Shown here: positions 1 to 64,000 of the stretch, piece after piece | Layout of the letters: every line of letters begins with the position of its first letter | Numbering within the stretch: the stretch's first letter is position 1 | Position numbers and translations under genes: made by a program | Notes under the pieces: model-generated | The model's input: only the letters and a program-made list of their open reading frames with translations | What the model was told of the DNA's origin: nothing | Database searches by the model: none | Source: Lactobacillus crispatus | Lineage (GTDB): Bacteria > Bacillota > Bacilli > Lactobacillales > Lactobacillaceae | NCBI RefSeq assembly: GCF_018987235.1 | Contig: NZ_CP072197.1 | Coordinates: forward strand, 496,001 to 560,000 | Reading direction: 5' to 3' | Length of the DNA stretch: 64,000 bases

Positions 1-3699
<3,699 letters not shown>

Positions 3700-3769
3700 A
3701 AGCGAAGCAAACTGGAAGTTTTTTTGCGAGGAGGATTATGTTTAGTTTTGAGTGTAAAAGCTCAAAAGA

Positions 3770-3886
3770 GTACGGTGGCGAAAGCAAGAAGGATACACCT
3801 GTTCCCATGCCGAACACAGAAGTTAAGCTTCTTAACGCCGAAAGTAGTTGGTGGGCAACTGCCTGCGAGGAAAGGAAGCTGCCGTG
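3770..3886 (+). rRNA. 5S ribosomal RNA
   Basis: About 117 nt with the expected motifs: GTACGGTGGC at the 5' end, CCTGTTCCCATGCCGAACACAG in the middle, and GCCGTGCTC at the 3' end pairing with the start. It follows the 23S gene after a 70-bp spacer that repeats the TGTTTAGTTTTGAG element of the first spacer. It is directly followed by tRNA-Asn, so the cluster is probably one transcript. Confidence 0.95.
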
Positions 3887-3900
3887 CTCTTTTTTAATAT

Positions 3901-3973
3901 TCCGGCTTAGCTCAGTTGGTAGAGCGCTTGACTGTTAATCAAGATGTCGTCAGTTCGAGTCTGACAGCCGGAG
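3901..3973 (+). tRNA. tRNA-Asn (GTT)
   Basis: The acceptor arms TCCGGCT/AGCCGGA pair perfectly. The anticodon loop CTGTTAA gives GTT, and the T-loop TTCGAGT is normal. No encoded CCA. It lies 14 bp behind the 5S gene. Confidence 0.97.
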
Positions 3974-3983
3974 TGCTTTGTAT

Positions 3984-4074
3984 GGAATGTTGTCCGAGCG
4001 GCTTAAGGAGCATGATTGGAAATCATGTATACGGGCTTATACCTGTATCGAGGGTTCAAATCCCTCACATTCCG
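3984..4074 (+). tRNA. tRNA-Ser (GGA)
   Basis: Class II tRNA of about 91 nt with a long variable arm (near 4028-4052). The acceptor is GGAATGT/ACATTCC and the anticodon loop TTGGAAA gives GGA. It is the last gene before the terminator at 4091. Confidence 0.96.
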
Positions 4075-4090
4075 TAAATATATATGAATT

Positions 4091-4119
4091 GGAACTATGT
4101 TAACATAGTTCCTTTTTTT
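4091..4119 (+). terminator. Terminator of the rRNA/tRNA operon
   Basis: Perfect palindromic stem GGAACTATG/CATAGTTCC around a TTAA centre, followed by seven T residues. It closes the rRNA-tRNA transcript 17 bp after tRNA-Ser. Confidence 0.9.
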
Positions 4120-4162
4120 CTACCTAATTTTTCATATATAATGGAGAAAGGGAGGAAATATC

Positions 4163-5050
4163 GTGAAGCTACGAAAACTAATTCCATTTCTATTTTTAAT
4201 ATCTCTATTAGCTATAACATTTTCCGCTTGTTCGACAAAGGGAGAAGAGAATACTGCTAAGCATAGAGTTAATATTGTAACTTCTACTAATATTTATGCA
4301 GATATTGCTAAAAATATAGTTGGTAAACATGGTCATGTACAAGCTATTATAAAAAACGGCGATACAGATCCACATGATTTTGAGCCTACGACTGGCTCTG
4401 CCAAAGAAGTAGCTAATGCTAATATTGTTATTGCCAACGGTCTAGGATATGATGACTGGATGACTAATTTAGCCAATGCTAATGATATTCATGTGGTTAA
4501 AGTTGGTAATCAATTGATGGGATTAAAACAGGGGGATAATCCTCATATTTGGTATAACTTAAACATGCCTAAAAAGTATGTTGATTATCTAGTTAAAACA
4601 GCAAGTAAAATTGATCCAAAACATGCAGCATATTTTAAGTCTAATGCTGCAAGCTATTTGCAAAAGATTGATAGTATAAAGAAAATTGCTGCTAAAATTA
4701 ATGGGCGTGAAGATAAAGCGGTTTATGTTAGTGAGCCCGTGTTTGATTATGCACTAGAACGGTGTCATTTTAAGATTGGCAATCAGGCATTTGAAGAAGC
4801 TGTAGAAAATGAAACGGATCCGAGTGCGCAAGTTATTCATGAGATGCAAGTCAAAATTAAAGCTAGAAAAATTGCTTTCTTTGTTAATAATATTCAAGCA
4901 TCAAGTAGTACAGTTAGTGGCATGGTTAAACTAGCAGAGCAACATAATATTCCAGTTCTCGATGTAAGGGAAACAATGCCTAATGGAATTAGTTATTATT
5001 ACTGGATGAAAGCGAATTATCAAAAATTATTTGAAATTTTTTTAAAATAA
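4163..5050 (+). CDS. Metal ABC transporter substrate-binding lipoprotein (ZnuA/AdcA-like), stand-alone
   Basis: 295-residue extracellular lipoprotein that should capture Zn2+ or Mn2+ for an ABC importer. A GTG start is preceded by GGAGG at 7 bp spacing. Residues 1-23 are a lipoprotein signal with the lipobox ending FSAC (Cys23). The family motif DPHDFEPT is at 69-76, and NPHIW at 126-130 supplies another metal-ligand histidine, as in cluster A-I binding proteins. A -10-like TATAAT is at 4137-4142. No permease or ATPase gene adjoins it: the gene is alone between two tRNA clusters, so it probably serves a transporter encoded elsewhere. Metal specificity cannot be read from the sequence. The family is certain; the exact substrate is inference. 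Confidence 0.9.
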   Translation: MKLRKLIPFLFLISLLAITFSACSTKGEENTAKHRVNIVTSTNIYADIAKNIVGKHGHVQAIIKNGDTDPHDFEPTTGSAKEVANANIVIANGLGYDDWMTNLANANDIHVVKVGNQLMGLKQGDNPHIWYNLNMPKKYVDYLVKTASKIDPKHAAYFKSNAASYLQKIDSIKKIAAKINGREDKAVYVSEPVFDYALERCHFKIGNQAFEEAVENETDPSAQVIHEMQVKIKARKIAFFVNNIQASSSTVSGMVKLAEQHNIPVLDVRETMPNGISYYYWMKANYQKLFEIFLK

Positions 5051-5145
5051 CTATTGCATAATTAGGGACTATCAGGTAATATAATAAACGTTGTGATTGA
5101 GAGATCACGGTGGTAATAACTAATAAAAATAAATAAAAAAAGTTC

Positions 5146-5177
5146 TTGACTTTTAAAACATGATTAGTTATTATAAT
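5146..5177 (+). promoter_or_regulatory. Promoter for tRNA-Glu/tRNA-Val
   Basis: TTGACT at 5146-5151 with a -10 region TATTATAAT at 5169-5177 (17-20 bp spacer depending on register). It lies 24 bp ahead of tRNA-Glu and is the only good promoter in the 150 bp after the lipoprotein gene. Confidence 0.7.
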
Positions 5178-5201
5178 AAAGTGCTCTTGATTAAGAGATA
5201 T

Positions 5202-5273
5202 GACCCGTTGGTCAAGTGGTTAAGACACGGCCCTTTCACGGCCGTAACATGGGTTCAAATCCCGTACGGGTCA
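5202..5273 (+). tRNA. tRNA-Glu (TTC)
   Basis: The acceptor GACCCGT/ACGGGTC pairs perfectly. The anticodon loop CTTTCAC gives TTC and the T-loop is TTCAAAT. It is followed after 5 bp by tRNA-Val. Confidence 0.97.
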
Positions 5274-5278
5274 CTAAT

Positions 5279-5351
5279 GGAGGATTAGCTCAGCTGGGAG
5301 AGCATCTGCCTTACAAGCAGGAGGTCACAGGTTCGAGCCCTGTATCCTCCA
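5279..5351 (+). tRNA. tRNA-Val (TAC)
   Basis: The acceptor GGAGGAT/ATCCTCC pairs perfectly. The anticodon loop CTTACAA gives TAC and the T-loop TTCGAGC is normal. Cotranscribed with tRNA-Glu. Confidence 0.97.
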
Positions 5352-5359
5352 TTGTTCGG

Positions 5360-5389
5360 GACTACCGCCGCCGCGGTAGTCTTTTTTTA
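5360..5389 (+). terminator. Terminator after tRNA-Val
   Basis: GC-rich stem GACTACCGC/GCGGTAGTC followed by seven T residues. Confidence 0.92.
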
Positions 5390-5425
5390 TGCAAAAAGAA
5401 CGAACAAGCAAAATTATTATTTTAT

Positions 5426-5503
5426 CGGTTCAAGTCCTGAGAGGATTCACTATGATTAGTGAAGATGCCTTGTAACCGAATAGCTAATGTCTATATAGGG
5501 GGA
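5426..5503 (+). promoter_or_regulatory. SMK-box (SAM-III) riboswitch of metK
   Basis: The Lactobacillales metK translational SAM switch is readable. CGGTT+CAAG at 5426-5434 pairs with CTTG+AACCG near 5469-5478, and the conserved GATGCCTTGTAACCGA block is present. The GGGGG ribosome-binding site at 5498-5502, just before the metK ATG, is the sequestered element. Known mechanism: bound SAM stabilises pairing of the Shine-Dalgarno with the anti-SD segment and shuts off translation. An extra hairpin (TTCACTATGATTAGTGAA) is inserted between the core helices, which is usual variability. Confidence 0.9.
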
Positions 5504-5508
5504 CTAAT

Positions 5509-6714
5509 ATGGAAAGACGTTTGTTTACTTCAGAATCAGTTTCTGAAGGACATCCGGATAAAGTTGCTGATCAGATTTCTGATGCAATTTTAGATGCGAT
5601 GTTAAAGAAGGATCCTAATTCACACGTAGCTTGTGAAACGATCGTAACTACTGGGATGGTTTTTGTCTTTGGTGAAATTTCTACCAACGCTTATGTTGAT
5701 ATTCAAGATGTAGTGCGGAAGACTATTTTGAAGATCGGCTATGATCGTCCAGAATTAGGTTTTGATGGCAATAACTGTGCTGTGATGGTTGACATCGATG
5801 AGCAATCACCTGATATTGCTGGTGGGGTTGATCACTCACTTGAAACTAGAGAAAACAAGTCTGATAACGATGAATTGGATCAAATTGGTGCTGGTGACCA
5901 AGGTTTGATGTTTGGCTTTGCGATTAAAGAGACACCTGAACTCATGCCATTACCAATTTCGCTTGCTCATCGTTTAATGAGACGTGTTGCTGCTTTGAGA
6001 AAAGACCATACTTTAGATTGGCTTCGTCCGGATGCTAAGGCTCAAGTCACTGTTGAATATGATGGAAACAATAAGCCATTAAGAGTGGATACTGTTGTTA
6101 TCTCTACTCAAACTGATGCAGAAGTTTCTAATGAAGAAATCCATCGGGCAATGATTGATTTAGTCATTAAGGAAGTTATTCCGGCCAAGTACCTAGATGA
6201 AAAGACTAAGTTTTTGATTAATCCGTCAGGGCGTTTTGTTATTGGAGGTCCAAAGGGCGATTCTGGTTTAACTGGTCGTAAGATTATCGTTGATACCTAT
6301 GGTGGTTACGCTCGCCACGGCGGTGGTGCATTTTCAGGTAAGGATCCAACAAAGGTTGACCGTTCAGCTAGTTATGCAGCTCGTTATGTCGCTAAAAATA
6401 TTGTGGCTGCCGGCCTTGCTTATCGCTGTGAAGTTCAATTGGCTTATGCAATTGGTGTAGCTCACCCAGTTTCAATTATGATTGATACTGCGGGTACTGG
6501 TAAGGTTGACGATGATTTGTTAACTGAAGCAGTACGCAATGTTTTTGATCTTCGTCCAGCCGGTATCATTAAGATGCTTGACCTTCGTCGTCCAATCTAT
6601 GAACAAACGGCCGCATACGGTCACTTTGGTAGAACAGACGTTGATTTGCCATGGGAAAAGACTGATAAAACACAAGATTTGCTTGATTATATTAAAAATA
6701 AAAAGAGGAAGTAA
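5509..6714 (+). CDS. metK: S-adenosylmethionine synthetase
   Basis: 401-residue MAT that makes SAM from methionine and ATP in the cytosol. The GHPDK motif is at 14-18. GAGDQG and the P-loop-like [14 protein letters not shown] are intact, and the length is normal (about 395-400). The start is fixed by the GGGGG ribosome-binding site inside the SMK box. It is followed after only 6 bp by a drug-export gene, so the two may share a transcript. Regulation is by SAM through the leader. Confidence 0.98.
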
Positions 6715-6720
6715 AAAAGA

Positions 6721-8181
6721 ATGAAAAAAACAAACGTGCCTATAGTCACGCTTGCGATTTTTATGACAACTTTTATGACTGCCATTGAAGGGACAATTGT
6801 TTCTACTGCAATGCCAACCATAGTTTCTGACCTAGATGGGCTCGAGATTATGAATTGGGTTGTATCAATTTTCTTGCTAATGACGGCCGTTTCAACTCCT
6901 TTATATGGAAAACTGGCGGATAGCATTGGGCGGAAGCCAGTTTTTTTGTTTGGAATTGCGTTGTTTGTCATAGGCTCATCGCTGTGTGGACTTGCACAAA
7001 ATATGGTGGAGCTTATCTTATTCAGAGTAATTCAGGGATTAGGTTCTGGCGCGGTTCAGCCAGTTGCCATCACCATTATTGCGGATTTATATGCTCTGCA
7101 AAAAAGAGCGAAAATGTTAGGTCTTAACTCTGGTTTTTGGGGAGTAGCATCAGTTATTGCACCGCTATTAGGTGGCTTTATAGTTCAGCATCTATCATGG
7201 CACTGGGTTTTCTACATCAATGTGCCAATTGGAATAATTGCCTTTTTGCTAGTAATTTTTTGTTTGCAAGAGCCTAAACATAGCTCTAAGCCTAAGTTAG
7301 ATTTGCAGGGAACCATTTGGTTAGTAATTTTATTGCTAGCTTTGATGTTTTTCTTACAAGATTTAGGTTCAAACACTAATATCGCCATAATGGCCGCTCT
7401 AGCCGTTTTAGTGGTAATTAGTATAATTATGTTCTTTAGAGCAGAAAAGCGCGCAGTTGATCCAATAATGCCACTCACTATGTTAAAAGATAAGGAGTTC
7501 CTTGCAATTAACCTGATTACGTTATTGATTTCTGGCGTAGTAATCGGCTTTGAATTTTACATTCCTACCTGGATGCAAGGTATTAATGGTACTAATCCAT
7601 CTCTAGCCGGTTTTGCTGTAACGCCTAGTTCATTAATGTGGATTGTGGGTTCATTCTTGATTGGTGGAATGCTCGGCCGCTGGGGGATTAAAAAGACATA
7701 TGATTATATGTTATTGGTTTTAGTTGTGGCCGATTTGGTTTTGATTTTAGTGCCGATTTACACATCATTCTGGGTCTTCTGTGTTATTGCTGCCTTTAAT
7801 GGGACCGCCTTTGGTGCGATTACGACAGCTTCACAGGTGAGATCGCAGGTTTTGGTTCCGAAGGATGACATAGGTGTTGCCACTTCGTTTAATACGCTGA
7901 TGAAGTATCTGGGACAGACAATGATGGTTTCTATCTACGGGATTGCTTTTAACACGATGGTAGCTCATGGATTAAATAAGAGACTTGGGTTGAATCAGGA
8001 AATGATGAATAAAATTGTTTCGGCAGAAAACGCTAAAAGTTTGGCTGCTAATGTAGTGCCGCAACTGCGGCAGGTCCTGTTAGGCGGTTTAAAAGCCGTT
8101 TACGTTGTTTCGATGATTGTCATTGTAGTCTCAATTGTGTTGAATCAACTGTATCGAGATCGAAAATTGAAGAAAAATTAG
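6721..8181 (+). CDS. MFS multidrug exporter, DHA2 (14-TM, EmrB/QacA/LmrB) family
   Basis: 486-residue proton-driven efflux permease. The first helix carries the DHA2 signature around TAIEGTIVSTAMPTI, motif A is GKLADSIGRKP near residues 67-77, and a motif C-like segment is in GFWGVASVIAPLLGG. There are about 14 hydrophobic helices and a short basic C-terminus. The substrate is unknown. It starts 6 bp after metK and ends at a strong terminator, so metK and this gene form a two-gene unit. Whether the linkage is functional (for example export of a SAM-derived or methylated compound) is unknown. Confidence 0.9.
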   Translation: MKKTNVPIVTLAIFMTTFMTAIEGTIVSTAMPTIVSDLDGLEIMNWVVSIFLLMTAVSTPLYGKLADSIGRKPVFLFGIALFVIGSSLCGLAQNMVELILFRVIQGLGSGAVQPVAITIIADLYALQKRAKMLGLNSGFWGVASVIAPLLGGFIVQHLSWHWVFYINVPIGIIAFLLVIFCLQEPKHSSKPKLDLQGTIWLVILLLALMFFLQDLGSNTNIAIMAALAVLVVISIIMFFRAEKRAVDPIMPLTMLKDKEFLAINLITLLISGVVIGFEFYIPTWMQGINGTNPSLAGFAVTPSSLMWIVGSFLIGGMLGRWGIKKTYDYMLLVLVVADLVLILVPIYTSFWVFCVIAAFNGTAFGAITTASQVRSQVLVPKDDIGVATSFNTLMKYLGQTMMVSIYGIAFNTMVAHGLNKRLGLNQEMMNKIVSAENAKSLAANVVPQLRQVLLGGLKAVYVVSMIVIVVSIVLNQLYRDRKLKKN

Positions 8182-8188
8182 GTTAATG

Positions 8189-8221
8189 AGCCACATGCAA
8201 AGTAGAGCATGTGGCTTTTTT
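8189..8221 (+). terminator. Terminator of the metK-MFS unit
   Basis: Stem AGCCACATGC/GCATGTGGCT around AAAGTAGA, followed by TTTTTT. Confidence 0.93.
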
Positions 8222-8225
8222 ACTG

Positions 8226-8278
8226 GAAATTTAATTTCAGCATTTTTATTATATCTACATATATTGAAATATTATTTC
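8226..8278 (+). promoter_or_regulatory. Two RpiR-type operator palindromes before the regulator gene
   Basis: GAAATTTAATTTC at 8226-8238 and GAAATATTATTTC at 8266-8278 share the form GAAAT-N3-ATTTC. The same palindrome recurs twice before the esterase/PTS transcription unit at 10075 and 10160. It fits autoregulation by the RpiR-family protein encoded next to it. The assignment to that regulator is inference from position and copy number. Confidence 0.75.
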
Positions 8279-8315
8279 TATGAAAGTAAAATAGAGTTAA
8301 AAGCAAGGTGATTAA

Positions 8316-9170
8316 ATGAATGTTAGAGATAGAATTTTAGAGAATTATACAGAGTTAAAAAAATCATCACGTATTATTGCTGATGCGGTACTTGAAAATC
8401 CAAAAATTTTGTTAAATAAAAATGCTAAAGAAATAGGGAATTATACTAATACATCTGCAGCATCAGTAATTCGTTTTTGTAAGCAATTAAATTATAAAGG
8501 GTTAAAGGACTTTCAAATCGATTTAGCTCAAAGTACTGTCAAACAGTCACAACTTAAGCCAATAGATATGATTGTAACTAAAGATGACAAAGCTGATGAA
8601 GTTATGACTAAATTAAGGGTTAGTTTGAGTCAAAACTTTGAAGATTTATCTAAGACTATTGATATCAAGGATTTACAAAAAGCTGTATCCTTAATTAAAA
8701 AAAGTCGAGCTGTGTATATAGCTGGTATTGGGGCTTCAAGCTTTTCTGCTAAGGATCTTTTTTATAAACTCATTAGAAGTGGAAAAACGGTTTTTTATAA
8801 TGATGATGTCCACATTGCATTAGAGAGAATATACTATTCAACGCCAAAAGATGTCATGATATGTTTTTCTTATAGCGGATTGACTCAGGAACTATTACTT
8901 GCAGTTAAACAAGCTAAAAAAAATAAAACACCAATTGTTGCAGTGACTAGAAAATCCGAATCCCCTTTGAGTAAATTAGCAGATATAAATTTAAAATTAC
9001 CGGATCATGAATCGCTGATGAGAGTTGGTGCTATAAATTCAACTTTTGCTCAAATGTTTATTTCAAATGTGCTTTATTTATGCTCAATTTCAAGTGATTT
9101 AGGTGAGGTAAAACAAGAAATGGAGGCTACAGGAAAGCTTCTCGAAAAATTAAAAGAAAGGAATGATTAA
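8316..9170 (+). CDS. RpiR/MurR-family transcriptional regulator of MurNAc catabolism
   Basis: 284 residues. The N-terminal HTH_6 domain (about 1-77) contains the helix-turn-helix around NYTNTSAASVIRFCKQL, and a SIS sugar-phosphate-binding domain spans about 110-260 (KSRAVYIAGIGASS, ICFSYSGLTQE). Members of this family next to murQ usually sense MurNAc-6-phosphate and repress MurNAc genes. AAGGTG provides the ribosome-binding site. The next gene, murQ, begins immediately after its stop. Two palindromic operators lie 40-90 bp upstream, indicating autoregulation. Confidence 0.92.
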   Translation: MNVRDRILENYTELKKSSRIIADAVLENPKILLNKNAKEIGNYTNTSAASVIRFCKQLNYKGLKDFQIDLAQSTVKQSQLKPIDMIVTKDDKADEVMTKLRVSLSQNFEDLSKTIDIKDLQKAVSLIKKSRAVYIAGIGASSFSAKDLFYKLIRSGKTVFYNDDVHIALERIYYSTPKDVMICFSYSGLTQELLLAVKQAKKNKTPIVAVTRKSESPLSKLADINLKLPDHESLMRVGAINSTFAQMFISNVLYLCSISSDLGEVKQEMEATGKLLEKLKERND

Positions 9171-9171
9171 T

Positions 9172-10065
9172 ATGAATATCAAGGATTTAACTACAGAGAA
9201 AAGAAACAGTGCAACTATGCATATCGATAATATGTCAACTTTAGATATGGTTAAAACTATTAATAAAGAAGATCAGAAAGTTGCTGAAGCAGTAGGAACT
9301 CAGGAGGAGCAAATTGCTCAGGCAATTGACATGGCTTCTAAGAAATACCATGATGGTGGACGATTAATATATATTGGAGCTGGCACTAGTGGAAGATTAG
9401 GTATATTAGATGCAGTAGAGTTAGTACCAACGTATGGAATTAGCCCTGATCATGCAATAGGATTAATTGCTGGCGGTAAAACTGCAATGTATTTAGCTGT
9501 TGAAGGTGCAGAAGATTCAGAATCACTTGCTGCTGAAGACTTAGGTAAGCTAAATTTAACTAGTAAAGATGTAGTTCTAGGATTAGCTGCTAGTGGTCGA
9601 ACGCCATATGTTATTGGAGGATTAGACTATGCACAAAAAATCGGTGCAGGGACAATTTCAATTGCCTGTGTTAATAATAGTTTAATTGGAAAACATGCAG
9701 AAATAGCTATTGAAGCTGTAGTAGGGCCTGAAGTAATTACTGGATCAACTAGAATGAAAGCAGGAACTGCACAAAAGATGATCTTAAATACGATTTCAAC
9801 GGGCGTAATGATTAAACAAGGAAAAGTTTATCAAAATGTTATGATTGATGTCTTGCCTACTAATAAAAAGCTAGTAAATCGAGCAATTAGAATTATTACG
9901 TCAGTTACTAACGTATCAATAGAGCAGGCGAAAGATGTCTTGCTTAAAGCTGATAAAAATGTAGGATTAGCAATTGTTATGGCAAAAACAGGGTTAAATA
10001 GTGATGATGCAAGTAAACTATTAGAAAAAAATAATAACAATGTCAGCCAAGTTTTAAATAATTAG
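9172..10065 (+). CDS. murQ: N-acetylmuramic acid 6-phosphate etherase
   Basis: MurQ cleaves the lactyl ether of MurNAc-6-P to give GlcNAc-6-P and D-lactate. 297 residues with the SIS fold. The signature stretch around GAGTSGRLGILDAVE (near 65-80) and the GSTRMKAGTAQK motif are intact. I place the start at ATG 9172: GAAAGG lies 10 bp upstream, while ATG 9163 overlaps the preceding gene and leaves no spacing. It is the second gene of the regulator-murQ unit. Confidence 0.96.
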   Translation: MNIKDLTTEKRNSATMHIDNMSTLDMVKTINKEDQKVAEAVGTQEEQIAQAIDMASKKYHDGGRLIYIGAGTSGRLGILDAVELVPTYGISPDHAIGLIAGGKTAMYLAVEGAEDSESLAAEDLGKLNLTSKDVVLGLAASGRTPYVIGGLDYAQKIGAGTISIACVNNSLIGKHAEIAIEAVVGPEVITGSTRMKAGTAQKMILNTISTGVMIKQGKVYQNVMIDVLPTNKKLVNRAIRIITSVTNVSIEQAKDVLLKADKNVGLAIVMAKTGLNSDDASKLLEKNNNNVSQVLNN

Positions 10066-10074
10066 CTATACTTT

Positions 10075-10172
10075 GAAATTAAATTTCAAAAATCATTGAT
10101 TATATGTCTTAAAAGTGATATTTTGGTATTGAAGTAAGCGCTTACTAATAAAGAATAATGAAATATTATTTC
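10075..10172 (+). promoter_or_regulatory. Two RpiR operators and a cre-like site before the esterase-PTS unit
   Basis: GAAATTAAATTTC (10075-10087, inside a longer TTTGAAATT/AATTTCAAA palindrome) and GAAATATTATTTC (10160-10172, identical to the copy at 8266) flank AGTAAGCGCTTACT (10133-10146). The latter matches the catabolite-response-element core AAGCGCTT apart from its outer bases. Together they suggest induction by MurNAc-6-P and CcpA-type carbon control. Site identity is by pattern only. Confidence 0.72.
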
Positions 10173-10200
10173 TATTTGTACAAAAATTGCATATTAGTGA

Positions 10201-10229
10201 TTGCTTTTTCAAAAGAGTTTTGATAATAC
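10201..10229 (+). promoter_or_regulatory. Promoter of the esterase-PTS unit
   Basis: TTGCTT (10201-10206), a 17-bp spacer and TAATAC (10224-10229), 45 bp ahead of the esterase start. It lies downstream of the operators. Confidence 0.6.
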
Positions 10230-10273
10230 TACTTTGCTAATGAATATTAGTAATAAGTAAGGGAGGGAGAATA

Positions 10274-11173
10274 ATGAAACATCGCAATTTTTTATTAGTT
10301 GCTCTTTCAGTTTTACTTTTAGGAGCAGGCTTAACTGGATGCAGTCAGAAAAAAGAGGCTACAGCTACTCCGGCTGTTACACCTCATAAGAGTCAAGTTG
10401 TTACAACAACTATGTATTCGAAAAAATTACATATGGATTGGAATTATGATGTATATTTACCAGCAGGTTACAATCCAAAAAGCAGTAAAAGATATCCTGT
10501 TTTATATATGTTGCATGGAATCTATGGTAATCATAGAAACTTGCTAGAAAGATTTAATTCTCAACAAATTCTTGATGGAGAAATTCATCGCTGTAATAAA
10601 AAGATGATCGTAGTTTTTGTTGATGGCTTTAATAGCTTTTATATTAATCAAAAGCAAGGTGGGATGCAGATGGAAAGTGCCATCGTTGATGACATGGTCC
10701 CTACTATTAATAAATTGTATAAGACAGAAACCAATCCTAAACATGTAGGTATTGGTGGTATCTCAATGGGTGGATATGGTGCTGCCAGATTGGCTTTGAA
10801 ATATCCAGATATTTTTGGAAATGGTGTTCTAATTTCTCCTGCAGTTTGGTACCGTTTGCCAAATAACAACCCAATTAAAACTTCACAGCATGCTTTTCAA
10901 GATGGAAAAAGTAACTGGGATTGGAAATTTTATGATAGTGTATTTCCAACTAGGTACATTAATAGTAAATCAGAGAAAGATAAGTTCTTTGTAGAGACTA
11001 CTTCAAGTGATACTACCGTTCCAGTAAAAAATGTCGATCGCTTTGTGAAAACTCTTAAAAACCATGACATTAGTGTTAAGTTTGTAAGAGACAACGGTGG
11101 CAACCATAATTGGGCTTATTGGACTTCAGCAGCTCCACAAGCTTATCAATGGGCATTAGATAATTTAAATTAG
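10274..11173 (+). CDS. Secreted esterase lipoprotein of the MurNAc operon
   Basis: 299 residues with an alpha/beta-hydrolase esterase domain (Esterase D / tributyrin-esterase-like). The lipoprotein signal ends LTGC (Cys23), so the enzyme is anchored outside the membrane. The nucleophile elbow GISMGG places Ser164, GGNHNW near 275-280 provides the likely catalytic His278, and HGIYG (81-85) is the oxyanion region. A strong GGGAGGG ribosome-binding site fixes the ATG. It is the first gene of the unit with the PTS and mupG-like genes and lies directly behind MurNAc operators. Substrate unknown: deacetylation of O-acetylated muropeptide sugars would fit the context but is inference; feruloyl/cinnamoyl or general esterase activity is the alternative. 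Confidence 0.85.
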   Translation: MKHRNFLLVALSVLLLGAGLTGCSQKKEATATPAVTPHKSQVVTTTMYSKKLHMDWNYDVYLPAGYNPKSSKRYPVLYMLHGIYGNHRNLLERFNSQQILDGEIHRCNKKMIVVFVDGFNSFYINQKQGGMQMESAIVDDMVPTINKLYKTETNPKHVGIGGISMGGYGAARLALKYPDIFGNGVLISPAVWYRLPNNNPIKTSQHAFQDGKSNWDWKFYDSVFPTRYINSKSEKDKFFVETTSSDTTVPVKNVDRFVKTLKNHDISVKFVRDNGGNHNWAYWTSAAPQAYQWALDNLN

Positions 11174-11185
11174 GAGGTGTAAAAA

Positions 11186-12628
11186 ATGAGCAAAGATAGT
11201 GAATTAGCCAGCAGCATTTTGAATGATATTGGTGGTAAAGACAACGTTTCCGCAGTTATTTCATGTATGACTCGTCTACGGATTAGTGTTAAAGATGATT
11301 CAAAAATTAATTTAGATCAGTTAAAGCGGCTTAATGGAGTTTTAGGAGTAGTTCAGTCTGAAACTTTACAAGTTGTACTGGGACCGGGAAAGGTTACTAA
11401 AGTTGGAACTGAATTTAGTAAATTAGCCGGTGTGCCACTTGGAGAAGAAGGCGGCGATGATTCCAATGAAACATTAGATGAAGTTAAAGCTAGAGCTCAA
11501 AAAAATAAAGCGGCACAAAAAGCTAAACATGATAAGCCTTTACAACGTGGATTGCATCATATTGCTAATGTTTTTATTCCTTTACTTCCAGGAATTATTG
11601 CTGCAGGTTTAGTCAATGGTATCTGCAATGTTATTGATTATCAATCTGGTAGTGCTTTTGCCAATGATTGGTGGTATTTAACTATTAAAACAATAGGATG
11701 GGGACTATTTGCATTCTTACCAATCTTTGTAGGGATGAATGCAGCTAAAGAATTTAAAGGTAGTGCAATTCTAGGTGGAATTGGTGGTGTATTCTGTTTA
11801 AATTTAACAGGTTTTGCTGCGTACCCTTTAAATTCACTGGCAGTATCAATGCCATTCACTAATAAGCCATATGTTGCTGGTGTTGGTGGTTTGCTTACCG
11901 CACTGTTTATGGGGATCTTTATCGCATGGACAGAAAGACAGATTAGAAAGTTTATGCCTAATGCTTTAGATACATTCTTAACACCTCTTTGCACCCTGAT
12001 TTTTTGTGGTTTAATTTCAGTGGTTTTCTTACAACCAGTTGGTGGTTGGCTAACCAATATTATTTACGTGGCTATGGACTTCTTATATGATAAGTTAAGC
12101 TGGTTCGGCGGTTATATTTTATCGTCAACTTTCTTAGCATTAGTATCTGTTGGTTTGCATCAAGCTTTAACGCCAATTCATGTTATGCTGAATGACCCTA
12201 CTGGTCCAACTCATGGAATTAACTATTTACTTCCTATTTTAATGATGGCCGGAGGTGGTCAAGTTGGTGCTGGTTTTGCTCTTTGGCTTAAGAGCAAAAA
12301 TAAGCGTTTTAAAAATATGGTTATGAGTTCAATTCCTGTAGCTATTTTAGGAGTTGGTGAACCATTAATGTATGCTGTGACCTTACCATTAGGACGTCCA
12401 TTTATTACGGCTTGTCTTGGTGCTGGTTTCGGTGGTGTTGCAGCATCATTATTCCATTTAGGTACTGTCTCACAGGGGGTATCTGGATTATTTGGACTGT
12501 TAATTATGCAGCCAGGTCAACAGGTTGAATTCTTGATTGCTTTGTTAATTTCTTATGTAGGTGGCTTTGTTTTAACATGGTTCTTTGGAATAGATGAAGC
12601 AAGAATTAATGAAGTCTTTCCTGAATGA
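11186..12628 (+). CDS. murP: PTS system EIIBC, N-acetylmuramic acid type (MurP-like)
   Basis: 480-residue membrane permease that imports and phosphorylates its sugar. The EIIB domain (1-75) carries the phosphorylated Cys27 in ISCMTRLR. A charged linker at about 90-120 is followed by an EIIC domain with about 10 membrane segments and the conserved GVGEPLMYAV motif. No EIIA domain is present, as in MurP proteins, which borrow EIIA-Glc. The glucose/sucrose EIIBC family does not by itself define the sugar; MurNAc or the MurNAc-GlcNAc disaccharide is inferred from murQ, the RpiR regulator and mupG beside it. It starts 12 bp after the esterase with an AGGAGG ribosome-binding site. Confidence 0.88.
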   Translation: MSKDSELASSILNDIGGKDNVSAVISCMTRLRISVKDDSKINLDQLKRLNGVLGVVQSETLQVVLGPGKVTKVGTEFSKLAGVPLGEEGGDDSNETLDEVKARAQKNKAAQKAKHDKPLQRGLHHIANVFIPLLPGIIAAGLVNGICNVIDYQSGSAFANDWWYLTIKTIGWGLFAFLPIFVGMNAAKEFKGSAILGGIGGVFCLNLTGFAAYPLNSLAVSMPFTNKPYVAGVGGLLTALFMGIFIAWTERQIRKFMPNALDTFLTPLCTLIFCGLISVVFLQPVGGWLTNIIYVAMDFLYDKLSWFGGYILSSTFLALVSVGLHQALTPIHVMLNDPTGPTHGINYLLPILMMAGGGQVGAGFALWLKSKNKRFKNMVMSSIPVAILGVGEPLMYAVTLPLGRPFITACLGAGFGGVAASLFHLGTVSQGVSGLFGLLIMQPGQQVEFLIALLISYVGGFVLTWFFGIDEARINEVFPE

Positions 12629-12647
12629 TAAAATTAAAGAAATAATT

Positions 12648-12680
12648 GAAATCATTGTAACTATTACAATGATTTTTATT
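12648..12680 (+). terminator. Intercistronic hairpin between murP and the mupG-like gene
   Basis: Perfect stem AATCATTGTAA/TTACAATGATT with a 3-nt CTA loop followed by TTTATTTTT. It has the form of an intrinsic terminator and would reduce expression of the following gene, or protect the murP 3' end. Confidence 0.7.
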
Positions 12681-12698
12681 TTTAACGGAGAAGAAAAA

Positions 12699-13722
12699 AT
12701 GCTAGGAATATCTGTATATTTCCAAGATTATGATGAAAACTATTTGAAAAAAGCAGCTCAAGCTGGTGCAAAATACGTTTTTACGTCACTTCAGATTCCA
12801 GAAGAAGATTATTCAGATCTGGATCAAAAATTACCTGAATTCTTTGAACTGTGTAATGAATTGGGGCTTGAAGTAATTCCCGATGTTTCTCCAGCAACTT
12901 TGGAAAAGCTAGGAATTAAAGAAGGCGATTTTGAAGCTCTAAAAGATAAGGGATTCAAGGCTTTAAGATTAGATTATGGTTTTGATGACTTTGATTTAAT
13001 CAAAAAGCTACAAAAAAATTTCTTTATTTTACTAAATGCAAGTGTTGTGTCACTGGATTATTTAGATCGCGCTAGAAATGCAGGAGTTGATTTTAATAAA
13101 TTAGCTCTAACGTATAATTTCTATCCACATACTGATACAGGTATGGGATGGTCAGATTTTAAACGGAAAAATTGGATGTTGAAGGATTATGGCTTAAGAA
13201 CTCAAGCTTTTGTTCCTGGGGATGCACTTAAACGTTTTCCATTGTATGAGGGTTTGCCAACTGTAGAAAAGCATCGTGGAGTTTCACCTTACGTTGCAGC
13301 TGTTGAATTAATTCATGAGGCGAATGTAGATGATGTGTTTATTGGTGATAGCCAGGCTTCAATCAAAAATCTCCAATATATTGTAGATTACCAAAAAGAT
13401 AAGACTTTAAACTTAGAATGCTCTTTATTGCCACAGTATCAACAACTGTATGATCAAGTGATTGAAGTAAGAAAAGCTGATTCGATTAAGTTTATCTAGA
13501 AAACCTGATATTCCAGTTTGCAATACTTTAAATAGGCATAGGGGCACTATTACAATGCAAAACAAATTGGCGCAAAGATATAGTGGTGAAGTTAGTTTGA
13601 TTAAGTCGAATTTGCTTTTTGAAGCACGTAGTAATGTGATTGGCTTTATTTCGCCTGAGTATGTGAATTTGCTTGATTTTATTGATTCGAATACGAAAAT
13701 TATTTTTAAAAAGATGTCTTAA
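12699..13722 (+). pseudogene. 6-phospho-N-acetylmuramidase (MupG/DUF871), frameshifted
   Basis: The N-terminal part (12699-13499, 266 residues from MLGISVYFQ) is a DUF871/MupG TIM-barrel, the family that cleaves MurNAc-6-P-GlcNAc after PTS uptake. I start it at ATG 12699 behind a GGAG site rather than at 12594 inside murP. It stops early at TAG 13497-13499. In the next frame, translation resumes as SRKPDIPVCNTLNRHRG and runs 75 residues to TAA 13720-13722, matching the expected C-terminal beta-barrel domain. Removing one T from the run at 13491-13493 (TTTATCTAGA to TTATCTAGA) would give one reading frame of about 341 residues, close to the family length of about 350. So this is a single-base frameshift or a sequencing error. 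Confidence 0.88.
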
Positions 13723-13817
13723 AGAAAAATTTATAAAATAACAACTAAATAAATTTAAAAAAATCAAAAATATTTTCATGATGAAAATAATAAAAATAAA
13801 GAAAAAAAGGACCAGTT

Positions 13818-15299
13818 TGTAGTGACCCTCGAAATTCGGACATGAATCTCGAGGGTTTTACTATGTCTAAACTAACTAAAAAGGATAAAATTCATATTTT
13901 TGAAGAATGGACTTTAGAAAATAAACGTGGAACGTACTTAAGTAAGAAATATGGTATCAGAAGAGAAAAGGTAAATTATCTAATAAATTTAATTAAAATT
14001 CATGGCTTATCAGTACTTGATAAATCTTATACGCATTACTCAAAAGAGTATAAAGAACATGCCATAAAAAGAGTGCTTTTAGGAAATGAATCGATTAATG
14101 CAGTAGCACTTGATCTAGGTTTGCCTGGTAATGGTATGTTAAGCAATTGGATTCGCTCTTACAAAGAAAATGGATATAATGTCGTTATCAAGAAGAAAGG
14201 ACGACGAATCCATGAGCAAGAAAGAGTTAAACGAATTAGAACGGCTCAAGCAAGAAAACGCCAAGTTGCGTCGCCAGAATTTAAAGCTTACTGTCGAAAA
14301 CGCATATATAAAAAAATTGGATGCCTTGGTTCAAAAAAGAAAGAGCCAACCAAAACAGAAATAGCACAAGCTGTTACCGAATTGAGGCATGAACTGGGGC
14401 TCGCAGTAAAGAAGATCATTGAAATTATTAACGCTAATGAAGATCTGCCGCACATCTCGCGCAGTAACTACTATGACGTTTATACTCGTGAGGATAAGGA
14501 TCAAGTTCATCATAGTGATGTGATGATGCGCATTCGGGAGATCTATGATGAGATTAAGAATCGTTATGTTGCCCCAGGTTATCGTCGTATTACACATATT
14601 TTGCATCGTGAAGGCTATCAGATTAATCGTAAAACTGTTAATCGTTTAATGCGCAAAATGGATTTGTACGGTTATGTGATGAAGCGTAGACATCCATATA
14701 GCAGCTATCAAGGAGATATTAAAGGCAGAATCAAACCAGACTTAATTAAACGCAAATTCTTTGCTTTAAGACCGAATATGAAATGGTATACCGATATTAC
14801 CGAATTCAATCTAAGGGGTAAGAAACTCTATTTATCACCTATCATTGATGGCTGCGGACGTGATATCGTTGCTTATAATATTTCTCGTCATCCTAATCTG
14901 AAACAAGTGATGTCAATGTTGGATGATGCTTTTAAAACTAATCAGGCACTAAATGGTTTAATCTTTCATACAGATCGAGGCTGGCAATACCAACACAAGG
15001 CTTATCAACATGAACTAGCTATTCGCGGTATTGAACAAAGCATGTCTAGAAAAGGCTGTTCTCCAGATGATGGCTTAATGGAGGGCTTCTTTGGCATTCT
15101 CAAACGTGAAATGTTCTATGGTCAGGAGAAGAAATATGCTTCACTTGACGAATTAGAGCAAGCTATCAGAAAATATATAGACTATTACAATACGGAAAGA
15201 ACTAAGGATAAACTAAAAGAACTTACTCCGATAGAATATCGGAATAAGTCCTTAGTCGCATAATATCAATAAAGTGTCCGAAAAATGCGGGTCACTACA
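13818..15299 (+). mobile_element. IS3-family (IS150-like) element, 1482 bp
   Basis: The ends TGTAGTGACCC...CGGACA (left) and TGTCCG...GGGTCACTACA (right) form imperfect inverted repeats of about 25 bp. The flanks are 3-bp direct repeats GTT (13815-13817 and 15300-15302), the usual target-site size in this family. It carries one transposase region in the plus direction. The ends differ from those of the IS remnant at 25372, so they are different elements. Confidence 0.93.
13863..15263 (+). CDS. IS3-family transposase, OrfA and OrfB joined in one frame
   Basis: The OrfA-type HTH region is at about 1-115. The OrfB integrase core follows, with a catalytic D (YTDITEF), D (HTDRGWQYQ) and E (LMEGFFGILKREM). 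The start at 13863 is behind GAGGG. Normally OrfA ends with a leucine zipper and OrfB is reached by -1 frameshifting. Here the expected zipper (ELERLKQENAKLRRQN, ending ENAYIKKLDALVQKR) is in the +1 frame from about 14206 to the stop at 14364, and the single long frame reads unrelated Arg/Lys-rich residues at about 115-150. One extra base near 14205 explains this: it places OrfA in the OrfB frame and spoils the zipper. A-rich runs at 14309-14317 and 14333-14338 are possible slippage sites. Activity is doubtful. Confidence 0.85.
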   Translation: MSKLTKKDKIHIFEEWTLENKRGTYLSKKYGIRREKVNYLINLIKIHGLSVLDKSYTHYSKEYKEHAIKRVLLGNESINAVALDLGLPGNGMLSNWIRSYKENGYNVVIKKKGRRIHEQERVKRIRTAQARKRQVASPEFKAYCRKRIYKKIGCLGSKKKEPTKTEIAQAVTELRHELGLAVKKIIEIINANEDLPHISRSNYYDVYTREDKDQVHHSDVMMRIREIYDEIKNRYVAPGYRRITHILHREGYQINRKTVNRLMRKMDLYGYVMKRRHPYSSYQGDIKGRIKPDLIKRKFFALRPNMKWYTDITEFNLRGKKLYLSPIIDGCGRDIVAYNISRHPNLKQVMSMLDDAFKTNQALNGLIFHTDRGWQYQHKAYQHELAIRGIEQSMSRKGCSPDDGLMEGFFGILKREMFYGQEKKYASLDELEQAIRKYIDYYNTERTKDKLKELTPIEYRNKSLVA

Positions 15300-15347
15300 G
15301 TTTGGTCCTTTTTTAGTACTTTTTTTGCGGTTGGAATAAATCTATAT

Positions 15348-15528
15348 TTGACAATGCTATAATTATAAATGGAAAGTGACTTAAAAATAAGATAACACTA
15401 TTGAAAGCGCATTACTTGCCTCCTTGCAAGTAAATTTAAGTAGCAGTAAACTTAAATTGGATAAAATAGTATTTGTTATTATTAATGACAGAGACTAGTA
15501 ATGCAAGTCAGAATATGGGGGCGTAAAA
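15348..15528 (+). promoter_or_regulatory. cydABCD promoter and structured leader
   Basis: An extended -10 TGCTATAAT is at 15355-15363. Downstream are a cre-like TGAAAGCGCATTAC (15402-15415) and two adjacent perfect hairpins: TTACTTGC-CTCCTT-GCAAGTAA (15412-15433) and AATTTAAGT...ACTTAAATT (15433-15458). The first hairpin's loop, CTCCTT, is complementary to a Shine-Dalgarno sequence. The cydA ribosome-binding site GGGGG follows near 15517. CcpA control and a leader role are inferences from pattern. Confidence 0.6.
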
Positions 15529-16959
15529 ATGGATATTACTAGTTTAGCAAGATTCCAATTTGCTATGACGACGATCTTTCACTTTTTCTTCGTGCCATTT
15601 TCAATTGGTACGATATTCGTTGTCGCAATTATGGAATCAATGTATGTTCATACAGGCAAGCCTGAATATAAAAAGATGACCAAGTTTTGGGCTAATATCT
15701 TTTTATTGAGTTTTGCCGTTGGTGTTGTAACCGGTATCATTCAAGAATTCCAATTTGGTATGAATTGGTCCGATTATTCTAGATTCATGGGGGACATCTT
15801 TGGTGCTCCACTTGCTTTTGAAGCATTGTTGTCATTCTTTATTGAATCTACCTTTATTGGTTTGTGGATGTTTACTTGGGATAAAGTGGGGAAGAAATTA
15901 CACTTATTCTTTGGATGGATGATCGTCTTTGGGACAATGACTTCTGCATTATGGATTTTAACAGCAAACTCCTTCATGCAGCATCCCGTCGGCTTTGCTT
16001 TACGCAACGGTCGTGCCGAAATGGCTGACTTTGGAGCACTTCTTAAGAATCCACAATTAATGTATGAATATGGTCACGTAATTGTTGGTGCACTTTTAAC
16101 TGGTACTACAATTTTGACTGGGTTAGCTGCTTTCCAACTATTGAAGAAACGTAACCTTTCAGACATTAACAAGAAGATCTATCGTAAGACAATTCGTTTA
16201 GGCTTAATCTTAATGTTAATTTTCTCAGCTGGTGAAATTGCTGTGGGTGATATGCAAATGCAATATACTTTGCATGATCAACCAATGAAGTTCGCCGCAA
16301 CTGAAGCTGTTTATAAGACAACTGGAGAAAAGGCTCCATGGACGGTAGTTGCAATTGCTAATCCAAAGACCCATGAAGTTAAGGGAATTGATATTCCAGA
16401 CATGTTAAGTATTCTTTCTTACCACAAGACTACTGGTTCTGTAAAAGGTATGGAAGAAATTAACAAAGAACTTGAAAAGAAGTATGGTACACATATTGAT
16501 GGTCGCAAGATGGACTACTATGTACCAGTTAATACTTTATTCTGGTCCTTCAGAGTAATGTGTGGTTTTGCTGCATTATTATTCTTGATGGCAATTGTTG
16601 GTTTAATCATGACTCGTAAGAATAAAGAAACCCTTTATAACCATCGTTGGCTATTATGGATCTTCGCACTTCTTACATTCTCACCATTCCTGGTCAACAC
16701 TGCTGGTTGGTTAATCACTGAACTAGGCCGTGCACCATGGACAGTTTATGGTCTATTCACTATTGATCAAAGTGTTTCACCGAATGTTTCAGTGGCTTCA
16801 CTTTTGACTTCAAATATTGTTTACTTCTGCTTGTTTACTGTTTTGGCAATTATCATGATTGCATTGGTTGTTCGCTTCTTGCACAACGATCCAGATGAAT
16901 ATGATAAGGCTCAAGAGGCAAGCAAAGTAGTTGATCCGTTCTCAAAGGGGGCCATCTAA
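15529..16959 (+). CDS. cydA: Cytochrome bd quinol oxidase subunit I
   Basis: 476-residue membrane subunit holding hemes b558, b595 and d. Together with CydB it oxidises (mena)quinol and reduces O2 to water. The N-terminus LARFQFAMTTIFHFFF carries the heme-ligand histidine of helix I. The quinol-loop region follows near 245-330, and GRAPWTVYG is the conserved C-terminal block. The length fits the short-Q-loop bacterial type. First gene of cydABCD. Lactobacilli lack heme synthesis, so function would need exogenous heme (family knowledge). Confidence 0.97.
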   Translation: MDITSLARFQFAMTTIFHFFFVPFSIGTIFVVAIMESMYVHTGKPEYKKMTKFWANIFLLSFAVGVVTGIIQEFQFGMNWSDYSRFMGDIFGAPLAFEALLSFFIESTFIGLWMFTWDKVGKKLHLFFGWMIVFGTMTSALWILTANSFMQHPVGFALRNGRAEMADFGALLKNPQLMYEYGHVIVGALLTGTTILTGLAAFQLLKKRNLSDINKKIYRKTIRLGLILMLIFSAGEIAVGDMQMQYTLHDQPMKFAATEAVYKTTGEKAPWTVVAIANPKTHEVKGIDIPDMLSILSYHKTTGSVKGMEEINKELEKKYGTHIDGRKMDYYVPVNTLFWSFRVMCGFAALLFLMAIVGLIMTRKNKETLYNHRWLLWIFALLTFSPFLVNTAGWLITELGRAPWTVYGLFTIDQSVSPNVSVASLLTSNIVYFCLFTVLAIIMIALVVRFLHNDPDEYDKAQEASKVVDPFSKGAI

Positions 16960-16960
16960 A

Positions 16961-17977
16961 ATGTCATTTTTACAAATACTTTGGTTCATTTTAATTGGAG
17001 TATTGTTCTCAGGCTTCTTCTTCCTCGATGGATTTGACTTCGGGGTAGGAATGGCTGTGAAGACATTAGCTCATAATGAACCTGAAAGAGATCAAATTGT
17101 TAGCACAATTGGACCAGTTTGGGATGGTAATGAAGTTTGGTTGATTACTGCTGGTGGTGCAATGTTTGCATCATTCCCATACTGGTATGCAACCTTATTC
17201 TCAGGTTACTATTTAATTTTATTATTGATCTTAGTTGGCTTAATTATTCGTGGTGTGTCATTTGAATTTAGAGCAAAATGTGCTCCATATCAAAAGAATA
17301 TTTGGGATAATGCAATGGCGATCGGTAGCGTAATGGCCACCTTTCTCTTTGGGGTAATGTTTATCTCAATGATTAAAGGGATGCCAATCGATGCTAAAGG
17401 CAATATTTCAGCTAGCTTCTTTGACTACTTTAACTGGTTCTCAATCGTTGGTGGTATTGCTTTAACACTTCTTTGCTATTTACACGGCTTAAACTATATT
17501 ACTATTAAAACTAAGGGCGTTATTTCAGATAGAGCACAAAACTATGCACAAGCTTTATACTGGGTACTCTACGTCGGTGAAGTGGTCTTTGCTTTATTAT
17601 TGATTTTCCAAACCGACTTCATGAGAGTACATCCAATTGCAACTTTAATATGTTTAGTATTAATTGTCGGCTTCTCTGTGGCAGCACATGTAGCTACCTT
17701 TATCAATAAGCAAGGAATGGCTTTAGCTTGCAGTGGATTAACTCTGATCTCATTGGTTGCATTAATCTTCTGTGGCTTATTCCCAAGAGTAATGATTTCA
17801 TCAATCAGTAGCAAGTATGATTTGCTTATTCATAGTGCATCATCATCTAACTACACTTTGATTGTTATGACTGTTGCTACTTGCATCTTGGTACCATGTG
17901 TCTTGGCTTACACCATCTGGGCATATTGGATTTTCCGCAAGCGGATTTCAATGCCAAGAATCGGAGAGGTTAAATAA
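16961..17977 (+). CDS. cydB: Cytochrome bd quinol oxidase subunit II
   Basis: 338 residues, about 8-9 membrane helices. The family motif LDGFDFGVGM occurs near the N-terminus, and GPVWDGNEVWLITAGGAMFA is intact. The ATG at 16961 follows GGGGG and lies 1 bp after the cydA stop; an earlier in-frame codon at 16931 is inside cydA and is less likely. Its stop overlaps the next gene's ATG by one base. Confidence 0.97.
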   Translation: MSFLQILWFILIGVLFSGFFFLDGFDFGVGMAVKTLAHNEPERDQIVSTIGPVWDGNEVWLITAGGAMFASFPYWYATLFSGYYLILLLILVGLIIRGVSFEFRAKCAPYQKNIWDNAMAIGSVMATFLFGVMFISMIKGMPIDAKGNISASFFDYFNWFSIVGGIALTLLCYLHGLNYITIKTKGVISDRAQNYAQALYWVLYVGEVVFALLLIFQTDFMRVHPIATLICLVLIVGFSVAAHVATFINKQGMALACSGLTLISLVALIFCGLFPRVMISSISSKYDLLIHSASSSNYTLIVMTVATCILVPCVLAYTIWAYWIFRKRISMPRIGEVK

Positions 17978-19695
17978 TGATTGATAAACAGCTATTTAAA
18001 ATTGATGGCGCTGGTTCAATCTTAAAAAAACTTGCAGGGCTTGAGATTCTGCAAGCTTTTTTTATAGTAGGACAAGCCTTGGCACTAGCGTCAGTCTTAA
18101 GCAAATTGTGGGCAGGTCAACCTCTCGATTGGCTACTACTAATTACTTTTGCAGCTTGCTTTATCGCCAGACAATTGATCAGCACACTGAGAGATTCAAT
18201 GTTAGAAAAATATTCCGGTCGGGTTGCAGAAGAATTAAGACAGCAGCTCTTAAATAAAGTCTTTCGTGATGGACAGGCTTTAGTACAAAAACAAGGAACC
18301 GGTAGTTTGATTACTATGTCCCTAGATGGTGTTGATGAGGTCAGGCAATACATCAAGTTAATCTACAGCAAAGTTTTAACAATGATGATTGTGCCAGTTT
18401 TAATCTTTGTCGGCATGCTGTTTTTAAGCTGGACATCAGCTGTGATTCTGCTAGTCATGTATCCTTTAATTGTCTTATTCATGATTATCCTAGGTCATGC
18501 TGCACAGGATCGAGCAATTAAACAATTTGGTAACTTTCAGGTTTTATCTAATAACTTTATTGATTCTTTAAGGGGAATTGATACGCTGAAGTATTTAGGC
18601 CTGAGTAAAAGATATTCCAAGTCAATTTTTAACTTGAGTGAGGGTTTTAGAAAAAAGACGATGGCGGTGCTAAAAGTAGCAATGCTTTCAACTTTTGCCT
18701 TAGACTTTTTCACTACCTTGTCTATTGCAATCATTGCTGTTTTTCTTGGTTTTGACTTGATGAATGGTAAAATTGCACTTTTTCCTGCTTTAGGAATTCT
18801 GATTCTGGCGCCAGATTATTTTTTGCCAATTCGAGATTTTGCGGGGGATTTCCATGCAACCTTGAATGGTAAAAATGCCTTTAAGCGGATCAACGAATTG
18901 ATTAATCTGCCAGAGGAAAAAACTAATGATTTACCTTTAAAAACTTGGTCAGCTCAAGATCAATTGAAGATCAAGAACTTGAAGTTTACTTATCAAAAGG
19001 AAACCGAAATTGGACCGGTTTCATTACAAGTCCAAGGATTCAAGAAAATTGGCATTATCGGAATGAGCGGATCTGGTAAAACTAGTTTAATTAACCTGCT
19101 CAGCGGCTTTTTGACTCCGGATCAAGCGCAAATTGAACTACAAGGGCAGAAAACTACGACCATGAATATTCCTGCTTGGCAGCGTCAAATGACCTATATT
19201 CCGCAGGAGCCATACGTTTTTACTAAGAGCTTGCGTGAAAATATTGCTTTTTATAATCCGCAGGCAAGTGATGATGAAATTAAGCAGGCGATTCATATCA
19301 TGGGTCTGGATGCCTTGTTAAATGATTTGCCTAACGGACTTGATACGGTGATTGGCCGCGGTAAGCGTGTCTTGTCTGGAGGTCAGTCACAAAGAATTGC
19401 CTTAGCGAGAGCATTTTTGGATCCTAAGCGAAAAATTATGATCTTCGATGAGCCGACTGCTCACTTAGATATCGAAACAGAAATTGACTTAAAGAAGCGG
19501 ATGATGCCATTAATGCAAAATAAACTGGTCTTCTTTGCGACTCACAGACTGCATTGGTTAAAAGAAATGGACTATATTCTAGTGATGGATCACGGTCAAT
19601 TGGTTGAGCAAGGAAGTTATGAGCAACTGCAAAAGAATCAAGGCTACTTCTGCAAGTTAATGGCAGGAATGAGAGGTGAAAACAATGATCAATAA
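17977..19695 (+). CDS. cydC: ABC transporter CydC (thiol/heme-related exporter for cytochrome bd assembly)
   Basis: 572-residue half transporter: a six-TM domain at about 1-310 and an ATPase at about 330-570, with Walker A GMSGSGKTS near 363, signature LSGGQSQRIAL near 467 and Walker B KIMIFDEPT near 490. With the next gene it forms the CydCD heterodimer needed for bd oxidase maturation. It starts on the last base of the cydB stop. Naming follows the Bacillus order cydABCD; the E. coli names are swapped. Confidence 0.94.
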   Translation: MIDKQLFKIDGAGSILKKLAGLEILQAFFIVGQALALASVLSKLWAGQPLDWLLLITFAACFIARQLISTLRDSMLEKYSGRVAEELRQQLLNKVFRDGQALVQKQGTGSLITMSLDGVDEVRQYIKLIYSKVLTMMIVPVLIFVGMLFLSWTSAVILLVMYPLIVLFMIILGHAAQDRAIKQFGNFQVLSNNFIDSLRGIDTLKYLGLSKRYSKSIFNLSEGFRKKTMAVLKVAMLSTFALDFFTTLSIAIIAVFLGFDLMNGKIALFPALGILILAPDYFLPIRDFAGDFHATLNGKNAFKRINELINLPEEKTNDLPLKTWSAQDQLKIKNLKFTYQKETEIGPVSLQVQGFKKIGIIGMSGSGKTSLINLLSGFLTPDQAQIELQGQKTTTMNIPAWQRQMTYIPQEPYVFTKSLRENIAFYNPQASDDEIKQAIHIMGLDALLNDLPNGLDTVIGRGKRVLSGGQSQRIALARAFLDPKRKIMIFDEPTAHLDIETEIDLKKRMMPLMQNKLVFFATHRLHWLKEMDYILVMDHGQLVEQGSYEQLQKNQGYFCKLMAGMRGENNDQ

Positions 19696-21433
19696 GATTC
19701 CGGTTTTAAGAGCATTAAAAAATGATCGTTGGGTTCGCCCATATTTGGAAAAATATCGTAAAACGTTGATTTTGGCGATTGCACTGGGCATTTTAACTTT
19801 TGTCTGTGGTGGGGGCTTGATGTTCTGTGCTGGTTATTTGATCAGTCGCTCAGCAGCCAAACCTGAAAATATTTTGTTAATCTATGTGCCAATTGTCTTA
19901 ACTAGAGCATTTGGGATTACGCGGCCAGCTGTCCGTTATTTTGAGCGGCTGGTTAGTCACAATTGGGTGCTCAAAATGACCTCCAAATTTAGACAACAGC
20001 TTTATGACTCATTGGAGCGCGATGCGACTATTTTTAATAGTAAGTATCAGCTAGGAAATATTCTGGGACTTTTGTCTGATGATGTCAGCCATATTCAAAA
20101 CTTTTACCTAAGAACGATCTTTCCAATGTTTGTAGCTTGGGGCTTGTATGCAATTATCGTAATTGGCTTAGGCATCATTTCCCCACTGATGGGCATTTGG
20201 ATGTTGATCCTGTTTTTCCTAATTATTTTCGCTATTCCTATTTGGTCAGTTTTAATCAATGGTGCGCGGCAAAGCTATGAAAAAACGGTTCAAGACAAGC
20301 TCTACGTTGACTTGACTGATAATGTGATGGGAGTAGATGACTGGATTTTGTCTGGCCGCAGCAAAGAATACTTGGCCTTGCACGTCAATGATCAAGATAA
20401 ATTTTTGCAAATCAACGCGAAGATGAAAAAATTTGATCGCTGGCGCGACTTTGTTTTACAAATCTTCTGGGTGTTGGTAATTGTGAGCCTAGTAATTTGG
20501 GGTGCTGCCAGATTTGGCGGGCGTTCAACTTATTATACTAATTGGATTGCGGCATTTGCTTTGGCATTATTCCCGACTGTTGAGGCTTTTGCCAGTTTGC
20601 CGACTGCTGCTCAAGAGACGAATATCTACAAAGATTCGCTTAAGCGTTTGAATAATTTGCCAGCTCCTGATCGGACTAAGCATAAACCAATCAAATTAAC
20701 CGCACCGTTTAATTTAGTATTAACTGATGTGCATTATGCCTACCCTCAAACTAATAAAGAGGTTTTGCATGGGATCAACTTAAATATACATGATGGTGAA
20801 AAGATTGCTATTTTGGGTCGTAGTGGTGCGGGTAAAAGTACTTTAGCTGCCTTGCTCAGAGGTGATCGAGTACCTACTAAAGGCCGAGTAACTTTAAATG
20901 GAATTGATACTAGCAAGTTTGGTGATCAAATGTCCAACTATTTTAGTATCATCAATCAAACGCCGTACTTGTTCAATACCACGATTGCTAATAACTTGCG
21001 GTTAGGTAATGAAGATGCCACAGATGAACAATTATGGGATGTTTTACGCCGAGTCGGTTTGGCCGAAATGGTTCAGAAATTAACGGATGGTCTTGATACG
21101 AAGGTAGATGAGGCAGGATTACGCTTTTCAGGTGGTGAACGCCATCGTTTAGCCTTAGCGCGAATCTTACTGAAGAATACGCCAATTGTCTTACTTGATG
21201 AGCCAACAGTTGGCTTGGATCCAATTACGGAGCAAGCTGTAATTAATATGTTTATTAAGGAATTATCCGGTAAAACTTTAATTTGGATTACACACCACTT
21301 GCAAGGAATTGATCAGATGGATCAAGTAATTTTTATTGAAGATGGACAAATTAATATGCAGGGTACACCGGAAAAATTATGGCAGACAGAGCCGCGTTAT
21401 CGTGAATTGAAAAAGGCTGATTTAGGATTATAG
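19685..21433 (+). CDS. cydD: ABC transporter CydD, partner of CydC
   Basis: 582-residue half transporter with the same plan: TM domain about 1-310, Walker A LGRSGAGKST near 377, signature FSGGERHRLAL near 482, Walker B IVLLDEPT near 502. I start it at ATG 19685, 8 bp after GAGAGG; GTG at 19676 overlaps that site. It overlaps the preceding gene by 11 bp, so translation is probably coupled. Confidence 0.94.
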   Translation: MINKIPVLRALKNDRWVRPYLEKYRKTLILAIALGILTFVCGGGLMFCAGYLISRSAAKPENILLIYVPIVLTRAFGITRPAVRYFERLVSHNWVLKMTSKFRQQLYDSLERDATIFNSKYQLGNILGLLSDDVSHIQNFYLRTIFPMFVAWGLYAIIVIGLGIISPLMGIWMLILFFLIIFAIPIWSVLINGARQSYEKTVQDKLYVDLTDNVMGVDDWILSGRSKEYLALHVNDQDKFLQINAKMKKFDRWRDFVLQIFWVLVIVSLVIWGAARFGGRSTYYTNWIAAFALALFPTVEAFASLPTAAQETNIYKDSLKRLNNLPAPDRTKHKPIKLTAPFNLVLTDVHYAYPQTNKEVLHGINLNIHDGEKIAILGRSGAGKSTLAALLRGDRVPTKGRVTLNGIDTSKFGDQMSNYFSIINQTPYLFNTTIANNLRLGNEDATDEQLWDVLRRVGLAEMVQKLTDGLDTKVDEAGLRFSGGERHRLALARILLKNTPIVLLDEPTVGLDPITEQAVINMFIKELSGKTLIWITHHLQGIDQMDQVIFIEDGQINMQGTPEKLWQTEPRYRELKKADLGL

Positions 21434-21442
21434 AGGTTCATT

Positions 21443-22144
21443 ATGCTAACGAATAAAGTGCCAGAACAAGATGTGCATGACCTGTTTACTAGGGTCGCGC
21501 CTAAGTATGATTTGATGAATAATATTGTTAGTTTAGGGATTCAAAAGAGTTGGCGTAAGAAATTTTTACGGCAGTTAGATTTAAATAAAAATTCTATTTG
21601 CTTAGATTTGTGTTGTGGTAGCGCTGATTCAACTATTGATTTGGCTAAAAAAGCTAAATTAGTGACTGGTCTAGATTTTAACCAGGAGATGTTGAAGATT
21701 GCCCAAAAAAAGATTCGTCAAAAGCAGCTGCAGTCCAAGATAAAGTTGATTGCAGGGGATGCAATGAATTTACCTTTTGCAGCTAATAGTTTTGATTGTG
21801 TAACTATTTGTTTTGGTCTACGCAATGTTCCTAATGCGGCCAAAACAATACAAGAAAGCTATCGTGTACTTAAGCCAGGTGGGCAATTTGCTGTTTTAGA
21901 AATGTCTCAGCCCACTAATGCATTAGTTAAATTGGGCTGGCAAGCTTATTTTAAAATTTTTCCGTATTTTGCTAAGTTGACACACGGTAATATCAAGGAC
22001 TACCAGTATTTGTCAAAAACAAGTAAAGAATTTCTCTCGGCTGAGCAATTAAAAAAGCTACTTGAGCAAAATGGTTTTACTCGAGTAGCGGTTACTAAGT
22101 TAACTTACGGTGCAGGTGCGATTCATGTAGGACGCAAAGATTAA
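21443..22144 (+). CDS. menG: Demethylmenaquinone methyltransferase (UbiE/MenG family)
   Basis: 233-residue SAM-dependent methyltransferase. The N-terminus HDLFTRVAPKYDLMNNIVSLG and GLRNVPNAAKTIQESYRVLKPG are UbiE family signatures, and the SAM-binding motif is LDLCCGSADSTIDLA near 53-67. It converts demethylmenaquinone to menaquinone, the expected electron donor of the adjacent bd oxidase. It starts 10 bp after cydD with AGAGG. It is convergent with the polyprenyl synthase gene, and their stops overlap by 4 bp. Confidence 0.93.
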   Translation: MLTNKVPEQDVHDLFTRVAPKYDLMNNIVSLGIQKSWRKKFLRQLDLNKNSICLDLCCGSADSTIDLAKKAKLVTGLDFNQEMLKIAQKKIRQKQLQSKIKLIAGDAMNLPFAANSFDCVTICFGLRNVPNAAKTIQESYRVLKPGGQFAVLEMSQPTNALVKLGWQAYFKIFPYFAKLTHGNIKDYQYLSKTSKEFLSAEQLKKLLEQNGFTRVAVTKLTYGAGAIHVGRKD

Positions 22145-23130
22145 AGCGTTCGATTGACTAATTTACGCGTCATCTTTTTGAGCAAGACGGTCGCATTAGT
22201 TTGCGGCAGTTGGGCTAAGTTAGCTAATGCCCGATTAGTATATTGTTCAGCTAAGGCATGAGTTTCTTCAATGACTGAGCTGTTTAGCAAAATCTTTTGG
22301 ATTTGTTCGATATCGTTTTTGCTCATTTGTCGCTTTTTTTCAAGTAGCGGTACTAATTGCTCTCGTAATTCCTTTTTGCTAAGAGCTAGCAGAATAGGTA
22401 GAGAGTAGACGCCGGTAGTCAAATCTTCTAGCGTTGGCTTGTTCAGGTGCTTACCGCCAGTGTAATCAAGAATGTCGTCAACAATTTGAAAAGCAATGCC
22501 TAAGTTTTCACCAAAGGAGGCTAAAGCTTGAGTAGTTTGCTCATCTCCATTGCCAAAATGACTCCCTTCTTCGGCAGCTAAACGAAAAAGTGCAGCTGTC
22601 TTTCCTTTAACATTAGTTAAGTAGTCGTTGAAATCTTGGCTTAGGTTAAAACGTTCAGCCATTTGGCCTAATTCGCCAGCCAGTAAATGATGCATTGTGT
22701 GAGCATTTTTGATCATGTAATCTTGTTCGGAAATGGCGTTCAAAATTAGGTCAAAAAAGTGCGTAAAAAGCAAGTCGCCAGCGTAAACTGCGGTGTCTTT
22801 GCCAAAACGGGCTTGGATGCTAATTTTACCGCGGCGCTCGTCAGAATCGTCAATGATATCATCATGAATTAATGAGGCCATATGCAAAATTTCGATTGAT
22901 GAGGCAAGTTGAATAATTTGTTTTGATACAGTTTCTTTTTTGCTAGCAATTTGAGCTGACAAAATTAGTAAACTAGGCCGTAAATATTTACCACCGTTAC
23001 TAGCCATTTCAAGGAGTGCATCTTGCAAGTCTGAATATGGAGTGCGGATGGTTGCCTGAATTAATTGATTAACTTCTTCAAGCGGTTTACGAATAAGTGG
23101 ATATTTTTGCCAAGGTTGAGAGTTATTCAT
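22141..23130 (-). CDS. Polyprenyl diphosphate synthase (heptaprenyl/octaprenyl type, component II)
   Basis: 329 residues. The first Asp-rich motif is in HDDIIDDSDERRG and the second in VDDILDY; the lysine after GGKYLRPSL is also present. It makes the long isoprenoid tail used by the UbiA prenyltransferase encoded divergently 59 bp away. I start it at ATG 23130 (MNNSQPW) behind AAGGA; longer in-frame starts run back into the intergenic region. Whether it acts alone or with a HepS-like small subunit cannot be told. Confidence 0.92.
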   Translation of the reverse strand: MNNSQPWQKYPLIRKPLEEVNQLIQATIRTPYSDLQDALLEMASNGGKYLRPSLLILSAQIASKKETVSKQIIQLASSIEILHMASLIHDDIIDDSDERRGKISIQARFGKDTAVYAGDLLFTHFFDLILNAISEQDYMIKNAHTMHHLLAGELGQMAERFNLSQDFNDYLTNVKGKTAALFRLAAEEGSHFGNGDEQTTQALASFGENLGIAFQIVDDILDYTGGKHLNKPTLEDLTTGVYSLPILLALSKKELREQLVPLLEKKRQMSKNDIEQIQKILLNSSVIEETHALAEQYTNRALANLAQLPQTNATVLLKKMTRKLVNRTL

Positions 23131-23189
23131 GATAGATTTCCTTATAATAGAGTTAACAGAATAGTGATCCTTTGAAAGGATGTGGATCG

Positions 23190-24089
23190 ATGTCATTAAG
23201 TGTATTTTTAGAATTAATTGAGATTAAAGCAAAAACCGCTAGTGTCATTCCCTTTTTCTTAGGGATGTGCTACAGCGTGTATTATTATCACCAGGTTAAC
23301 TGGGGATTTGCCCTAGTCTTCTTCATTGCAATGCTACTATTTAACATGGTAGTAGATATGTTTGATAACTACTGTGATTATTATCACGCAGATAGCAAGA
23401 ATTACCAAGAGAAGACTAACATTATCGGGCGAGAAAATATTTCACCTAATTTAGTTCTGGGATTAATTATTTCCTTTAGTCTTATTGCAATTTTATTAGG
23501 TTTGTATCTAGTCGCTAAAGTAGGCTTGCCTGTATTGTGGATGGGCTTGTTCTGTTTTATGGTTGGTTATTTATATTCATTTGGTCCGCATCCTATTTCT
23601 AGCTTGCCACTAGGTGAATTGTTCTCTGGTTTCACAATGGGCTTCATGATTGTCCTGCTCAGTGTTTATATCAATAGTTTTCAAGCTTTTGATTGGAACT
23701 GGATCACAATCGGTCGTATCTTCTTATTAGCTTTAGCTGATGAATTATGGATTTCTAATTTAATGCTAGCTAATAACTTATGCGATGCCCAAGAGGACGA
23801 GGATAATCACCGCACCACAATTATTCACTTTATTGGTAAAAAAGGTGGCTTGATTGCTTTTAGTGTCAAAAATATTTTAGCATTTTTGGTAATCTTCCTC
23901 CTACCGTTCTTGGGAATTGCTCCTAAGACGGTTTGGTTAACAGTAATAATTGTACCGTTCGTTTATAAGCAGAACAAGATCTTAATTGGCAAGCAAGTTA
24001 AGACAGAGACATTTATCACAGGAGTAAAAACGTTGCTAGTTGGTTCACTGACTTACTTAATAACTTACTTTTTAGGAATTCTATTTTAG
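23190..24089 (+). CDS. UbiA-family prenyltransferase (MenA-like)
   Basis: 299 residues, about 8-9 membrane helices. The two Asp-rich Mg-diphosphate motifs are DMFDNYCDYYHAD and NNLCDAQEDED. It should attach a polyprenyl chain to a naphthoate-type ring, given the flanking polyprenyl synthase, menG-like gene and NADH dehydrogenase. ATG 23190 is 9 bp after AAAGGA. A paralog with the same motifs lies at 57331. The acceptor (DHNA or a scavenged quinone precursor) is inference, since no menBCDEF genes are present in this window. Confidence 0.9.
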   Translation: MSLSVFLELIEIKAKTASVIPFFLGMCYSVYYYHQVNWGFALVFFIAMLLFNMVVDMFDNYCDYYHADSKNYQEKTNIIGRENISPNLVLGLIISFSLIAILLGLYLVAKVGLPVLWMGLFCFMVGYLYSFGPHPISSLPLGELFSGFTMGFMIVLLSVYINSFQAFDWNWITIGRIFLLALADELWISNLMLANNLCDAQEDEDNHRTTIIHFIGKKGGLIAFSVKNILAFLVIFLLPFLGIAPKTVWLTVIIVPFVYKQNKILIGKQVKTETFITGVKTLLVGSLTYLITYFLGILF

Positions 24090-24103
24090 AGAGGTTGAAA
24101 ATT

Positions 24104-25324
24104 ATGAAAACAGTTGTAGTTTTAGGTGCTGGTTTTGCCGGCTTGAAAACAGTTGTCGCTTTGCAAAAGAAGTTGCGTGAACAAGTTAAGATTATCTTGG
24201 TTGACCGTAATCCATACCACTACGAAACAATTCGCTTATATGAAGTGGCTACTGGCGAAATTCCCTACACTGGGATGTCATATGAAATTAATGATGTAAT
24301 TAATCCGAAGATGACTACTGTGATTACGGATGAAGTTGAAAAAGTTAATATTGCTGATAAAACAGTTGAGTTAAAGGATCATGCTCCACTTAAATATGAC
24401 TATTGTGTTGTTGGCTTAGGCTTTACCTTGAGCAATATGGGCATTAAAGGTGTAACCGAAAATGCTTTGCCAATGAGCAATGTAAAACAAGCTGAAGCTA
24501 TTCGCGACCACCTTTATGCTGAAATGAAAGCTTATCGCCAAGACCATGATTCTAAACACCTGTCAGTAGTAATTTGTGGGGCAGGTTTTCAAGCAATTGA
24601 ATTAGGAAATGCCATTGCAAAGGTTCGCCCAGAACTAGCTCAAATGGCTGGCGCCCAACCAGATGAAATTACCATCAGAATGATTGATGGTTCGCCACGT
24701 CTTTTGCCAATGTTCCAAGGTAAATTGCTTGATTACGCTTTAAACACAATTAAGAAAAATAAAGTCGAAATTATTAAGCCAGCTTATGTTAATGAAGTAA
24801 CCTCTACCTCGGTTTTGTATAAAATGGCTAATGAAAAAGACAATGCTGAACTGCAAGAAATTAAGGCAGGTACTAGAATCTGGATGATGGGCTTTAGTGG
24901 CAGTCCAGTAATTGAGGCATCTGGATTTAAGAACCGTCGTGGTCGGGTCATGGTTGGTGATCATTTAACCGCGCCAGAAAGTGATGATATCTACGTCTTA
25001 GGCGATGTTTCAAGCGTCATGGTTCCTGGTAAGAAATGGCCATATCCTAACACTGGTCAATTGGCTCTTTCAATGGCTAACTACGCTGCAAAAGATATTA
25101 AAAGCAGAATTATGGGTCAAACTAGACCGGATAAATATGCTTACCATGACTTAGGTGTAGTAGTTAACTTGGGTAATTCAGAAGCCGCAGGATTGGCAAT
25201 GGGGCATGCTTTTAAAGGATACTTTGCAGCAACTCTTAAGAAGATTACCATTGATAAGTCGGTTCTTGAAACTGGTGGTATTAAAGAAACAATGGCGATT
25301 GGTCAATTTGACTTCTATCACTAA
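24104..25324 (+). CDS. ndh: Type II NADH:quinone oxidoreductase
   Basis: 406-residue FAD flavoprotein. The FAD-binding GAGFAG is near residues 8-13, the NADH-binding motif is around VVICGAGFQAIELG, and a C-terminal block around DIYVLGDVSS binds FAD. It transfers electrons from NADH to menaquinone without proton pumping. ATG 24104 is 9 bp after AGAGG and 14 bp after the prenyltransferase gene. With cydAB and the quinone genes it gives a complete NADH-to-O2 chain. Confidence 0.93.
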   Translation: MKTVVVLGAGFAGLKTVVALQKKLREQVKIILVDRNPYHYETIRLYEVATGEIPYTGMSYEINDVINPKMTTVITDEVEKVNIADKTVELKDHAPLKYDYCVVGLGFTLSNMGIKGVTENALPMSNVKQAEAIRDHLYAEMKAYRQDHDSKHLSVVICGAGFQAIELGNAIAKVRPELAQMAGAQPDEITIRMIDGSPRLLPMFQGKLLDYALNTIKKNKVEIIKPAYVNEVTSTSVLYKMANEKDNAELQEIKAGTRIWMMGFSGSPVIEASGFKNRRGRVMVGDHLTAPESDDIYVLGDVSSVMVPGKKWPYPNTGQLALSMANYAAKDIKSRIMGQTRPDKYAYHDLGVVVNLGNSEAAGLAMGHAFKGYFAATLKKITIDKSVLETGGIKETMAIGQFDFYH

Positions 25325-25371
25325 AATTGAAAATAAAAGAGAATAAAAAATCACTTCAGTTTGATTTGATA

Positions 25372-25495
25372 TGAACCCCCAAATTTGGGACATATTATTG
25401 AACTGCTTTATTTAAAACCATATTTCGATATTCTATCGGAGTATGGTTTTTTAGTACTGTTTTAATTCTATCATGATTGTAGTAATGAATGTATT
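25372..25495 (-). mobile_element. 3' remnant of an IS3-family element
   Basis: The minus strand encodes YIHYYNHDRIKTVLKNHTP followed by IEYRNMVLNKAVQ and a stop, the typical end of an IS3-family OrfB. The terminal repeat-like TGAACCCCCAAATTTGGGACA begins at 25372. Only about 125 bp remain; the rest of the transposase is gone and the sequence changes abruptly into an Rpn-nuclease fragment. Confidence 0.8.
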
Positions 25496-25506
25496 AGGAC
25501 TAAAGT

Positions 25507-26199
25507 GTGAAGTTGCGCCATTTTATGCCACACCAAGAAGATAAAGTTTCGATTCTTGATGTCCTGATTACGGATAGCAGAGGCAGGCGTTACAATGTGG
25601 AAATGCAGGTCGCGCATAAAGCAGACATGGATAAACGAGCCAGGCAATACCTGTTCAAGATGATGGAAGATGGCTTTTTACGACGAAAACAAGAATATGG
25701 CGAGCTGCACGCTGCATATGTAATTTTTATTCTGCCGTTTGATCCCAAAGGAAAAGGCTTGAAGCGATATACTTTTGTTTATACTGCTAAGGAAGACCCG
25801 TCAGTTGAATTAAATGACGATTCTGCGATAATATATTTAAACACAAAAGGAACAAAAGGCGAGATCAGACCTGAGCTTGATGACCTTTATCGCATGATTG
25901 AAGGCAAGCCAACTTCAAATGGAAAACTCGTCAGTCGAATCAAAAAGTCGATGAACAATTATCGTAGAACCGAAGAATGGAGGCAACACGTCATGAACAC
26001 AGAAGAAGTAGCAGAAGCAGCAAAGCAGCTTGGCATGGAGGAAGGCATGCATGAGGCAACTGTTGCAGCAATCCATAAAACGATTAACATGCTTAGAAGG
26101 ATGAAGCGCAGTCCCAAGCAAATCTTGCAAGAATTAGAACAAGATTATGGCAATGAATTTTCTGAAGAAGAACTAGCAGACTTTGTGAAAAACGCCTAG
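25507..26199 (+). pseudogene. Rpn-family (PD-(D/E)XK) recombination-promoting nuclease/putative transposase, 5'-truncated
   Basis: 230 codons match the middle and C-terminus of the family: ILDVLITDSRGRRYNVEMQ holds the catalytic D...ExQ, followed by the ARQYLFKMM and IYLNTKG blocks and a long charged helical tail. The family's N-terminal segment of about 60-70 residues is missing, and the frame is closed by a stop at 25501-25503, right at the IS remnant. GTG 25507 has no good ribosome-binding site. Most likely a dead fragment. Confidence 0.75.
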
Positions 26200-26212
26200 T
26201 CGATAAGATATA

Positions 26213-26240
26213 ATGATAGCTGTGAAGCTATCATTTTTTA
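26213..26240 (+). terminator. Terminator after the Rpn fragment
   Basis: Stem ATGATAGC/GCTATCAT with a TGTGA loop followed by TTTTTT. Confidence 0.88.
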
Positions 26241-26258
26241 GATAACGGGGGCTTGATC

Positions 26259-27182
26259 ATGAATAATCCTGAAGAATTACAACATTTTTTAGATGTTCTG
26301 CTAAAAGAGAGTAACTTTACTAGGGCAGCTAAAGAATTATATATTTCCCAGCCTTATTTAACGCAGCTAATTGGACGAATTGAGAAAAAATTAGGCACCA
26401 AGATCATCAACCGAGATGAAAGACCCTACACGTTAACTCCTGCAGGCTTAATTTACTACCAATATTTGGAGAATGTTTCATATAATAAACAGCAATTAGG
26501 GCGCAAGCTGGAGGCATATACTCATCCTGACCAACAGATAATTAAAATCGGCATTTTAGAGAGCTTAGGTACATATTTATTGCCAGAAATTTTGCCGCAA
26601 TTTTTGCAAGAAAACCCCAACGTCAAGATTCAGCTATTTGAAAATTTCCCCAGAGAAAATGAAAGAAGATTGCTTAATGGCGAGCTGGATTGTTATATTG
26701 GTCAGACGCCAGAAGCACTTGACTCGAGTTTAGATGTGGTTGCGGGTGGCGGGGAACGCTATTACGTAGTGATTTCGCCAGCCTCACCATATTACCAAGC
26801 AGGAAAGTTTATCTTAAATTCGGATGAACCTGATCTAAAAGAGGTACTGCAGGAGCCTTTAGTGTTGAGTTCACCTGGTTCAGCTATCCGGCATCAAGTT
26901 AATGGCTTATTTCAGAGATTAAGACTCGAAAAAAATATTGTGATGGAGTCTAATAGTATTATTACTGCAACTAACTTAGCAATTCACGGCGTGGGTATTA
27001 CCATTTCTTCGGCAAGTATTATCAGAAGAATGGAACAAACGCCAATTAACTTGTTGCCACTAGATCGAAAGTTAATGGATGTTGTCTTTTTCATTGCTAG
27101 CAAAAGCGGTGAAAAGTCGCCAGCATTAGAAAACCTAATTTCAATTTTTCAAAAGACGCGTTTACAAGCAAAAATAGGATAA
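26259..27182 (+). CDS. LysR-family transcriptional regulator
   Basis: 307 residues. The N-terminal winged HTH (about 1-60) has the recognition stretch FTRAAKELYISQPYLTQLI, followed by a type 2 periplasmic-binding-like effector domain at about 90-300. I start it at ATG 26259 behind ACGGGGG rather than at TTG 26253. No metabolic gene adjoins it in the same direction; the neighbour is a convergent PAP2 phosphatase, so the target is unknown. Confidence 0.9.
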   Translation: MNNPEELQHFLDVLLKESNFTRAAKELYISQPYLTQLIGRIEKKLGTKIINRDERPYTLTPAGLIYYQYLENVSYNKQQLGRKLEAYTHPDQQIIKIGILESLGTYLLPEILPQFLQENPNVKIQLFENFPRENERRLLNGELDCYIGQTPEALDSSLDVVAGGGERYYVVISPASPYYQAGKFILNSDEPDLKEVLQEPLVLSSPGSAIRHQVNGLFQRLRLEKNIVMESNSIITATNLAIHGVGITISSASIIRRMEQTPINLLPLDRKLMDVVFFIASKSGEKSPALENLISIFQKTRLQAKIG

Positions 27183-27186
27183 AGAA

Positions 27187-27210
27187 AAAGGCATCATGTG
27201 ATGCCTTTTA
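27187..27210. terminator. Bidirectional terminator between the LysR and PAP2 genes
   Basis: AAAAGGCATCA/TGATGCCTTTT, nearly symmetric with A and T tracts on both sides, between convergent genes. Confidence 0.82.
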
Positions 27211-27224
27211 AATTGCTTTGATTT

Positions 27225-27890
27225 CTATTGTTTTCGTTTCATGTCGATCATCTTCGGCTCAATGTAGAAGTGATAGAGGAAGGAATAACCAAGCAGTACA
27301 AAGGTAATTCCTTCAATCCAACCGCCGAATACATCAGATGGATAATGCACGTGGACGAAAATTCTGGTGTAGCCAATCATCAGTGGGAATAAAGCCCAGA
27401 TAATAATCAACAGCGTTTTCCAAAACTTGCTCTTGATTAGCAGAATAGTTAGGATAATCAAAACACCAAATAGCGCCGCGCTACCAACTGAGTGCCCCGA
27501 TGGAAAACTATAACCATCCGCATAAACTAAGTGCTTGACCGTTGGACGCTGCCGCATCACCGCGTGCTTGACAATCCAATTATAGCCATTAGCACAGATC
27601 ATGACACCAGCGGTAAACCAAGCGTATGCATATTGCTTAAAGACCAGTAAAACTATGAAAACAATGATTGTTTCAATTGTGATCACGCTTGTATTGCCGA
27701 GATTAGTAAAATCTTTAGCAAAAGCGACATTAGCTGGATTATTGTTGCAAACAATGCTGACCACAGCATTATCAAAATTGTGAATAAATTGTGAGCCGGA
27801 TGAAACCAGTGCGGCCCAGACAGCATAAATAACCACGAAGCAGATACCAGGTATTAGGGTGTCCTTAGGTGGTCGTTTCGTATTAATCAA
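27225..27890 (-). CDS. PAP2-family membrane phosphatase (undecaprenyl-PP or lipid phosphatase)
   Basis: 221 residues, six membrane helices. All three phosphatase motifs are intact: KHAVMRQRP, PSGHS and TRIFVHVHYPSD. Such enzymes dephosphorylate undecaprenyl diphosphate (BacA-independent recycling) or phosphatidylglycerol phosphate; the sequence does not decide. It is convergent with the LysR gene and divergent from the leuS leader. Confidence 0.9.
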   Translation of the reverse strand: MINTKRPPKDTLIPGICFVVIYAVWAALVSSGSQFIHNFDNAVVSIVCNNNPANVAFAKDFTNLGNTSVITIETIIVFIVLLVFKQYAYAWFTAGVMICANGYNWIVKHAVMRQRPTVKHLVYADGYSFPSGHSVGSAALFGVLIILTILLIKSKFWKTLLIIIWALFPLMIGYTRIFVHVHYPSDVFGGWIEGITFVLLGYSFLYHFYIEPKMIDMKRKQ

Positions 27891-27949
27891 AAAAGTACTC
27901 CCCTCTTGTATTTTTTAGCATTTGTGGTAAATTATAATCATTATCTATA

Positions 27950-28158
27950 AGAAAATAAAGGTCGAGAAGTAGTAACAAGAATATTTTTTCAGAGAGAGGC
28001 TGGCTGCTGTGAAGTCTTAAAATAGGATTGTGAACTCGTCTCGTGTTGAAGAAACCTAGCGTTGCCATCCGCGTTAAGGAGCAATTAAGTGTCACAAATT
28101 GTGAAACTTAGGTGGTACCGCGATGATTCGTCCTATGATTTTTTCATAGGGCGTTTTT
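27950..28158 (+). promoter_or_regulatory. T-box leader of leuS
   Basis: The canonical T-box TAGGTGGTACCGCG lies at about 28109-28122. It is followed by terminator stem CGTCCTATGA/TCATAGGGCG with a T tract (28129-28158). Upstream, TGAACTCG holds the specifier codon CTC (Leu) followed by a purine. TATAAT near 27933 is a possible promoter. Known mechanism: uncharged tRNA-Leu stabilises the antiterminator and turns on leuS. Confidence 0.92.
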
Positions 28159-28179
28159 TAATAGTAAAGGAGAAGTATT

Positions 28180-30594
28180 TTGTATAACCACAAAGTAATT
28201 GAAAAGAAATGGCAAGATTATTGGGCAAAGCACGATACTTTTAAGACAGGCACTGACCCTGATAAGAAGAATTATTATGCATTGGATATGTTCCCATTCC
28301 CATCTGGCAAGGGACTTCACGTAGGTCACCCAGAAGGATATACTGCAACTGATATCGTTTCAAGAATGAAGCGTGCACAAGGCTATAATGTGCTTCACCC
28401 AATGGGCTGGGATGCATTTGGTTTACCAACTGAACAATATGCGTTAAAGACTGGCGAAGATCCAGAAGTTGTTACTAAGAACAATATTGCTAACTTTAAG
28501 CGTCAATTGAATAAATTGGGTTTCTCATATGATTGGGACCGTGAAGTAACCACCTCAGATCCAAATTACTACAAGTGGACGCAATGGGTTTTTGAACAAA
28601 TGTACAAAAAGGGCTTGGCATATGAAGCTGAAGTTCCTGTTAACTGGTCACCAGATTTAGGTACTGTTGTGGCTAATGAAGAAGTTATTGATGGTAAAAC
28701 CGAGCGCGGTGGCTACCCAGTATATCGTAAGAATATGCGTCAATGGATGCTTAAGATGACCGCATATGCCGATCGCTTGTTGGAAGATCTCGATGACTTA
28801 GATTGGCCAGAACCAGTTAAGGAAATGCAGCGTAACTGGATCGGTCGTTCGGAAGGTGCACAAGTTACTTTTAAGGTAAAGGATAGTGACAAGACTTTTG
28901 ATGTCTTTACCACTCGTCCAGATACTTTGTTTGGTTGTTCTTACACTGTTCTTGCTCCAGAAAGTAAATTAGTGCAAGAAATTACGACCCCTGAACAAAA
29001 AGAAGCAGTTGATGCTTATATTAAGAAGATTGAATCAAAATCTGACCTTGAGAGAACTGATCTTAATAAGGATAAAACTGGTGTCTTCACTGGGGCTTAT
29101 GCAATTAACCCAGTAAATGGTAAAGAAGTTCCAATTTGGATTTCTGACTATGTTTTAGCAAGTTACGGCACTGGTGCCGTAATGGCTGTTCCAGCTCATG
29201 ATGATCGTGATTATGCTTTTGCAACTAAGTTTGGTTTGCCAATTAATCCAGTTATTGAAGGCGGCAATATTGAAAAGGAAGCCTTCACCGGCAATGGCAA
29301 GCACTTTAATTCTGAATTCTTAGATGACTTAGACAACGAAGAAGCCAAGAAGCGCATGATTGAATGGCTTGAGGACCATAACTGCGGTAAGAAGAAGGTC
29401 AACTACAAGTTGCGTGATTGGGACTTCTCTCGTCAACGCTACTGGGGTGAACCAATTCCAGTAATCCACTGGGAAGATGGTACGACTTCACTTGTACCAG
29501 AAGATCAATTGCCACTTCGCTTGCCACATGCAACTGACATTAAGCCATCCGGTACGCCAGAAAGTCCACTTGCTAACTTGACTGACTGGGTAGATGTTGT
29601 TGACGAAAACGGTAGAAAAGGTAAGCGTGAAACCAACACGATGCCTAACTGGGCTGGTTCTAGCTGGTACTACTTGCGTTACGTTGATCCACATAATGAT
29701 AAGGAATTAGCTGACTACGATTTGCTTAAAAAGTGGCTTCCAGTTGACTTGTACATTGGTGGGGCAGAACACGCAGTACGTCACCTACTTTATGCAAGAT
29801 TCTGGCACAAGGTTCTTTATGACTTGGGTGTTGTTCCAACCAAGGAACCATTCCAAAGACTGTACAATCAAGGTCTAATCTTGAAGAACCATGAAAAGAT
29901 GTCTAAGTCAAAGGGTAACGTTGTTAACCCAGATGATGTGATTGACGAATACGGTGCTGACTCACTTAGAATGTACGAAATGTTCATGGGCCCACTTGAT
30001 GCTTCAATCGACTGGGATGACAATGGTCCAGCTTCAACTAAGAAGTTCTTAGATCGTGTATGGCGTTTGTTTGTGAATGATCTTGATCTTAAGGCAATTC
30101 CACAAGAAAGAATCGTTGACGAAAACGATGGTACGCTTGATAAAGTTTATGCTGAGACAGTCAAGAAGGTTACCGAAGACTTCGATGCACTCCACTTTAA
30201 CACTGCAATTAGTCAAATGATGGTCTTCATGAATGCGGCTCAAAAGGCTAAGACTATTCCACGGGAATACGCAGAAGGCTTTGTTAAGCTTTTGGCTCCA
30301 GTTGCACCACATATGATGGAAGAAATTTGGCAAGTCTTTGGTCATGATGAATCAATTACTTATGCTAAGTGGCCAACTTACGATCCAGCTAAGCTAGTTG
30401 AATCAACTGTAGAAATTATGGTTCAAGTTAACGGTAAGCTCCGTGGCAAGTTCCAAGCTCCTAAGGACGCCGATCGCGATGACGTGCAAAAACAAGCTAT
30501 GGAAATTGAACACGTTAAGAAGTTCTTAGAAGGTAAAGACGTCAAGAAGGTTATTGTCGTTCCAAACAAGATCGTTAATATCGTTGCTAAATAA
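28180..30594 (+). CDS. leuS: Leucyl-tRNA synthetase
   Basis: 804 residues, normal length. The class I HIGH motif is in [15 protein letters not shown] near 43-57 and KMSKS is in [16 protein letters not shown] near 577. The editing domain and C-terminal anticodon domain are present. The start is TTG at 28180, 7 bp after AAAGGAG; no ATG fits. It is controlled by the T-box directly upstream. Confidence 0.98.
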
Positions 30595-30687
30595 GTAAAA
30601 TTTTTCCTAAAAGAACAATAGAGCTTTACTTTATTGTTCAAATTGCGTGACAATTAAATAGTTAATTCATATATTGGGAAAAATTTC

Positions 30688-32334
30688 ATGGAAGAAGAAA
30701 ATAACTTAAATAGCAAAGATACACAAAATACTTTTCTAAAAGGTTCCGCTTGGATGACCTTTGGCTCAATTGCCTCGAGAATTTTGGGTGCTTTGTATAT
30801 TATTCCGTGGTATGCCTGGATGGGCTCCTACGGCAATATTGCCAATGCTTTGACTGCGCGTAGTTATAACATTTATACAATTTTTATCTTAATCTCGACA
30901 GCCGGAATTCCAGGAGCAATTGCTAAGCAGGTAGCCAAGTATAATGCACTAAACGAATATGGGATTGGCCGTAAGTTGTTTCGTAAAGGCTTAATTTTAA
31001 TGTCCATCTTGGGGATCGTATCTGCTGCAATTATGTATTTTGCTTCGCCGCTATTAGCATCTAATGGTAGTCAAAGTGATCCGAGGCAGGTTGCGGTTAT
31101 GCGCAGCCTATCTTATGCGATCTTGATTATTCCTATCTTAAGTATTATGCGAGGATACTTCCAAGGATATGCCGATATGATGCCGAGTGCGATGTCACAG
31201 TTTGTTGAACAATTTGCCCGGGTGGTCTGGATGCTCTTAACTGCATTTGTGATTATGCAAATTCAACATGGCTCATATGTGCATGCAGTTATTCAATCCA
31301 ACTTGGCCGCTGCGATTGGGGCGCTATTTGGAATTGGTTTGCTGATATGGTTTCTATTTTCGCGCAGAAATCAATTGAATTATCTAGTTGAACATTCAAA
31401 TAATAGAATCCATGTTTCTACGACTGAATTATTCATGGAAATTATTGAACAGGCTATTCCTTTTATTATTATTGATTCAGGAATTACCTTGTTCTCGTTG
31501 GTTGATCAGTATACGTTCCACCCAATGATTGCAAGCCTAGTTCACGCTAGTTCAGATACAATTGAAGATTGGTATGCCTTGTTTGGCTTGAATGCTAATA
31601 AATTGATTATGATTATTGTCTCTTTGGCAAGTGCGATGGCAGTAACGGCGATTCCGCTATTATCGGCTGCGCATACTAGGGGAGACTATAAGAGCATTTC
31701 AAAGCAGATTGCTAACACGATGGATTTGTTTTTATTTGTAATGATTCCAGCCGCTTTTGGAATGGCCGCCATTAGTAGACCCATTTATACAGTTTTCTAT
31801 GGCCCAGATCTATTGGGGAGCAACGTATTATATCTGTCGTCATTTACCGCGATTAGTTTAGGATTATTTACGGTGTTGATGGCGATTTTGCAAGGTCTTT
31901 CAGAAAATGGGCTGGCTATTAAGTACTTGGTTCTAGGATTGATTTTAAAAGGGATCCTGCAATATCCAATGATTTTCCTATTTAAGGTATATGGTCCACT
32001 AGTTGCTACTAATTTAGGTTTATTAATTATTGTGGCACTTTCTTTAAAACATTTGGAAGTGCAGTATGATTTTAATTTGAATCGAACTAGTAGGAGATTA
32101 GCTGGAGTTACCGCATTTTCAATTGGTATGTTCCTTGTAGTTAAATTGTGTGAAATGGGACTAGGCAAGTTCCTTAATCCTGATCATAGATTTACTGCAT
32201 TGGTGCTAGTAATTGTAGCTGTAGGTGCTGGGATTGTCTTTTATGGCTTGGTGACATTGAAGACAGGGTTAGCACAAAGTGTCTTAGGTAGTAAGGTAGA
32301 AAGTATTTTAGTTAGACTACATATGGATAAATAA
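30688..32334 (+). CDS. Polysaccharide/lipid flippase of the MOP superfamily (SpoVB/MurJ-like)
   Basis: 548 residues, about 14 membrane helices, with the N-terminal SAWMTFGSIASRILGALYIIPW typical of SpoVB-type putative peptidoglycan-precursor or polysaccharide exporters. The stretch ISTAGIPGAIAKQVAKYN is a family hallmark. Substrate unproven. The ribosome-binding site TTGGGA is weak. A stem GAACAATA/TATTGTTC without a T run lies in the 90-bp gap after leuS. Confidence 0.85.
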   Translation: MEEENNLNSKDTQNTFLKGSAWMTFGSIASRILGALYIIPWYAWMGSYGNIANALTARSYNIYTIFILISTAGIPGAIAKQVAKYNALNEYGIGRKLFRKGLILMSILGIVSAAIMYFASPLLASNGSQSDPRQVAVMRSLSYAILIIPILSIMRGYFQGYADMMPSAMSQFVEQFARVVWMLLTAFVIMQIQHGSYVHAVIQSNLAAAIGALFGIGLLIWFLFSRRNQLNYLVEHSNNRIHVSTTELFMEIIEQAIPFIIIDSGITLFSLVDQYTFHPMIASLVHASSDTIEDWYALFGLNANKLIMIIVSLASAMAVTAIPLLSAAHTRGDYKSISKQIANTMDLFLFVMIPAAFGMAAISRPIYTVFYGPDLLGSNVLYLSSFTAISLGLFTVLMAILQGLSENGLAIKYLVLGLILKGILQYPMIFLFKVYGPLVATNLGLLIIVALSLKHLEVQYDFNLNRTSRRLAGVTAFSIGMFLVVKLCEMGLGKFLNPDHRFTALVLVIVAVGAGIVFYGLVTLKTGLAQSVLGSKVESILVRLHMDK

Positions 32335-32378
32335 AAGAAAATCAAACTGTTGTGATGGCAGTTTGATTTTCTTTTTTA
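32335..32378 (+). terminator. Terminator after the flippase gene
   Basis: Stem AGAAAATCAAACTG/CAGTTTGATTTTCT followed by TTTTT. Confidence 0.92.
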
Positions 32379-32625
32379 TTTAATTATAAAAAATTACTTA
32401 TTTGATCTATGATAAAGGTGTCAAAAGAAAAGTAAGTTCTCTATTTAAATAACACAGCAATAATCAAGGACTAAGTGTATTAACGGAAATGATTTTTTGT
32501 GTTAATATAATTGATGTAGAAATAAATTGCAGATGTTATTTGAGTGATATCGAGATACGCCGCCGCAAAAAGTGTGTGTCATAGATTAATGCTTAATAAG
32601 GATGTAAATTAGGAGGATTTTGAAT
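32379..32625 (+). promoter_or_regulatory. Upstream region of the interrupted adhesin gene
   Basis: About 245 bp without a gene. TATAAT at 32506-32511 is the best -10, with no strong -35. AGGAGG at 32611-32616 is an ideal ribosome-binding site for ATG 32626, the original adhesin start. Nothing else recognised. Confidence 0.55.
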
Positions 32626-32657
32626 ATGGTATCTAAGAATAACCGTATTAAGAAAAT
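32626..32657 (+). pseudogene. Detached 5' end of the giant adhesin gene
   Basis: ATG 32626, 9 bp after AGGAGG, begins MVSKNNRIKK. Joining it across the IS30-family element (32658-33821) and one 13-bp repeat gives MVSKNNRIKKMEKAAERK in one frame with the large gene that follows, including its YSIRK-type signal. This is therefore the native start, now separated by 1.2 kb. Confidence 0.88.
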
Positions 32658-33821
32658 CCTGAATTGTCAAATTAAGTGCAACAGTTAGGCTATGAGGAAA
32701 TATATTGCTTGAAGAGTTCTTCTGCTGTGTGATATTGAAGGATTCGACGATGTTTGCGGTTAATGGCATCAGTTGCCTGTTGAACATAAGCAGCTGACTT
32801 ATCTTTCATGCTTTTGCCTTTAGGGAAGAATTGACGCAGAAGTCCATTGCAGTTCTCATTGGTGCCTCTTTCCCATGGAGAATATGGGTGGGCGAAGTAG
32901 ATCTGGCAGCCTTTGATCTTGGTCATATCCGCAAACTCAGAGCCATTGTCAAACGTGATCGATTTAAACCAGGCAGGATGTCTGTCAATCTCATTTTGAA
33001 GCAGCCTTTGGCATGTGCTTGCCCGATAGTCAGGAATCTTGATAACTACTTCAAAGCGTGTGGTTCTTTCGGTCAAAGTCATTAAAGCAGGCTGATTCTT
33101 GCGTCTGACGCCTTTAACCAGATCTCCTTCCCAGTGCAGCGGCGTTTTTCTGTCTTCAATCTCTTTAGGACGCTGTTCAATGGAATTGCCAAGATTCTTC
33201 TTGTGCAAAGCATGACCGCTCTGGCCGTGATGACGCTTGTTCCTGCGTCTTTTGAGCTTCATAGGCAGATCAATATTGCTTATGTCCAGCAAGCCCTGAT
33301 CAATATAGCGATAGACAGTTGGTGTGCTGGGACAAGGGTAGCCTGGCATAGTCCTTTTGAATTCACCAACGAATTCATCGATGCTGGTGGCATCAAATTT
33401 AGCTTTGAAGCGTCTGGAGAGCATTCTCAAAAAGACAGCATAATGCTTCAATGGATTGCGCTGATAGCAGTTTTTGCGACGCTTCTCATAATAAAGCTGT
33501 GCAGTATCAGCGTAATAGTGCTCATACAATAAATAGCTGCTGTCTCTTTGCAGGACGCTTCCGCGTTTGATTTCGCGACTGATTGTCGACTTATGGCAGC
33601 CGACTTCTTGAGCGATAACAGTACGGGAAGTTATGCCGGAATCCAGCATTGCTTGAATTTGTCCACGTTGTACGCTGGTTAATTGATGATAGTGCTTAGA
33701 AATGCTAGAATTTGAATTGGTCATGAAGATCTTCCTTTCTTGATTTTTCGTCACTTCAAGTTTAGGTCTTCATGGCCTTTTTGTTTAACACTTGGTGTTG
33801 CACTTCAATTTTAAATCCGGG
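32658..33821 (-). mobile_element. IS30-family element, 1164 bp, inside the adhesin signal region
   Basis: The ends CCTGAATTGTC...AAGTGCAAC and (reverse complement) CCCGGATTT...AAGTGCAAC align as imperfect 25-bp inverted repeats. It is flanked by 13-bp direct repeats GTATTAAGAAAAT (32645-32657 and 33822-33834). The transposase points away from the adhesin. The repeat is longer than the 2-4 bp commonly quoted for IS30, so its length is worth checking. Confidence 0.9.
32690..33724 (-). CDS. IS30-family transposase
   Basis: 344 residues from ATG 33724 (MTNSNSS), preceded by AAAGGAAG; an upstream in-frame ATG at 33754 lacks a site. The N-terminal HTH domain includes TVIAQEVGCHKSTISREIKRG. The DDE catalytic core follows, with HWEGDLV, ITFDNGSEF and PWERGTNENCNGLLR. 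Appears intact. Confidence 0.95.
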   Translation of the reverse strand: MTNSNSSISKHYHQLTSVQRGQIQAMLDSGITSRTVIAQEVGCHKSTISREIKRGSVLQRDSSYLLYEHYYADTAQLYYEKRRKNCYQRNPLKHYAVFLRMLSRRFKAKFDATSIDEFVGEFKRTMPGYPCPSTPTVYRYIDQGLLDISNIDLPMKLKRRRNKRHHGQSGHALHKKNLGNSIEQRPKEIEDRKTPLHWEGDLVKGVRRKNQPALMTLTERTTRFEVVIKIPDYRASTCQRLLQNEIDRHPAWFKSITFDNGSEFADMTKIKGCQIYFAHPYSPWERGTNENCNGLLRQFFPKGKSMKDKSAAYVQQATDAINRKHRRILQYHTAEELFKQYISS

Positions 33822-33832
33822 GTATTAAGAAA

Positions 33833-36800
33833 ATGGAAAAGGCTGCCGAGAGAAAGCCACACTTCGCTATTAGAAAGCTTACTATCGGCGCTGCTTCTGT
33901 TTTGTTAGGTACTACTCTTTGGATGAGTACTACGGCTTCAACATCACACGCGGATACAAATGATGATGCTAATAGTCCTGAATCTCATGAAAAGAGTAAT
34001 ACTACAGCAGATAATGGCACAGGGGATGCCAATAAGACTGTTGTAATTACTAATAATGACGCTGCTAAGGCTGCCGCAGATGCAACTACTGACAACGTTA
34101 CTATCAATAACAATGAATCAACTGAAACTAAGGCTGCTCAAGATAAGAACAGCTCTAATTCTGTGTCTGAAAAGAAGTCTACAGAAACTAAGTCATCAGT
34201 TGATACTTCAAGCTTGGAAAAGAGCAATGTTTCAGCTTCAACTGTAACAACTGACAAGTCAACTCAAGCTTCAGCTGCAAATAAGGCAAGTAACAATGTA
34301 GCTACAACAACTAACAAGGTTGCAAATGCTTCAACAACTACTAATAAGTCAGCTTCAACTACAGTAAACAATACTGAAAAGGCTGCAGCAAAGTTAGCTG
34401 AAGATGCTAATGTAAATACTGGAAACATTACTAAGTCAACTGTTTCAAAGGACACTACTATTACCGATGCAGGTAAGGTTGGTAAGCAAGATCAAAATAA
34501 TGTAGATACTCAAACTTTCAACTTGAACACTGCTGAACTTGGCAAGTTGACTAAGAGTAGTGATAGTCACTTTAATCCTAAACTGGCTGCTGCTTTGTTT
34601 GGTAATAGTCTTATTCAAGCTAATGCTAATAATGCTGTTAATGCAAATACTAGTGCTTTAAATAGTAGTGCTTTGACTAATGGGGATGCCAGTGCATTAG
34701 GTGCTAGTCTTAGAGCTGCTAGCGGCAATAATGATACTTCAAATTACCAAACTGTAACTAACTGGTCAGGCTTAAAGGGCGCCGTAAATAGTAGTGCTTC
34801 TGGTGTTATTATTTCCGGTACAATTAATGTTCCACAATTTACAACTGTAAATCAAAATAATGACTTAAATATTAATAAAGATTTCACTATTATTGGTGCT
34901 GATGAAAATGCAACACTTAATCTTAATAATAATGTAATTAATAACAATGGCAATCTTACTTTAAAGAATATTAATATTAAGGGTGCTGTTGCTGGTAATG
35001 GTACTGTTAATATTGAAGGCAAAGTTACCTCAACTGTTGGTTCAGATAATTCAATCATTAAAGGTAAAACTATTGATGAAGCTAATGCAGCTGTACAAGA
35101 CCAAACAAGCACTGGCAAGATTGGAACGCAAGGTACAAGTTGGGTAGCTGGAAGTAATAATCGAAATGGTTGGACCGTAAAAGGTTGGAATTACGCTAAC
35201 TTTAGTGGCTCAAATGTTAATATAGCTGCTGATGCTAACTTAACTATTAGTCGTTCAGCAATCGGTGATGGTATTCATTTAACAAATAATGGTACAGTTA
35301 ATGTTGCTGACAATGGCCAGTTGACTATTAATATGAATACTAACAACGATTTGAATACTACTGCTCGTTATCACAATGCAGGTATTTTTGCTGTAGGTAA
35401 CGGTAACTTTACTACAGGTTATAAATCTGTTGTTACATTGAATACCAGTATCGGTCAAGGTATTTCGATGACTGGTATGAGACCTTATGTGACTGATGAT
35501 GATCGTTTTGGTGGCTATGGTGCTCGTGATCGTAGTGATGGCTCTGGTCAAATTAATTTAGGGCAATATTCAACTTTGAATTTCACTGGTCGTGATGGTG
35601 TTATTTTAGGTAATAACTCTCATTTTAACGTTGGTGATAGTGCAAATGTTCACTTTGAAAACAAGGGCCGTGGTGTTGCTCTTGATCTAGCTGCTAATAG
35701 TGACATTAATATTGGTGACCATGCAGTAACTTATTTCCATTCTGTAGGAAAGAATAATATCGACGCGCTTGGTAGAAATGCAGGTGTTGCTTCAGGTAGT
35801 TATGATGGTTACAACTATATTGGTGTAAACGAAGGCGGTAACATCACTGTTGGTCAGTTTGCAACCTTTAGAGTTATACTTGAAGGTCGTGGCGATAACG
35901 CTTGGGATGATGTTGTTTCGTTAGACTCACGAGATGTTAATACTAATGCTGCTTTTACTTCTAAAACCGGTGCAACTATTGACATTCGTGATGATAACAC
36001 TAACTTCTATGCAGAATTGATTTCATTTCCATTAGGCGCATCTCAATCAAGAATTGATATTCATGACCCATTGTTGCTTAACTTACAACGTTATTCTAGT
36101 GGTGGTGCAACTACTGGTTGGATGGCAACTGGTGGTGACAAGATTAATACTACCTCATCACAATACACTTCTAACCTAATTTATATGTCAGGAGCTAATG
36201 GTGAATTTAGTGTTGATGGAACAAATTATGTAGTTTACCAACGTATTAAGTCTGATGGTTCTAAGCAAATTTGGTTAAACGTTAATGGCGTTAATATTCC
36301 AATGAATGGTTTCCAAACTAAGAATATTTGGGATAATAAGGCCAACCCTGATGTATCAATTAATGGTAATGGTTTAACTGGTGGTGTTAGAGCTAACCAA
36401 GTTCACAACTATTATGGTTCTCCGTTAATTGGTAAGGATGCTCCGTACTATGGTATTTCTACGCAACGTGCTAGTCACCAAATTTGGTTCCCACACCAGA
36501 CCACAATGGAAGTAACTGGTACTCATACTAATACTATTAAGTATGTATATTCAGATGGTACTCCAGTTACAGATGCTAATGGTAATCCAATTGTTAAAAC
36601 TCAGGATATTACATTAACCCGTAAACTTACTCTTGATATTAGCCAAGATAAGATTGAAGATATTCAAAATTACGCTTTATCACATACCTCTGATGAAACT
36701 CTTGAATATATTAAGAATGCTCAAGCTGTCACTGCAGATTCAGGTTGGACTTATACTGATGCGCAGGGTAACAAGATAACTAGTCCATATGCTGAGGTAG

Positions 36801-39800
36801 TTTCTCCAACCGTAAAGGGATACACCGCTACAATTCAATCATCTAATGTCCCAGGAATTAAGAAAGGCGCCGATGGTTCTTCAGTAACTGCTAAGTTGCA
36901 ATTTAAGGAAGATCTTGTTCAAAACGGTGAGATATCTAGTGATTATAAGGCACAAGGTATTAGTGCGATTATTCCAGATAATTATGAAACTGTAGTTGTT
37001 TACAGTGTTCCTCAAGATGTAAAAGATACTCTTAAGTTCTATGATGATGCAACTAAGTCATACATTACTGATGCTCCTGACCAAACTGCAATTGGTAAGG
37101 AAAATGATACTGTTAACTTTAAAGATGGAGCAAGTACTGTAAAATCATTAGAAGACAAAGGATACAAGTTTGTAAATGTAACTGACGGTACTCCTGATGA
37201 TACTAAGGCAACTATTTTAACTGGTAATTCATTTGATAAAGTAGACTTTGGTAAATTTGGTAAGAGTGGTAAGACGTTTGTTGTTCACTTAACTCACAAG
37301 GTAATCCCAGTAACTCCAGATACTCCAAACATTCCATCTAATAGTAAGATTACTAAGGATGATCTTACTAAGACAGCTACTCGTACTATTCACTATGTTG
37401 AAAACGGTCAAAATGGTGCTGCTTTAAAGGATCCAACTGTACAAACTGTAACTTACTCAGGTACTGCATACATCGATGAAGTTACTGGTCAAATGGTTAA
37501 TGCCAAGGCAGATGGAAAAGATTCTCAAGGTAATACTACTTATGTAGTAGACCCTGACAACAAGACTACACCATCAATCACTTGGACTACTTCTAACAAT
37601 GGCAAGTTTGCTCAAGTAACTCCAGATGCAACTATTAATAAAGATGGTCAAAACTGGAACACAACTGTTAAGTCAGTTAATGAAGAAAATGCACCAGAAG
37701 TCTCAAAAATCACTGGTAAGACAACTAACGAAGATGTCTACGTACCATACACTTTGCAACAAAAGACTTATACTGGTGTAGACGAAAACAAGACAGTTAC
37801 TCGTACAATTAAATACCTTGATAATGAAACCAAAGAAGAAATTAAGGGTCTTGATCCTGTAACTCAAACTACAAACCTTCACCGTACACAAATTAAGGAT
37901 GAAAAGGGTAATGTAGTTGGTTACGGTACTATCAGTGCAGATGGTCACAGTTATACTATTAACAATAACTGGATTATTGATAACAATGGTTGGTCAGCAC
38001 AAGTTTCACCTGATGCAACTGGCTTAGGTTACAAGAAGACACCTCACTTTGATAATGGTCAAGATGCTTCAACTGTTCCAGCTGGTACTGTAAGCGTAAC
38101 TGATCCACAAGATAAAACAGTTAAAGTTTACTACGATCATGATTATGAACCTGTAAACCCAGATCATCCTGAGTACACTAAGGACGTTAACGAAACTGTT
38201 CACTATGTATATAGCGATGGTACAAAAGCTGCTGATGACAATGTTCAAACTTCTAAGTGGAGCAGAACTCTTACAGTTGATAAGGTGACAGGTCAGCTTG
38301 TTCCAAATGGTCAATACACTACTGAGTGGGCAATTGCTAAGGGTCAACCAAGTGAATACTCACAAGTAAACTCTCCAGTTATTAAGGGTTACTACGCAAA
38401 TCAAGCGAATGTTCCTGCAACTAAAGTAACTCAAGATGACATTGAAAAGACTGTTACCTACAAGCCACTTGGCCACATTATTCCAGTTGACCCAACTACT
38501 GGTGACCCAATTCCAAACGCACCACAACCACAATTTCCTAACAATCCAACTGATCCAACTAAGGGTAATCCAGGTGAAAAACCAACTGTTCCAGGTTACC
38601 ACCCACAAGATGGCAAGCCAGGCGAACCAGTTAGCCCAGTTCCAGGCAACCCAGGCGAAGATGTTAAGGTTCCTTACGTTAAGGACCAAGGTACTGTTTC
38701 AGTTATCTTCCACGATGACACTACTAACAGCACTATTCCAAACGTTGGTTTCAACTCTGGTGATGCAGCAGCTGATACTCCTGTAACTTACAATCCTGAA
38801 AAGAACATTTCTGATCTTGAAAAACAAGGTTACGTATATGTACGTACTGAAGGTACTCTTCCTGGCAAGGTTGAAGCTAACAAGAACATTACAGTTACTG
38901 TTCACATGAAGCACGGTGTACAACCAGTAACACCAACTACACCACCAACTGATGTACCAAAGAACACACCAAAGGAAGCTCAACCAGATCAATTGACGAA
39001 GAAGGTTAACTTAACTGTTAACTATGTCAATGCTGATGGCACTACATTTAATGGTAATGTTCCAGCTAACGCTAAGCAAACTGCTACATTTACTGGTACT
39101 GCTTATGTAGATAAGATTACTGGTCAATTAGTAAACGCTAAGCAAGAAGATGGCAAGTGGGTAATTAATACTGATGACACTGCAACTCCAGAAATTACTT
39201 GGACTAGCGACAAGACTTCATTTGAAGGAGTAACTTCACCAGCTGAAAAGGGTTACCACGTATCTAATGTTTCATCACATGCTGATGGTGACAACGTTGC
39301 TGCAATCACTGGCTTAACTAAGGATAGTCAAGACATTACAGTTACTGTAACTTACGCTAAGAACGGTACTAAGATTGTAGGTGAACGGACTGTTGAAGGT
39401 TCAATGACTGTTCACTATACAGGTGCCGGGGACTTAACTCCAAAAGATAATGTTCAAAGTGGTGTAAACTTCCACTACACTGGTGATGTACATGACGCCG
39501 AAACTAATGAATTAGTTTCTAAAGGTCACTGGGAAGTAAATGGCGTTACTGGCGACAGCTACCAATTTAACGAAGTAGATTCACCAGCAGTTTCAGGTTA
39601 TACTGCGGAAGTTAAGGTTGTACCAGGCTTTAAGGCTACTCCAGATAAACCAACATTTGAAACTACTGTAAACTACACTAAGAACGGTACTGAAATTCAA
39701 AATAAGAAGAATGTCCCAGCTTCTCAAACTGTTCAATATGTAGATGATCAAGGAAACGTCTTACGCCCTGAAGTAAAGCAAAATTCCGAATTCCAATACA

Positions 39801-42800
39801 GTGGTGATACTGTTGACAAGGTAACTGGTGAAACTATTAAGCCAGGTTCATGGAACGAAACCACTCATAACTTCACTGCTGAAAATGTTCCTGTAATTAA
39901 AGGTTATGTAGCGGTTTCTGGCTACACTAACAACAATGGTAAATACACTGCCGGTGGCTTTACTGCTACTAATACTGGTTCTAAAGAAGATAATAACAAG
40001 GTCTTCAAGGTTGTTTACAAGAAGGTCGGTAACCTTGTTCCTCAGGATCCAAATGGCAACCCAATTCCAGATCCAAAGAACCCAGGTCAAAATGTACCAA
40101 ATGTTCCTTACACTAATGATCCAACAGATCCAACTAAGGTAACACCAAACGAAAAGACTCCAGATATTCCAGGTTGGCACACTGATACTCCAAACGTAAC
40201 TCCAACAGATCCAACTAAGGACACTCCAGTTGTTTACACTAAGAATGTTGAAAACCAAAATGTAACTGTTAAGTACTTTGACGATACAAAAGAAACTGAT
40301 TTAAGTTCATATGACAAGTCAATTTCTGCTAAGCCAGGCGAAGCACTTAACTACAGTACTCAACCTTCAATTACTGAACTTGAAAACAAGGGTTACAAGC
40401 TTGTAAGTGATAACTTCAATGTAACAACTATGCCTGAAAAGGGTGGAAATTACGAAGTTCACTTTGTTCACAAGACTACTACTATTACTCCAGGTAAGCC
40501 AGGTAAGCCAGGTGAGCCAATTAACCCTAACGATCCTAATGGTCCTAAGTGGCCAACAGGTACCGATGCTAAGGCTTTGACTAAGCAAGGTAATCAAACT
40601 GTTCACTATGTATATGCTGACGGTACTAAGGCAGCAGATGATAATGTACAAAATACTACATTTGCTCACACTTTAGTGTTTGATAACGTAACTGGTAAGC
40701 AAATTGAAGACAAGGGCTGGACTCCTGAAAGTCATACGTTCAAGGATGTAACTTCACCAGAAATTGATGGTTACCACGCTGATAAGAAGACGGTTGCCGG
40801 TGCTACTGTAACTGTTAATGATCCAACTAGTGAAACTACTGTAATTTACGCTAAGAACGATACAGAAATTAGAAATCATCAGGAAGTTACAGCTTCACAA
40901 CTTGTTAAATATGTTGATGAAGACGGTAACGAATTAAGAGCTTCTAAGAATCAAAACTTCACCTTTACTTACACAGGTGATACTTATGATAAAGAAACTG
41001 GTAAGCAAATTGCTACTGGTAAGTGGAACCAAACAAGTACTGACTTTACTAGTGAGAACGTCCCTGTAATTGATGGTTACGTTGCTGTTAAGGGTTATAC
41101 TCGTGATGACAATGACAAAGTTGTTGCAGGTGGATTCACTACTTCTTACGATGCAAGTGATGCAAAACGCAATAGAACATTTACTGTTGTTTACAAGAAG
41201 GTAGGAAAGATTGTTCCGGTTGATCCATCTAAGAACCCAATTCCAGATGCACCAACTCCAAGTTACGAGAACGATCCAACTGATCCAACTAAGGTAACTC
41301 CAGATGAACCAACTCCAAATGTTCCAGGTTACACTCCAAGTCAAAACACTGTAACTCCTCCAGATCCAACTAAGGATACTCCAGTTGTTTACACTAAGAA
41401 CGTTGAACAAAAGGCTAAGGTTCAATATATTGACTTAGACGATAACAACAAGGTAATGTCTGAATCTCCTGTATTAACTGGTCAAGCAGGCGATAAGATT
41501 GATTACTCAACTACTAATGAAATTGCTAACTACGAAAAGCAAGGTTACGTTCTTGCAGATGATGGTTTCAGCAATAACCCAGTATTTGATAACGTTGAAG
41601 GTAATGAACAAATCTTTAAAGTAACCTTCCACCATGGTCAAATCCCAGTAAATCCAGATCATCCACACGACGGTGTAGATCCAAGCAAATACACTAAGGA
41701 TGTTAAGGAAACTGTTCACTATGTAGATACTGAAGGTAATAAGGTACACGATGATAATGTTCAAACTTCTAAGTGGACTAGAACATTAACTGTTGATGCA
41801 GTAACTGGTAAGACTATCGACAATGGTCAATACACTACTGATTGGTCAATTGCTAAGGGTGAAAAGACTGTTTACGATCAAGTAAACACTCCAGTTGTTG
41901 ACGGTTACCACGCAGATAAGAGAGAAGTTCCAGCAACTGCTGTAACTCAAGACAATATTGATGTCACAGTAATTTATGCTAAGAACGGTAAGATTATTCC
42001 AACCGATCCAAGTGGCAAGCCAATTCCAAACGTACCAACACCAACGTACCCAACTGATCCAACTGATCCAACCAAGGTAACTCCAGATGAGCCAGTACCT
42101 GATATCCCAGGATTGATTCCAAGCAAGCCAACAGTAACTCCAACTGATCCAGGCAAGGATACTCCAGTTCCATATAACCCAGTAATCCCAGCTAAGGATC
42201 AAGCAGCAGTTGTCAACTACATCGATTCAGATGAAGGCAATAAGGTAATTACCACTTCAGGCAACTTAAGTGGTAAGGCAGGATCAACGATTGACTACTC
42301 AACTAAGTCAACTATTGCTGATCTTGAAAATAAGGGTTACGTACTTGTAAATGATGGATTCCCAGCAGGTGCTAAGTTTGATAATGATGACAACACCACT
42401 CAAATCTTCACTGTTGTTTTGAAGCATGGTACAGTGCCAGTAACTCCAGACAAGCCAGGTAAGCCAGGTGAACCAATCAATCCAAATGATCCAGACGGTC
42501 CTAAGTGGCCAGAAGGCACTGATGAAAACAGTGTTAAGAAGACAGGTACTCAAACTATCCACTATGTAGGTGCAGGCGAGAACACTCCAAAGGATGATGT
42601 TCAAACATTCGACTTTACCAAGAAGATGGTAGTTGACAAAGTAACTGGCAAGATCATTGATTCAGGTGAATGGAATGTAACTAGTCACACATTTGGCTAC
42701 AAGGATACTCCAGTTATTGATGGTTACCACGCAGACAAGCGTAACGCTGGTGGTTCAGTAGTAACTCCAGATGACTTGAACAAGACAGTAACGGTAACTT

Positions 42801-44278
42801 ACACTCAAAACGGTAAGATTATCCCAACTGATCCAAGTGGCAAGCCAATTCCAAACGTACCAAATCCAACTTACCCAACTGATCCAACTGATCCAACCAA
42901 GGTAACTCCAGACGAGCCAGTTCCAGATATTCCAGGAATGATTCCAAGTAAGCCAACAGTAACACCAACTGATCCGGGCAAGGATACTCCAGTTCCTTAC
43001 ACACCTGTAACTCCAGTTGTTAATACTGTAACTGGTAAGATCACTTACATCGATGATGATGCTACTGGTAACAAGATTCTTGATGTGGATAACTTCAGTG
43101 GTAAGGTAGGAGACAAGATCGACTACACTACAGCTGGTGAAATCCAAAGTTACGTAAACAAGGGCTATGTACTTGTATCTAATAACTTCAAGGATGGCGA
43201 TGAAACCTTTGCTAAGGATGGCAATGTCTTTGAAGTTCACTTCAAGCACGGAACTACAACAGTAACTCCAGAGAAGCCAGGTAAGCCAGGTGAACCAATT
43301 GACCCATCTAACCCAGAAGGACCTAAGTATCCAGCTGGTACTGATGAACACGCAGTTAAGAGAACGGGTACTCAAACAGTTCACTTCACTGGTGCAGGTG
43401 ACAAGACTCCAGCTGATAAGAAGCAAAGCTTCGACTTCACTAGAAAGATCACCTTCGACAATGTAACTGGTAAGATCATCACTACTACTCCATGGAATGA
43501 AGCAAGCCACACATTTGGCTACGAAAACGTTCCTGTAGTTGATGGATTCCACACTACTGTTAAGACTGCTGGTGGTACAACGGTAACTCCTGATGACTTG
43601 GACAAGACAGTAACTGTAAACTACAGCCAAAACGGTAAGATTATCCCAGTTGATCCAAGTGGAAAGCCAATTCCAAATGCACCAACACCAACTTACCCAA
43701 CTGATCCAACTGATCCAACTAAGGTAGTTCCAAATGAACCAGTACCAAATATTCCTGGTATGGTACCAAGTAAAAACACTGTAACTCCAAGTGATCCGGG
43801 CAAGGATACACCTGTGATTTACAACAACGGAAATACTCCGGTAAATCCAGATACTCCAACGACTCCAACCAACCCAACTACACCTACAACACCAACGACT
43901 CCAGATGAGCCAACTAATGTAACTCCACATGCAGAGACGCCAGAGACTCCATCTGAGCCAGAAAAGCCAAGTGATGACACCAACACTGTGAAGCCACATG
44001 CAGGTGTAGTACCAACTTCAAAAAAGAAGTCTACAACTACTACCAAGACAGTAACTCCACATGCACAAAGAGAAGTAAGAATTACCAAGAACGGTAATAT
44101 CATCAACTCTAAGGGTCACACCATTGGTTATGTAGATGACAAGGGTCAAGTACACAAGACACTTCCACAAACTGGTGACAGCGCAGAATTAGCAGAGGCA
44201 GAAGCAATTCTAGGTGGAATTGCAGCAGGCTTAGGCTTGATCGGCTTAGCTGGAAGCAAGAAGCGTCGTCGTAATTAA
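33833..44278 (+). CDS. Giant LPXTG mucus-binding adhesin (Mub-like), start displaced by IS30
   Basis: 3481 codons. Residues 8-40 are the YSIRK-type signal (HFAIRKLTIGAASVLLG). A Ser/Thr/Asn/Ala-rich stretch runs to about 300, then a pectate-lyase-like beta-helix adhesion domain at about 303-890. From about 898 to 3330 there are about 12 MucBP/Mub-B2 units (pattern VHYV-x-DG...VTGK...GYHADK) alternating with about 6 MucBP_2-type units (V-x-Y-x-DD...Y-x-LENKGYVLV). Pro-rich linkers such as PTDPTDPTKVTPDEP separate them. A Pro/Thr stalk, LPQTG (3444-3448), a hydrophobic helix and a KKRRRN tail form the sortase anchor. The native start is at 32626. After the IS30 insertion the first Met is residue 11 of the original, with only CCGGGG as a possible ribosome-binding site 11 bp upstream. 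It may be silenced or read from an IS-derived promoter. Confidence 0.93.
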   Translation: MEKAAERKPHFAIRKLTIGAASVLLGTTLWMSTTASTSHADTNDDANSPESHEKSNTTADNGTGDANKTVVITNNDAAKAAADATTDNVTINNNESTETKAAQDKNSSNSVSEKKSTETKSSVDTSSLEKSNVSASTVTTDKSTQASAANKASNNVATTTNKVANASTTTNKSASTTVNNTEKAAAKLAEDANVNTGNITKSTVSKDTTITDAGKVGKQDQNNVDTQTFNLNTAELGKLTKSSDSHFNPKLAAALFGNSLIQANANNAVNANTSALNSSALTNGDASALGASLRAASGNNDTSNYQTVTNWSGLKGAVNSSASGVIISGTINVPQFTTVNQNNDLNINKDFTIIGADENATLNLNNNVINNNGNLTLKNINIKGAVAGNGTVNIEGKVTSTVGSDNSIIKGKTIDEANAAVQDQTSTGKIGTQGTSWVAGSNNRNGWTVKGWNYANFSGSNVNIAADANLTISRSAIGDGIHLTNNGTVNVADNGQLTINMNTNNDLNTTARYHNAGIFAVGNGNFTTGYKSVVTLNTSIGQGISMTGMRPYVTDDDRFGGYGARDRSDGSGQINLGQYSTLNFTGRDGVILGNNSHFNVGDSANVHFENKGRGVALDLAANSDINIGDHAVTYFHSVGKNNIDALGRNAGVASGSYDGYNYIGVNEGGNITVGQFATFRVILEGRGDNAWDDVVSLDSRDVNTNAAFTSKTGATIDIRDDNTNFYAELISFPLGASQSRIDIHDPLLLNLQRYSSGGATTGWMATGGDKINTTSSQYTSNLIYMSGANGEFSVDGTNYVVYQRIKSDGSKQIWLNVNGVNIPMNGFQTKNIWDNKANPDVSINGNGLTGGVRANQVHNYYGSPLIGKDAPYYGISTQRASHQIWFPHQTTMEVTGTHTNTIKYVYSDGTPVTDANGNPIVKTQDITLTRKLTLDISQDKIEDIQNYALSHTSDETLEYIKNAQAVTADSGWTYTDAQGNKITSPYAEVVSPTVKGYTATIQSSNVPGIKKGADGSSVTAKLQFKEDLVQNGEISSDYKAQGISAIIPDNYETVVVYSVPQDVKDTLKFYDDATKSYITDAPDQTAIGKENDTVNFKDGASTVKSLEDKGYKFVNVTDGTPDDTKATILTGNSFDKVDFGKFGKSGKTFVVHLTHKVIPVTPDTPNIPSNSKITKDDLTKTATRTIHYVENGQNGAALKDPTVQTVTYSGTAYIDEVTGQMVNAKADGKDSQGNTTYVVDPDNKTTPSITWTTSNNGKFAQVTPDATINKDGQNWNTTVKSVNEENAPEVSKITGKTTNEDVYVPYTLQQKTYTGVDENKTVTRTIKYLDNETKEEIKGLDPVTQTTNLHRTQIKDEKGNVVGYGTISADGHSYTINNNWIIDNNGWSAQVSPDATGLGYKKTPHFDNGQDASTVPAGTVSVTDPQDKTVKVYYDHDYEPVNPDHPEYTKDVNETVHYVYSDGTKAADDNVQTSKWSRTLTVDKVTGQLVPNGQYTTEWAIAKGQPSEYSQVNSPVIKGYYANQANVPATKVTQDDIEKTVTYKPLGHIIPVDPTTGDPIPNAPQPQFPNNPTDPTKGNPGEKPTVPGYHPQDGKPGEPVSPVPGNPGEDVKVPYVKDQGTVSVIFHDDTTNSTIPNVGFNSGDAAADTPVTYNPEKNISDLEKQGYVYVRTEGTLPGKVEANKNITVTVHMKHGVQPVTPTTPPTDVPKNTPKEAQPDQLTKKVNLTVNYVNADGTTFNGNVPANAKQTATFTGTAYVDKITGQLVNAKQEDGKWVINTDDTATPEITWTSDKTSFEGVTSPAEKGYHVSNVSSHADGDNVAAITGLTKDSQDITVTVTYAKNGTKIVGERTVEGSMTVHYTGAGDLTPKDNVQSGVNFHYTGDVHDAETNELVSKGHWEVNGVTGDSYQFNEVDSPAVSGYTAEVKVVPGFKATPDKPTFETTVNYTKNGTEIQNKKNVPASQTVQYVDDQGNVLRPEVKQNSEFQYSGDTVDKVTGETIKPGSWNETTHNFTAENVPVIKGYVAVSGYTNNNGKYTAGGFTATNTGSKEDNNKVFKVVYKKVGNLVPQDPNGNPIPDPKNPGQNVPNVPYTNDPTDPTKVTPNEKTPDIPGWHTDTPNVTPTDPTKDTPVVYTKNVENQNVTVKYFDDTKETDLSSYDKSISAKPGEALNYSTQPSITELENKGYKLVSDNFNVTTMPEKGGNYEVHFVHKTTTITPGKPGKPGEPINPNDPNGPKWPTGTDAKALTKQGNQTVHYVYADGTKAADDNVQNTTFAHTLVFDNVTGKQIEDKGWTPESHTFKDVTSPEIDGYHADKKTVAGATVTVNDPTSETTVIYAKNDTEIRNHQEVTASQLVKYVDEDGNELRASKNQNFTFTYTGDTYDKETGKQIATGKWNQTSTDFTSENVPVIDGYVAVKGYTRDDNDKVVAGGFTTSYDASDAKRNRTFTVVYKKVGKIVPVDPSKNPIPDAPTPSYENDPTDPTKVTPDEPTPNVPGYTPSQNTVTPPDPTKDTPVVYTKNVEQKAKVQYIDLDDNNKVMSESPVLTGQAGDKIDYSTTNEIANYEKQGYVLADDGFSNNPVFDNVEGNEQIFKVTFHHGQIPVNPDHPHDGVDPSKYTKDVKETVHYVDTEGNKVHDDNVQTSKWTRTLTVDAVTGKTIDNGQYTTDWSIAKGEKTVYDQVNTPVVDGYHADKREVPATAVTQDNIDVTVIYAKNGKIIPTDPSGKPIPNVPTPTYPTDPTDPTKVTPDEPVPDIPGLIPSKPTVTPTDPGKDTPVPYNPVIPAKDQAAVVNYIDSDEGNKVITTSGNLSGKAGSTIDYSTKSTIADLENKGYVLVNDGFPAGAKFDNDDNTTQIFTVVLKHGTVPVTPDKPGKPGEPINPNDPDGPKWPEGTDENSVKKTGTQTIHYVGAGENTPKDDVQTFDFTKKMVVDKVTGKIIDSGEWNVTSHTFGYKDTPVIDGYHADKRNAGGSVVTPDDLNKTVTVTYTQNGKIIPTDPSGKPIPNVPNPTYPTDPTDPTKVTPDEPVPDIPGMIPSKPTVTPTDPGKDTPVPYTPVTPVVNTVTGKITYIDDDATGNKILDVDNFSGKVGDKIDYTTAGEIQSYVNKGYVLVSNNFKDGDETFAKDGNVFEVHFKHGTTTVTPEKPGKPGEPIDPSNPEGPKYPAGTDEHAVKRTGTQTVHFTGAGDKTPADKKQSFDFTRKITFDNVTGKIITTTPWNEASHTFGYENVPVVDGFHTTVKTAGGTTVTPDDLDKTVTVNYSQNGKIIPVDPSGKPIPNAPTPTYPTDPTDPTKVVPNEPVPNIPGMVPSKNTVTPSDPGKDTPVIYNNGNTPVNPDTPTTPTNPTTPTTPTTPDEPTNVTPHAETPETPSEPEKPSDDTNTVKPHAGVVPTSKKKSTTTTKTVTPHAQREVRITKNGNIINSKGHTIGYVDDKGQVHKTLPQTGDSAELAEAEAILGGIAAGLGLIGLAGSKKRRRN

Positions 44279-44300
44279 TAAGTAATTTATATAAAAGTAA

Positions 44301-44346
44301 AATAAGCTAGAAAGCAATATTAATGAGCTTTCTAGCTTATTTTTAT
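44301..44346 (+). terminator. Terminator of the adhesin gene
   Basis: Perfect 15-bp stem AATAAGCTAGAAAGC/GCTTTCTAGCTTATT with TTTT after it. Confidence 0.93.
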
Positions 44347-44427
44347 TAAAAATACTGTGTTATTTTAAAAAAGAAAAAAATCTTCAAAAAACATTGATAA
44401 ATCGTAAAAAAATACTCACCATTTTAG

Positions 44428-44447
44428 ATAACACGTGTTATTATAAT
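44428..44447 (+). promoter_or_regulatory. Palindromic operator overlapping the mini-peptide promoter
   Basis: The 14-bp perfect palindrome ATAACACGTGTTAT (44428-44441) abuts -10 TATAAT (44442-44447) and would cover the -35/-10 spacer, the usual place for a repressor. No consensus -35 is visible. The start site would be near 44454, about 34 bp before the first peptide. The regulator is unknown and not encoded nearby. Confidence 0.65.
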
Positions 44448-44487
44448 ATGTGAAGAGAGAAAACGAGATAAAAAAGAGGCAATTAAA

Positions 44488-44604
44488 ATGTTTGAGAATA
44501 AAGAATTAGAAGAAACAACGTCATTACACTTTAACACTAAGGACTTTACTATTAACGATATTACTTCAATGCTTGAAGTAAATGGTTGGGCTACTGAAAA
44601 CTAA
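44488..44604 (+). CDS. Small peptide 1 of a tandem paralogous pair (38 aa), unknown
   Basis: 38 residues starting MFENKELEE, no signal sequence and no cysteine. GAGGC serves as ribosome-binding site 8 bp before ATG. It shares with the next gene the start MFEN, the central LHF-x-TK, and the C-terminal I/V-x-SMLE-x-(N/D)GW. This conservation across two adjacent short frames, each with its own ribosome-binding site, argues for real genes. I do not recognise the family. The layout (acidic leader-like half, conserved core, Trp near the C-terminus) resembles RiPP precursors, but no modifying enzyme is adjacent. Confidence 0.68.
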   Translation: MFENKELEETTSLHFNTKDFTINDITSMLEVNGWATEN

Positions 44605-44632
44605 AAAGATAATTAATAGGGGATTATTTAAA

Positions 44633-44755
44633 ATGTTTGAAAACGAAAAGAATGTTAAAAATTCTGAAACTAACCTGCACTTTGGGACTAAGAAAGTTAG
44701 TGTTTCAAGTATGGTTTCCATGCTTGAAGCAGATGGCTGGAATTTAGAAAAATAA
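44633..44755 (+). CDS. Small peptide 2 of the tandem pair (40 aa), unknown
   Basis: 40 residues starting MFENEKNVKN, paralogous to the peptide encoded 28 bp upstream: same MFEN start, LHFGTK, SMVSMLEADGW near the end. AGGGGA lies 11 bp before ATG. Probably cotranscribed, with the transcript ending at the terminator at 44805. The two differ mainly in the linker between MFEN and LHF and in the last four residues. Function unknown. Confidence 0.68.
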   Translation: MFENEKNVKNSETNLHFGTKKVSVSSMVSMLEADGWNLEK

Positions 44756-44804
44756 TTAAAGTAGAAAAGCGTTACTTAATATAATTCTTTCTCAAATATA
44801 AATT

Positions 44805-44844
44805 TAAAAAATAGAATTATAGTGTATCTATAGTTCTATTTTTT
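44805..44844. terminator. Bidirectional terminator after the mini-peptides
   Basis: AAAAAATAGAA-T-TATAG / CTATA-G-TTCTATTTTTT around TGTAT. The A and T tracts allow termination in both directions. Confidence 0.85.
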
Positions 44845-44927
44845 AATATATCGTGACTATATGTATAATAATTAGATTATAATGAATATAGTTAACTTCA
44901 TGAATTAATTGTAATTACATAGCTTAT

Positions 44928-46299
44928 GAAACTGTCAAATCTTTTGTGTAAATAGATCTTTCTCGTAAATTGATTTTTTAATTATTTATTTAATCAAAGT
45001 AGGATTCTAAGGTGTCCTGAACCTGACCAAAGCCTTTATGAATTCGATTGAAATAACGGTCATTGTAGCTCATTGCCTGGATGCCAATAAATGCATCAAG
45101 CGACTGTTCAGTTGGAAATTCTGCCTTAGGCTTAGCTTTACGCTTGATGACGTTGTTAAAGGATTCAATCATATTGGTTGAATAAATTGAAGCTCTGATT
45201 TGTTTGGGATAATTGTAGAAGACTAGCAGATCGGGCTCAATTTCCTTCAAACCTTTGATGACATGGCTATAAGCTTTATTCCATTTGGCATAGAATTTGT
45301 GCAAGACAGCTGCAGCTTCTTTTTTGCTTGTCTGTTGATGTATCTGCTTGAATTCGTTCATGATCTTTTCACGATCGTCGACGCGTACTTTAGCGCAGAT
45401 ATTGCGCATGACATGAACCAGGCAGCGTTGAAAATGAGCTTTAGGATAAGTCCTGGCCAAGGCTGTTTTCATGCCAACAACACCATCAGAAAGAAAAAGC
45501 TCAACTTGCTTCAAGCCTCTGGACTTCATGTTTTGAAGCATCTCTGTCCAAACTTCAATGTTCTCACTAGGAGCAATGCAGTAGTCAATGACTTCCTTAT
45601 GTCCATTAGGTTTAATGCCAATGGCAATATATACTGCTTCACGCTCAAACGTTTCTCGGCGCAAAGGAAGGTATGTCGCATCCAAATAGACACAGAAAAA
45701 CTTGTCGCTTAGCTTGCGCTTGTGATAAGCCTCAATCTTGGGGAGCATCTGCTTGGAAATATTTGATACTTGAGCTGGACTATAATGACTGCCATACATT
45801 TTCTCAATCAAGTCAGCGATTTCTCTGGTAGTTACGCCTTTGGAGTATAGCTTGATAATCGTGCTTTCCAAAACATCAGAGTGCTGCTTGTAGTCAGGCA
45901 GCGTGTGCTGATGAAACTGACCGTTGCGGTCTCGAGGCACTTGCACTTCAATTGGTCCAAACTGGGTATCAACCTTGCGGAAATAAGCACCATTTCTAGA
46001 ATTGCCAGTATTCCAGCCATTTCTGGCATAGGGATCATAGCCTAGAAAGGCAGTCAACTCAGCTTCTAGCAAGTTATTAACAGCCTGTTGTAGCTCTTTG
46101 CGCAATAAATCATTTATTTTGTCTGGATTGAATAGAGCTTGAGCAAAATCTTTGGTAAAATCATTCATGAAGGAGTTCTTCTTTCTGTATGTGTTTTTTT
46201 GTTCAAACCAATCATACGAGAAAGGAACTCCTTTTTCTAATGTTTAAAGAAATAAATTTAAGGAATCATTCATCCTTACACAAACTATTTTACAGTCTC
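44928..46299 (-). mobile_element. IS256-family element, copy 1 (1372 bp)
   Basis: The ends GAAACTGTCAAATCTTTTGTGTAA (left) and, inverted, GAGACTGTAAAATAGTTTGTGTAA (right) are the terminal repeats. Perfect 8-bp target duplications TAGCTTAT lie at 44920-44927 and 46300-46307. It landed 68 bp upstream of the mucus-binding-repeat gene that follows, so it may have separated that gene from its promoter. Confidence 0.95.
44990..46168 (-). CDS. IS256-family transposase, copy 1
   Basis: 392 residues, mutator-type transposase with catalytic Asp in CVYLDATYLPLR, Asp in FLSDGVVGMK and Glu in TNMIESFNNVIKR. The protein is the same as those of the copies at 51378 and 61263, indicating recent transposition. 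GGAG before the ATG is the ribosome-binding site. Confidence 0.97.
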   Translation of the reverse strand: MNDFTKDFAQALFNPDKINDLLRKELQQAVNNLLEAELTAFLGYDPYARNGWNTGNSRNGAYFRKVDTQFGPIEVQVPRDRNGQFHQHTLPDYKQHSDVLESTIIKLYSKGVTTREIADLIEKMYGSHYSPAQVSNISKQMLPKIEAYHKRKLSDKFFCVYLDATYLPLRRETFEREAVYIAIGIKPNGHKEVIDYCIAPSENIEVWTEMLQNMKSRGLKQVELFLSDGVVGMKTALARTYPKAHFQRCLVHVMRNICAKVRVDDREKIMNEFKQIHQQTSKKEAAAVLHKFYAKWNKAYSHVIKGLKEIEPDLLVFYNYPKQIRASIYSTNMIESFNNVIKRKAKPKAEFPTEQSLDAFIGIQAMSYNDRYFNRIHKGFGQVQDTLESYFD

Positions 46300-46366
46300 T
46301 AGCTTATTGTAGATCTTTATTTTGTTTTCTAAATAAGGGTAGTAGATATAGATGGAAAGGCCTAAA

Positions 46367-48067
46367 ATGAATAAATTCACATCAATTTTTGGCAAAAATA
46401 TCAAGGCTGTCGTTAAGTATGTTGATTTAGACAACGATGGTGAAGTTTTAGAAAGTACTAAAAAATTTGAGGGAAAACCAAAAACACAGGTGGAATATGA
46501 TCCCTCTGATGAAATTGCAAAGTATCTAAATCAAGGTTATGTTTTGGAAAGAGATGGCTTTGATGAGAATCCTATTTTTGAAGAAGATGTGGATGAATAC
46601 GTTATTTCATTTAAGCATAAGCATTTAGTTAAAGAATATGAACAAAAGAAGATTAAGCAATTGGTACACTATCAAGGTGCAGCAAGCAGAACACCGGAAG
46701 ATAGTACTACTGAGATCGAGTTTGTTCATAATCAAGAAATAGACGCTGTTGATAATCATGTGATTAAGGACTTAGGTTGGAAGCCTAAAGAGCAGAGCTT
46801 TATGATCATTGGCACGCCCACATTGCCTGGATTTGTTCCGGATTTGATTGAAGCAGGTGGTGAGACCGTTACTGCTGAAGATAAGGATAAGGAATACACG
46901 GTTAACTTCACAGTTAATAATAAGCCATCTACTAGTGAACAAAGTGCAGTTGTTAAGTTTGTTGACTTAAGTGATCAAAATAAAGTTATTTTCCAAAAGA
47001 ATTTAACTGGTCAGCCTAATATGCAGATTGAATATGACCCAGAAGCTGAAATTAAGCGGCTAGAAGATGAAGGCTATTCATTAGTTAAGAACGGCTTCAA
47101 TGACAATGGAGATATTCAATTTTATGGTAATGCAGATGGTTACCAACCAGTGTTCATTATTACCATGAAATACAGTGCAGTTGCTGTAGATGCCAAGCAT
47201 CCTAATGACGCTGTTGATCCAGATATTTACAGTAAAGAAAGTAAATTAACAGTTAAGTTTGTTGGTGTAGATGATGCGCCAAAAGACAAGGTTCAAACGA
47301 TTCATTGGAACAGAACAGTTACTTTATTGCCAAGTACTAAAAAGGTAATTGAATCAGGACGCTATGATAGTGACTGGAAAGCTGATAAGCAATACCAAGA
47401 TGTAAAGGTACCTCAAATTGAAGACTATCATGCAGATATGGAGGTCGTAAAGGCACCTGAATTAAGCCAGGATGATCAAGTTATTACTGTATCATATGCT
47501 AAGAATGAAGCTGTTAAAGAAGCCAAAGCTGAGCCTGTTCATGAAAATGAAAGCTACACCGATGATGATAGTATTACCGATCAACCAGTCGCTAAACAAA
47601 CTGAAATAACCAAAGTTGTCAGCGACCTTGAACAAAATTCAACTGTTAAAGAACAAGTGGCAATTATTAATTTCATTGATGTTGATAATGATGGTAATTC
47701 AATTACTTCATCTGGAATTTTAAATGGTAAACCAGGTGAAAGCATTAATGATTTATACAGTACTGAAAATCCTCTTAAGATCATTGCAAGAGCAGGTTAT
47801 CATGTTGTATTTAATAATTTTGATAAGAAGGGTACTGTTCAAAGATTCAATGATAATGCATTGATGCCACAAGTCTTTACAATTGGGGTAAGCAAAAAAG
47901 CAAAGGGTACTGATGTTTTAGATAAAGATGCAACTAAGAAAGAAATCGAAAAGATTAAGAATGATTTAGCTGTATCTAAAGAAGCTAACCCAGATTATTC
48001 TAAGACAATGATGGACTTAACCAACGTCGTTTCATCATTATATGATTTGGTTTCAAAATCTGAATAA
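46367..48067 (+). CDS. Mucus-binding-repeat protein without signal peptide or anchor
   Basis: 566 residues from ATG 46367 (AAAGG 7 bp upstream; ATG 46352 overlaps that site). It contains MucBP_2-like units at about 8-85 (AVVKYVDLDNDGEV), 190-265 (AVVKFVDLSDQNKV) and 428-505 (VAIINFIDVDNDGNS). Mub-B2-like units lie at about 88-180 and 285-390. The last 55 residues are Lys/Glu-rich and probably helical. The repeats resemble those of the giant adhesin upstream, but I see no hydrophobic N-terminus, LPXTG motif or TM segment. It may be a cytoplasmic relic of an adhesin that lost its ends, or a non-classically exported protein. Its promoter region is interrupted by IS256 copy 1. Confidence 0.8.
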   Translation: MNKFTSIFGKNIKAVVKYVDLDNDGEVLESTKKFEGKPKTQVEYDPSDEIAKYLNQGYVLERDGFDENPIFEEDVDEYVISFKHKHLVKEYEQKKIKQLVHYQGAASRTPEDSTTEIEFVHNQEIDAVDNHVIKDLGWKPKEQSFMIIGTPTLPGFVPDLIEAGGETVTAEDKDKEYTVNFTVNNKPSTSEQSAVVKFVDLSDQNKVIFQKNLTGQPNMQIEYDPEAEIKRLEDEGYSLVKNGFNDNGDIQFYGNADGYQPVFIITMKYSAVAVDAKHPNDAVDPDIYSKESKLTVKFVGVDDAPKDKVQTIHWNRTVTLLPSTKKVIESGRYDSDWKADKQYQDVKVPQIEDYHADMEVVKAPELSQDDQVITVSYAKNEAVKEAKAEPVHENESYTDDDSITDQPVAKQTEITKVVSDLEQNSTVKEQVAIINFIDVDNDGNSITSSGILNGKPGESINDLYSTENPLKIIARAGYHVVFNNFDKKGTVQRFNDNALMPQVFTIGVSKKAKGTDVLDKDATKKEIEKIKNDLAVSKEANPDYSKTMMDLTNVVSSLYDLVSKSE

Positions 48068-48090
48068 AAGAAATTAAAACATTAAAAAGA

Positions 48091-48130
48091 CACTACAGAT
48101 TCAAAGTTTTGTTTCTGTAGTGCCTTTTTT
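48091..48130 (+). terminator. Terminator after the mucus-binding-repeat gene
   Basis: Stem CACTACAGA/TCTGTAGTG with a 14-nt loop followed by CCTTTTTT. Confidence 0.9.
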
Positions 48131-48172
48131 ATAAATATCAATAAATTTTAGGAGTGTAATAAGATTTTAGAA

Positions 48173-48253
48173 TTAATTAGGTTCAACTGCTGTTAATGTA
48201 ATGACTCCAATTAATTCAAGTGCCAAAAATGTAATTCCAAGGATAGTAATCAT
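48173..48253 (-). CDS. 26-residue hydrophobic mini-protein, unknown (toxin-like)
   Basis: On the minus strand AAGGAG sits 9 bp before ATG 48253, which starts MITILGITFLALELIGVITL followed by TAVEPN and a stop. An ATG 9 bp earlier (48262) directly touches AAGGAG and is less likely. The peptide is a single hydrophobic helix with one acidic residue, the format of type I toxins or small membrane modulators. It sits in a 375-bp gap that otherwise holds only terminators and a cre-like site. Family not recognised. Confidence 0.5.
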   Translation of the reverse strand: MITILGITFLALELIGVITLTAVEPN

Positions 48254-48351
48254 AGTGCCCATCTCCTTATCTAGGAGATAAATAATTAGAATATTTATCT
48301 TTTAATTCAATTATTGCTTACACTGTTACTGTACCACATAATTGCATTTTG

Positions 48352-48365
48352 TGAAAGCGATTACA
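48352..48365. promoter_or_regulatory. cre-like site TGAAAGCGATTACA
   Basis: TGAAAGCGATTACA matches the catabolite response element consensus well. It lies 99 bp upstream of the minus-strand mini-protein start and between it and the pspC gene. CcpA control is inference from the motif. Confidence 0.6.
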
Positions 48366-48376
48366 CTAAATTGGGA

Positions 48377-48408
48377 GAAAAAAAGTTGATCTCCGAAGAA
48401 ATCAACTT
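48377..48408 (-). terminator. Minus-strand terminator behind the pspC gene
   Basis: Stem AAGTTGAT/ATCAACTT with a 10-nt loop. The plus-strand A run at 48377-48384 is a T tract on the minus strand. TATAATATAGG (minus strand, TATAAT at 48430-48435) lies just before it, so a very short separate RNA is also possible, though no -35 is visible. Confidence 0.75.
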
Positions 48409-48443
48409 GTGCCCCTGCCAAGGACCTATATTATAGCATTCAT

Positions 48444-48764
48444 TTATTCTGACTGATCATCCTTTTTCTCAGTTGAGTCAGGATTTTGATCGTCAGACTT
48501 GGTGAAATCACCATTCATGGTATTGGGGCGACCAGTTTGATAATCAGCTGTGTGCTTTTCAGCCTTAGGTGCGCTTTGACCAGGTTCAGGCATAACCATA
48601 GCAGCTATAATATATAAAGCAACGCCAGGAAATACACCCGTGAATAATATTAATGCGGCACCGATGATTCTAACCCAAGCAGGATCTAGATCAAAGTAGT
48701 TAGCAATACCGCCCAAAACGCCAGCTAAAATTTTATTTTGTGATTTTGTAAGTCTTTTTTGCAT
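48444..48764 (-). CDS. PspC-domain small membrane protein
   Basis: 106 residues from ATG 48764 (MQKRLTKSQ). The PspC domain spans about 1-60 with GVLGGIANYFDLDPAWVRI and one or two membrane helices (ILFTGVFPGVALYIIAAMVMP). A hydrophilic charged tail rich in Asp/Glu/Lys follows. PspC homologues act in envelope stress responses; no Psp partners are nearby. The upstream ribosome-binding site is weak (ACGAG). Confidence 0.87.
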   Translation of the reverse strand: MQKRLTKSQNKILAGVLGGIANYFDLDPAWVRIIGAALILFTGVFPGVALYIIAAMVMPEPGQSAPKAEKHTADYQTGRPNTMNGDFTKSDDQNPDSTEKKDDQSE

Positions 48765-48865
48765 AATAATCAACTCGTTTCTAACTGTTCTATCTCTTTT
48801 ACATATATTATACAGCAAAGGCATGAAAAAAGTGTTGATTGCTCAACACTTACACATAATTATGA

Positions 48866-48949
48866 TGCCCGCTAAAGGATTCGAACCTTCACTTAGTCAC
48901 CTAAACAGCGACCTGAACGCTGCGCGTCTGCCAATTCCGCCAAGCGGGC
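48866..48949 (-). tRNA. tRNA-Leu (CAG)
   Basis: Class II tRNA on the minus strand. The acceptor GCCCGCT/AGCGGGC pairs perfectly. The anticodon stem AGCG/CGCT with loop TTCAGGT gives CAG. A variable arm and T-loop TTCGAAT are present. Confidence 0.95.
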
Positions 48950-48975
48950 ATTTTTTATTTGTACATGAATAATAA

Positions 48976-48991
48976 TACCAAATATTTGGTA
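48976..48991. promoter_or_regulatory. 16-bp palindrome at the dacA promoter
   Basis: TACCAAATATTTGGTA is a perfect palindrome whose right arm overlaps a possible -35 (TTGGTA, 48987-48992) of dacA. A -10-like element follows about 16-17 bp later around CATAAAATACTTT. Likely operator of an unidentified dimeric regulator. Confidence 0.5.
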
Positions 48992-49037
48992 AAATGTAAG
49001 CATAAAATACTTTAATTATTCAAAAGGATGGAATTTC

Positions 49038-50339
49038 ATGTTTTTTAGTAAAAAAATAAAACGTGCAGTAATTACAACTATCGCTGCCGTGTCAATTTTT
49101 TCGTGTGGTGCAGTTTTTGCGACTACGCCAGTTAATGCAGATACAACTAATAGTTATCAAGCAGACCAAGTTAAGCTGAATGTAAAATCAGCGATTGCTA
49201 TTGATAGCGATTCGGGTCAAATTTTATATGCGAAAAATGCAACTCAAACTTTGCCAATTGCTTCAATGACAAAGTTAGTGACGGTTTATTTAGCCTTACA
49301 AGCAATTAAGAATAATAAGCTTTCATGGGATCAAAAGGTAAAACCAACTGCCCCCATCGTTAAGGTAGCTAATAACGCGGAATATTCTAATGTGCCACTA
49401 AAAATGGGACATTCATACACTATTAAGCAGCTTTACCAAGCAACTTTAATTGAGTCTGCTAATGGTGCTGCAATGCTCTTAGGACAAACTATTGCGGGCT
49501 CTCAGAAGGCCTTTATCGATCAAATGAGAGCTCAAGTAAAGAAATGGGGCATTGAAGATGCTAAGATTTACACTGCATGTGGATTGCCTAATGGTAATTT
49601 GGGTAAAGATGCATATCCTGGTGTAAATAAGAATGCAGAAAATTCAATGTCAGCCAAGGACATGGCAATTGTAGGTCAAAATTTGATCAAAGATTTCCCA
49701 GAAGTTTTAGATACTACCAAGTTGGCCCACTTAGACTTTAAGGATGCAGGTCATACTACTAAGATGGCCAACTTTAATTGGATGCTAAAGGGTCTTTCTC
49801 AATATGATCAAGCTTACCCAGTTGATGGCTTGAAGACTGGTACTACTGACGCTGCAGGAGCTTGTTTTATTGGAACTGTACAACATAATGGTGCGCGTTT
49901 GATCACTGTGGTAATGGGTGCACGTCACCGTGATGGAACGGATCCAGCTAGATTTATGCAGACAAAGAAGTTAATGAACTATATCTTTACTAAATATCGT
50001 CCTGTAACAATGACTGCAGGTAGTCAAATGAACGGTGCCAAGACTATTAAGGTAACTGATGGTGATAATGCTACTACTAATTTGGGTCTCAAGAGTAAGA
50101 CTACTATTTGGGATCCAGCAGATGGTAAGACTTTGGTTGCATCATTGAACAAAAAGACTGTCGAAGCTCCAATTAAGAAGGGACAGACAGTTGGCGACTA
50201 TCAATTTAAGTCTGGTGATGAAAAGATTGTATCATTGTCCAATCCTAACGGAATGAATGTCCAAGCTAAGGCACTTTCAGCTAATAATAAAGTGAACTTT
50301 TTTGTTAGAATTTGGCGCTGGATTTTCGGAGGAAGATAA
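49038..50339 (+). CDS. dacA: D-alanyl-D-alanine carboxypeptidase (PBP5-type)
   Basis: 433-residue low-molecular-weight penicillin-binding protein. The signal peptide at about 1-35 ends PVNADT. The catalytic SxxK is in IASMTKL (near 76-82), SxN in ESANGAAML, and KTG in DGLKTGTTDAAG. A C-terminal amphipathic segment FFVRIWRWIFGGR anchors it on the membrane face. It trims the terminal D-Ala of peptidoglycan stem peptides. The nnrD gene follows 2 bp after its stop. Confidence 0.95.
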   Translation: MFFSKKIKRAVITTIAAVSIFSCGAVFATTPVNADTTNSYQADQVKLNVKSAIAIDSDSGQILYAKNATQTLPIASMTKLVTVYLALQAIKNNKLSWDQKVKPTAPIVKVANNAEYSNVPLKMGHSYTIKQLYQATLIESANGAAMLLGQTIAGSQKAFIDQMRAQVKKWGIEDAKIYTACGLPNGNLGKDAYPGVNKNAENSMSAKDMAIVGQNLIKDFPEVLDTTKLAHLDFKDAGHTTKMANFNWMLKGLSQYDQAYPVDGLKTGTTDAAGACFIGTVQHNGARLITVVMGARHRDGTDPARFMQTKKLMNYIFTKYRPVTMTAGSQMNGAKTIKVTDGDNATTNLGLKSKTTIWDPADGKTLVASLNKKTVEAPIKKGQTVGDYQFKSGDEKIVSLSNPNGMNVQAKALSANNKVNFFVRIWRWIFGGR

Positions 50340-50341
50340 AT

Positions 50342-51190
50342 ATGACTGAAATTTCTGAAGATATCTTGAAAAAGGTAATTAAAGAAAGAGAAAGCGATAC
50401 ACATAAAGGCGATTACGGTCGTGTACTCTTGATCGGTGGTAGCGAGAACTATGGCGGCGCTATTATTATGTCTACCGAAGGCGCTATTAATGCTGGCACA
50501 GGTTTGACTGCTGTTGCAACACACCCTTTGAATTTAGCACCGCTACATGCACGAGTGCCTGAAGCAATGTTTATCGACTGGCGCGATGCTAAGTTAGCAG
50601 ATTTAATCAAAAATATGGATGTTGTAGTTTGCGGGCCAGGATTAGGCATGAGTGATCTCGCTAAGCAAATTTTAGTTATCTTGCGAAGATGTACTTCAGA
50701 AAAACAAACCGTTGTCTTAGATGCCAGCGCTCTTGATTTAATTAGTCAGGATAAGAACTTATTGCCAACTAATGCTGGCCACTTAATCTTGACGCCGCAT
50801 CAAATGGAATGGCAACGATTGAGTCAAATTCGTATTCCGTTTCAAACAGATAGTGCCAATATTGATGCTTTAAACCAATTGATTCCAGATACTAATGCGC
50901 TTTTAGTACTCAAATCGAATCATACTCATGTTTATGATGGGACTGGTCAAATTTTTGTTAATCCAATTGGCAATCCAGGCATGGCCACTGGTGGAATGGG
51001 TGATACTTTAGCAGGAATCATCGGTGGGATGGTTGCTCAATTTGGTCCAGGAGTTGAGACGATTCAAGCTGCTGTCTATCTTCATTCTTTAGCAGGTGAC
51101 TTGCTTGCCAAAGATAATTATGTGGTACGACCAACGGAACTTTCTAAAGTATTGCCTAAATTGATGAAAAAGTATTCAGAATTGGCATAA
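50342..51190 (+). CDS. nnrD: ADP-dependent (S)-NAD(P)H-hydrate dehydratase
   Basis: 282-residue YjeF C-terminal-type repair enzyme that dehydrates damaged NAD(P)H hydrates. The ribokinase-like fold carries GPGLG near 107 and the catalytic block NPGMATGGMGDTLAGIIGG. GGAGGA 8 bp before ATG 50342 sets the start. There is no fused NnrE epimerase domain. Coupled to dacA. Confidence 0.93.
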   Translation: MTEISEDILKKVIKERESDTHKGDYGRVLLIGGSENYGGAIIMSTEGAINAGTGLTAVATHPLNLAPLHARVPEAMFIDWRDAKLADLIKNMDVVVCGPGLGMSDLAKQILVILRRCTSEKQTVVLDASALDLISQDKNLLPTNAGHLILTPHQMEWQRLSQIRIPFQTDSANIDALNQLIPDTNALLVLKSNHTHVYDGTGQIFVNPIGNPGMATGGMGDTLAGIIGGMVAQFGPGVETIQAAVYLHSLAGDLLAKDNYVVRPTELSKVLPKLMKKYSELA

Positions 51191-51220
51191 ACATGTTAAA
51201 ATTCTAATAGTAAATAAATG

Positions 51221-51245
51221 CATCCCTAGTTGAGGGATGTTTTTT
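51221..51245 (+). terminator. Terminator of dacA-nnrD, abutted by IS256 copy 2
   Basis: Stem CATCCCT/AGGGATG with an AGTTG loop and six T residues. The 8-bp target site GTTTTTTA of the IS begins at the last stem base, so the insertion sits directly behind the T tract. Confidence 0.9.
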
Positions 51246-51246
51246 A

Positions 51247-52618
51247 GAGACTGTAAAATAGTTTGTGTAAGGATGAATGATTCCTTAAATTTATTTCTTT
51301 AAACATTAGAAAAAGGAGTTCCTTTCTCGTATGATTGGTTTGAACAAAAAAACACATACAGAAAGAAGAACTCCTTCATGAATGATTTTACCAAAGATTT
51401 TGCTCAAGCTCTATTCAATCCAGACAAAATAAATGATTTATTGCGCAAAGAGCTACAACAGGCTGTTAATAACTTGCTAGAAGCTGAGTTGACTGCCTTT
51501 CTAGGCTATGATCCCTATGCCAGAAATGGCTGGAATACTGGCAATTCTAGAAATGGTGCTTATTTCCGCAAGGTTGATACCCAGTTTGGACCAATTGAAG
51601 TGCAAGTGCCTCGAGACCGCAACGGTCAGTTTCATCAGCACACGCTGCCTGACTACAAGCAGCACTCTGATGTTTTGGAAAGCACGATTATCAAGCTATA
51701 CTCCAAAGGCGTAACTACCAGAGAAATCGCTGACTTGATTGAGAAAATGTATGGCAGTCATTATAGTCCAGCTCAAGTATCAAATATTTCCAAGCAGATG
51801 CTCCCCAAGATTGAGGCTTATCACAAGCGCAAGCTAAGCGACAAGTTTTTCTGTGTCTATTTGGATGCGACATACCTTCCTTTGCGCCGAGAAACGTTTG
51901 AGCGTGAAGCAGTATATATTGCCATTGGCATTAAACCTAATGGACATAAGGAAGTCATTGACTACTGCATTGCTCCTAGTGAGAACATTGAAGTTTGGAC
52001 AGAGATGCTTCAAAACATGAAGTCCAGAGGCTTGAAGCAAGTTGAGCTTTTTCTTTCTGATGGTGTTGTTGGCATGAAAACAGCCTTGGCCAGGACTTAT
52101 CCTAAAGCTCATTTTCAACGCTGCCTGGTTCATGTCATGCGCAATATCTGCGCTAAAGTACGCGTCGACGATCGTGAAAAGATCATGAACGAATTCAAGC
52201 AGATACATCAACAGACAAGCAAAAAAGAAGCTGCAGCTGTCTTGCACAAATTCTATGCCAAATGGAATAAAGCTTATAGCCATGTCATCAAAGGTTTGAA
52301 GGAAATTGAGCCCGATCTGCTAGTCTTCTACAATTATCCCAAACAAATCAGAGCTTCAATTTATTCAACCAATATGATTGAATCCTTTAACAACGTCATC
52401 AAGCGTAAAGCTAAGCCTAAGGCAGAATTTCCAACTGAACAGTCGCTTGATGCATTTATTGGCATCCAGGCAATGAGCTACAATGACCGTTATTTCAATC
52501 GAATTCATAAAGGCTTTGGTCAGGTTCAGGACACCTTAGAATCCTACTTTGATTAAATAAATAATTAAAAAATCAATTTACGAGAAAGATCTATTTACAC
52601 AAAAGATTTGACAGTTTC
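51247..52618 (+). mobile_element. IS256-family element, copy 2 (1372 bp)
   Basis: Same terminal repeats as copy 1 in the opposite orientation. Perfect 8-bp duplications GTTTTTTA lie at 51239-51246 and 52619-52626. With copy 1 it flanks 46300-51246 as an inverted pair. Confidence 0.96.
51378..52556 (+). CDS. IS256-family transposase, copy 2
   Basis: 392 residues with the same sequence as copy 1, including LDATYLPLR, LSDGVVGMK and NMIESFNNVIKR. Intact. Confidence 0.97.
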   Translation: MNDFTKDFAQALFNPDKINDLLRKELQQAVNNLLEAELTAFLGYDPYARNGWNTGNSRNGAYFRKVDTQFGPIEVQVPRDRNGQFHQHTLPDYKQHSDVLESTIIKLYSKGVTTREIADLIEKMYGSHYSPAQVSNISKQMLPKIEAYHKRKLSDKFFCVYLDATYLPLRRETFEREAVYIAIGIKPNGHKEVIDYCIAPSENIEVWTEMLQNMKSRGLKQVELFLSDGVVGMKTALARTYPKAHFQRCLVHVMRNICAKVRVDDREKIMNEFKQIHQQTSKKEAAAVLHKFYAKWNKAYSHVIKGLKEIEPDLLVFYNYPKQIRASIYSTNMIESFNNVIKRKAKPKAEFPTEQSLDAFIGIQAMSYNDRYFNRIHKGFGQVQDTLESYFD

Positions 52619-52695
52619 GTTTTTTAACGCTTCAAAGACGAAAAAGCATAATATAATTGAGTTAAATATTAATAAAAAAGAAGATTAACATATTT

Positions 52696-53382
52696 ATGAA
52701 AAAAAACATTATTATCGGCGTAACTAGTATCGTTCTAGCTTTTGGTGCAATTATCGGCTTAGCTAAGGTATGCGCACCTAAGTCTGATGTCTCACAAGAA
52801 GCTGCTACAACGCAGACTAAGGCCAAAACTAAGAAAATAAATAAAACTAATAAAAAACAAGCTAAAAAAGTAGATAATGGTGCTTTATATCGACCATATA
52901 GCGATCCTAAGGACTTGCGCAAGGCAGGCACTTGGAAGAAAAAGAGTGAGCCTAAAAAATATCCTAAGATTAAGCCGTATGAAAAGGATTTGACTTTGCG
53001 GGTATCATTAAAAGGAAACCGAACCTATTTGTTAAGAAAAGGCAAGGTTTTGTATACCATGTTATCAACTGGTGGAATCTACAAGAAGGGCAAGTCATTG
53101 ACCCCAACTGGAACTTTTAGGATCCAAAATGGTCGTGGAGACAGCTTTTTTAATTATAACTTAGGTGAAGGAGCTAATAATTGGACTAGTTGGAGTCCTG
53201 ATAACGTGTACTTGTTCCACTCTGTGCCAACTAAAGCTGATTATAGCTATAACTTAAAAGAAGCAGCCAAATTGGGAAGAACTCAAGGTTCACATGGTTG
53301 TATCCGTTTGAGTGTACCTGATTCTAAGTGGATTATGGATCACATCCCAGATGGTACGAAGGTAGTAATTAAAAATAATTAA
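52696..53382 (+). CDS. L,D-transpeptidase (YkuD domain)
   Basis: 228 residues. An N-terminal membrane/signal segment (about 4-25) is followed by a Lys-rich linker and a YkuD domain at about 95-228. The catalytic motif GSHGCIRLS (Cys near 203) is intact. It would form 3-3 crosslinks or attach proteins to peptidoglycan on the outer face. TATAAT at 52652-52657 lies 26-31 bp right of the IS junction, so its promoter seems to have survived the insertion. The ribosome-binding site is weak (AAGAAGA). Confidence 0.92.
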   Translation: MKKNIIIGVTSIVLAFGAIIGLAKVCAPKSDVSQEAATTQTKAKTKKINKTNKKQAKKVDNGALYRPYSDPKDLRKAGTWKKKSEPKKYPKIKPYEKDLTLRVSLKGNRTYLLRKGKVLYTMLSTGGIYKKGKSLTPTGTFRIQNGRGDSFFNYNLGEGANNWTSWSPDNVYLFHSVPTKADYSYNLKEAAKLGRTQGSHGCIRLSVPDSKWIMDHIPDGTKVVIKNN

Positions 53383-53386
53383 CAAG

Positions 53387-53414
53387 AACGTTGCTTTTTA
53401 AGCAACGTTTTTTA
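53387..53414 (+). terminator. Terminator after the L,D-transpeptidase
   Basis: Stem AACGTTGCTT/AGCAACGTT with a TTTA loop and TTTTTT. Confidence 0.92.
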
Positions 53415-53559
53415 AAAATTGCAGTAAAAAACTTTGTTCAAAGCGTTCAAGATTTTAATCCAACTCAAGAATGGCTTTTTTAACTAAATTAGTGGCAGAA
53501 GCCGTTTTTTCCTGCTATAATCATGTTTGCCAAGAAGTCAAAAGTAGTAGTTATTTTCT

Positions 53560-53725
53560 TTTTAAGCGAGTCTATGGTGGTGCAAGATAGATACTAGAAA
53601 ATAATGAAGGCGTGTTTGACTGACAAAATCAAGAATTTAAATAAGCGGATACTTTGTATCAATCTGAGTGGTACCGCGGGTTTTTAACTCGTCTCTTTCT
53701 ACGTTTGTAGAAAGAGACTTTTTTA
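53560..53725 (+). promoter_or_regulatory. T-box leader of argS
   Basis: T-box core GAGTGGTACCGCGGG is at about 53666-53680. Terminator GTCTCTTTCTA/TAGAAAGAGAC with a T tract is at 53691-53725. The candidate specifier is CGT (Arg) in GAAGGCGTG near 53608; the exact stem I boundary is uncertain. Known role: antitermination by uncharged tRNA-Arg. The preceding 53415-53559 holds no gene I can see. Confidence 0.85.
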
Positions 53726-53744
53726 TTTAGAAGAGAGGAATAAG

Positions 53745-55430
53745 ATGGACTTTAAGAATGAAGTAGTTGACTTGGTTGCTAGTCAAGTTGATTTACCTAA
53801 AGAAAAGATTGCCGCATTAATTGAACGCCCTAAAAATGCTAAGATGGGAGACTATGCTTTCCCAGCATTTATTTTGGCTAAGACTTTGCACAAAAATCCT
53901 GCAGAAATTGCTAAAAATATTGCGGACAACTTATCAAGTGATGATTTTGCTAATATTCAAGCAGTCGGTCCTTACGTTAACTTTGCGATTGACCATGAAA
54001 AATTAGTTTCATCGACTTTGAAGGATGTTTTGACTGAAAAAGAACATTATGGTGATCAAAAGATTGGTGAAGGAAATGTGCCAATTGATATGTCCAGCCC
54101 TAACATTGCTAAGCCAATGTCAATGGGCCACCTTCGTTCAACTGTAATTGGTAATTCAATTGCTAAGACAATGGAGAAGGTTGGCTATACTCCTATTAAA
54201 ATCAATTACTTAGGTGACTATGGTACTCAATTTGGTAAGTTGATTGCTGCCTACAAGCACTGGGGTAATGAAGAAGACGTTAAAAAAGATCCAATTATGA
54301 ATCTTTTCCACTACTATGTAAAGTTCCACCAAGAAGCTGAGAAAGATCCCGAACTTGATAATGAAGGTCGTGAATGGTTCAAGAAACTTGAAGACGGGGA
54401 TCCAGAAGCAGTTAAACTATGGAAATGGTTCCGTGAGGTTTCATTAAAAGACTTCAAGCGAATTTATAAAGAACTAGGCGTAACTTTTGATTCATACAAT
54501 GGTGAAGCTTTCTTTAACGATAAGATGCAACCAGTAATTGATGAATTAAAAGAAAAAGGTCTTCTTCATGAATCACGTGGTGCGCAAGTTGTTGACATGG
54601 GTGAAGGTGAAAATCCTGCTATTATCGTTAAATCTGATGGTATTTCAATTTACTTAACTCGTGACCTCGCCGCTGCTGAATGGAGAATGAAAGAATATAA
54701 CTTCGTTAAGATGCTTTATGTTGTAGGTAACGAGCAAGCCCAACACTTTGTTGAATTAAAGACTGTTTTGAAAAAGATGGGTTATGATTGGGCTGATGAG
54801 ATTCACCATGTACCGTTTGGTTTAATCACTCAAGGCGGTAAAAAGTTATCTACTAGAAAAGGTAACGTTGTCTTCCTCGATCAAGTATTAAAGGATGCTG
54901 TTTCACTTGCTAAAAAACAAATTCAAGAAAAGAATCCAGATTTAGCAGATCAAGATCAAGTTGCTCATGATGTTGGTGTTGGTGCTGTTGTCTTCCACGA
55001 TTTGAAGAATGATCGTCTTGATAATTTTGACTTCGATTTGGAAGAAGTTGTTCGTTTTGAAGGAGACACTGGTCCTTACGTTCAATATACTAATGCTCGT
55101 GCTCAAAGTGTCTTGAGAAAGGCCGCTGCTATGGGTGAAAAGCCTAGCGAAACTGATCTAGCTCTTGATGATGACTGGGCTTTTGCCGTAGCCAAAGATT
55201 TAGCAGATTTCCCAAGAATTGTAGCTAGAAGTGCCGAAAAGTTTGAGCCTTCAGTAATTGCTAAGTTTGCCTTAGATTTGGCTAAAAAATTCAATAAGTA
55301 CTATGCTAATGTGAAGATTTTAACCAAGGACGATAAAATTGATGCTCGTCTCGCCTTAGTTCAAGCAACATCAATCGTTTTAACGGAATCACTTAGATTG
55401 TTAGGTGTCAATGCTCCTAAAGAAATGTAA
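53745..55430 (+). CDS. argS: Arginyl-tRNA synthetase
   Basis: 561 residues, normal length. The N-terminal Add-1 domain is at about 1-95. The HIGH-type motif is SSPNIAKPMSMGHLRST near 117-133 and the KMSK-type motif is KKLSTRKGNVV near 366-376, followed by a DALR anticodon-binding domain. The ribosome-binding site AGAGAGG and ATG 53745 follow the T-box. Confidence 0.98.
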   Translation: MDFKNEVVDLVASQVDLPKEKIAALIERPKNAKMGDYAFPAFILAKTLHKNPAEIAKNIADNLSSDDFANIQAVGPYVNFAIDHEKLVSSTLKDVLTEKEHYGDQKIGEGNVPIDMSSPNIAKPMSMGHLRSTVIGNSIAKTMEKVGYTPIKINYLGDYGTQFGKLIAAYKHWGNEEDVKKDPIMNLFHYYVKFHQEAEKDPELDNEGREWFKKLEDGDPEAVKLWKWFREVSLKDFKRIYKELGVTFDSYNGEAFFNDKMQPVIDELKEKGLLHESRGAQVVDMGEGENPAIIVKSDGISIYLTRDLAAAEWRMKEYNFVKMLYVVGNEQAQHFVELKTVLKKMGYDWADEIHHVPFGLITQGGKKLSTRKGNVVFLDQVLKDAVSLAKKQIQEKNPDLADQDQVAHDVGVGAVVFHDLKNDRLDNFDFDLEEVVRFEGDTGPYVQYTNARAQSVLRKAAAMGEKPSETDLALDDDWAFAVAKDLADFPRIVARSAEKFEPSVIAKFALDLAKKFNKYYANVKILTKDDKIDARLALVQATSIVLTESLRLLGVNAPKEM

Positions 55431-55478
55431 GAGAAAAACAATGAAAATAAGAAAATAACGCTTACATTTTGTGAAAAA

Positions 55479-55508
55479 TTGTTCATATTTCAATTATTAG
55501 GGTACAAT
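55479..55508 (+). promoter_or_regulatory. Promoter of fba
   Basis: TTGTTC (55479-55484), an 18-bp spacer and TACAAT (55503-55508), 33 bp before the ATG. A strong AGGAGG ribosome-binding site follows at about 55526. Confidence 0.65.
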
Positions 55509-55540
55509 AGGCATGTAAGATATTTAGGAGGTATTTTTTA

Positions 55541-56452
55541 ATGGCTTATTTTGACAACGGTAATCAAATCTTTAAAGATGCTCGTAAGAACCATTACGCT
55601 GTAGGTGCTTACAACACTAACAACTTGGAATGGACTCGTGCAGAATTACGTGCTGCTGAAGAAACTAGAACTCCATTGTTGATCCAAGTATCAACTGGTG
55701 CTGCTAAGTACATGGGTGGTTACAAGTTCGTTAAGGACATGGTAGCTGACCAAATGGATTCAATGAACATCTCAGTTCCAGTTATCTTAAACTTGGACCA
55801 CGGTGACTTTGAATCAGCTAAGGAATGTATCGCTCTTGGTTACTCATCAGTTATGTTTGATGGTCACGCACTTCCAACTGACGAAAACTTGGAGAAGACT
55901 AAGGAAATCATCAAGTTAGCACATGAACGTGGTATTTCAGTTGAAGCTGAAATTGGTAAGATCGGTGAAAACCAAGGCGGCGGTGAATTAGCTTCTGTTG
56001 AAGATGCTAAGAAGTTCGTTGCAGCTGGTGTTGACAAGCTTGCTTGTGGTATTGGTAACATCCACGGTGTATACCCAGCAGACTGGAAGGGCTTAAACTT
56101 CGACCGTCTTAAGGAAATTGCTGAAGCAGTTCCTGACACTCCACTTGTACTTCACGGTGGTTCAGGTATTCCTGAGGACCAAGTTAAGAAGGCTATTAAG
56201 CTTGGTATTGCTAAGATCAACATCAACACTGAATTCCAATTAGCATTCCAAGAAGCTACTCGTAAGTACATCGAAGACGAAAAGGACCTTGACAAGAAGG
56301 CTAAGGGTTACGACCCACGTAAGTTGTTATTGCCAGGTGCAGAAGCAATTACCGCCAAGATGAAGGAAATGATTTCTTGGATGGGTACTAAGACTATCGA
56401 TGACGAACTTAAGGATGCTTCATTCGACCGTTCATCATTGAACGAAGAATAA
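55541..56452 (+). CDS. fba: Fructose-bisphosphate aldolase, class II
   Basis: 303 residues; zinc-dependent cleavage of fructose-1,6-bisphosphate in glycolysis. LNLDHGDFE holds the catalytic Asp and zinc His, GIGNIHGVY and PLVLHGGSGI hold further zinc ligands, and KININTEFQ is the phosphate-site block. Single-gene unit with its own promoter and terminator. Codon use is strongly biased, as in highly expressed genes. Confidence 0.98.
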   Translation: MAYFDNGNQIFKDARKNHYAVGAYNTNNLEWTRAELRAAEETRTPLLIQVSTGAAKYMGGYKFVKDMVADQMDSMNISVPVILNLDHGDFESAKECIALGYSSVMFDGHALPTDENLEKTKEIIKLAHERGISVEAEIGKIGENQGGGELASVEDAKKFVAAGVDKLACGIGNIHGVYPADWKGLNFDRLKEIAEAVPDTPLVLHGGSGIPEDQVKKAIKLGIAKININTEFQLAFQEATRKYIEDEKDLDKKAKGYDPRKLLLPGAEAITAKMKEMISWMGTKTIDDELKDASFDRSSLNEE

Positions 56453-56469
56453 TCATTTGATTATCTGTT

Positions 56470-56506
56470 AAATAAAGCTCAGCAATTCACTGGGCTTTAT
56501 TTTTTT
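56470..56506 (+). terminator. Terminator of fba
   Basis: Stem AATAAAGCTCAG/CTGGGCTTTATT followed by a T tract. Confidence 0.93.
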
Positions 56507-56515
56507 AGGAAAATT

Positions 56516-57052
56516 ATGAATAAACAAGAATTAAAACTTCATTTACAAGATACCCAATGGCCATTGACCTATATTGATCATGACCGTAATATCGTTCGTG
56601 CAATTGTGATTGATGAAAAACAGAATTTTTATTTTGTGAGAGCTAAGAGAAATGATGATTTTGGTGAAGCAACTTTAATTGAAACTTCAGGCGGCGGTGT
56701 TGAAGCAGACGAGAATTTAGAAGAAGCATTAAAGCGAGAACTAAAAGAAGAACTCGGTGCGAATGTGGAAATAATTGATAGAATAGGTGTTGTTGACGAT
56801 TATTATAATCTAATTCACCGCCACAATATTAATAACTATTATTTGTGTAAAGCTATTTCTTTTGGTAAAAAGCATTTAACGCCTGATGAGATAAATGAAT
56901 TTCATTTATCAACGTTGAAGCTTAGTTATGATGAAGCCTTGCGAGAATATAACCGCTGTGCAAATACACGAATCGGCAAATTGATTGCGGCACGTGAATT
57001 ACCAATATTAAAGCAAGCTAAAAATTTACTGGATCGGAAGAAAAATAGATGA
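56516..57052 (+). CDS. NUDIX hydrolase
   Basis: 178 residues. The Nudix box is complete: GGGVEADENLEEALKRELKE followed by ELGANVE (near 61-87). Substrate unknown. The stop codon overlaps ATG 57049 of a decayed small gene (ATGA), indicating former translational coupling. It starts only 10 bp after the fba terminator, so its own promoter is unclear. Confidence 0.88.
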   Translation: MNKQELKLHLQDTQWPLTYIDHDRNIVRAIVIDEKQNFYFVRAKRNDDFGEATLIETSGGGVEADENLEEALKRELKEELGANVEIIDRIGVVDDYYNLIHRHNINNYYLCKAISFGKKHLTPDEINEFHLSTLKLSYDEALREYNRCANTRIGKLIAARELPILKQAKNLLDRKKNR

Positions 57053-57211
57053 ATAAATATAATAAATTATGGCAATATATTAAAGATAATAAGGCTGGGG
57101 GTTGTCTTAGATCATTCCTTTTTGCGTTATAAAAAAGAATTACCAGCTTATGGCTTTGAAGTGAAAAAAATTTCATTGAAGAATAAAGTGGTGAAGTTTC
57201 ATCAGTTGTAA
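57049..57211 (+). pseudogene. Decayed small gene coupled to the Nudix gene
   Basis: Frame 1 gives MNKYNKLWQYIKDNK and stops soon after. Another frame then reads LDHSFLRYKKELPAYGFEV up to KFHQL and TAA 57211. These look like the two ends of one family of small (about 70-80 residue) lactobacillal proteins with the middle deleted and the frame lost. Family identification is from memory. Confidence 0.6.
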
Positions 57212-57330
57212 TGAAAGCTATTAATAACTAAAGTAGTAGTTTGCGATAATATCTTCAAAATTAGTAACTATGTTTTGTTTTAGAAAAAGACTAAGATGTA
57301 AGTAAAAAATGGGAGGATTAATAAGTTACT

Positions 57331-58242
57331 ATGAAGAAGGTTTTATCTTGGCCAGTATATTATCAACTATCAGAGATTTATACGGCGCCATTAAATGTAA
57401 TTTGGTTTGTCTTTGGCGCGGCAATGTCGTTTCAACAATATCACATGTTTAATTTGATTAACATTTTGCTGTGCTTAGTAGATGTTTTTCTGTTTGATTT
57501 AGCAGTTAATATTGCTGATAATTACTATGATTATCTTCATGGCAAAGATCGACATTTTTTGACTGATATAAATCCAATTGGACGTCTTAAGTTACCTTTA
57601 ACTGATGTTAGAAACTTAGTGTGGATTAGTTACTTTATTTCGGCGATTCCGGGTATTATTTTGGTTTATCGCACCGGCTGGCCAGTACTAATAATGGGAG
57701 TTGTAGGATATTTCATTGGAATATTTTACACTGCGGGTCCTAAGCCACTGAATGCAACACCGATCTGTGAATTAGTGGTATCTTTCTTTATTTCGTATTT
57801 CATTATGCTAGTAAGTATCTATGTCACAATTTACGGCACTTATCCTTTGACCTGGAACTTAGCATTAACTACTCTAATAAGATGTTTGCCTTTAACACTC
57901 ATTTTCTATGCTTTGCAGTTAGCTAATAATACTTGTGATTTGCATGAAGATTTAAACAATGGGCGCCATACTTTAGCCAGTTATACTGGTAAAAAATATG
58001 CTCTTAAAATAATTAAGACGTTGATTATTGCGGGATTATTATTTCCAATTATCGTTGTTCTTTTTGGTTTGGCAAAATGGCCATTGATCTTTAGTTGTTT
58101 TTTGTTGCCAATATTATGGCCAAAATTAAAACAATTTTTTGAGCATCCGGATAAACAAACTACCTATTTACAAATAATTAAGTATTTATCGATATTTTTC
58201 ATTACATATATAGCTATTTACACAGTTTTGGTTTTAATTTAG
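57331..58242 (+). CDS. Second UbiA-family prenyltransferase
   Basis: 303 residues, 8-9 membrane helices. The Asp-rich motifs NIADNYYDYLHGKD and NNTCDLHEDLNNGRHT parallel those of the protein encoded at 23190. GGGAGG lies about 16 bp before the ATG. It lies alone, away from the respiratory genes, and ends at a terminator. It may be a divergent MenA paralog with a different acceptor or chain length. The 120 bp upstream (57212-57330) hold no gene. Confidence 0.85.
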   Translation: MKKVLSWPVYYQLSEIYTAPLNVIWFVFGAAMSFQQYHMFNLINILLCLVDVFLFDLAVNIADNYYDYLHGKDRHFLTDINPIGRLKLPLTDVRNLVWISYFISAIPGIILVYRTGWPVLIMGVVGYFIGIFYTAGPKPLNATPICELVVSFFISYFIMLVSIYVTIYGTYPLTWNLALTTLIRCLPLTLIFYALQLANNTCDLHEDLNNGRHTLASYTGKKYALKIIKTLIIAGLLFPIIVVLFGLAKWPLIFSCFLLPILWPKLKQFFEHPDKQTTYLQIIKYLSIFFITYIAIYTVLVLI

Positions 58243-58262
58243 GTGTAGGAAAATTTGGTGAG

Positions 58263-58291
58263 CAGGATAGGAGAGACTATCCTGTTTTTTT
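58263..58291 (+). terminator. Terminator after the second prenyltransferase
   Basis: Stem CAGGATAG/CTATCCTG with a GAGAGA loop followed by seven T residues. Confidence 0.92.
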
Positions 58292-58400
58292 GAAGCAAAT
58301 TTGACATCCAATGCGGGGAAATATGACGAGTTGTTAATAATGGGTGAAAATATGATATTATATCTCCGAATTATGATTATTGATGAAAGAGGTATAAACA

Positions 58401-58676
58401 ATGAAATTGAAAAAAATTTGGACAGGTTTGTTAATGTTTGCAGGAGTTGTAGTAATGTTTGTGGCTATGCCTAAACAAGTAAATGCGGCATCTGATGGAA
58501 ATGTGGTTGAACAATATGCGACTGCTGTGGTTAGTGAACAGAATATGAAGCTGGGAGAAAATGTTGTTGATAGTAGTGCTGCTATTAATCCTTTCGTAAA
58601 TTTTGATAGAGTAATACCAGGAACTACAAATTGGTGGCGAGTTTTATATAATAAATGGAGACATGGAAAGAGATAA
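58401..58676 (+). CDS. Small secreted peptide (91 aa), unknown
   Basis: The signal peptide at about 1-29 ends NAA, giving a mature peptide of about 62 residues. The C-terminal 30 residues are aromatic and basic (NWWRVLYNKWRHGKR). AAGAGG lies upstream. A promoter TTGTTA (58331-58336) / TATTAT (58356-58361) is plausible. The next gene, for a membrane protein, starts 2 bp after its stop. I do not recognise the family; a bacteriocin-like or signalling peptide with a membrane partner is possible, not shown. Confidence 0.7.
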   Translation: MKLKKIWTGLLMFAGVVVMFVAMPKQVNAASDGNVVEQYATAVVSEQNMKLGENVVDSSAAINPFVNFDRVIPGTTNWWRVLYNKWRHGKR

Positions 58677-58678
58677 TA

Positions 58679-58996
58679 ATGTCAGATTTATCATTTAAGG
58701 TAACACTACAAACTATATTTATCATTATTTTTGTTACGTTTGACGTCTTAATATTTGATAAAATATCTTTTTCTGCACGCAATAAAAAAGATAAGATTTT
58801 TTTATGTTTATTTGCTGTTATTATAATTCTCGTAAGCATAGTAAGCTCAATCTTTTTTGATAATTTTTATTTATTCACAACAATATGTGAAATCTTAGGC
58901 TTATATATTTATTTTGGAATAATTAGAAAGAAAAATAAAAAACTTATTTTAGGGTCAGCTATAATTTTCAGTGAAACTGTCAAATCTTTTGTGTAA
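58679..58996 (+). pseudogene. Membrane protein N-terminus truncated by IS256 copy 3
   Basis: ATG 58679 (MSDLSFKVTLQ) follows GGAAAGAG. About 98 native codons with three hydrophobic helices run into the IS end at 58973 and stop at 58994-58996 inside the IS. The multi-helix N-terminus after a secreted-peptide gene could be an immunity protein, a transporter or an AgrC-type sensor; the missing C-terminus prevents a decision. Confidence 0.75.
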
Positions 58997-60344
58997 ATAG
59001 ATCTTTCTCGTAAATTGATTTTTTAATTATTTATTTAATCAAAGTAGGATTCTAAGGTGTCCTGAACTTGACCGAAGCCTTTATGAATTCGATTGAAATA
59101 ACGGTCATTGTAGCTCATTGCCTGAATACCAATAAAAGCATCAAGCGACTGTTCAGTTGGAAATTCTGCCTTAGGCTTAGCTTTGCGCTTGATCACATTG
59201 TTAAATGATTCAATCATGTTAGTCGAATAAATTGAAGCTCTGATCTGCTTGGGATAGTTATAAAAGACCAGCAGATCTGGTTCTATGTCTTTCAAGCTTC
59301 TGATAACATGACTGTAAACCTTGCCCCATTTGGTATAGAAGTCATGCAGGACAGCTATGGCTTCTTCTTTGTTTGTCTGTTGATGTACCTGTTTGAATTC
59401 GTTCATGATCTTTTCACGATCGTCGACGCGTACTTTAGCGCAGATATTGCGCATGACATGAACCAAACAGCGTTGAAAATGAGCTTTAGGATAAGTTCTA
59501 GCCAAGGCTGTTTTCATGCCAACAACGCCATCTGAAAGAAAAAGCTCAACTTGCTTTAAGCCTCGGGATTTCATGTTTTGAAGCATCTCTGTCCAGACTT
59601 CAATGTTCTCGCTAGGAGCAATGCAGTAGTCAATGACTGCCTTGTGCCCATTAGGCTTGATGCCAATTGCAATATAGACTACTTCACGCTCAAACGTTTC
59701 CCGGCGCAAAGGAAGGTATGTCGCATCCAGATAAATGCAGAAGAACTTGTCGCTTAGCTTGCGTTTGTGGTAAGCCTCAACCTTTGGAATCATCTGCTTG
59801 GAAATATTTGATACTTGAGCTGGACTATAATGACTGCCATACATTTTCTCAATCAAGTCAGCGATTTCTCTGGTAGTTACGCCTTTGGAGTATAGCTTGA
59901 TAATCGTGCTTTCCAAAACATCAGAGTGCTGCTTGTAGTCAGGCAGCGTGTGCTGATGAAATTGACCGTTGCGATCCCGAGGCACTTGCACTTCAATTGG
60001 GCCAAATTGCGTATCAACTTTGCGGAAATAAGCACCATTTCTAGAGTTGCCAGTATTCCAGCCATTTCTGGCATAGGGATCATAGCCCAGAAATGCAGTC
60101 AATTCAGCTTCTAACAAGTTATTAACAGCCTGTTGTAGCTCTTTGCGCAATAAATCATTTATTTTGTCCGGATTGAATAGAGCTTGAGCAAAATCTTTGG
60201 TAAAATCATTCATGAAGGAGTTCTTCTTTCTGTATGTGTTTTTTTGTTCAAACCAATCATACGAGAAAGGAACTCCTTTTTCTAATGTTTAAAGAAATAA
60301 ATTTAAGGAATCATTCATCCTTACACAAACTATTTTACAGTCTC
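58973..60344 (-). mobile_element. IS256-family element, copy 3 (1372 bp, diverged, no target duplication)
   Basis: Same ends as the other copies, but the flanks TTTTCAGT (left) and GATTATTG (right) do not match. Both neighbouring genes are truncated at its ends. The middle of the transposase differs from copies 1, 2 and 4, while both termini agree. Confidence 0.95.
59035..60213 (-). CDS. IS256-family transposase, copy 3 (variant)
   Basis: 392 residues; DDE motifs intact (CIYLDATYLPLR, LSDGVVGMK, NMIESFNNVIKR). About 20 substitutions relative to the other three copies, clustered at about 142-190 and 280-310, with the first 140 and last 80 residues the same. This mosaic suggests a different lineage or gene conversion. 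Confidence 0.96.
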   Translation of the reverse strand: MNDFTKDFAQALFNPDKINDLLRKELQQAVNNLLEAELTAFLGYDPYARNGWNTGNSRNGAYFRKVDTQFGPIEVQVPRDRNGQFHQHTLPDYKQHSDVLESTIIKLYSKGVTTREIADLIEKMYGSHYSPAQVSNISKQMIPKVEAYHKRKLSDKFFCIYLDATYLPLRRETFEREVVYIAIGIKPNGHKAVIDYCIAPSENIEVWTEMLQNMKSRGLKQVELFLSDGVVGMKTALARTYPKAHFQRCLVHVMRNICAKVRVDDREKIMNEFKQVHQQTNKEEAIAVLHDFYTKWGKVYSHVIRSLKDIEPDLLVFYNYPKQIRASIYSTNMIESFNNVIKRKAKPKAEFPTEQSLDAFIGIQAMSYNDRYFNRIHKGFGQVQDTLESYFD

Positions 60345-60807
60345 GATTATTGATTATATCGATTACGCTAAGGATGCATATTTGTTATTTTCCACCAAAA
60401 ATTATTTTGCTAAATTTAGTGAGCGTGAAAGCAGCCCAAAGTATTATTTTACAGATAATGGCATTTTAAATTTGTTTTATCTGGATAAATTGCCAGCATT
60501 ACTAGAAAATCTAGTTGCGATCAAGTTGCATAATAAATATCAAGAGAATTTATTTTATTTAAAATCTCAAAAGACAGGGATAGATATTGATTTTTATGTA
60601 CCAGCTAGTAAAACTGCAATTCAAGTTGCATGGGAAGTGAATGATACGTCAAAAGAACGTGAAGTTGGGAACCTAATTAAATTAGCTGATAATTTTGATG
60701 AAGTTGAAAACTTAATAATCGTTACTCATGGTGAAGAGGCTGAAATTCAGCAAAAAGATAAGATAATTCAGTTAATGCCACTATATAAATTTTTATTAAT
60801 GAGATAG
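60345..60807 (+). pseudogene. C-terminal remnant of an AAA_14/DUF4143 ATPase
   Basis: The open frame enters from the IS end (reading IIDYIDYAKDAYLLFS) and continues 153 codons to 60807. KYYFTDNGILN, LLENLVAIKL, GIDIDFYVP and IQVAWEVNDTSKERE are the DUF4143 domain pattern (PD-(D/E)XK-like). The ATPase half is missing. Dead fragment. Confidence 0.85.
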
Positions 60808-60831
60808 TTTTTCGATAACTCATAAAATGGT

Positions 60832-60859
60832 AATGCTCAAAATTTTTTGAGCATTTTTT
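60832..60859 (+). terminator. Terminator after the ATPase remnant
   Basis: Stem AATGCTCAA/TTGAGCATT with an AATTTT loop, then TTTT. Confidence 0.88.
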
Positions 60860-60865
60860 ATAACT

Positions 60866-60917
60866 ATAAGATCTAAAGAGATATAAAAATGGACATAAGA
60901 TCTAAAGAGATATAAAA
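60866..60917 (+). repeat. Tandem direct repeat upstream of the AAA ATPase gene
   Basis: Two exact 23-bp copies beginning ATAAGATCTAAAGAGATATA (60866-60888 and 60895-60917), period 29 bp. They lie 45-96 bp before ATG 60962 and may be a regulatory or recombination repeat. Confidence 0.8.
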
Positions 60918-61131
60918 TTAAAGCCAACAACTAAAATAATGAAAATAGGTGAACATCAATTATGTCTGAAATAACGAATCCATTTGACCCTAACTTTGGC
61001 AAAGTTCCCAAAATATATTTGGGGCGACAAAAAATAGTAGAAGATATAGTAAGATCACTTGAAAGTGGCACCGGACCCTATCAAACTTCAATGATCTATG
61101 GGATGCGCGGGGTTGGTAAAACTTCATTACT

Positions 61132-62503
61132 GAGACTGTAAAATAGTTTGTGTAAGGATGAATGATTCCTTAAATTTATTTCTTTAAACATTAGAAAAAG
61201 GAGTTCCTTTCTCGTATGATTGGTTTGAACAAAAAAACACATACAGAAAGAAGAACTCCTTCATGAATGATTTTACCAAAGATTTTGCTCAAGCTCTATT
61301 CAATCCAGACAAAATAAATGATTTATTGCGCAAAGAGCTACAACAGGCTGTTAATAACTTGCTAGAAGCTGAGTTGACTGCCTTTCTAGGCTATGATCCC
61401 TATGCCAGAAATGGCTGGAATACTGGCAATTCTAGAAATGGTGCTTATTTCCGCAAGGTTGATACCCAGTTTGGACCAATTGAAGTGCAAGTGCCTCGAG
61501 ACCGCAACGGTCAGTTTCATCAGCACACGCTGCCTGACTACAAGCAGCACTCTGATGTTTTGGAAAGCACGATTATCAAGCTATACTCCAAAGGCGTAAC
61601 TACCAGAGAAATCGCTGACTTGATTGAGAAAATGTATGGCAGTCATTATAGTCCAGCTCAAGTATCAAATATTTCCAAGCAGATGCTCCCCAAGATTGAG
61701 GCTTATCACAAGCGCAAGCTAAGCGACAAGTTTTTCTGTGTCTATTTGGATGCGACATACCTTCCTTTGCGCCGAGAAACGTTTGAGCGTGAAGCAGTAT
61801 ATATTGCCATTGGCATTAAACCTAATGGACATAAGGAAGTCATTGACTACTGCATTGCTCCTAGTGAGAACATTGAAGTTTGGACAGAGATGCTTCAAAA
61901 CATGAAGTCCAGAGGCTTGAAGCAAGTTGAGCTTTTTCTTTCTGATGGTGTTGTTGGCATGAAAACAGCCTTGGCCAGGACTTATCCTAAAGCTCATTTT
62001 CAACGCTGCCTGGTTCATGTCATGCGCAATATCTGCGCTAAAGTACGCGTCGACGATCGTGAAAAGATCATGAACGAATTCAAGCAGATACATCAACAGA
62101 CAAGCAAAAAAGAAGCTGCAGCTGTCTTGCACAAATTCTATGCCAAATGGAATAAAGCTTATAGCCATGTCATCAAAGGTTTGAAGGAAATTGAGCCCGA
62201 TCTGCTAGTCTTCTACAATTATCCCAAACAAATCAGAGCTTCAATTTATTCAACCAATATGATTGAATCCTTTAACAACGTCATCAAGCGTAAAGCTAAG
62301 CCTAAGGCAGAATTTCCAACTGAACAGTCGCTTGATGCATTTATTGGCATCCAGGCAATGAGCTACAATGACCGTTATTTCAATCGAATTCATAAAGGCT
62401 TTGGTCAGGTTCAGGACACCTTAGAATCCTACTTTGATTAAATAAATAATTAAAAAATCAATTTACGAGAAAGATCTATTTACACAAAAGATTTGACAGT
62501 TTC
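61132..62503 (+). mobile_element. IS256-family element, copy 4 (1372 bp)
   Basis: Perfect 8-bp duplications TCATTACT at 61124-61131 and 62504-62511. It interrupts the AAA ATPase gene immediately after the Walker A coding sequence. Confidence 0.96.
61263..62441 (+). CDS. IS256-family transposase, copy 4
   Basis: 392 residues, the same sequence as copies 1 and 2. Intact DDE motifs. Confidence 0.97.
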   Translation: MNDFTKDFAQALFNPDKINDLLRKELQQAVNNLLEAELTAFLGYDPYARNGWNTGNSRNGAYFRKVDTQFGPIEVQVPRDRNGQFHQHTLPDYKQHSDVLESTIIKLYSKGVTTREIADLIEKMYGSHYSPAQVSNISKQMLPKIEAYHKRKLSDKFFCVYLDATYLPLRRETFEREAVYIAIGIKPNGHKEVIDYCIAPSENIEVWTEMLQNMKSRGLKQVELFLSDGVVGMKTALARTYPKAHFQRCLVHVMRNICAKVRVDDREKIMNEFKQIHQQTSKKEAAAVLHKFYAKWNKAYSHVIKGLKEIEPDLLVFYNYPKQIRASIYSTNMIESFNNVIKRKAKPKAEFPTEQSLDAFIGIQAMSYNDRYFNRIHKGFGQVQDTLESYFD

Positions 62504-63447
62504 TCATTACTTGCTGATATTACCTCAACTTTAGAACAAAAAGATAACTGGATTGTTATTTACTTAGCCATGACAAATGATTTGCTTGCCACGCTCATCC
62601 AAAGTATTTATCAAGAAGCAGCGAATCCAGTAAAAAAGGCGTTGAACAAAATTGATGGTGTAAAGTTTTCGGCTTTTGGCTTTGAATTGGAAGTTCATAT
62701 ATCAAATCCTCAATCTACTTATCAAGTGTTACTTGAAGAAATGTTAAAAGTTTTAAAAAAGCATCACCAATCTTTATTGATAGCAATAGATGAGGTTAAA
62801 GAAACTCCTGAGATTGTTAATTTGGCGTCTATCTATCAAATTATGGTGTTAAAAAAGTATTCAATTAGTATGATGATGACTGGGCTGCCTAAGAATGTTT
62901 CTGAACTCCAAAATAATGATGTATTAACATTTCTTTTAAGAAGCGGTCGTGTACCATTAGGACCACTTGATCTTTTCGATATTAAGTATCGGTATCAAAA
63001 AGCATTTGAAAGAGGTAATAAAGAGATTAATAATACTGCCTTAATGAAAATGACTAAGCTGACTAGAGGTTACGCTTATGCATTTCAAGACTTGGGATAT
63101 CATGTTTGGCAACATTCTACTGATCAGGTAACAGATGAAAGTATTGAAAATTCGATCTCATCGTTTAAAAATGATCTGTTTCGTAATGCTTATATCAAGA
63201 TTATCTCTGAATTATCGCCAGTCGATCGAAAATTTTTATTCATCATGGCTCATAATGATAAAAATGTTGTTAATATAAGTGATATTCGCAAGCAAATGGG
63301 AAAAAGTTCTAATTATATTTCGCAATATCGGCAGCGATTAATGGATAGTCAGGTAATCATTGATGCAGGATATGGCAAAGTGGCATTTTCTCTGCCATTC
63401 ATGAAAGACTTTTTGTTAGAAGCAGAAGAATTATATGAAATTGATAA

Positions 63448-64000
63448 TTAACGAAAAAAGCTGCTAATTAAACTCTTCGCTTTCGTCCACCAAACGTGTA
63501 AGCAATAAGCCGAAGTGAATGACAAGATCCAGGTTAACAGCCAGATTCCAAATAAAGTTAAGAATGGATGGTAAATGGCATGGTATTGCATGTTAAGACC
63601 GCGCCAAACTAATTGATTCCAGAAGACATTGGATAAATATGCGCGATAAGCATAAGTAGCCAAGAAATGGAATACTTTTAAACTGGTTTGCGAATTTTTT
63701 CTAACTTGATGCAGGCAAAAAACTGAAATCAGTGCAATTACTGCTAAACAATAGAGAGTCATTGACGGCTTGTAATATGGTGCATTATTGAAGTTGATTG
63801 GATAACCGAACTTGTGCAACTCAACATTAGTCCAAATGAAGCAAGCAATAAATAATATGGTAATTACCCACCAAAACTTAGTGACCAGCTGGTTGTAATA
63901 ACCACGCAATTGCCATGCTAAGACGCCATACACACCATAGATGAAGAATGAAATAAAAATGCGGTCGAGTAAATACCAATCATGTTCATGCATGCCGTGA
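63448..64000 (-). CDS. Acyltransferase-3 family membrane protein, C-terminal part
   Basis: 181+ residues; the gene begins beyond the right edge (the frame stays open to base 64000). About five membrane helices, and a pattern around RAYLSNVFWNQLVW near the C-terminus, as in OafA/WecH-type O-acetyltransferases of cell-surface polymers. Its stop overlaps the stop of the ATPase gene by 4 bp (convergent). Assignment is tentative because the catalytic N-terminal helices are not in view. Confidence 0.65.
   Translation of the reverse strand, partial: HGMHEHDWYLLDRIFISFFIYGVYGVLAWQLRGYYNQLVTKFWWVITILFIACFIWTNVELHKFGYPINFNNAPYYKPSMTLYCLAVIALISVFCLHQVRKNSQTSLKVFHFLATYAYRAYLSNVFWNQLVWRGLNMQYHAIYHPFLTLFGIWLLTWILSFTSAYCLHVWWTKAKSLISSFFR

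What the first reader, a model, noticed from the sequence alone, without database searches (positions are those of the whole stretch)
32626..33850. IS30-family element splits the signal-peptide region of a 3481-codon adhesin and rebuilds an ATG at the junction
Seen directly: AGGAGG and ATG GTA TCT...AAA at 32611-32657 encode MVSKNNRIKK. The large frame resumes at 33833 with MEKAAERK, and deleting the element plus one 13-bp repeat (GTATTAAGAAAAT) joins them in frame. The right-hand repeat ends in AAAAT and the next base is G, so an ATG sits 11 bp from the IS edge. The remaining product still holds the whole YSIRK signal. The IS end carries TTGCAC (-35-like) and the target gives TATTAA, so a hybrid promoter could yield a nearly leaderless mRNA. 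Precise loss of the IS would restore the gene, so this may act as an on/off switch of a major surface adhesin.
Basis: partly seen in the sequence, partly recalled or inferred. Interest (0 to 1): 0.75.

Follow-up and report, generated by a model that had tools for sequence, protein, structure and literature searches.

The report
Jumping element interrupts giant Lactobacillus adhesin
A recently multiplied mobile element has landed just after the tenth codon of a very large mucus-binding surface protein gene in a Lactobacillus, cutting it off from its start signals; this looks like an ordinary insertion mutation, and nothing seen here shows a reversible switch.

Summary
An IS30-type element (window 32658-33821, 1164 bp, transposase on the minus strand) sits between codons 1-10 (MVSKNNRIKK, behind a strong Shine-Dalgarno) and the rest of a 3481-codon mucin-binding, LPQTG-bearing YSIRK protein. 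The 13-bp repeats are target duplications: of 34 near-complete copies examined, 27 carry exact 13-bp and 3 exact 14-bp repeats at the same borders. In Lactobacillus gallinarum DSM 10532 the two flanks map to one continuous stretch, overlapping by exactly those 13 bp, so the insertion is derived. The ATG at 33833 is not rebuilt: it is native codon 11, present at the same place in that L. gallinarum homologue. The proposed hybrid promoter matches 7 of 12 with a 19-bp spacer, and its TTGCAC is part of both IS ends. IS30 is described as copy-out-paste-in without precise excision (PMC9333248 passages), which argues against a switch. Most likely the adhesin is silenced or strongly reduced; weak promoter-like sites inside the IS leave some expression possible. 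Side leads: long target duplications for an IS30-type element, and possible Met-11 starts in two relatives.

The parts
32611..32616 (+). AGGAGG Shine-Dalgarno of the adhesin gene
   Evidence: pairing with a recalled 16S tail -10.2 kcal/mol
32626..32657 (+). Native start of the adhesin: codons 1-10 (MVSKNNRIKK) plus two bases; its last 13 bp are the left target repeat
   Evidence: same kind of peptide joined to the YSIRK region in relatives
32645..32657 (+). Left 13-bp target duplication GTATTAAGAAAAT
32658..33821 (-). IS30-type insertion sequence, 1164 bp, imperfect terminal inverted repeats (18 of 25 identical)
   Evidence: 30 of 34 near-complete copies are identical, this one included; inverted repeats
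32690..33754 (-). IS30-family transposase, 354 aa
   Evidence: NF033563 E 3e-72; HTH_38 and rve
33822..33834 (+). Right 13-bp target duplication; ends inside the native codon-11 ATG
33833..44278 (+). Remainder of the adhesin from Met-11: YSIRK signal, 11 Muc_B2 and 6 MucBP_2 stretches, LPQTG motif

Best explanation
A recent transposition of a very active IS30-type element put a copy into an A+T-rich stretch at codons 7-11 of a giant mucin-binding adhesin gene and duplicated 13 bp of target. The upstream region, Shine-Dalgarno and start codon now lie 1.2 kb away, behind an element whose transposase gene runs the other way. The long frame survives only from native Met-11, with a weaker ribosome site and no good promoter at the junction, so the adhesin is most likely silent or strongly reduced. 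Shown: insertion, target duplication, derived state. Inferred: recency (from copy identity), the copy-out-paste-in route (from published IS30 work) and loss of expression.
For: Of 34 near-complete copies, 30 carry exact 13/14-bp target repeats and 30 are letter-identical. In L. gallinarum DSM 10532 the site is continuous, the two matches overlapping by the 13 bp. Leader and Met-11 region are in frame in 10 of 12 Lactobacillus pattern hits. Ribosome-site pairing is -10.2 kcal/mol at the native start (3% of the 2306 ATGs in the window equal or beat it) and -6.6 at the junction (16%). The promoter scan found no site at the junction.
Against: No transcript or protein data. The 3481-codon frame is open and keeps a YSIRK signal above Pfam's cut-off. 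The scan found two promoter-like sites of 9/12 inside the IS on the plus strand, pointing at the adhesin (33415-33444; 33683-33711 with TG before the second hexamer), though 2 sites is fewer than the 4.3 of shuffled sequence. TTAACA-N19-TTTAAA (9/12) lies at 33785-33815. No clear native promoter was found upstream either (none; best 9/12 with a poor first hexamer), so absence of a consensus at the junction is weak evidence. Two relatives have the first ATG out of frame with a still open Met-11 frame. An iso-IS30 is reported to have supplied a promoter for pilus genes in L. rhamnosus GG (PMC3744422 passages).
Confidence: 0.78

Rival explanations
1. The adhesin is still made at low or moderate level: transcription from a promoter inside the IS, or read-through from upstream, with translation from native Met-11, which keeps the YSIRK signal peptide.
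For: YSIRK signal present from Met-11; junction ribosome site of -6.6 kcal/mol is not negligible (4 of 19 long-frame starts in the window are weaker); plus-strand promoter-like sites in the IS at 33683-33711 (9/12, TG present) and 33785-33815 (9/12, 19-bp spacer); 2 of 12 genus homologues have the first ATG out of frame but an open Met-11 frame (frames of 4257 and 1053 codons); iso-IS30 promoter reported for spaCBA (PMC3744422 passages).
Confidence: 0.18
2. Reversible on/off switch by precise loss of the IS.
For: Perfect 13-bp repeats and an intact frame downstream make rare slippage loss possible in principle.
Against: [quoted passage not shown] that is E. coli IS30, not this element). The genome is one consensus and gives no population data.
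Confidence: 0.02
3. Codon 11 is the true start and the upstream 10 codons are unrelated.
For: The TIGR01168 match starts at residue 1 of the Met-11 frame.
Against: In relatives the leader is joined in frame to the YSIRK region (10 of 12 genus hits); the 5' region plus leader matches L. gallinarum at 86%, next to the rest.
Confidence: 0.02

Closest known systems
IS30 family insertion sequences (E. coli IS30)
   Same: Transposase matches NCBIfam IS30, HTH_38 plus rve core, one gene, 1164 bp, imperfect inverted repeats.
   Different: 12-14 bp target duplications instead of the 2 bp given for IS30 (PMC9333248 passages).
IS1630 of Mycoplasma fermentans (IS30-type)
   Same: Long duplications: 16, 23, 25 and 26 bp reported (PMC3317919 passages).
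   Different: Here nearly constant 13-14 bp; inverted-repeat character of targets not significant (299 of 5000 permutations and 442 of 5000 shuffles as high). The title of the original IS1630 paper was seen only in a reference list.
iso-IS30 upstream of spaCBA pili in L. rhamnosus GG
   Same: IS30-type element directly upstream of a lactobacillar adhesin frame.
   Different: There reported to have constituted a promoter (PMC3744422 passages; PMC5536039 passages, which also cites another promoter); here the insertion lies inside the coding start and promoter evidence is weak.
IS256 phase variation of ica in Staphylococcus epidermidis (recalled; only a search listing seen)
   Same: IS in a surface-adhesion locus, proposed reversible.
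   Different: Reversal there is recalled as experimentally shown; nothing here shows reversal, and the IS families differ.

Membership tests
IS30 family | Transposase matches the IS30 equivalog model | tested here: met
   NF033563 243.5 bits against a cut-off of 80
IS30 family | Helix-turn-helix plus DDE core | tested here: met
   HTH_38 8.7e-11; rve 1.2e-7 but slightly under Pfam's cut-off (32.3 vs 32.6 bits); acidic residues D211, D269, E300 picked by motif (motif assignment recalled)
IS30 family | Terminal inverted repeats | tested here: met
   18 of 25 terminal bases identical
IS30 family | 2-bp target duplication as in E. coli IS30 | tested here: not met
   27 of 34 copies 13 bp, 3 of 34 14 bp, 4 of 34 none; of 8 plasmid copies examined three have 12, 13, 14 bp and five none over 4 bp. 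Long duplications are reported for IS1630, so I do not treat 2 bp as required of the whole family
IS30 family | Circle or dimer intermediate, no precise excision | not testable with these tools
   Needs an experiment; statement from PMC9333248 passages
YSIRK LPXTG mucin-binding adhesins | YSIRK signal peptide | tested here: met
   PF04650 6e-9 and TIGR01168 3.6e-7
YSIRK LPXTG mucin-binding adhesins | Mucin-binding repeats and C-terminal LPXTG motif | tested here: met
   Muc_B2 11 stretches, MucBP_2 6; LPQTG at residue 3444 of 3481
YSIRK LPXTG mucin-binding adhesins | Actually binds mucin | not testable with these tools
   Domain names only; no assay
IS-excision phase-variation switch | IS-free and IS-bearing molecules coexist or interconvert | not testable with these tools
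   Single consensus genome; no reads available
IS hybrid promoter | -35 in the IS end and -10 in the target, 16-18 bp apart | tested here: not met
   TTGCAC 3/6, TATTAA 4/6, spacer 19; best -10 at 16-18 bp is 3 of 6

The most novel reading that the evidence does not exclude
An IS30-type element with 13-14 bp target duplications is bursting through this genome and repeatedly lands in A-rich gene starts (this adhesin, a sortase, dprA), leaving an ATG beside its right end. In this adhesin class the native Met-11 can act as a fallback start, so such insertions turn genes down rather than off, and the short A-rich tract before Met-11 is itself a contingency site in relatives.
Probability: 0.1. Interest if true: 0.45.

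Novelty: new member of a known kind. Interest (0 to 1): 0.2.

Why it matters
Mucin-binding adhesins are thought to help set how a Lactobacillus strain colonises its host. Here a 3481-codon adhesin has been separated from its start signals by an element present in 30 identical copies, a concrete case of likely strain-level loss by insertion. The 13-bp duplication rule also gives a precise way to map recent insertions of this element in other strains.

Tried and rejected
Rejected: repeats as IS ends (30 of 34 copies have their own repeat). Rejected: ATG created by the insertion. Left weak: a terminator in the right IS end (33764-33778; three terminator-like sites in 32300-33900 against 1.2 expected; the 106-nt stretch folds no better than its shuffles, z +1.27). 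Considered: inverted-repeat targeting as in IS1630; flanks 172 of 450 complementary positions (299 of 5000 permutations as high), inside the repeats 76 of 183 (442 of 5000), not significant. Led nowhere: protein scan of genome contigs (74 stretches, no relative confirmed); adhesin N-terminal region in plasmids by DNA and by protein (no match); pattern scan of genome contigs (17 stretches, one a Lactobacillus). Literature searches on IS30 with 13-bp duplications in Lactobacillus and L. crispatus IS30 adhesin returned no paper; searches were seen as listings, except passages of PMC6441167 (an IS30-family transposase more abundant in L. crispatus from dysbiotic microbiota) and PMC12016507 (an IS5-family element, not relevant). 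Species of the window not established.

Full report
What was claimed.

Anatomy. The window lies at 496001-560000 of a single 2,239,089-base contig. AGGAGG (32611-32616) and ATG (32626) begin MVSKNNRIKK. The element occupies 32658-33821; direct repeats GTATTAAGAAAAT flank it at 32645-32657 and 33822-33834. Its transposase lies on the minus strand (32690-33754) and matches NCBIfam NF033563, IS30 family, at E 3e-72. The large frame, 33833-44278, has a YSIRK signal at residues 6-29, 11 Muc_B2 and 6 MucBP_2 stretches and LPQTG at residue 3444 of 3481.

The repeats are target duplications. A whole-genome search with the element gave 38 matches, with 40 of 56 first-look candidates scored, so the count is a lower bound. 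I examined 34 near-complete copies and left out three pieces of one broken copy and one 43-bp match. 30 of 34 (this one included) are identical over 1164 bp, two differ by one base, one by five, and one is 1153 bp long. 27 of 34 have an exact 13-bp and 3 of 34 an exact 14-bp repeat at the same borders; 4 of 34 have none. The 30 repeats are 87.5% A+T against 64% in the flanks. On plasmids of other Lactobacillus strains I examined 8 copies (one from each of 8 of the 19 records matched): three have repeats of 12, 13 and 14 bp, five have none over 4 bp. E. coli IS30 makes 2-bp repeats (PMC9333248 passages); the IS30-type IS1630 has 16-26 bp ones (PMC3317919 passages). So the long duplications are unusual but precedented.

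The insertion is derived. G012 contig 49 is taken to be Lactobacillus gallinarum DSM 10532 because a named record of the same length, 98,438 bases, was found by the start-region pattern. There, window 29824-32339 matches L116 1-2519 at 82%; after about 7.7 kb of other DNA, 32593-32657 matches 10253-10314 (86%) and 33822-34021 matches 10302-10501 (72%). The two matches overlap by exactly 13 bp with no element between. That homologue is itself decayed: no ATG at the start position, and stops in the following homologous stretch. It does have ATG at the place of codon 11.

Leader and Met-11. In the 11 best-scoring other loci the residue at the place of Met-11 is Met in 8, Val (GTG) in one and another residue in two. 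A start-region pattern, which demands an ATG at that place but leaves the spacing free, hit 12 places in 7 of 75 Lactobacillus genomes; in 10 of 12 the first ATG is in frame with it. A wider pattern in 397 family genomes gave 10 hits, 5 of them the same; of the other 5, four are in frame and one, out of frame, is not a YSIRK protein. So the ATG at 33833 is an ordinary native codon and not a product of the insertion.

Expression. The native start pairs at -10.2 kcal/mol and the junction at -6.6; 3% and 16% of the 2306 ATGs in the window do as well. Over 34 copies the best -10 match at 16-18 bp from TTGCAC scored 2-5 of 6 (mean 3.2); this copy scored 3. A consensus TTGACA lies in the other IS end and points away from the adhesin. 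Against silencing: two 9/12 promoter-like sites lie inside the IS on the plus strand (33415-33444, 33683-33711), fewer than the 4.3 of shuffles, a third 9/12 box with a 19-bp spacer at 33785-33815, and no clear native promoter was found for comparison. Silencing or strong reduction is therefore an inference.

Switch. IS30 is described as copy-out-paste-in, and precise excision regenerating the original site is said not to occur (PMC9333248 passages). I had no population data. Slippage between 13-bp repeats could remove the element rarely, as for any insertion with such repeats (inference).

Is this copy special? Of 30 copies with repeats, 10 interrupt a frame of at least 80 codons by my count. 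The arrangement seen here, an ATG kept beside the right IS end of a long frame, also occurs at a sortase-domain gene (L008) and a dprA gene (L013); a second sortase elsewhere has an open frame. With A-rich targets such cases are not surprising; I made no statistical test of this.

A side lead. In 2 of 12 homologues (G036, G058) the start region is one base shorter, so that the first ATG is out of frame while the Met-11 frame stays open (1053 and 4257 codons). This could mean that Met-11 is a usable start, that the A-rich tract varies, or that these are broken genes or sequence errors.

Verdict. Observation confirmed; interpretation partly supported; an ordinary insertion by an active element, with modest interest from the 13-bp duplications and the Met-11 question. 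The species is not established; the closest IS copies found on plasmids are from L. crispatus (99.8% and 99.6%).

Noticed in passing
G036:C101:29374-29407 and G058:C18:17872-17905 (L127, L130): Adhesin start regions one base shorter than in 10 other genus homologues, putting the first ATG out of frame with an otherwise open Met-11 frame. Possible contingency tract or Met-11 start.
   Followed up: partly
L008 (IS at G000:C1:1530976-1532137): The same IS sits directly in front of a sortase-domain gene, with an ATG inside the target repeat; a second sortase lies at 925383-925739.
   Followed up: partly
L013 (IS at G000:C1:1168747-1169908): The same IS sits about four codons into a dprA (PF02481) gene, the target repeat including an ATG, with the G-rich ribosome-site-like stretch left on the other side.
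   Followed up: partly
window 46352-48067: 571-aa MucBP_2/Muc_B2 protein with no signal peptide or LPXTG evident to me by eye, next to a Mutator-type transposase; looks like a fragment of a second adhesin.
   Followed up: no
window 44990-46168, 51378-52556, 59035-60213, 61263-62441: Four 392-aa frames; the two scanned are Mutator-family transposases, so the region is probably rich in a second IS type.
   Followed up: no
L036 (NZ_ON569382.1, L. crispatus pLc83): A 99.6% identical IS copy where an annotated YSIRK protein gene runs into the IS end, with no repeat over 4 bp at the IS borders.
   Followed up: no
L010 and L092: Two identical IS copies without target repeats, perhaps from rearrangement between copies; by eye their flanks did not pair with each other.
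   Followed up: no
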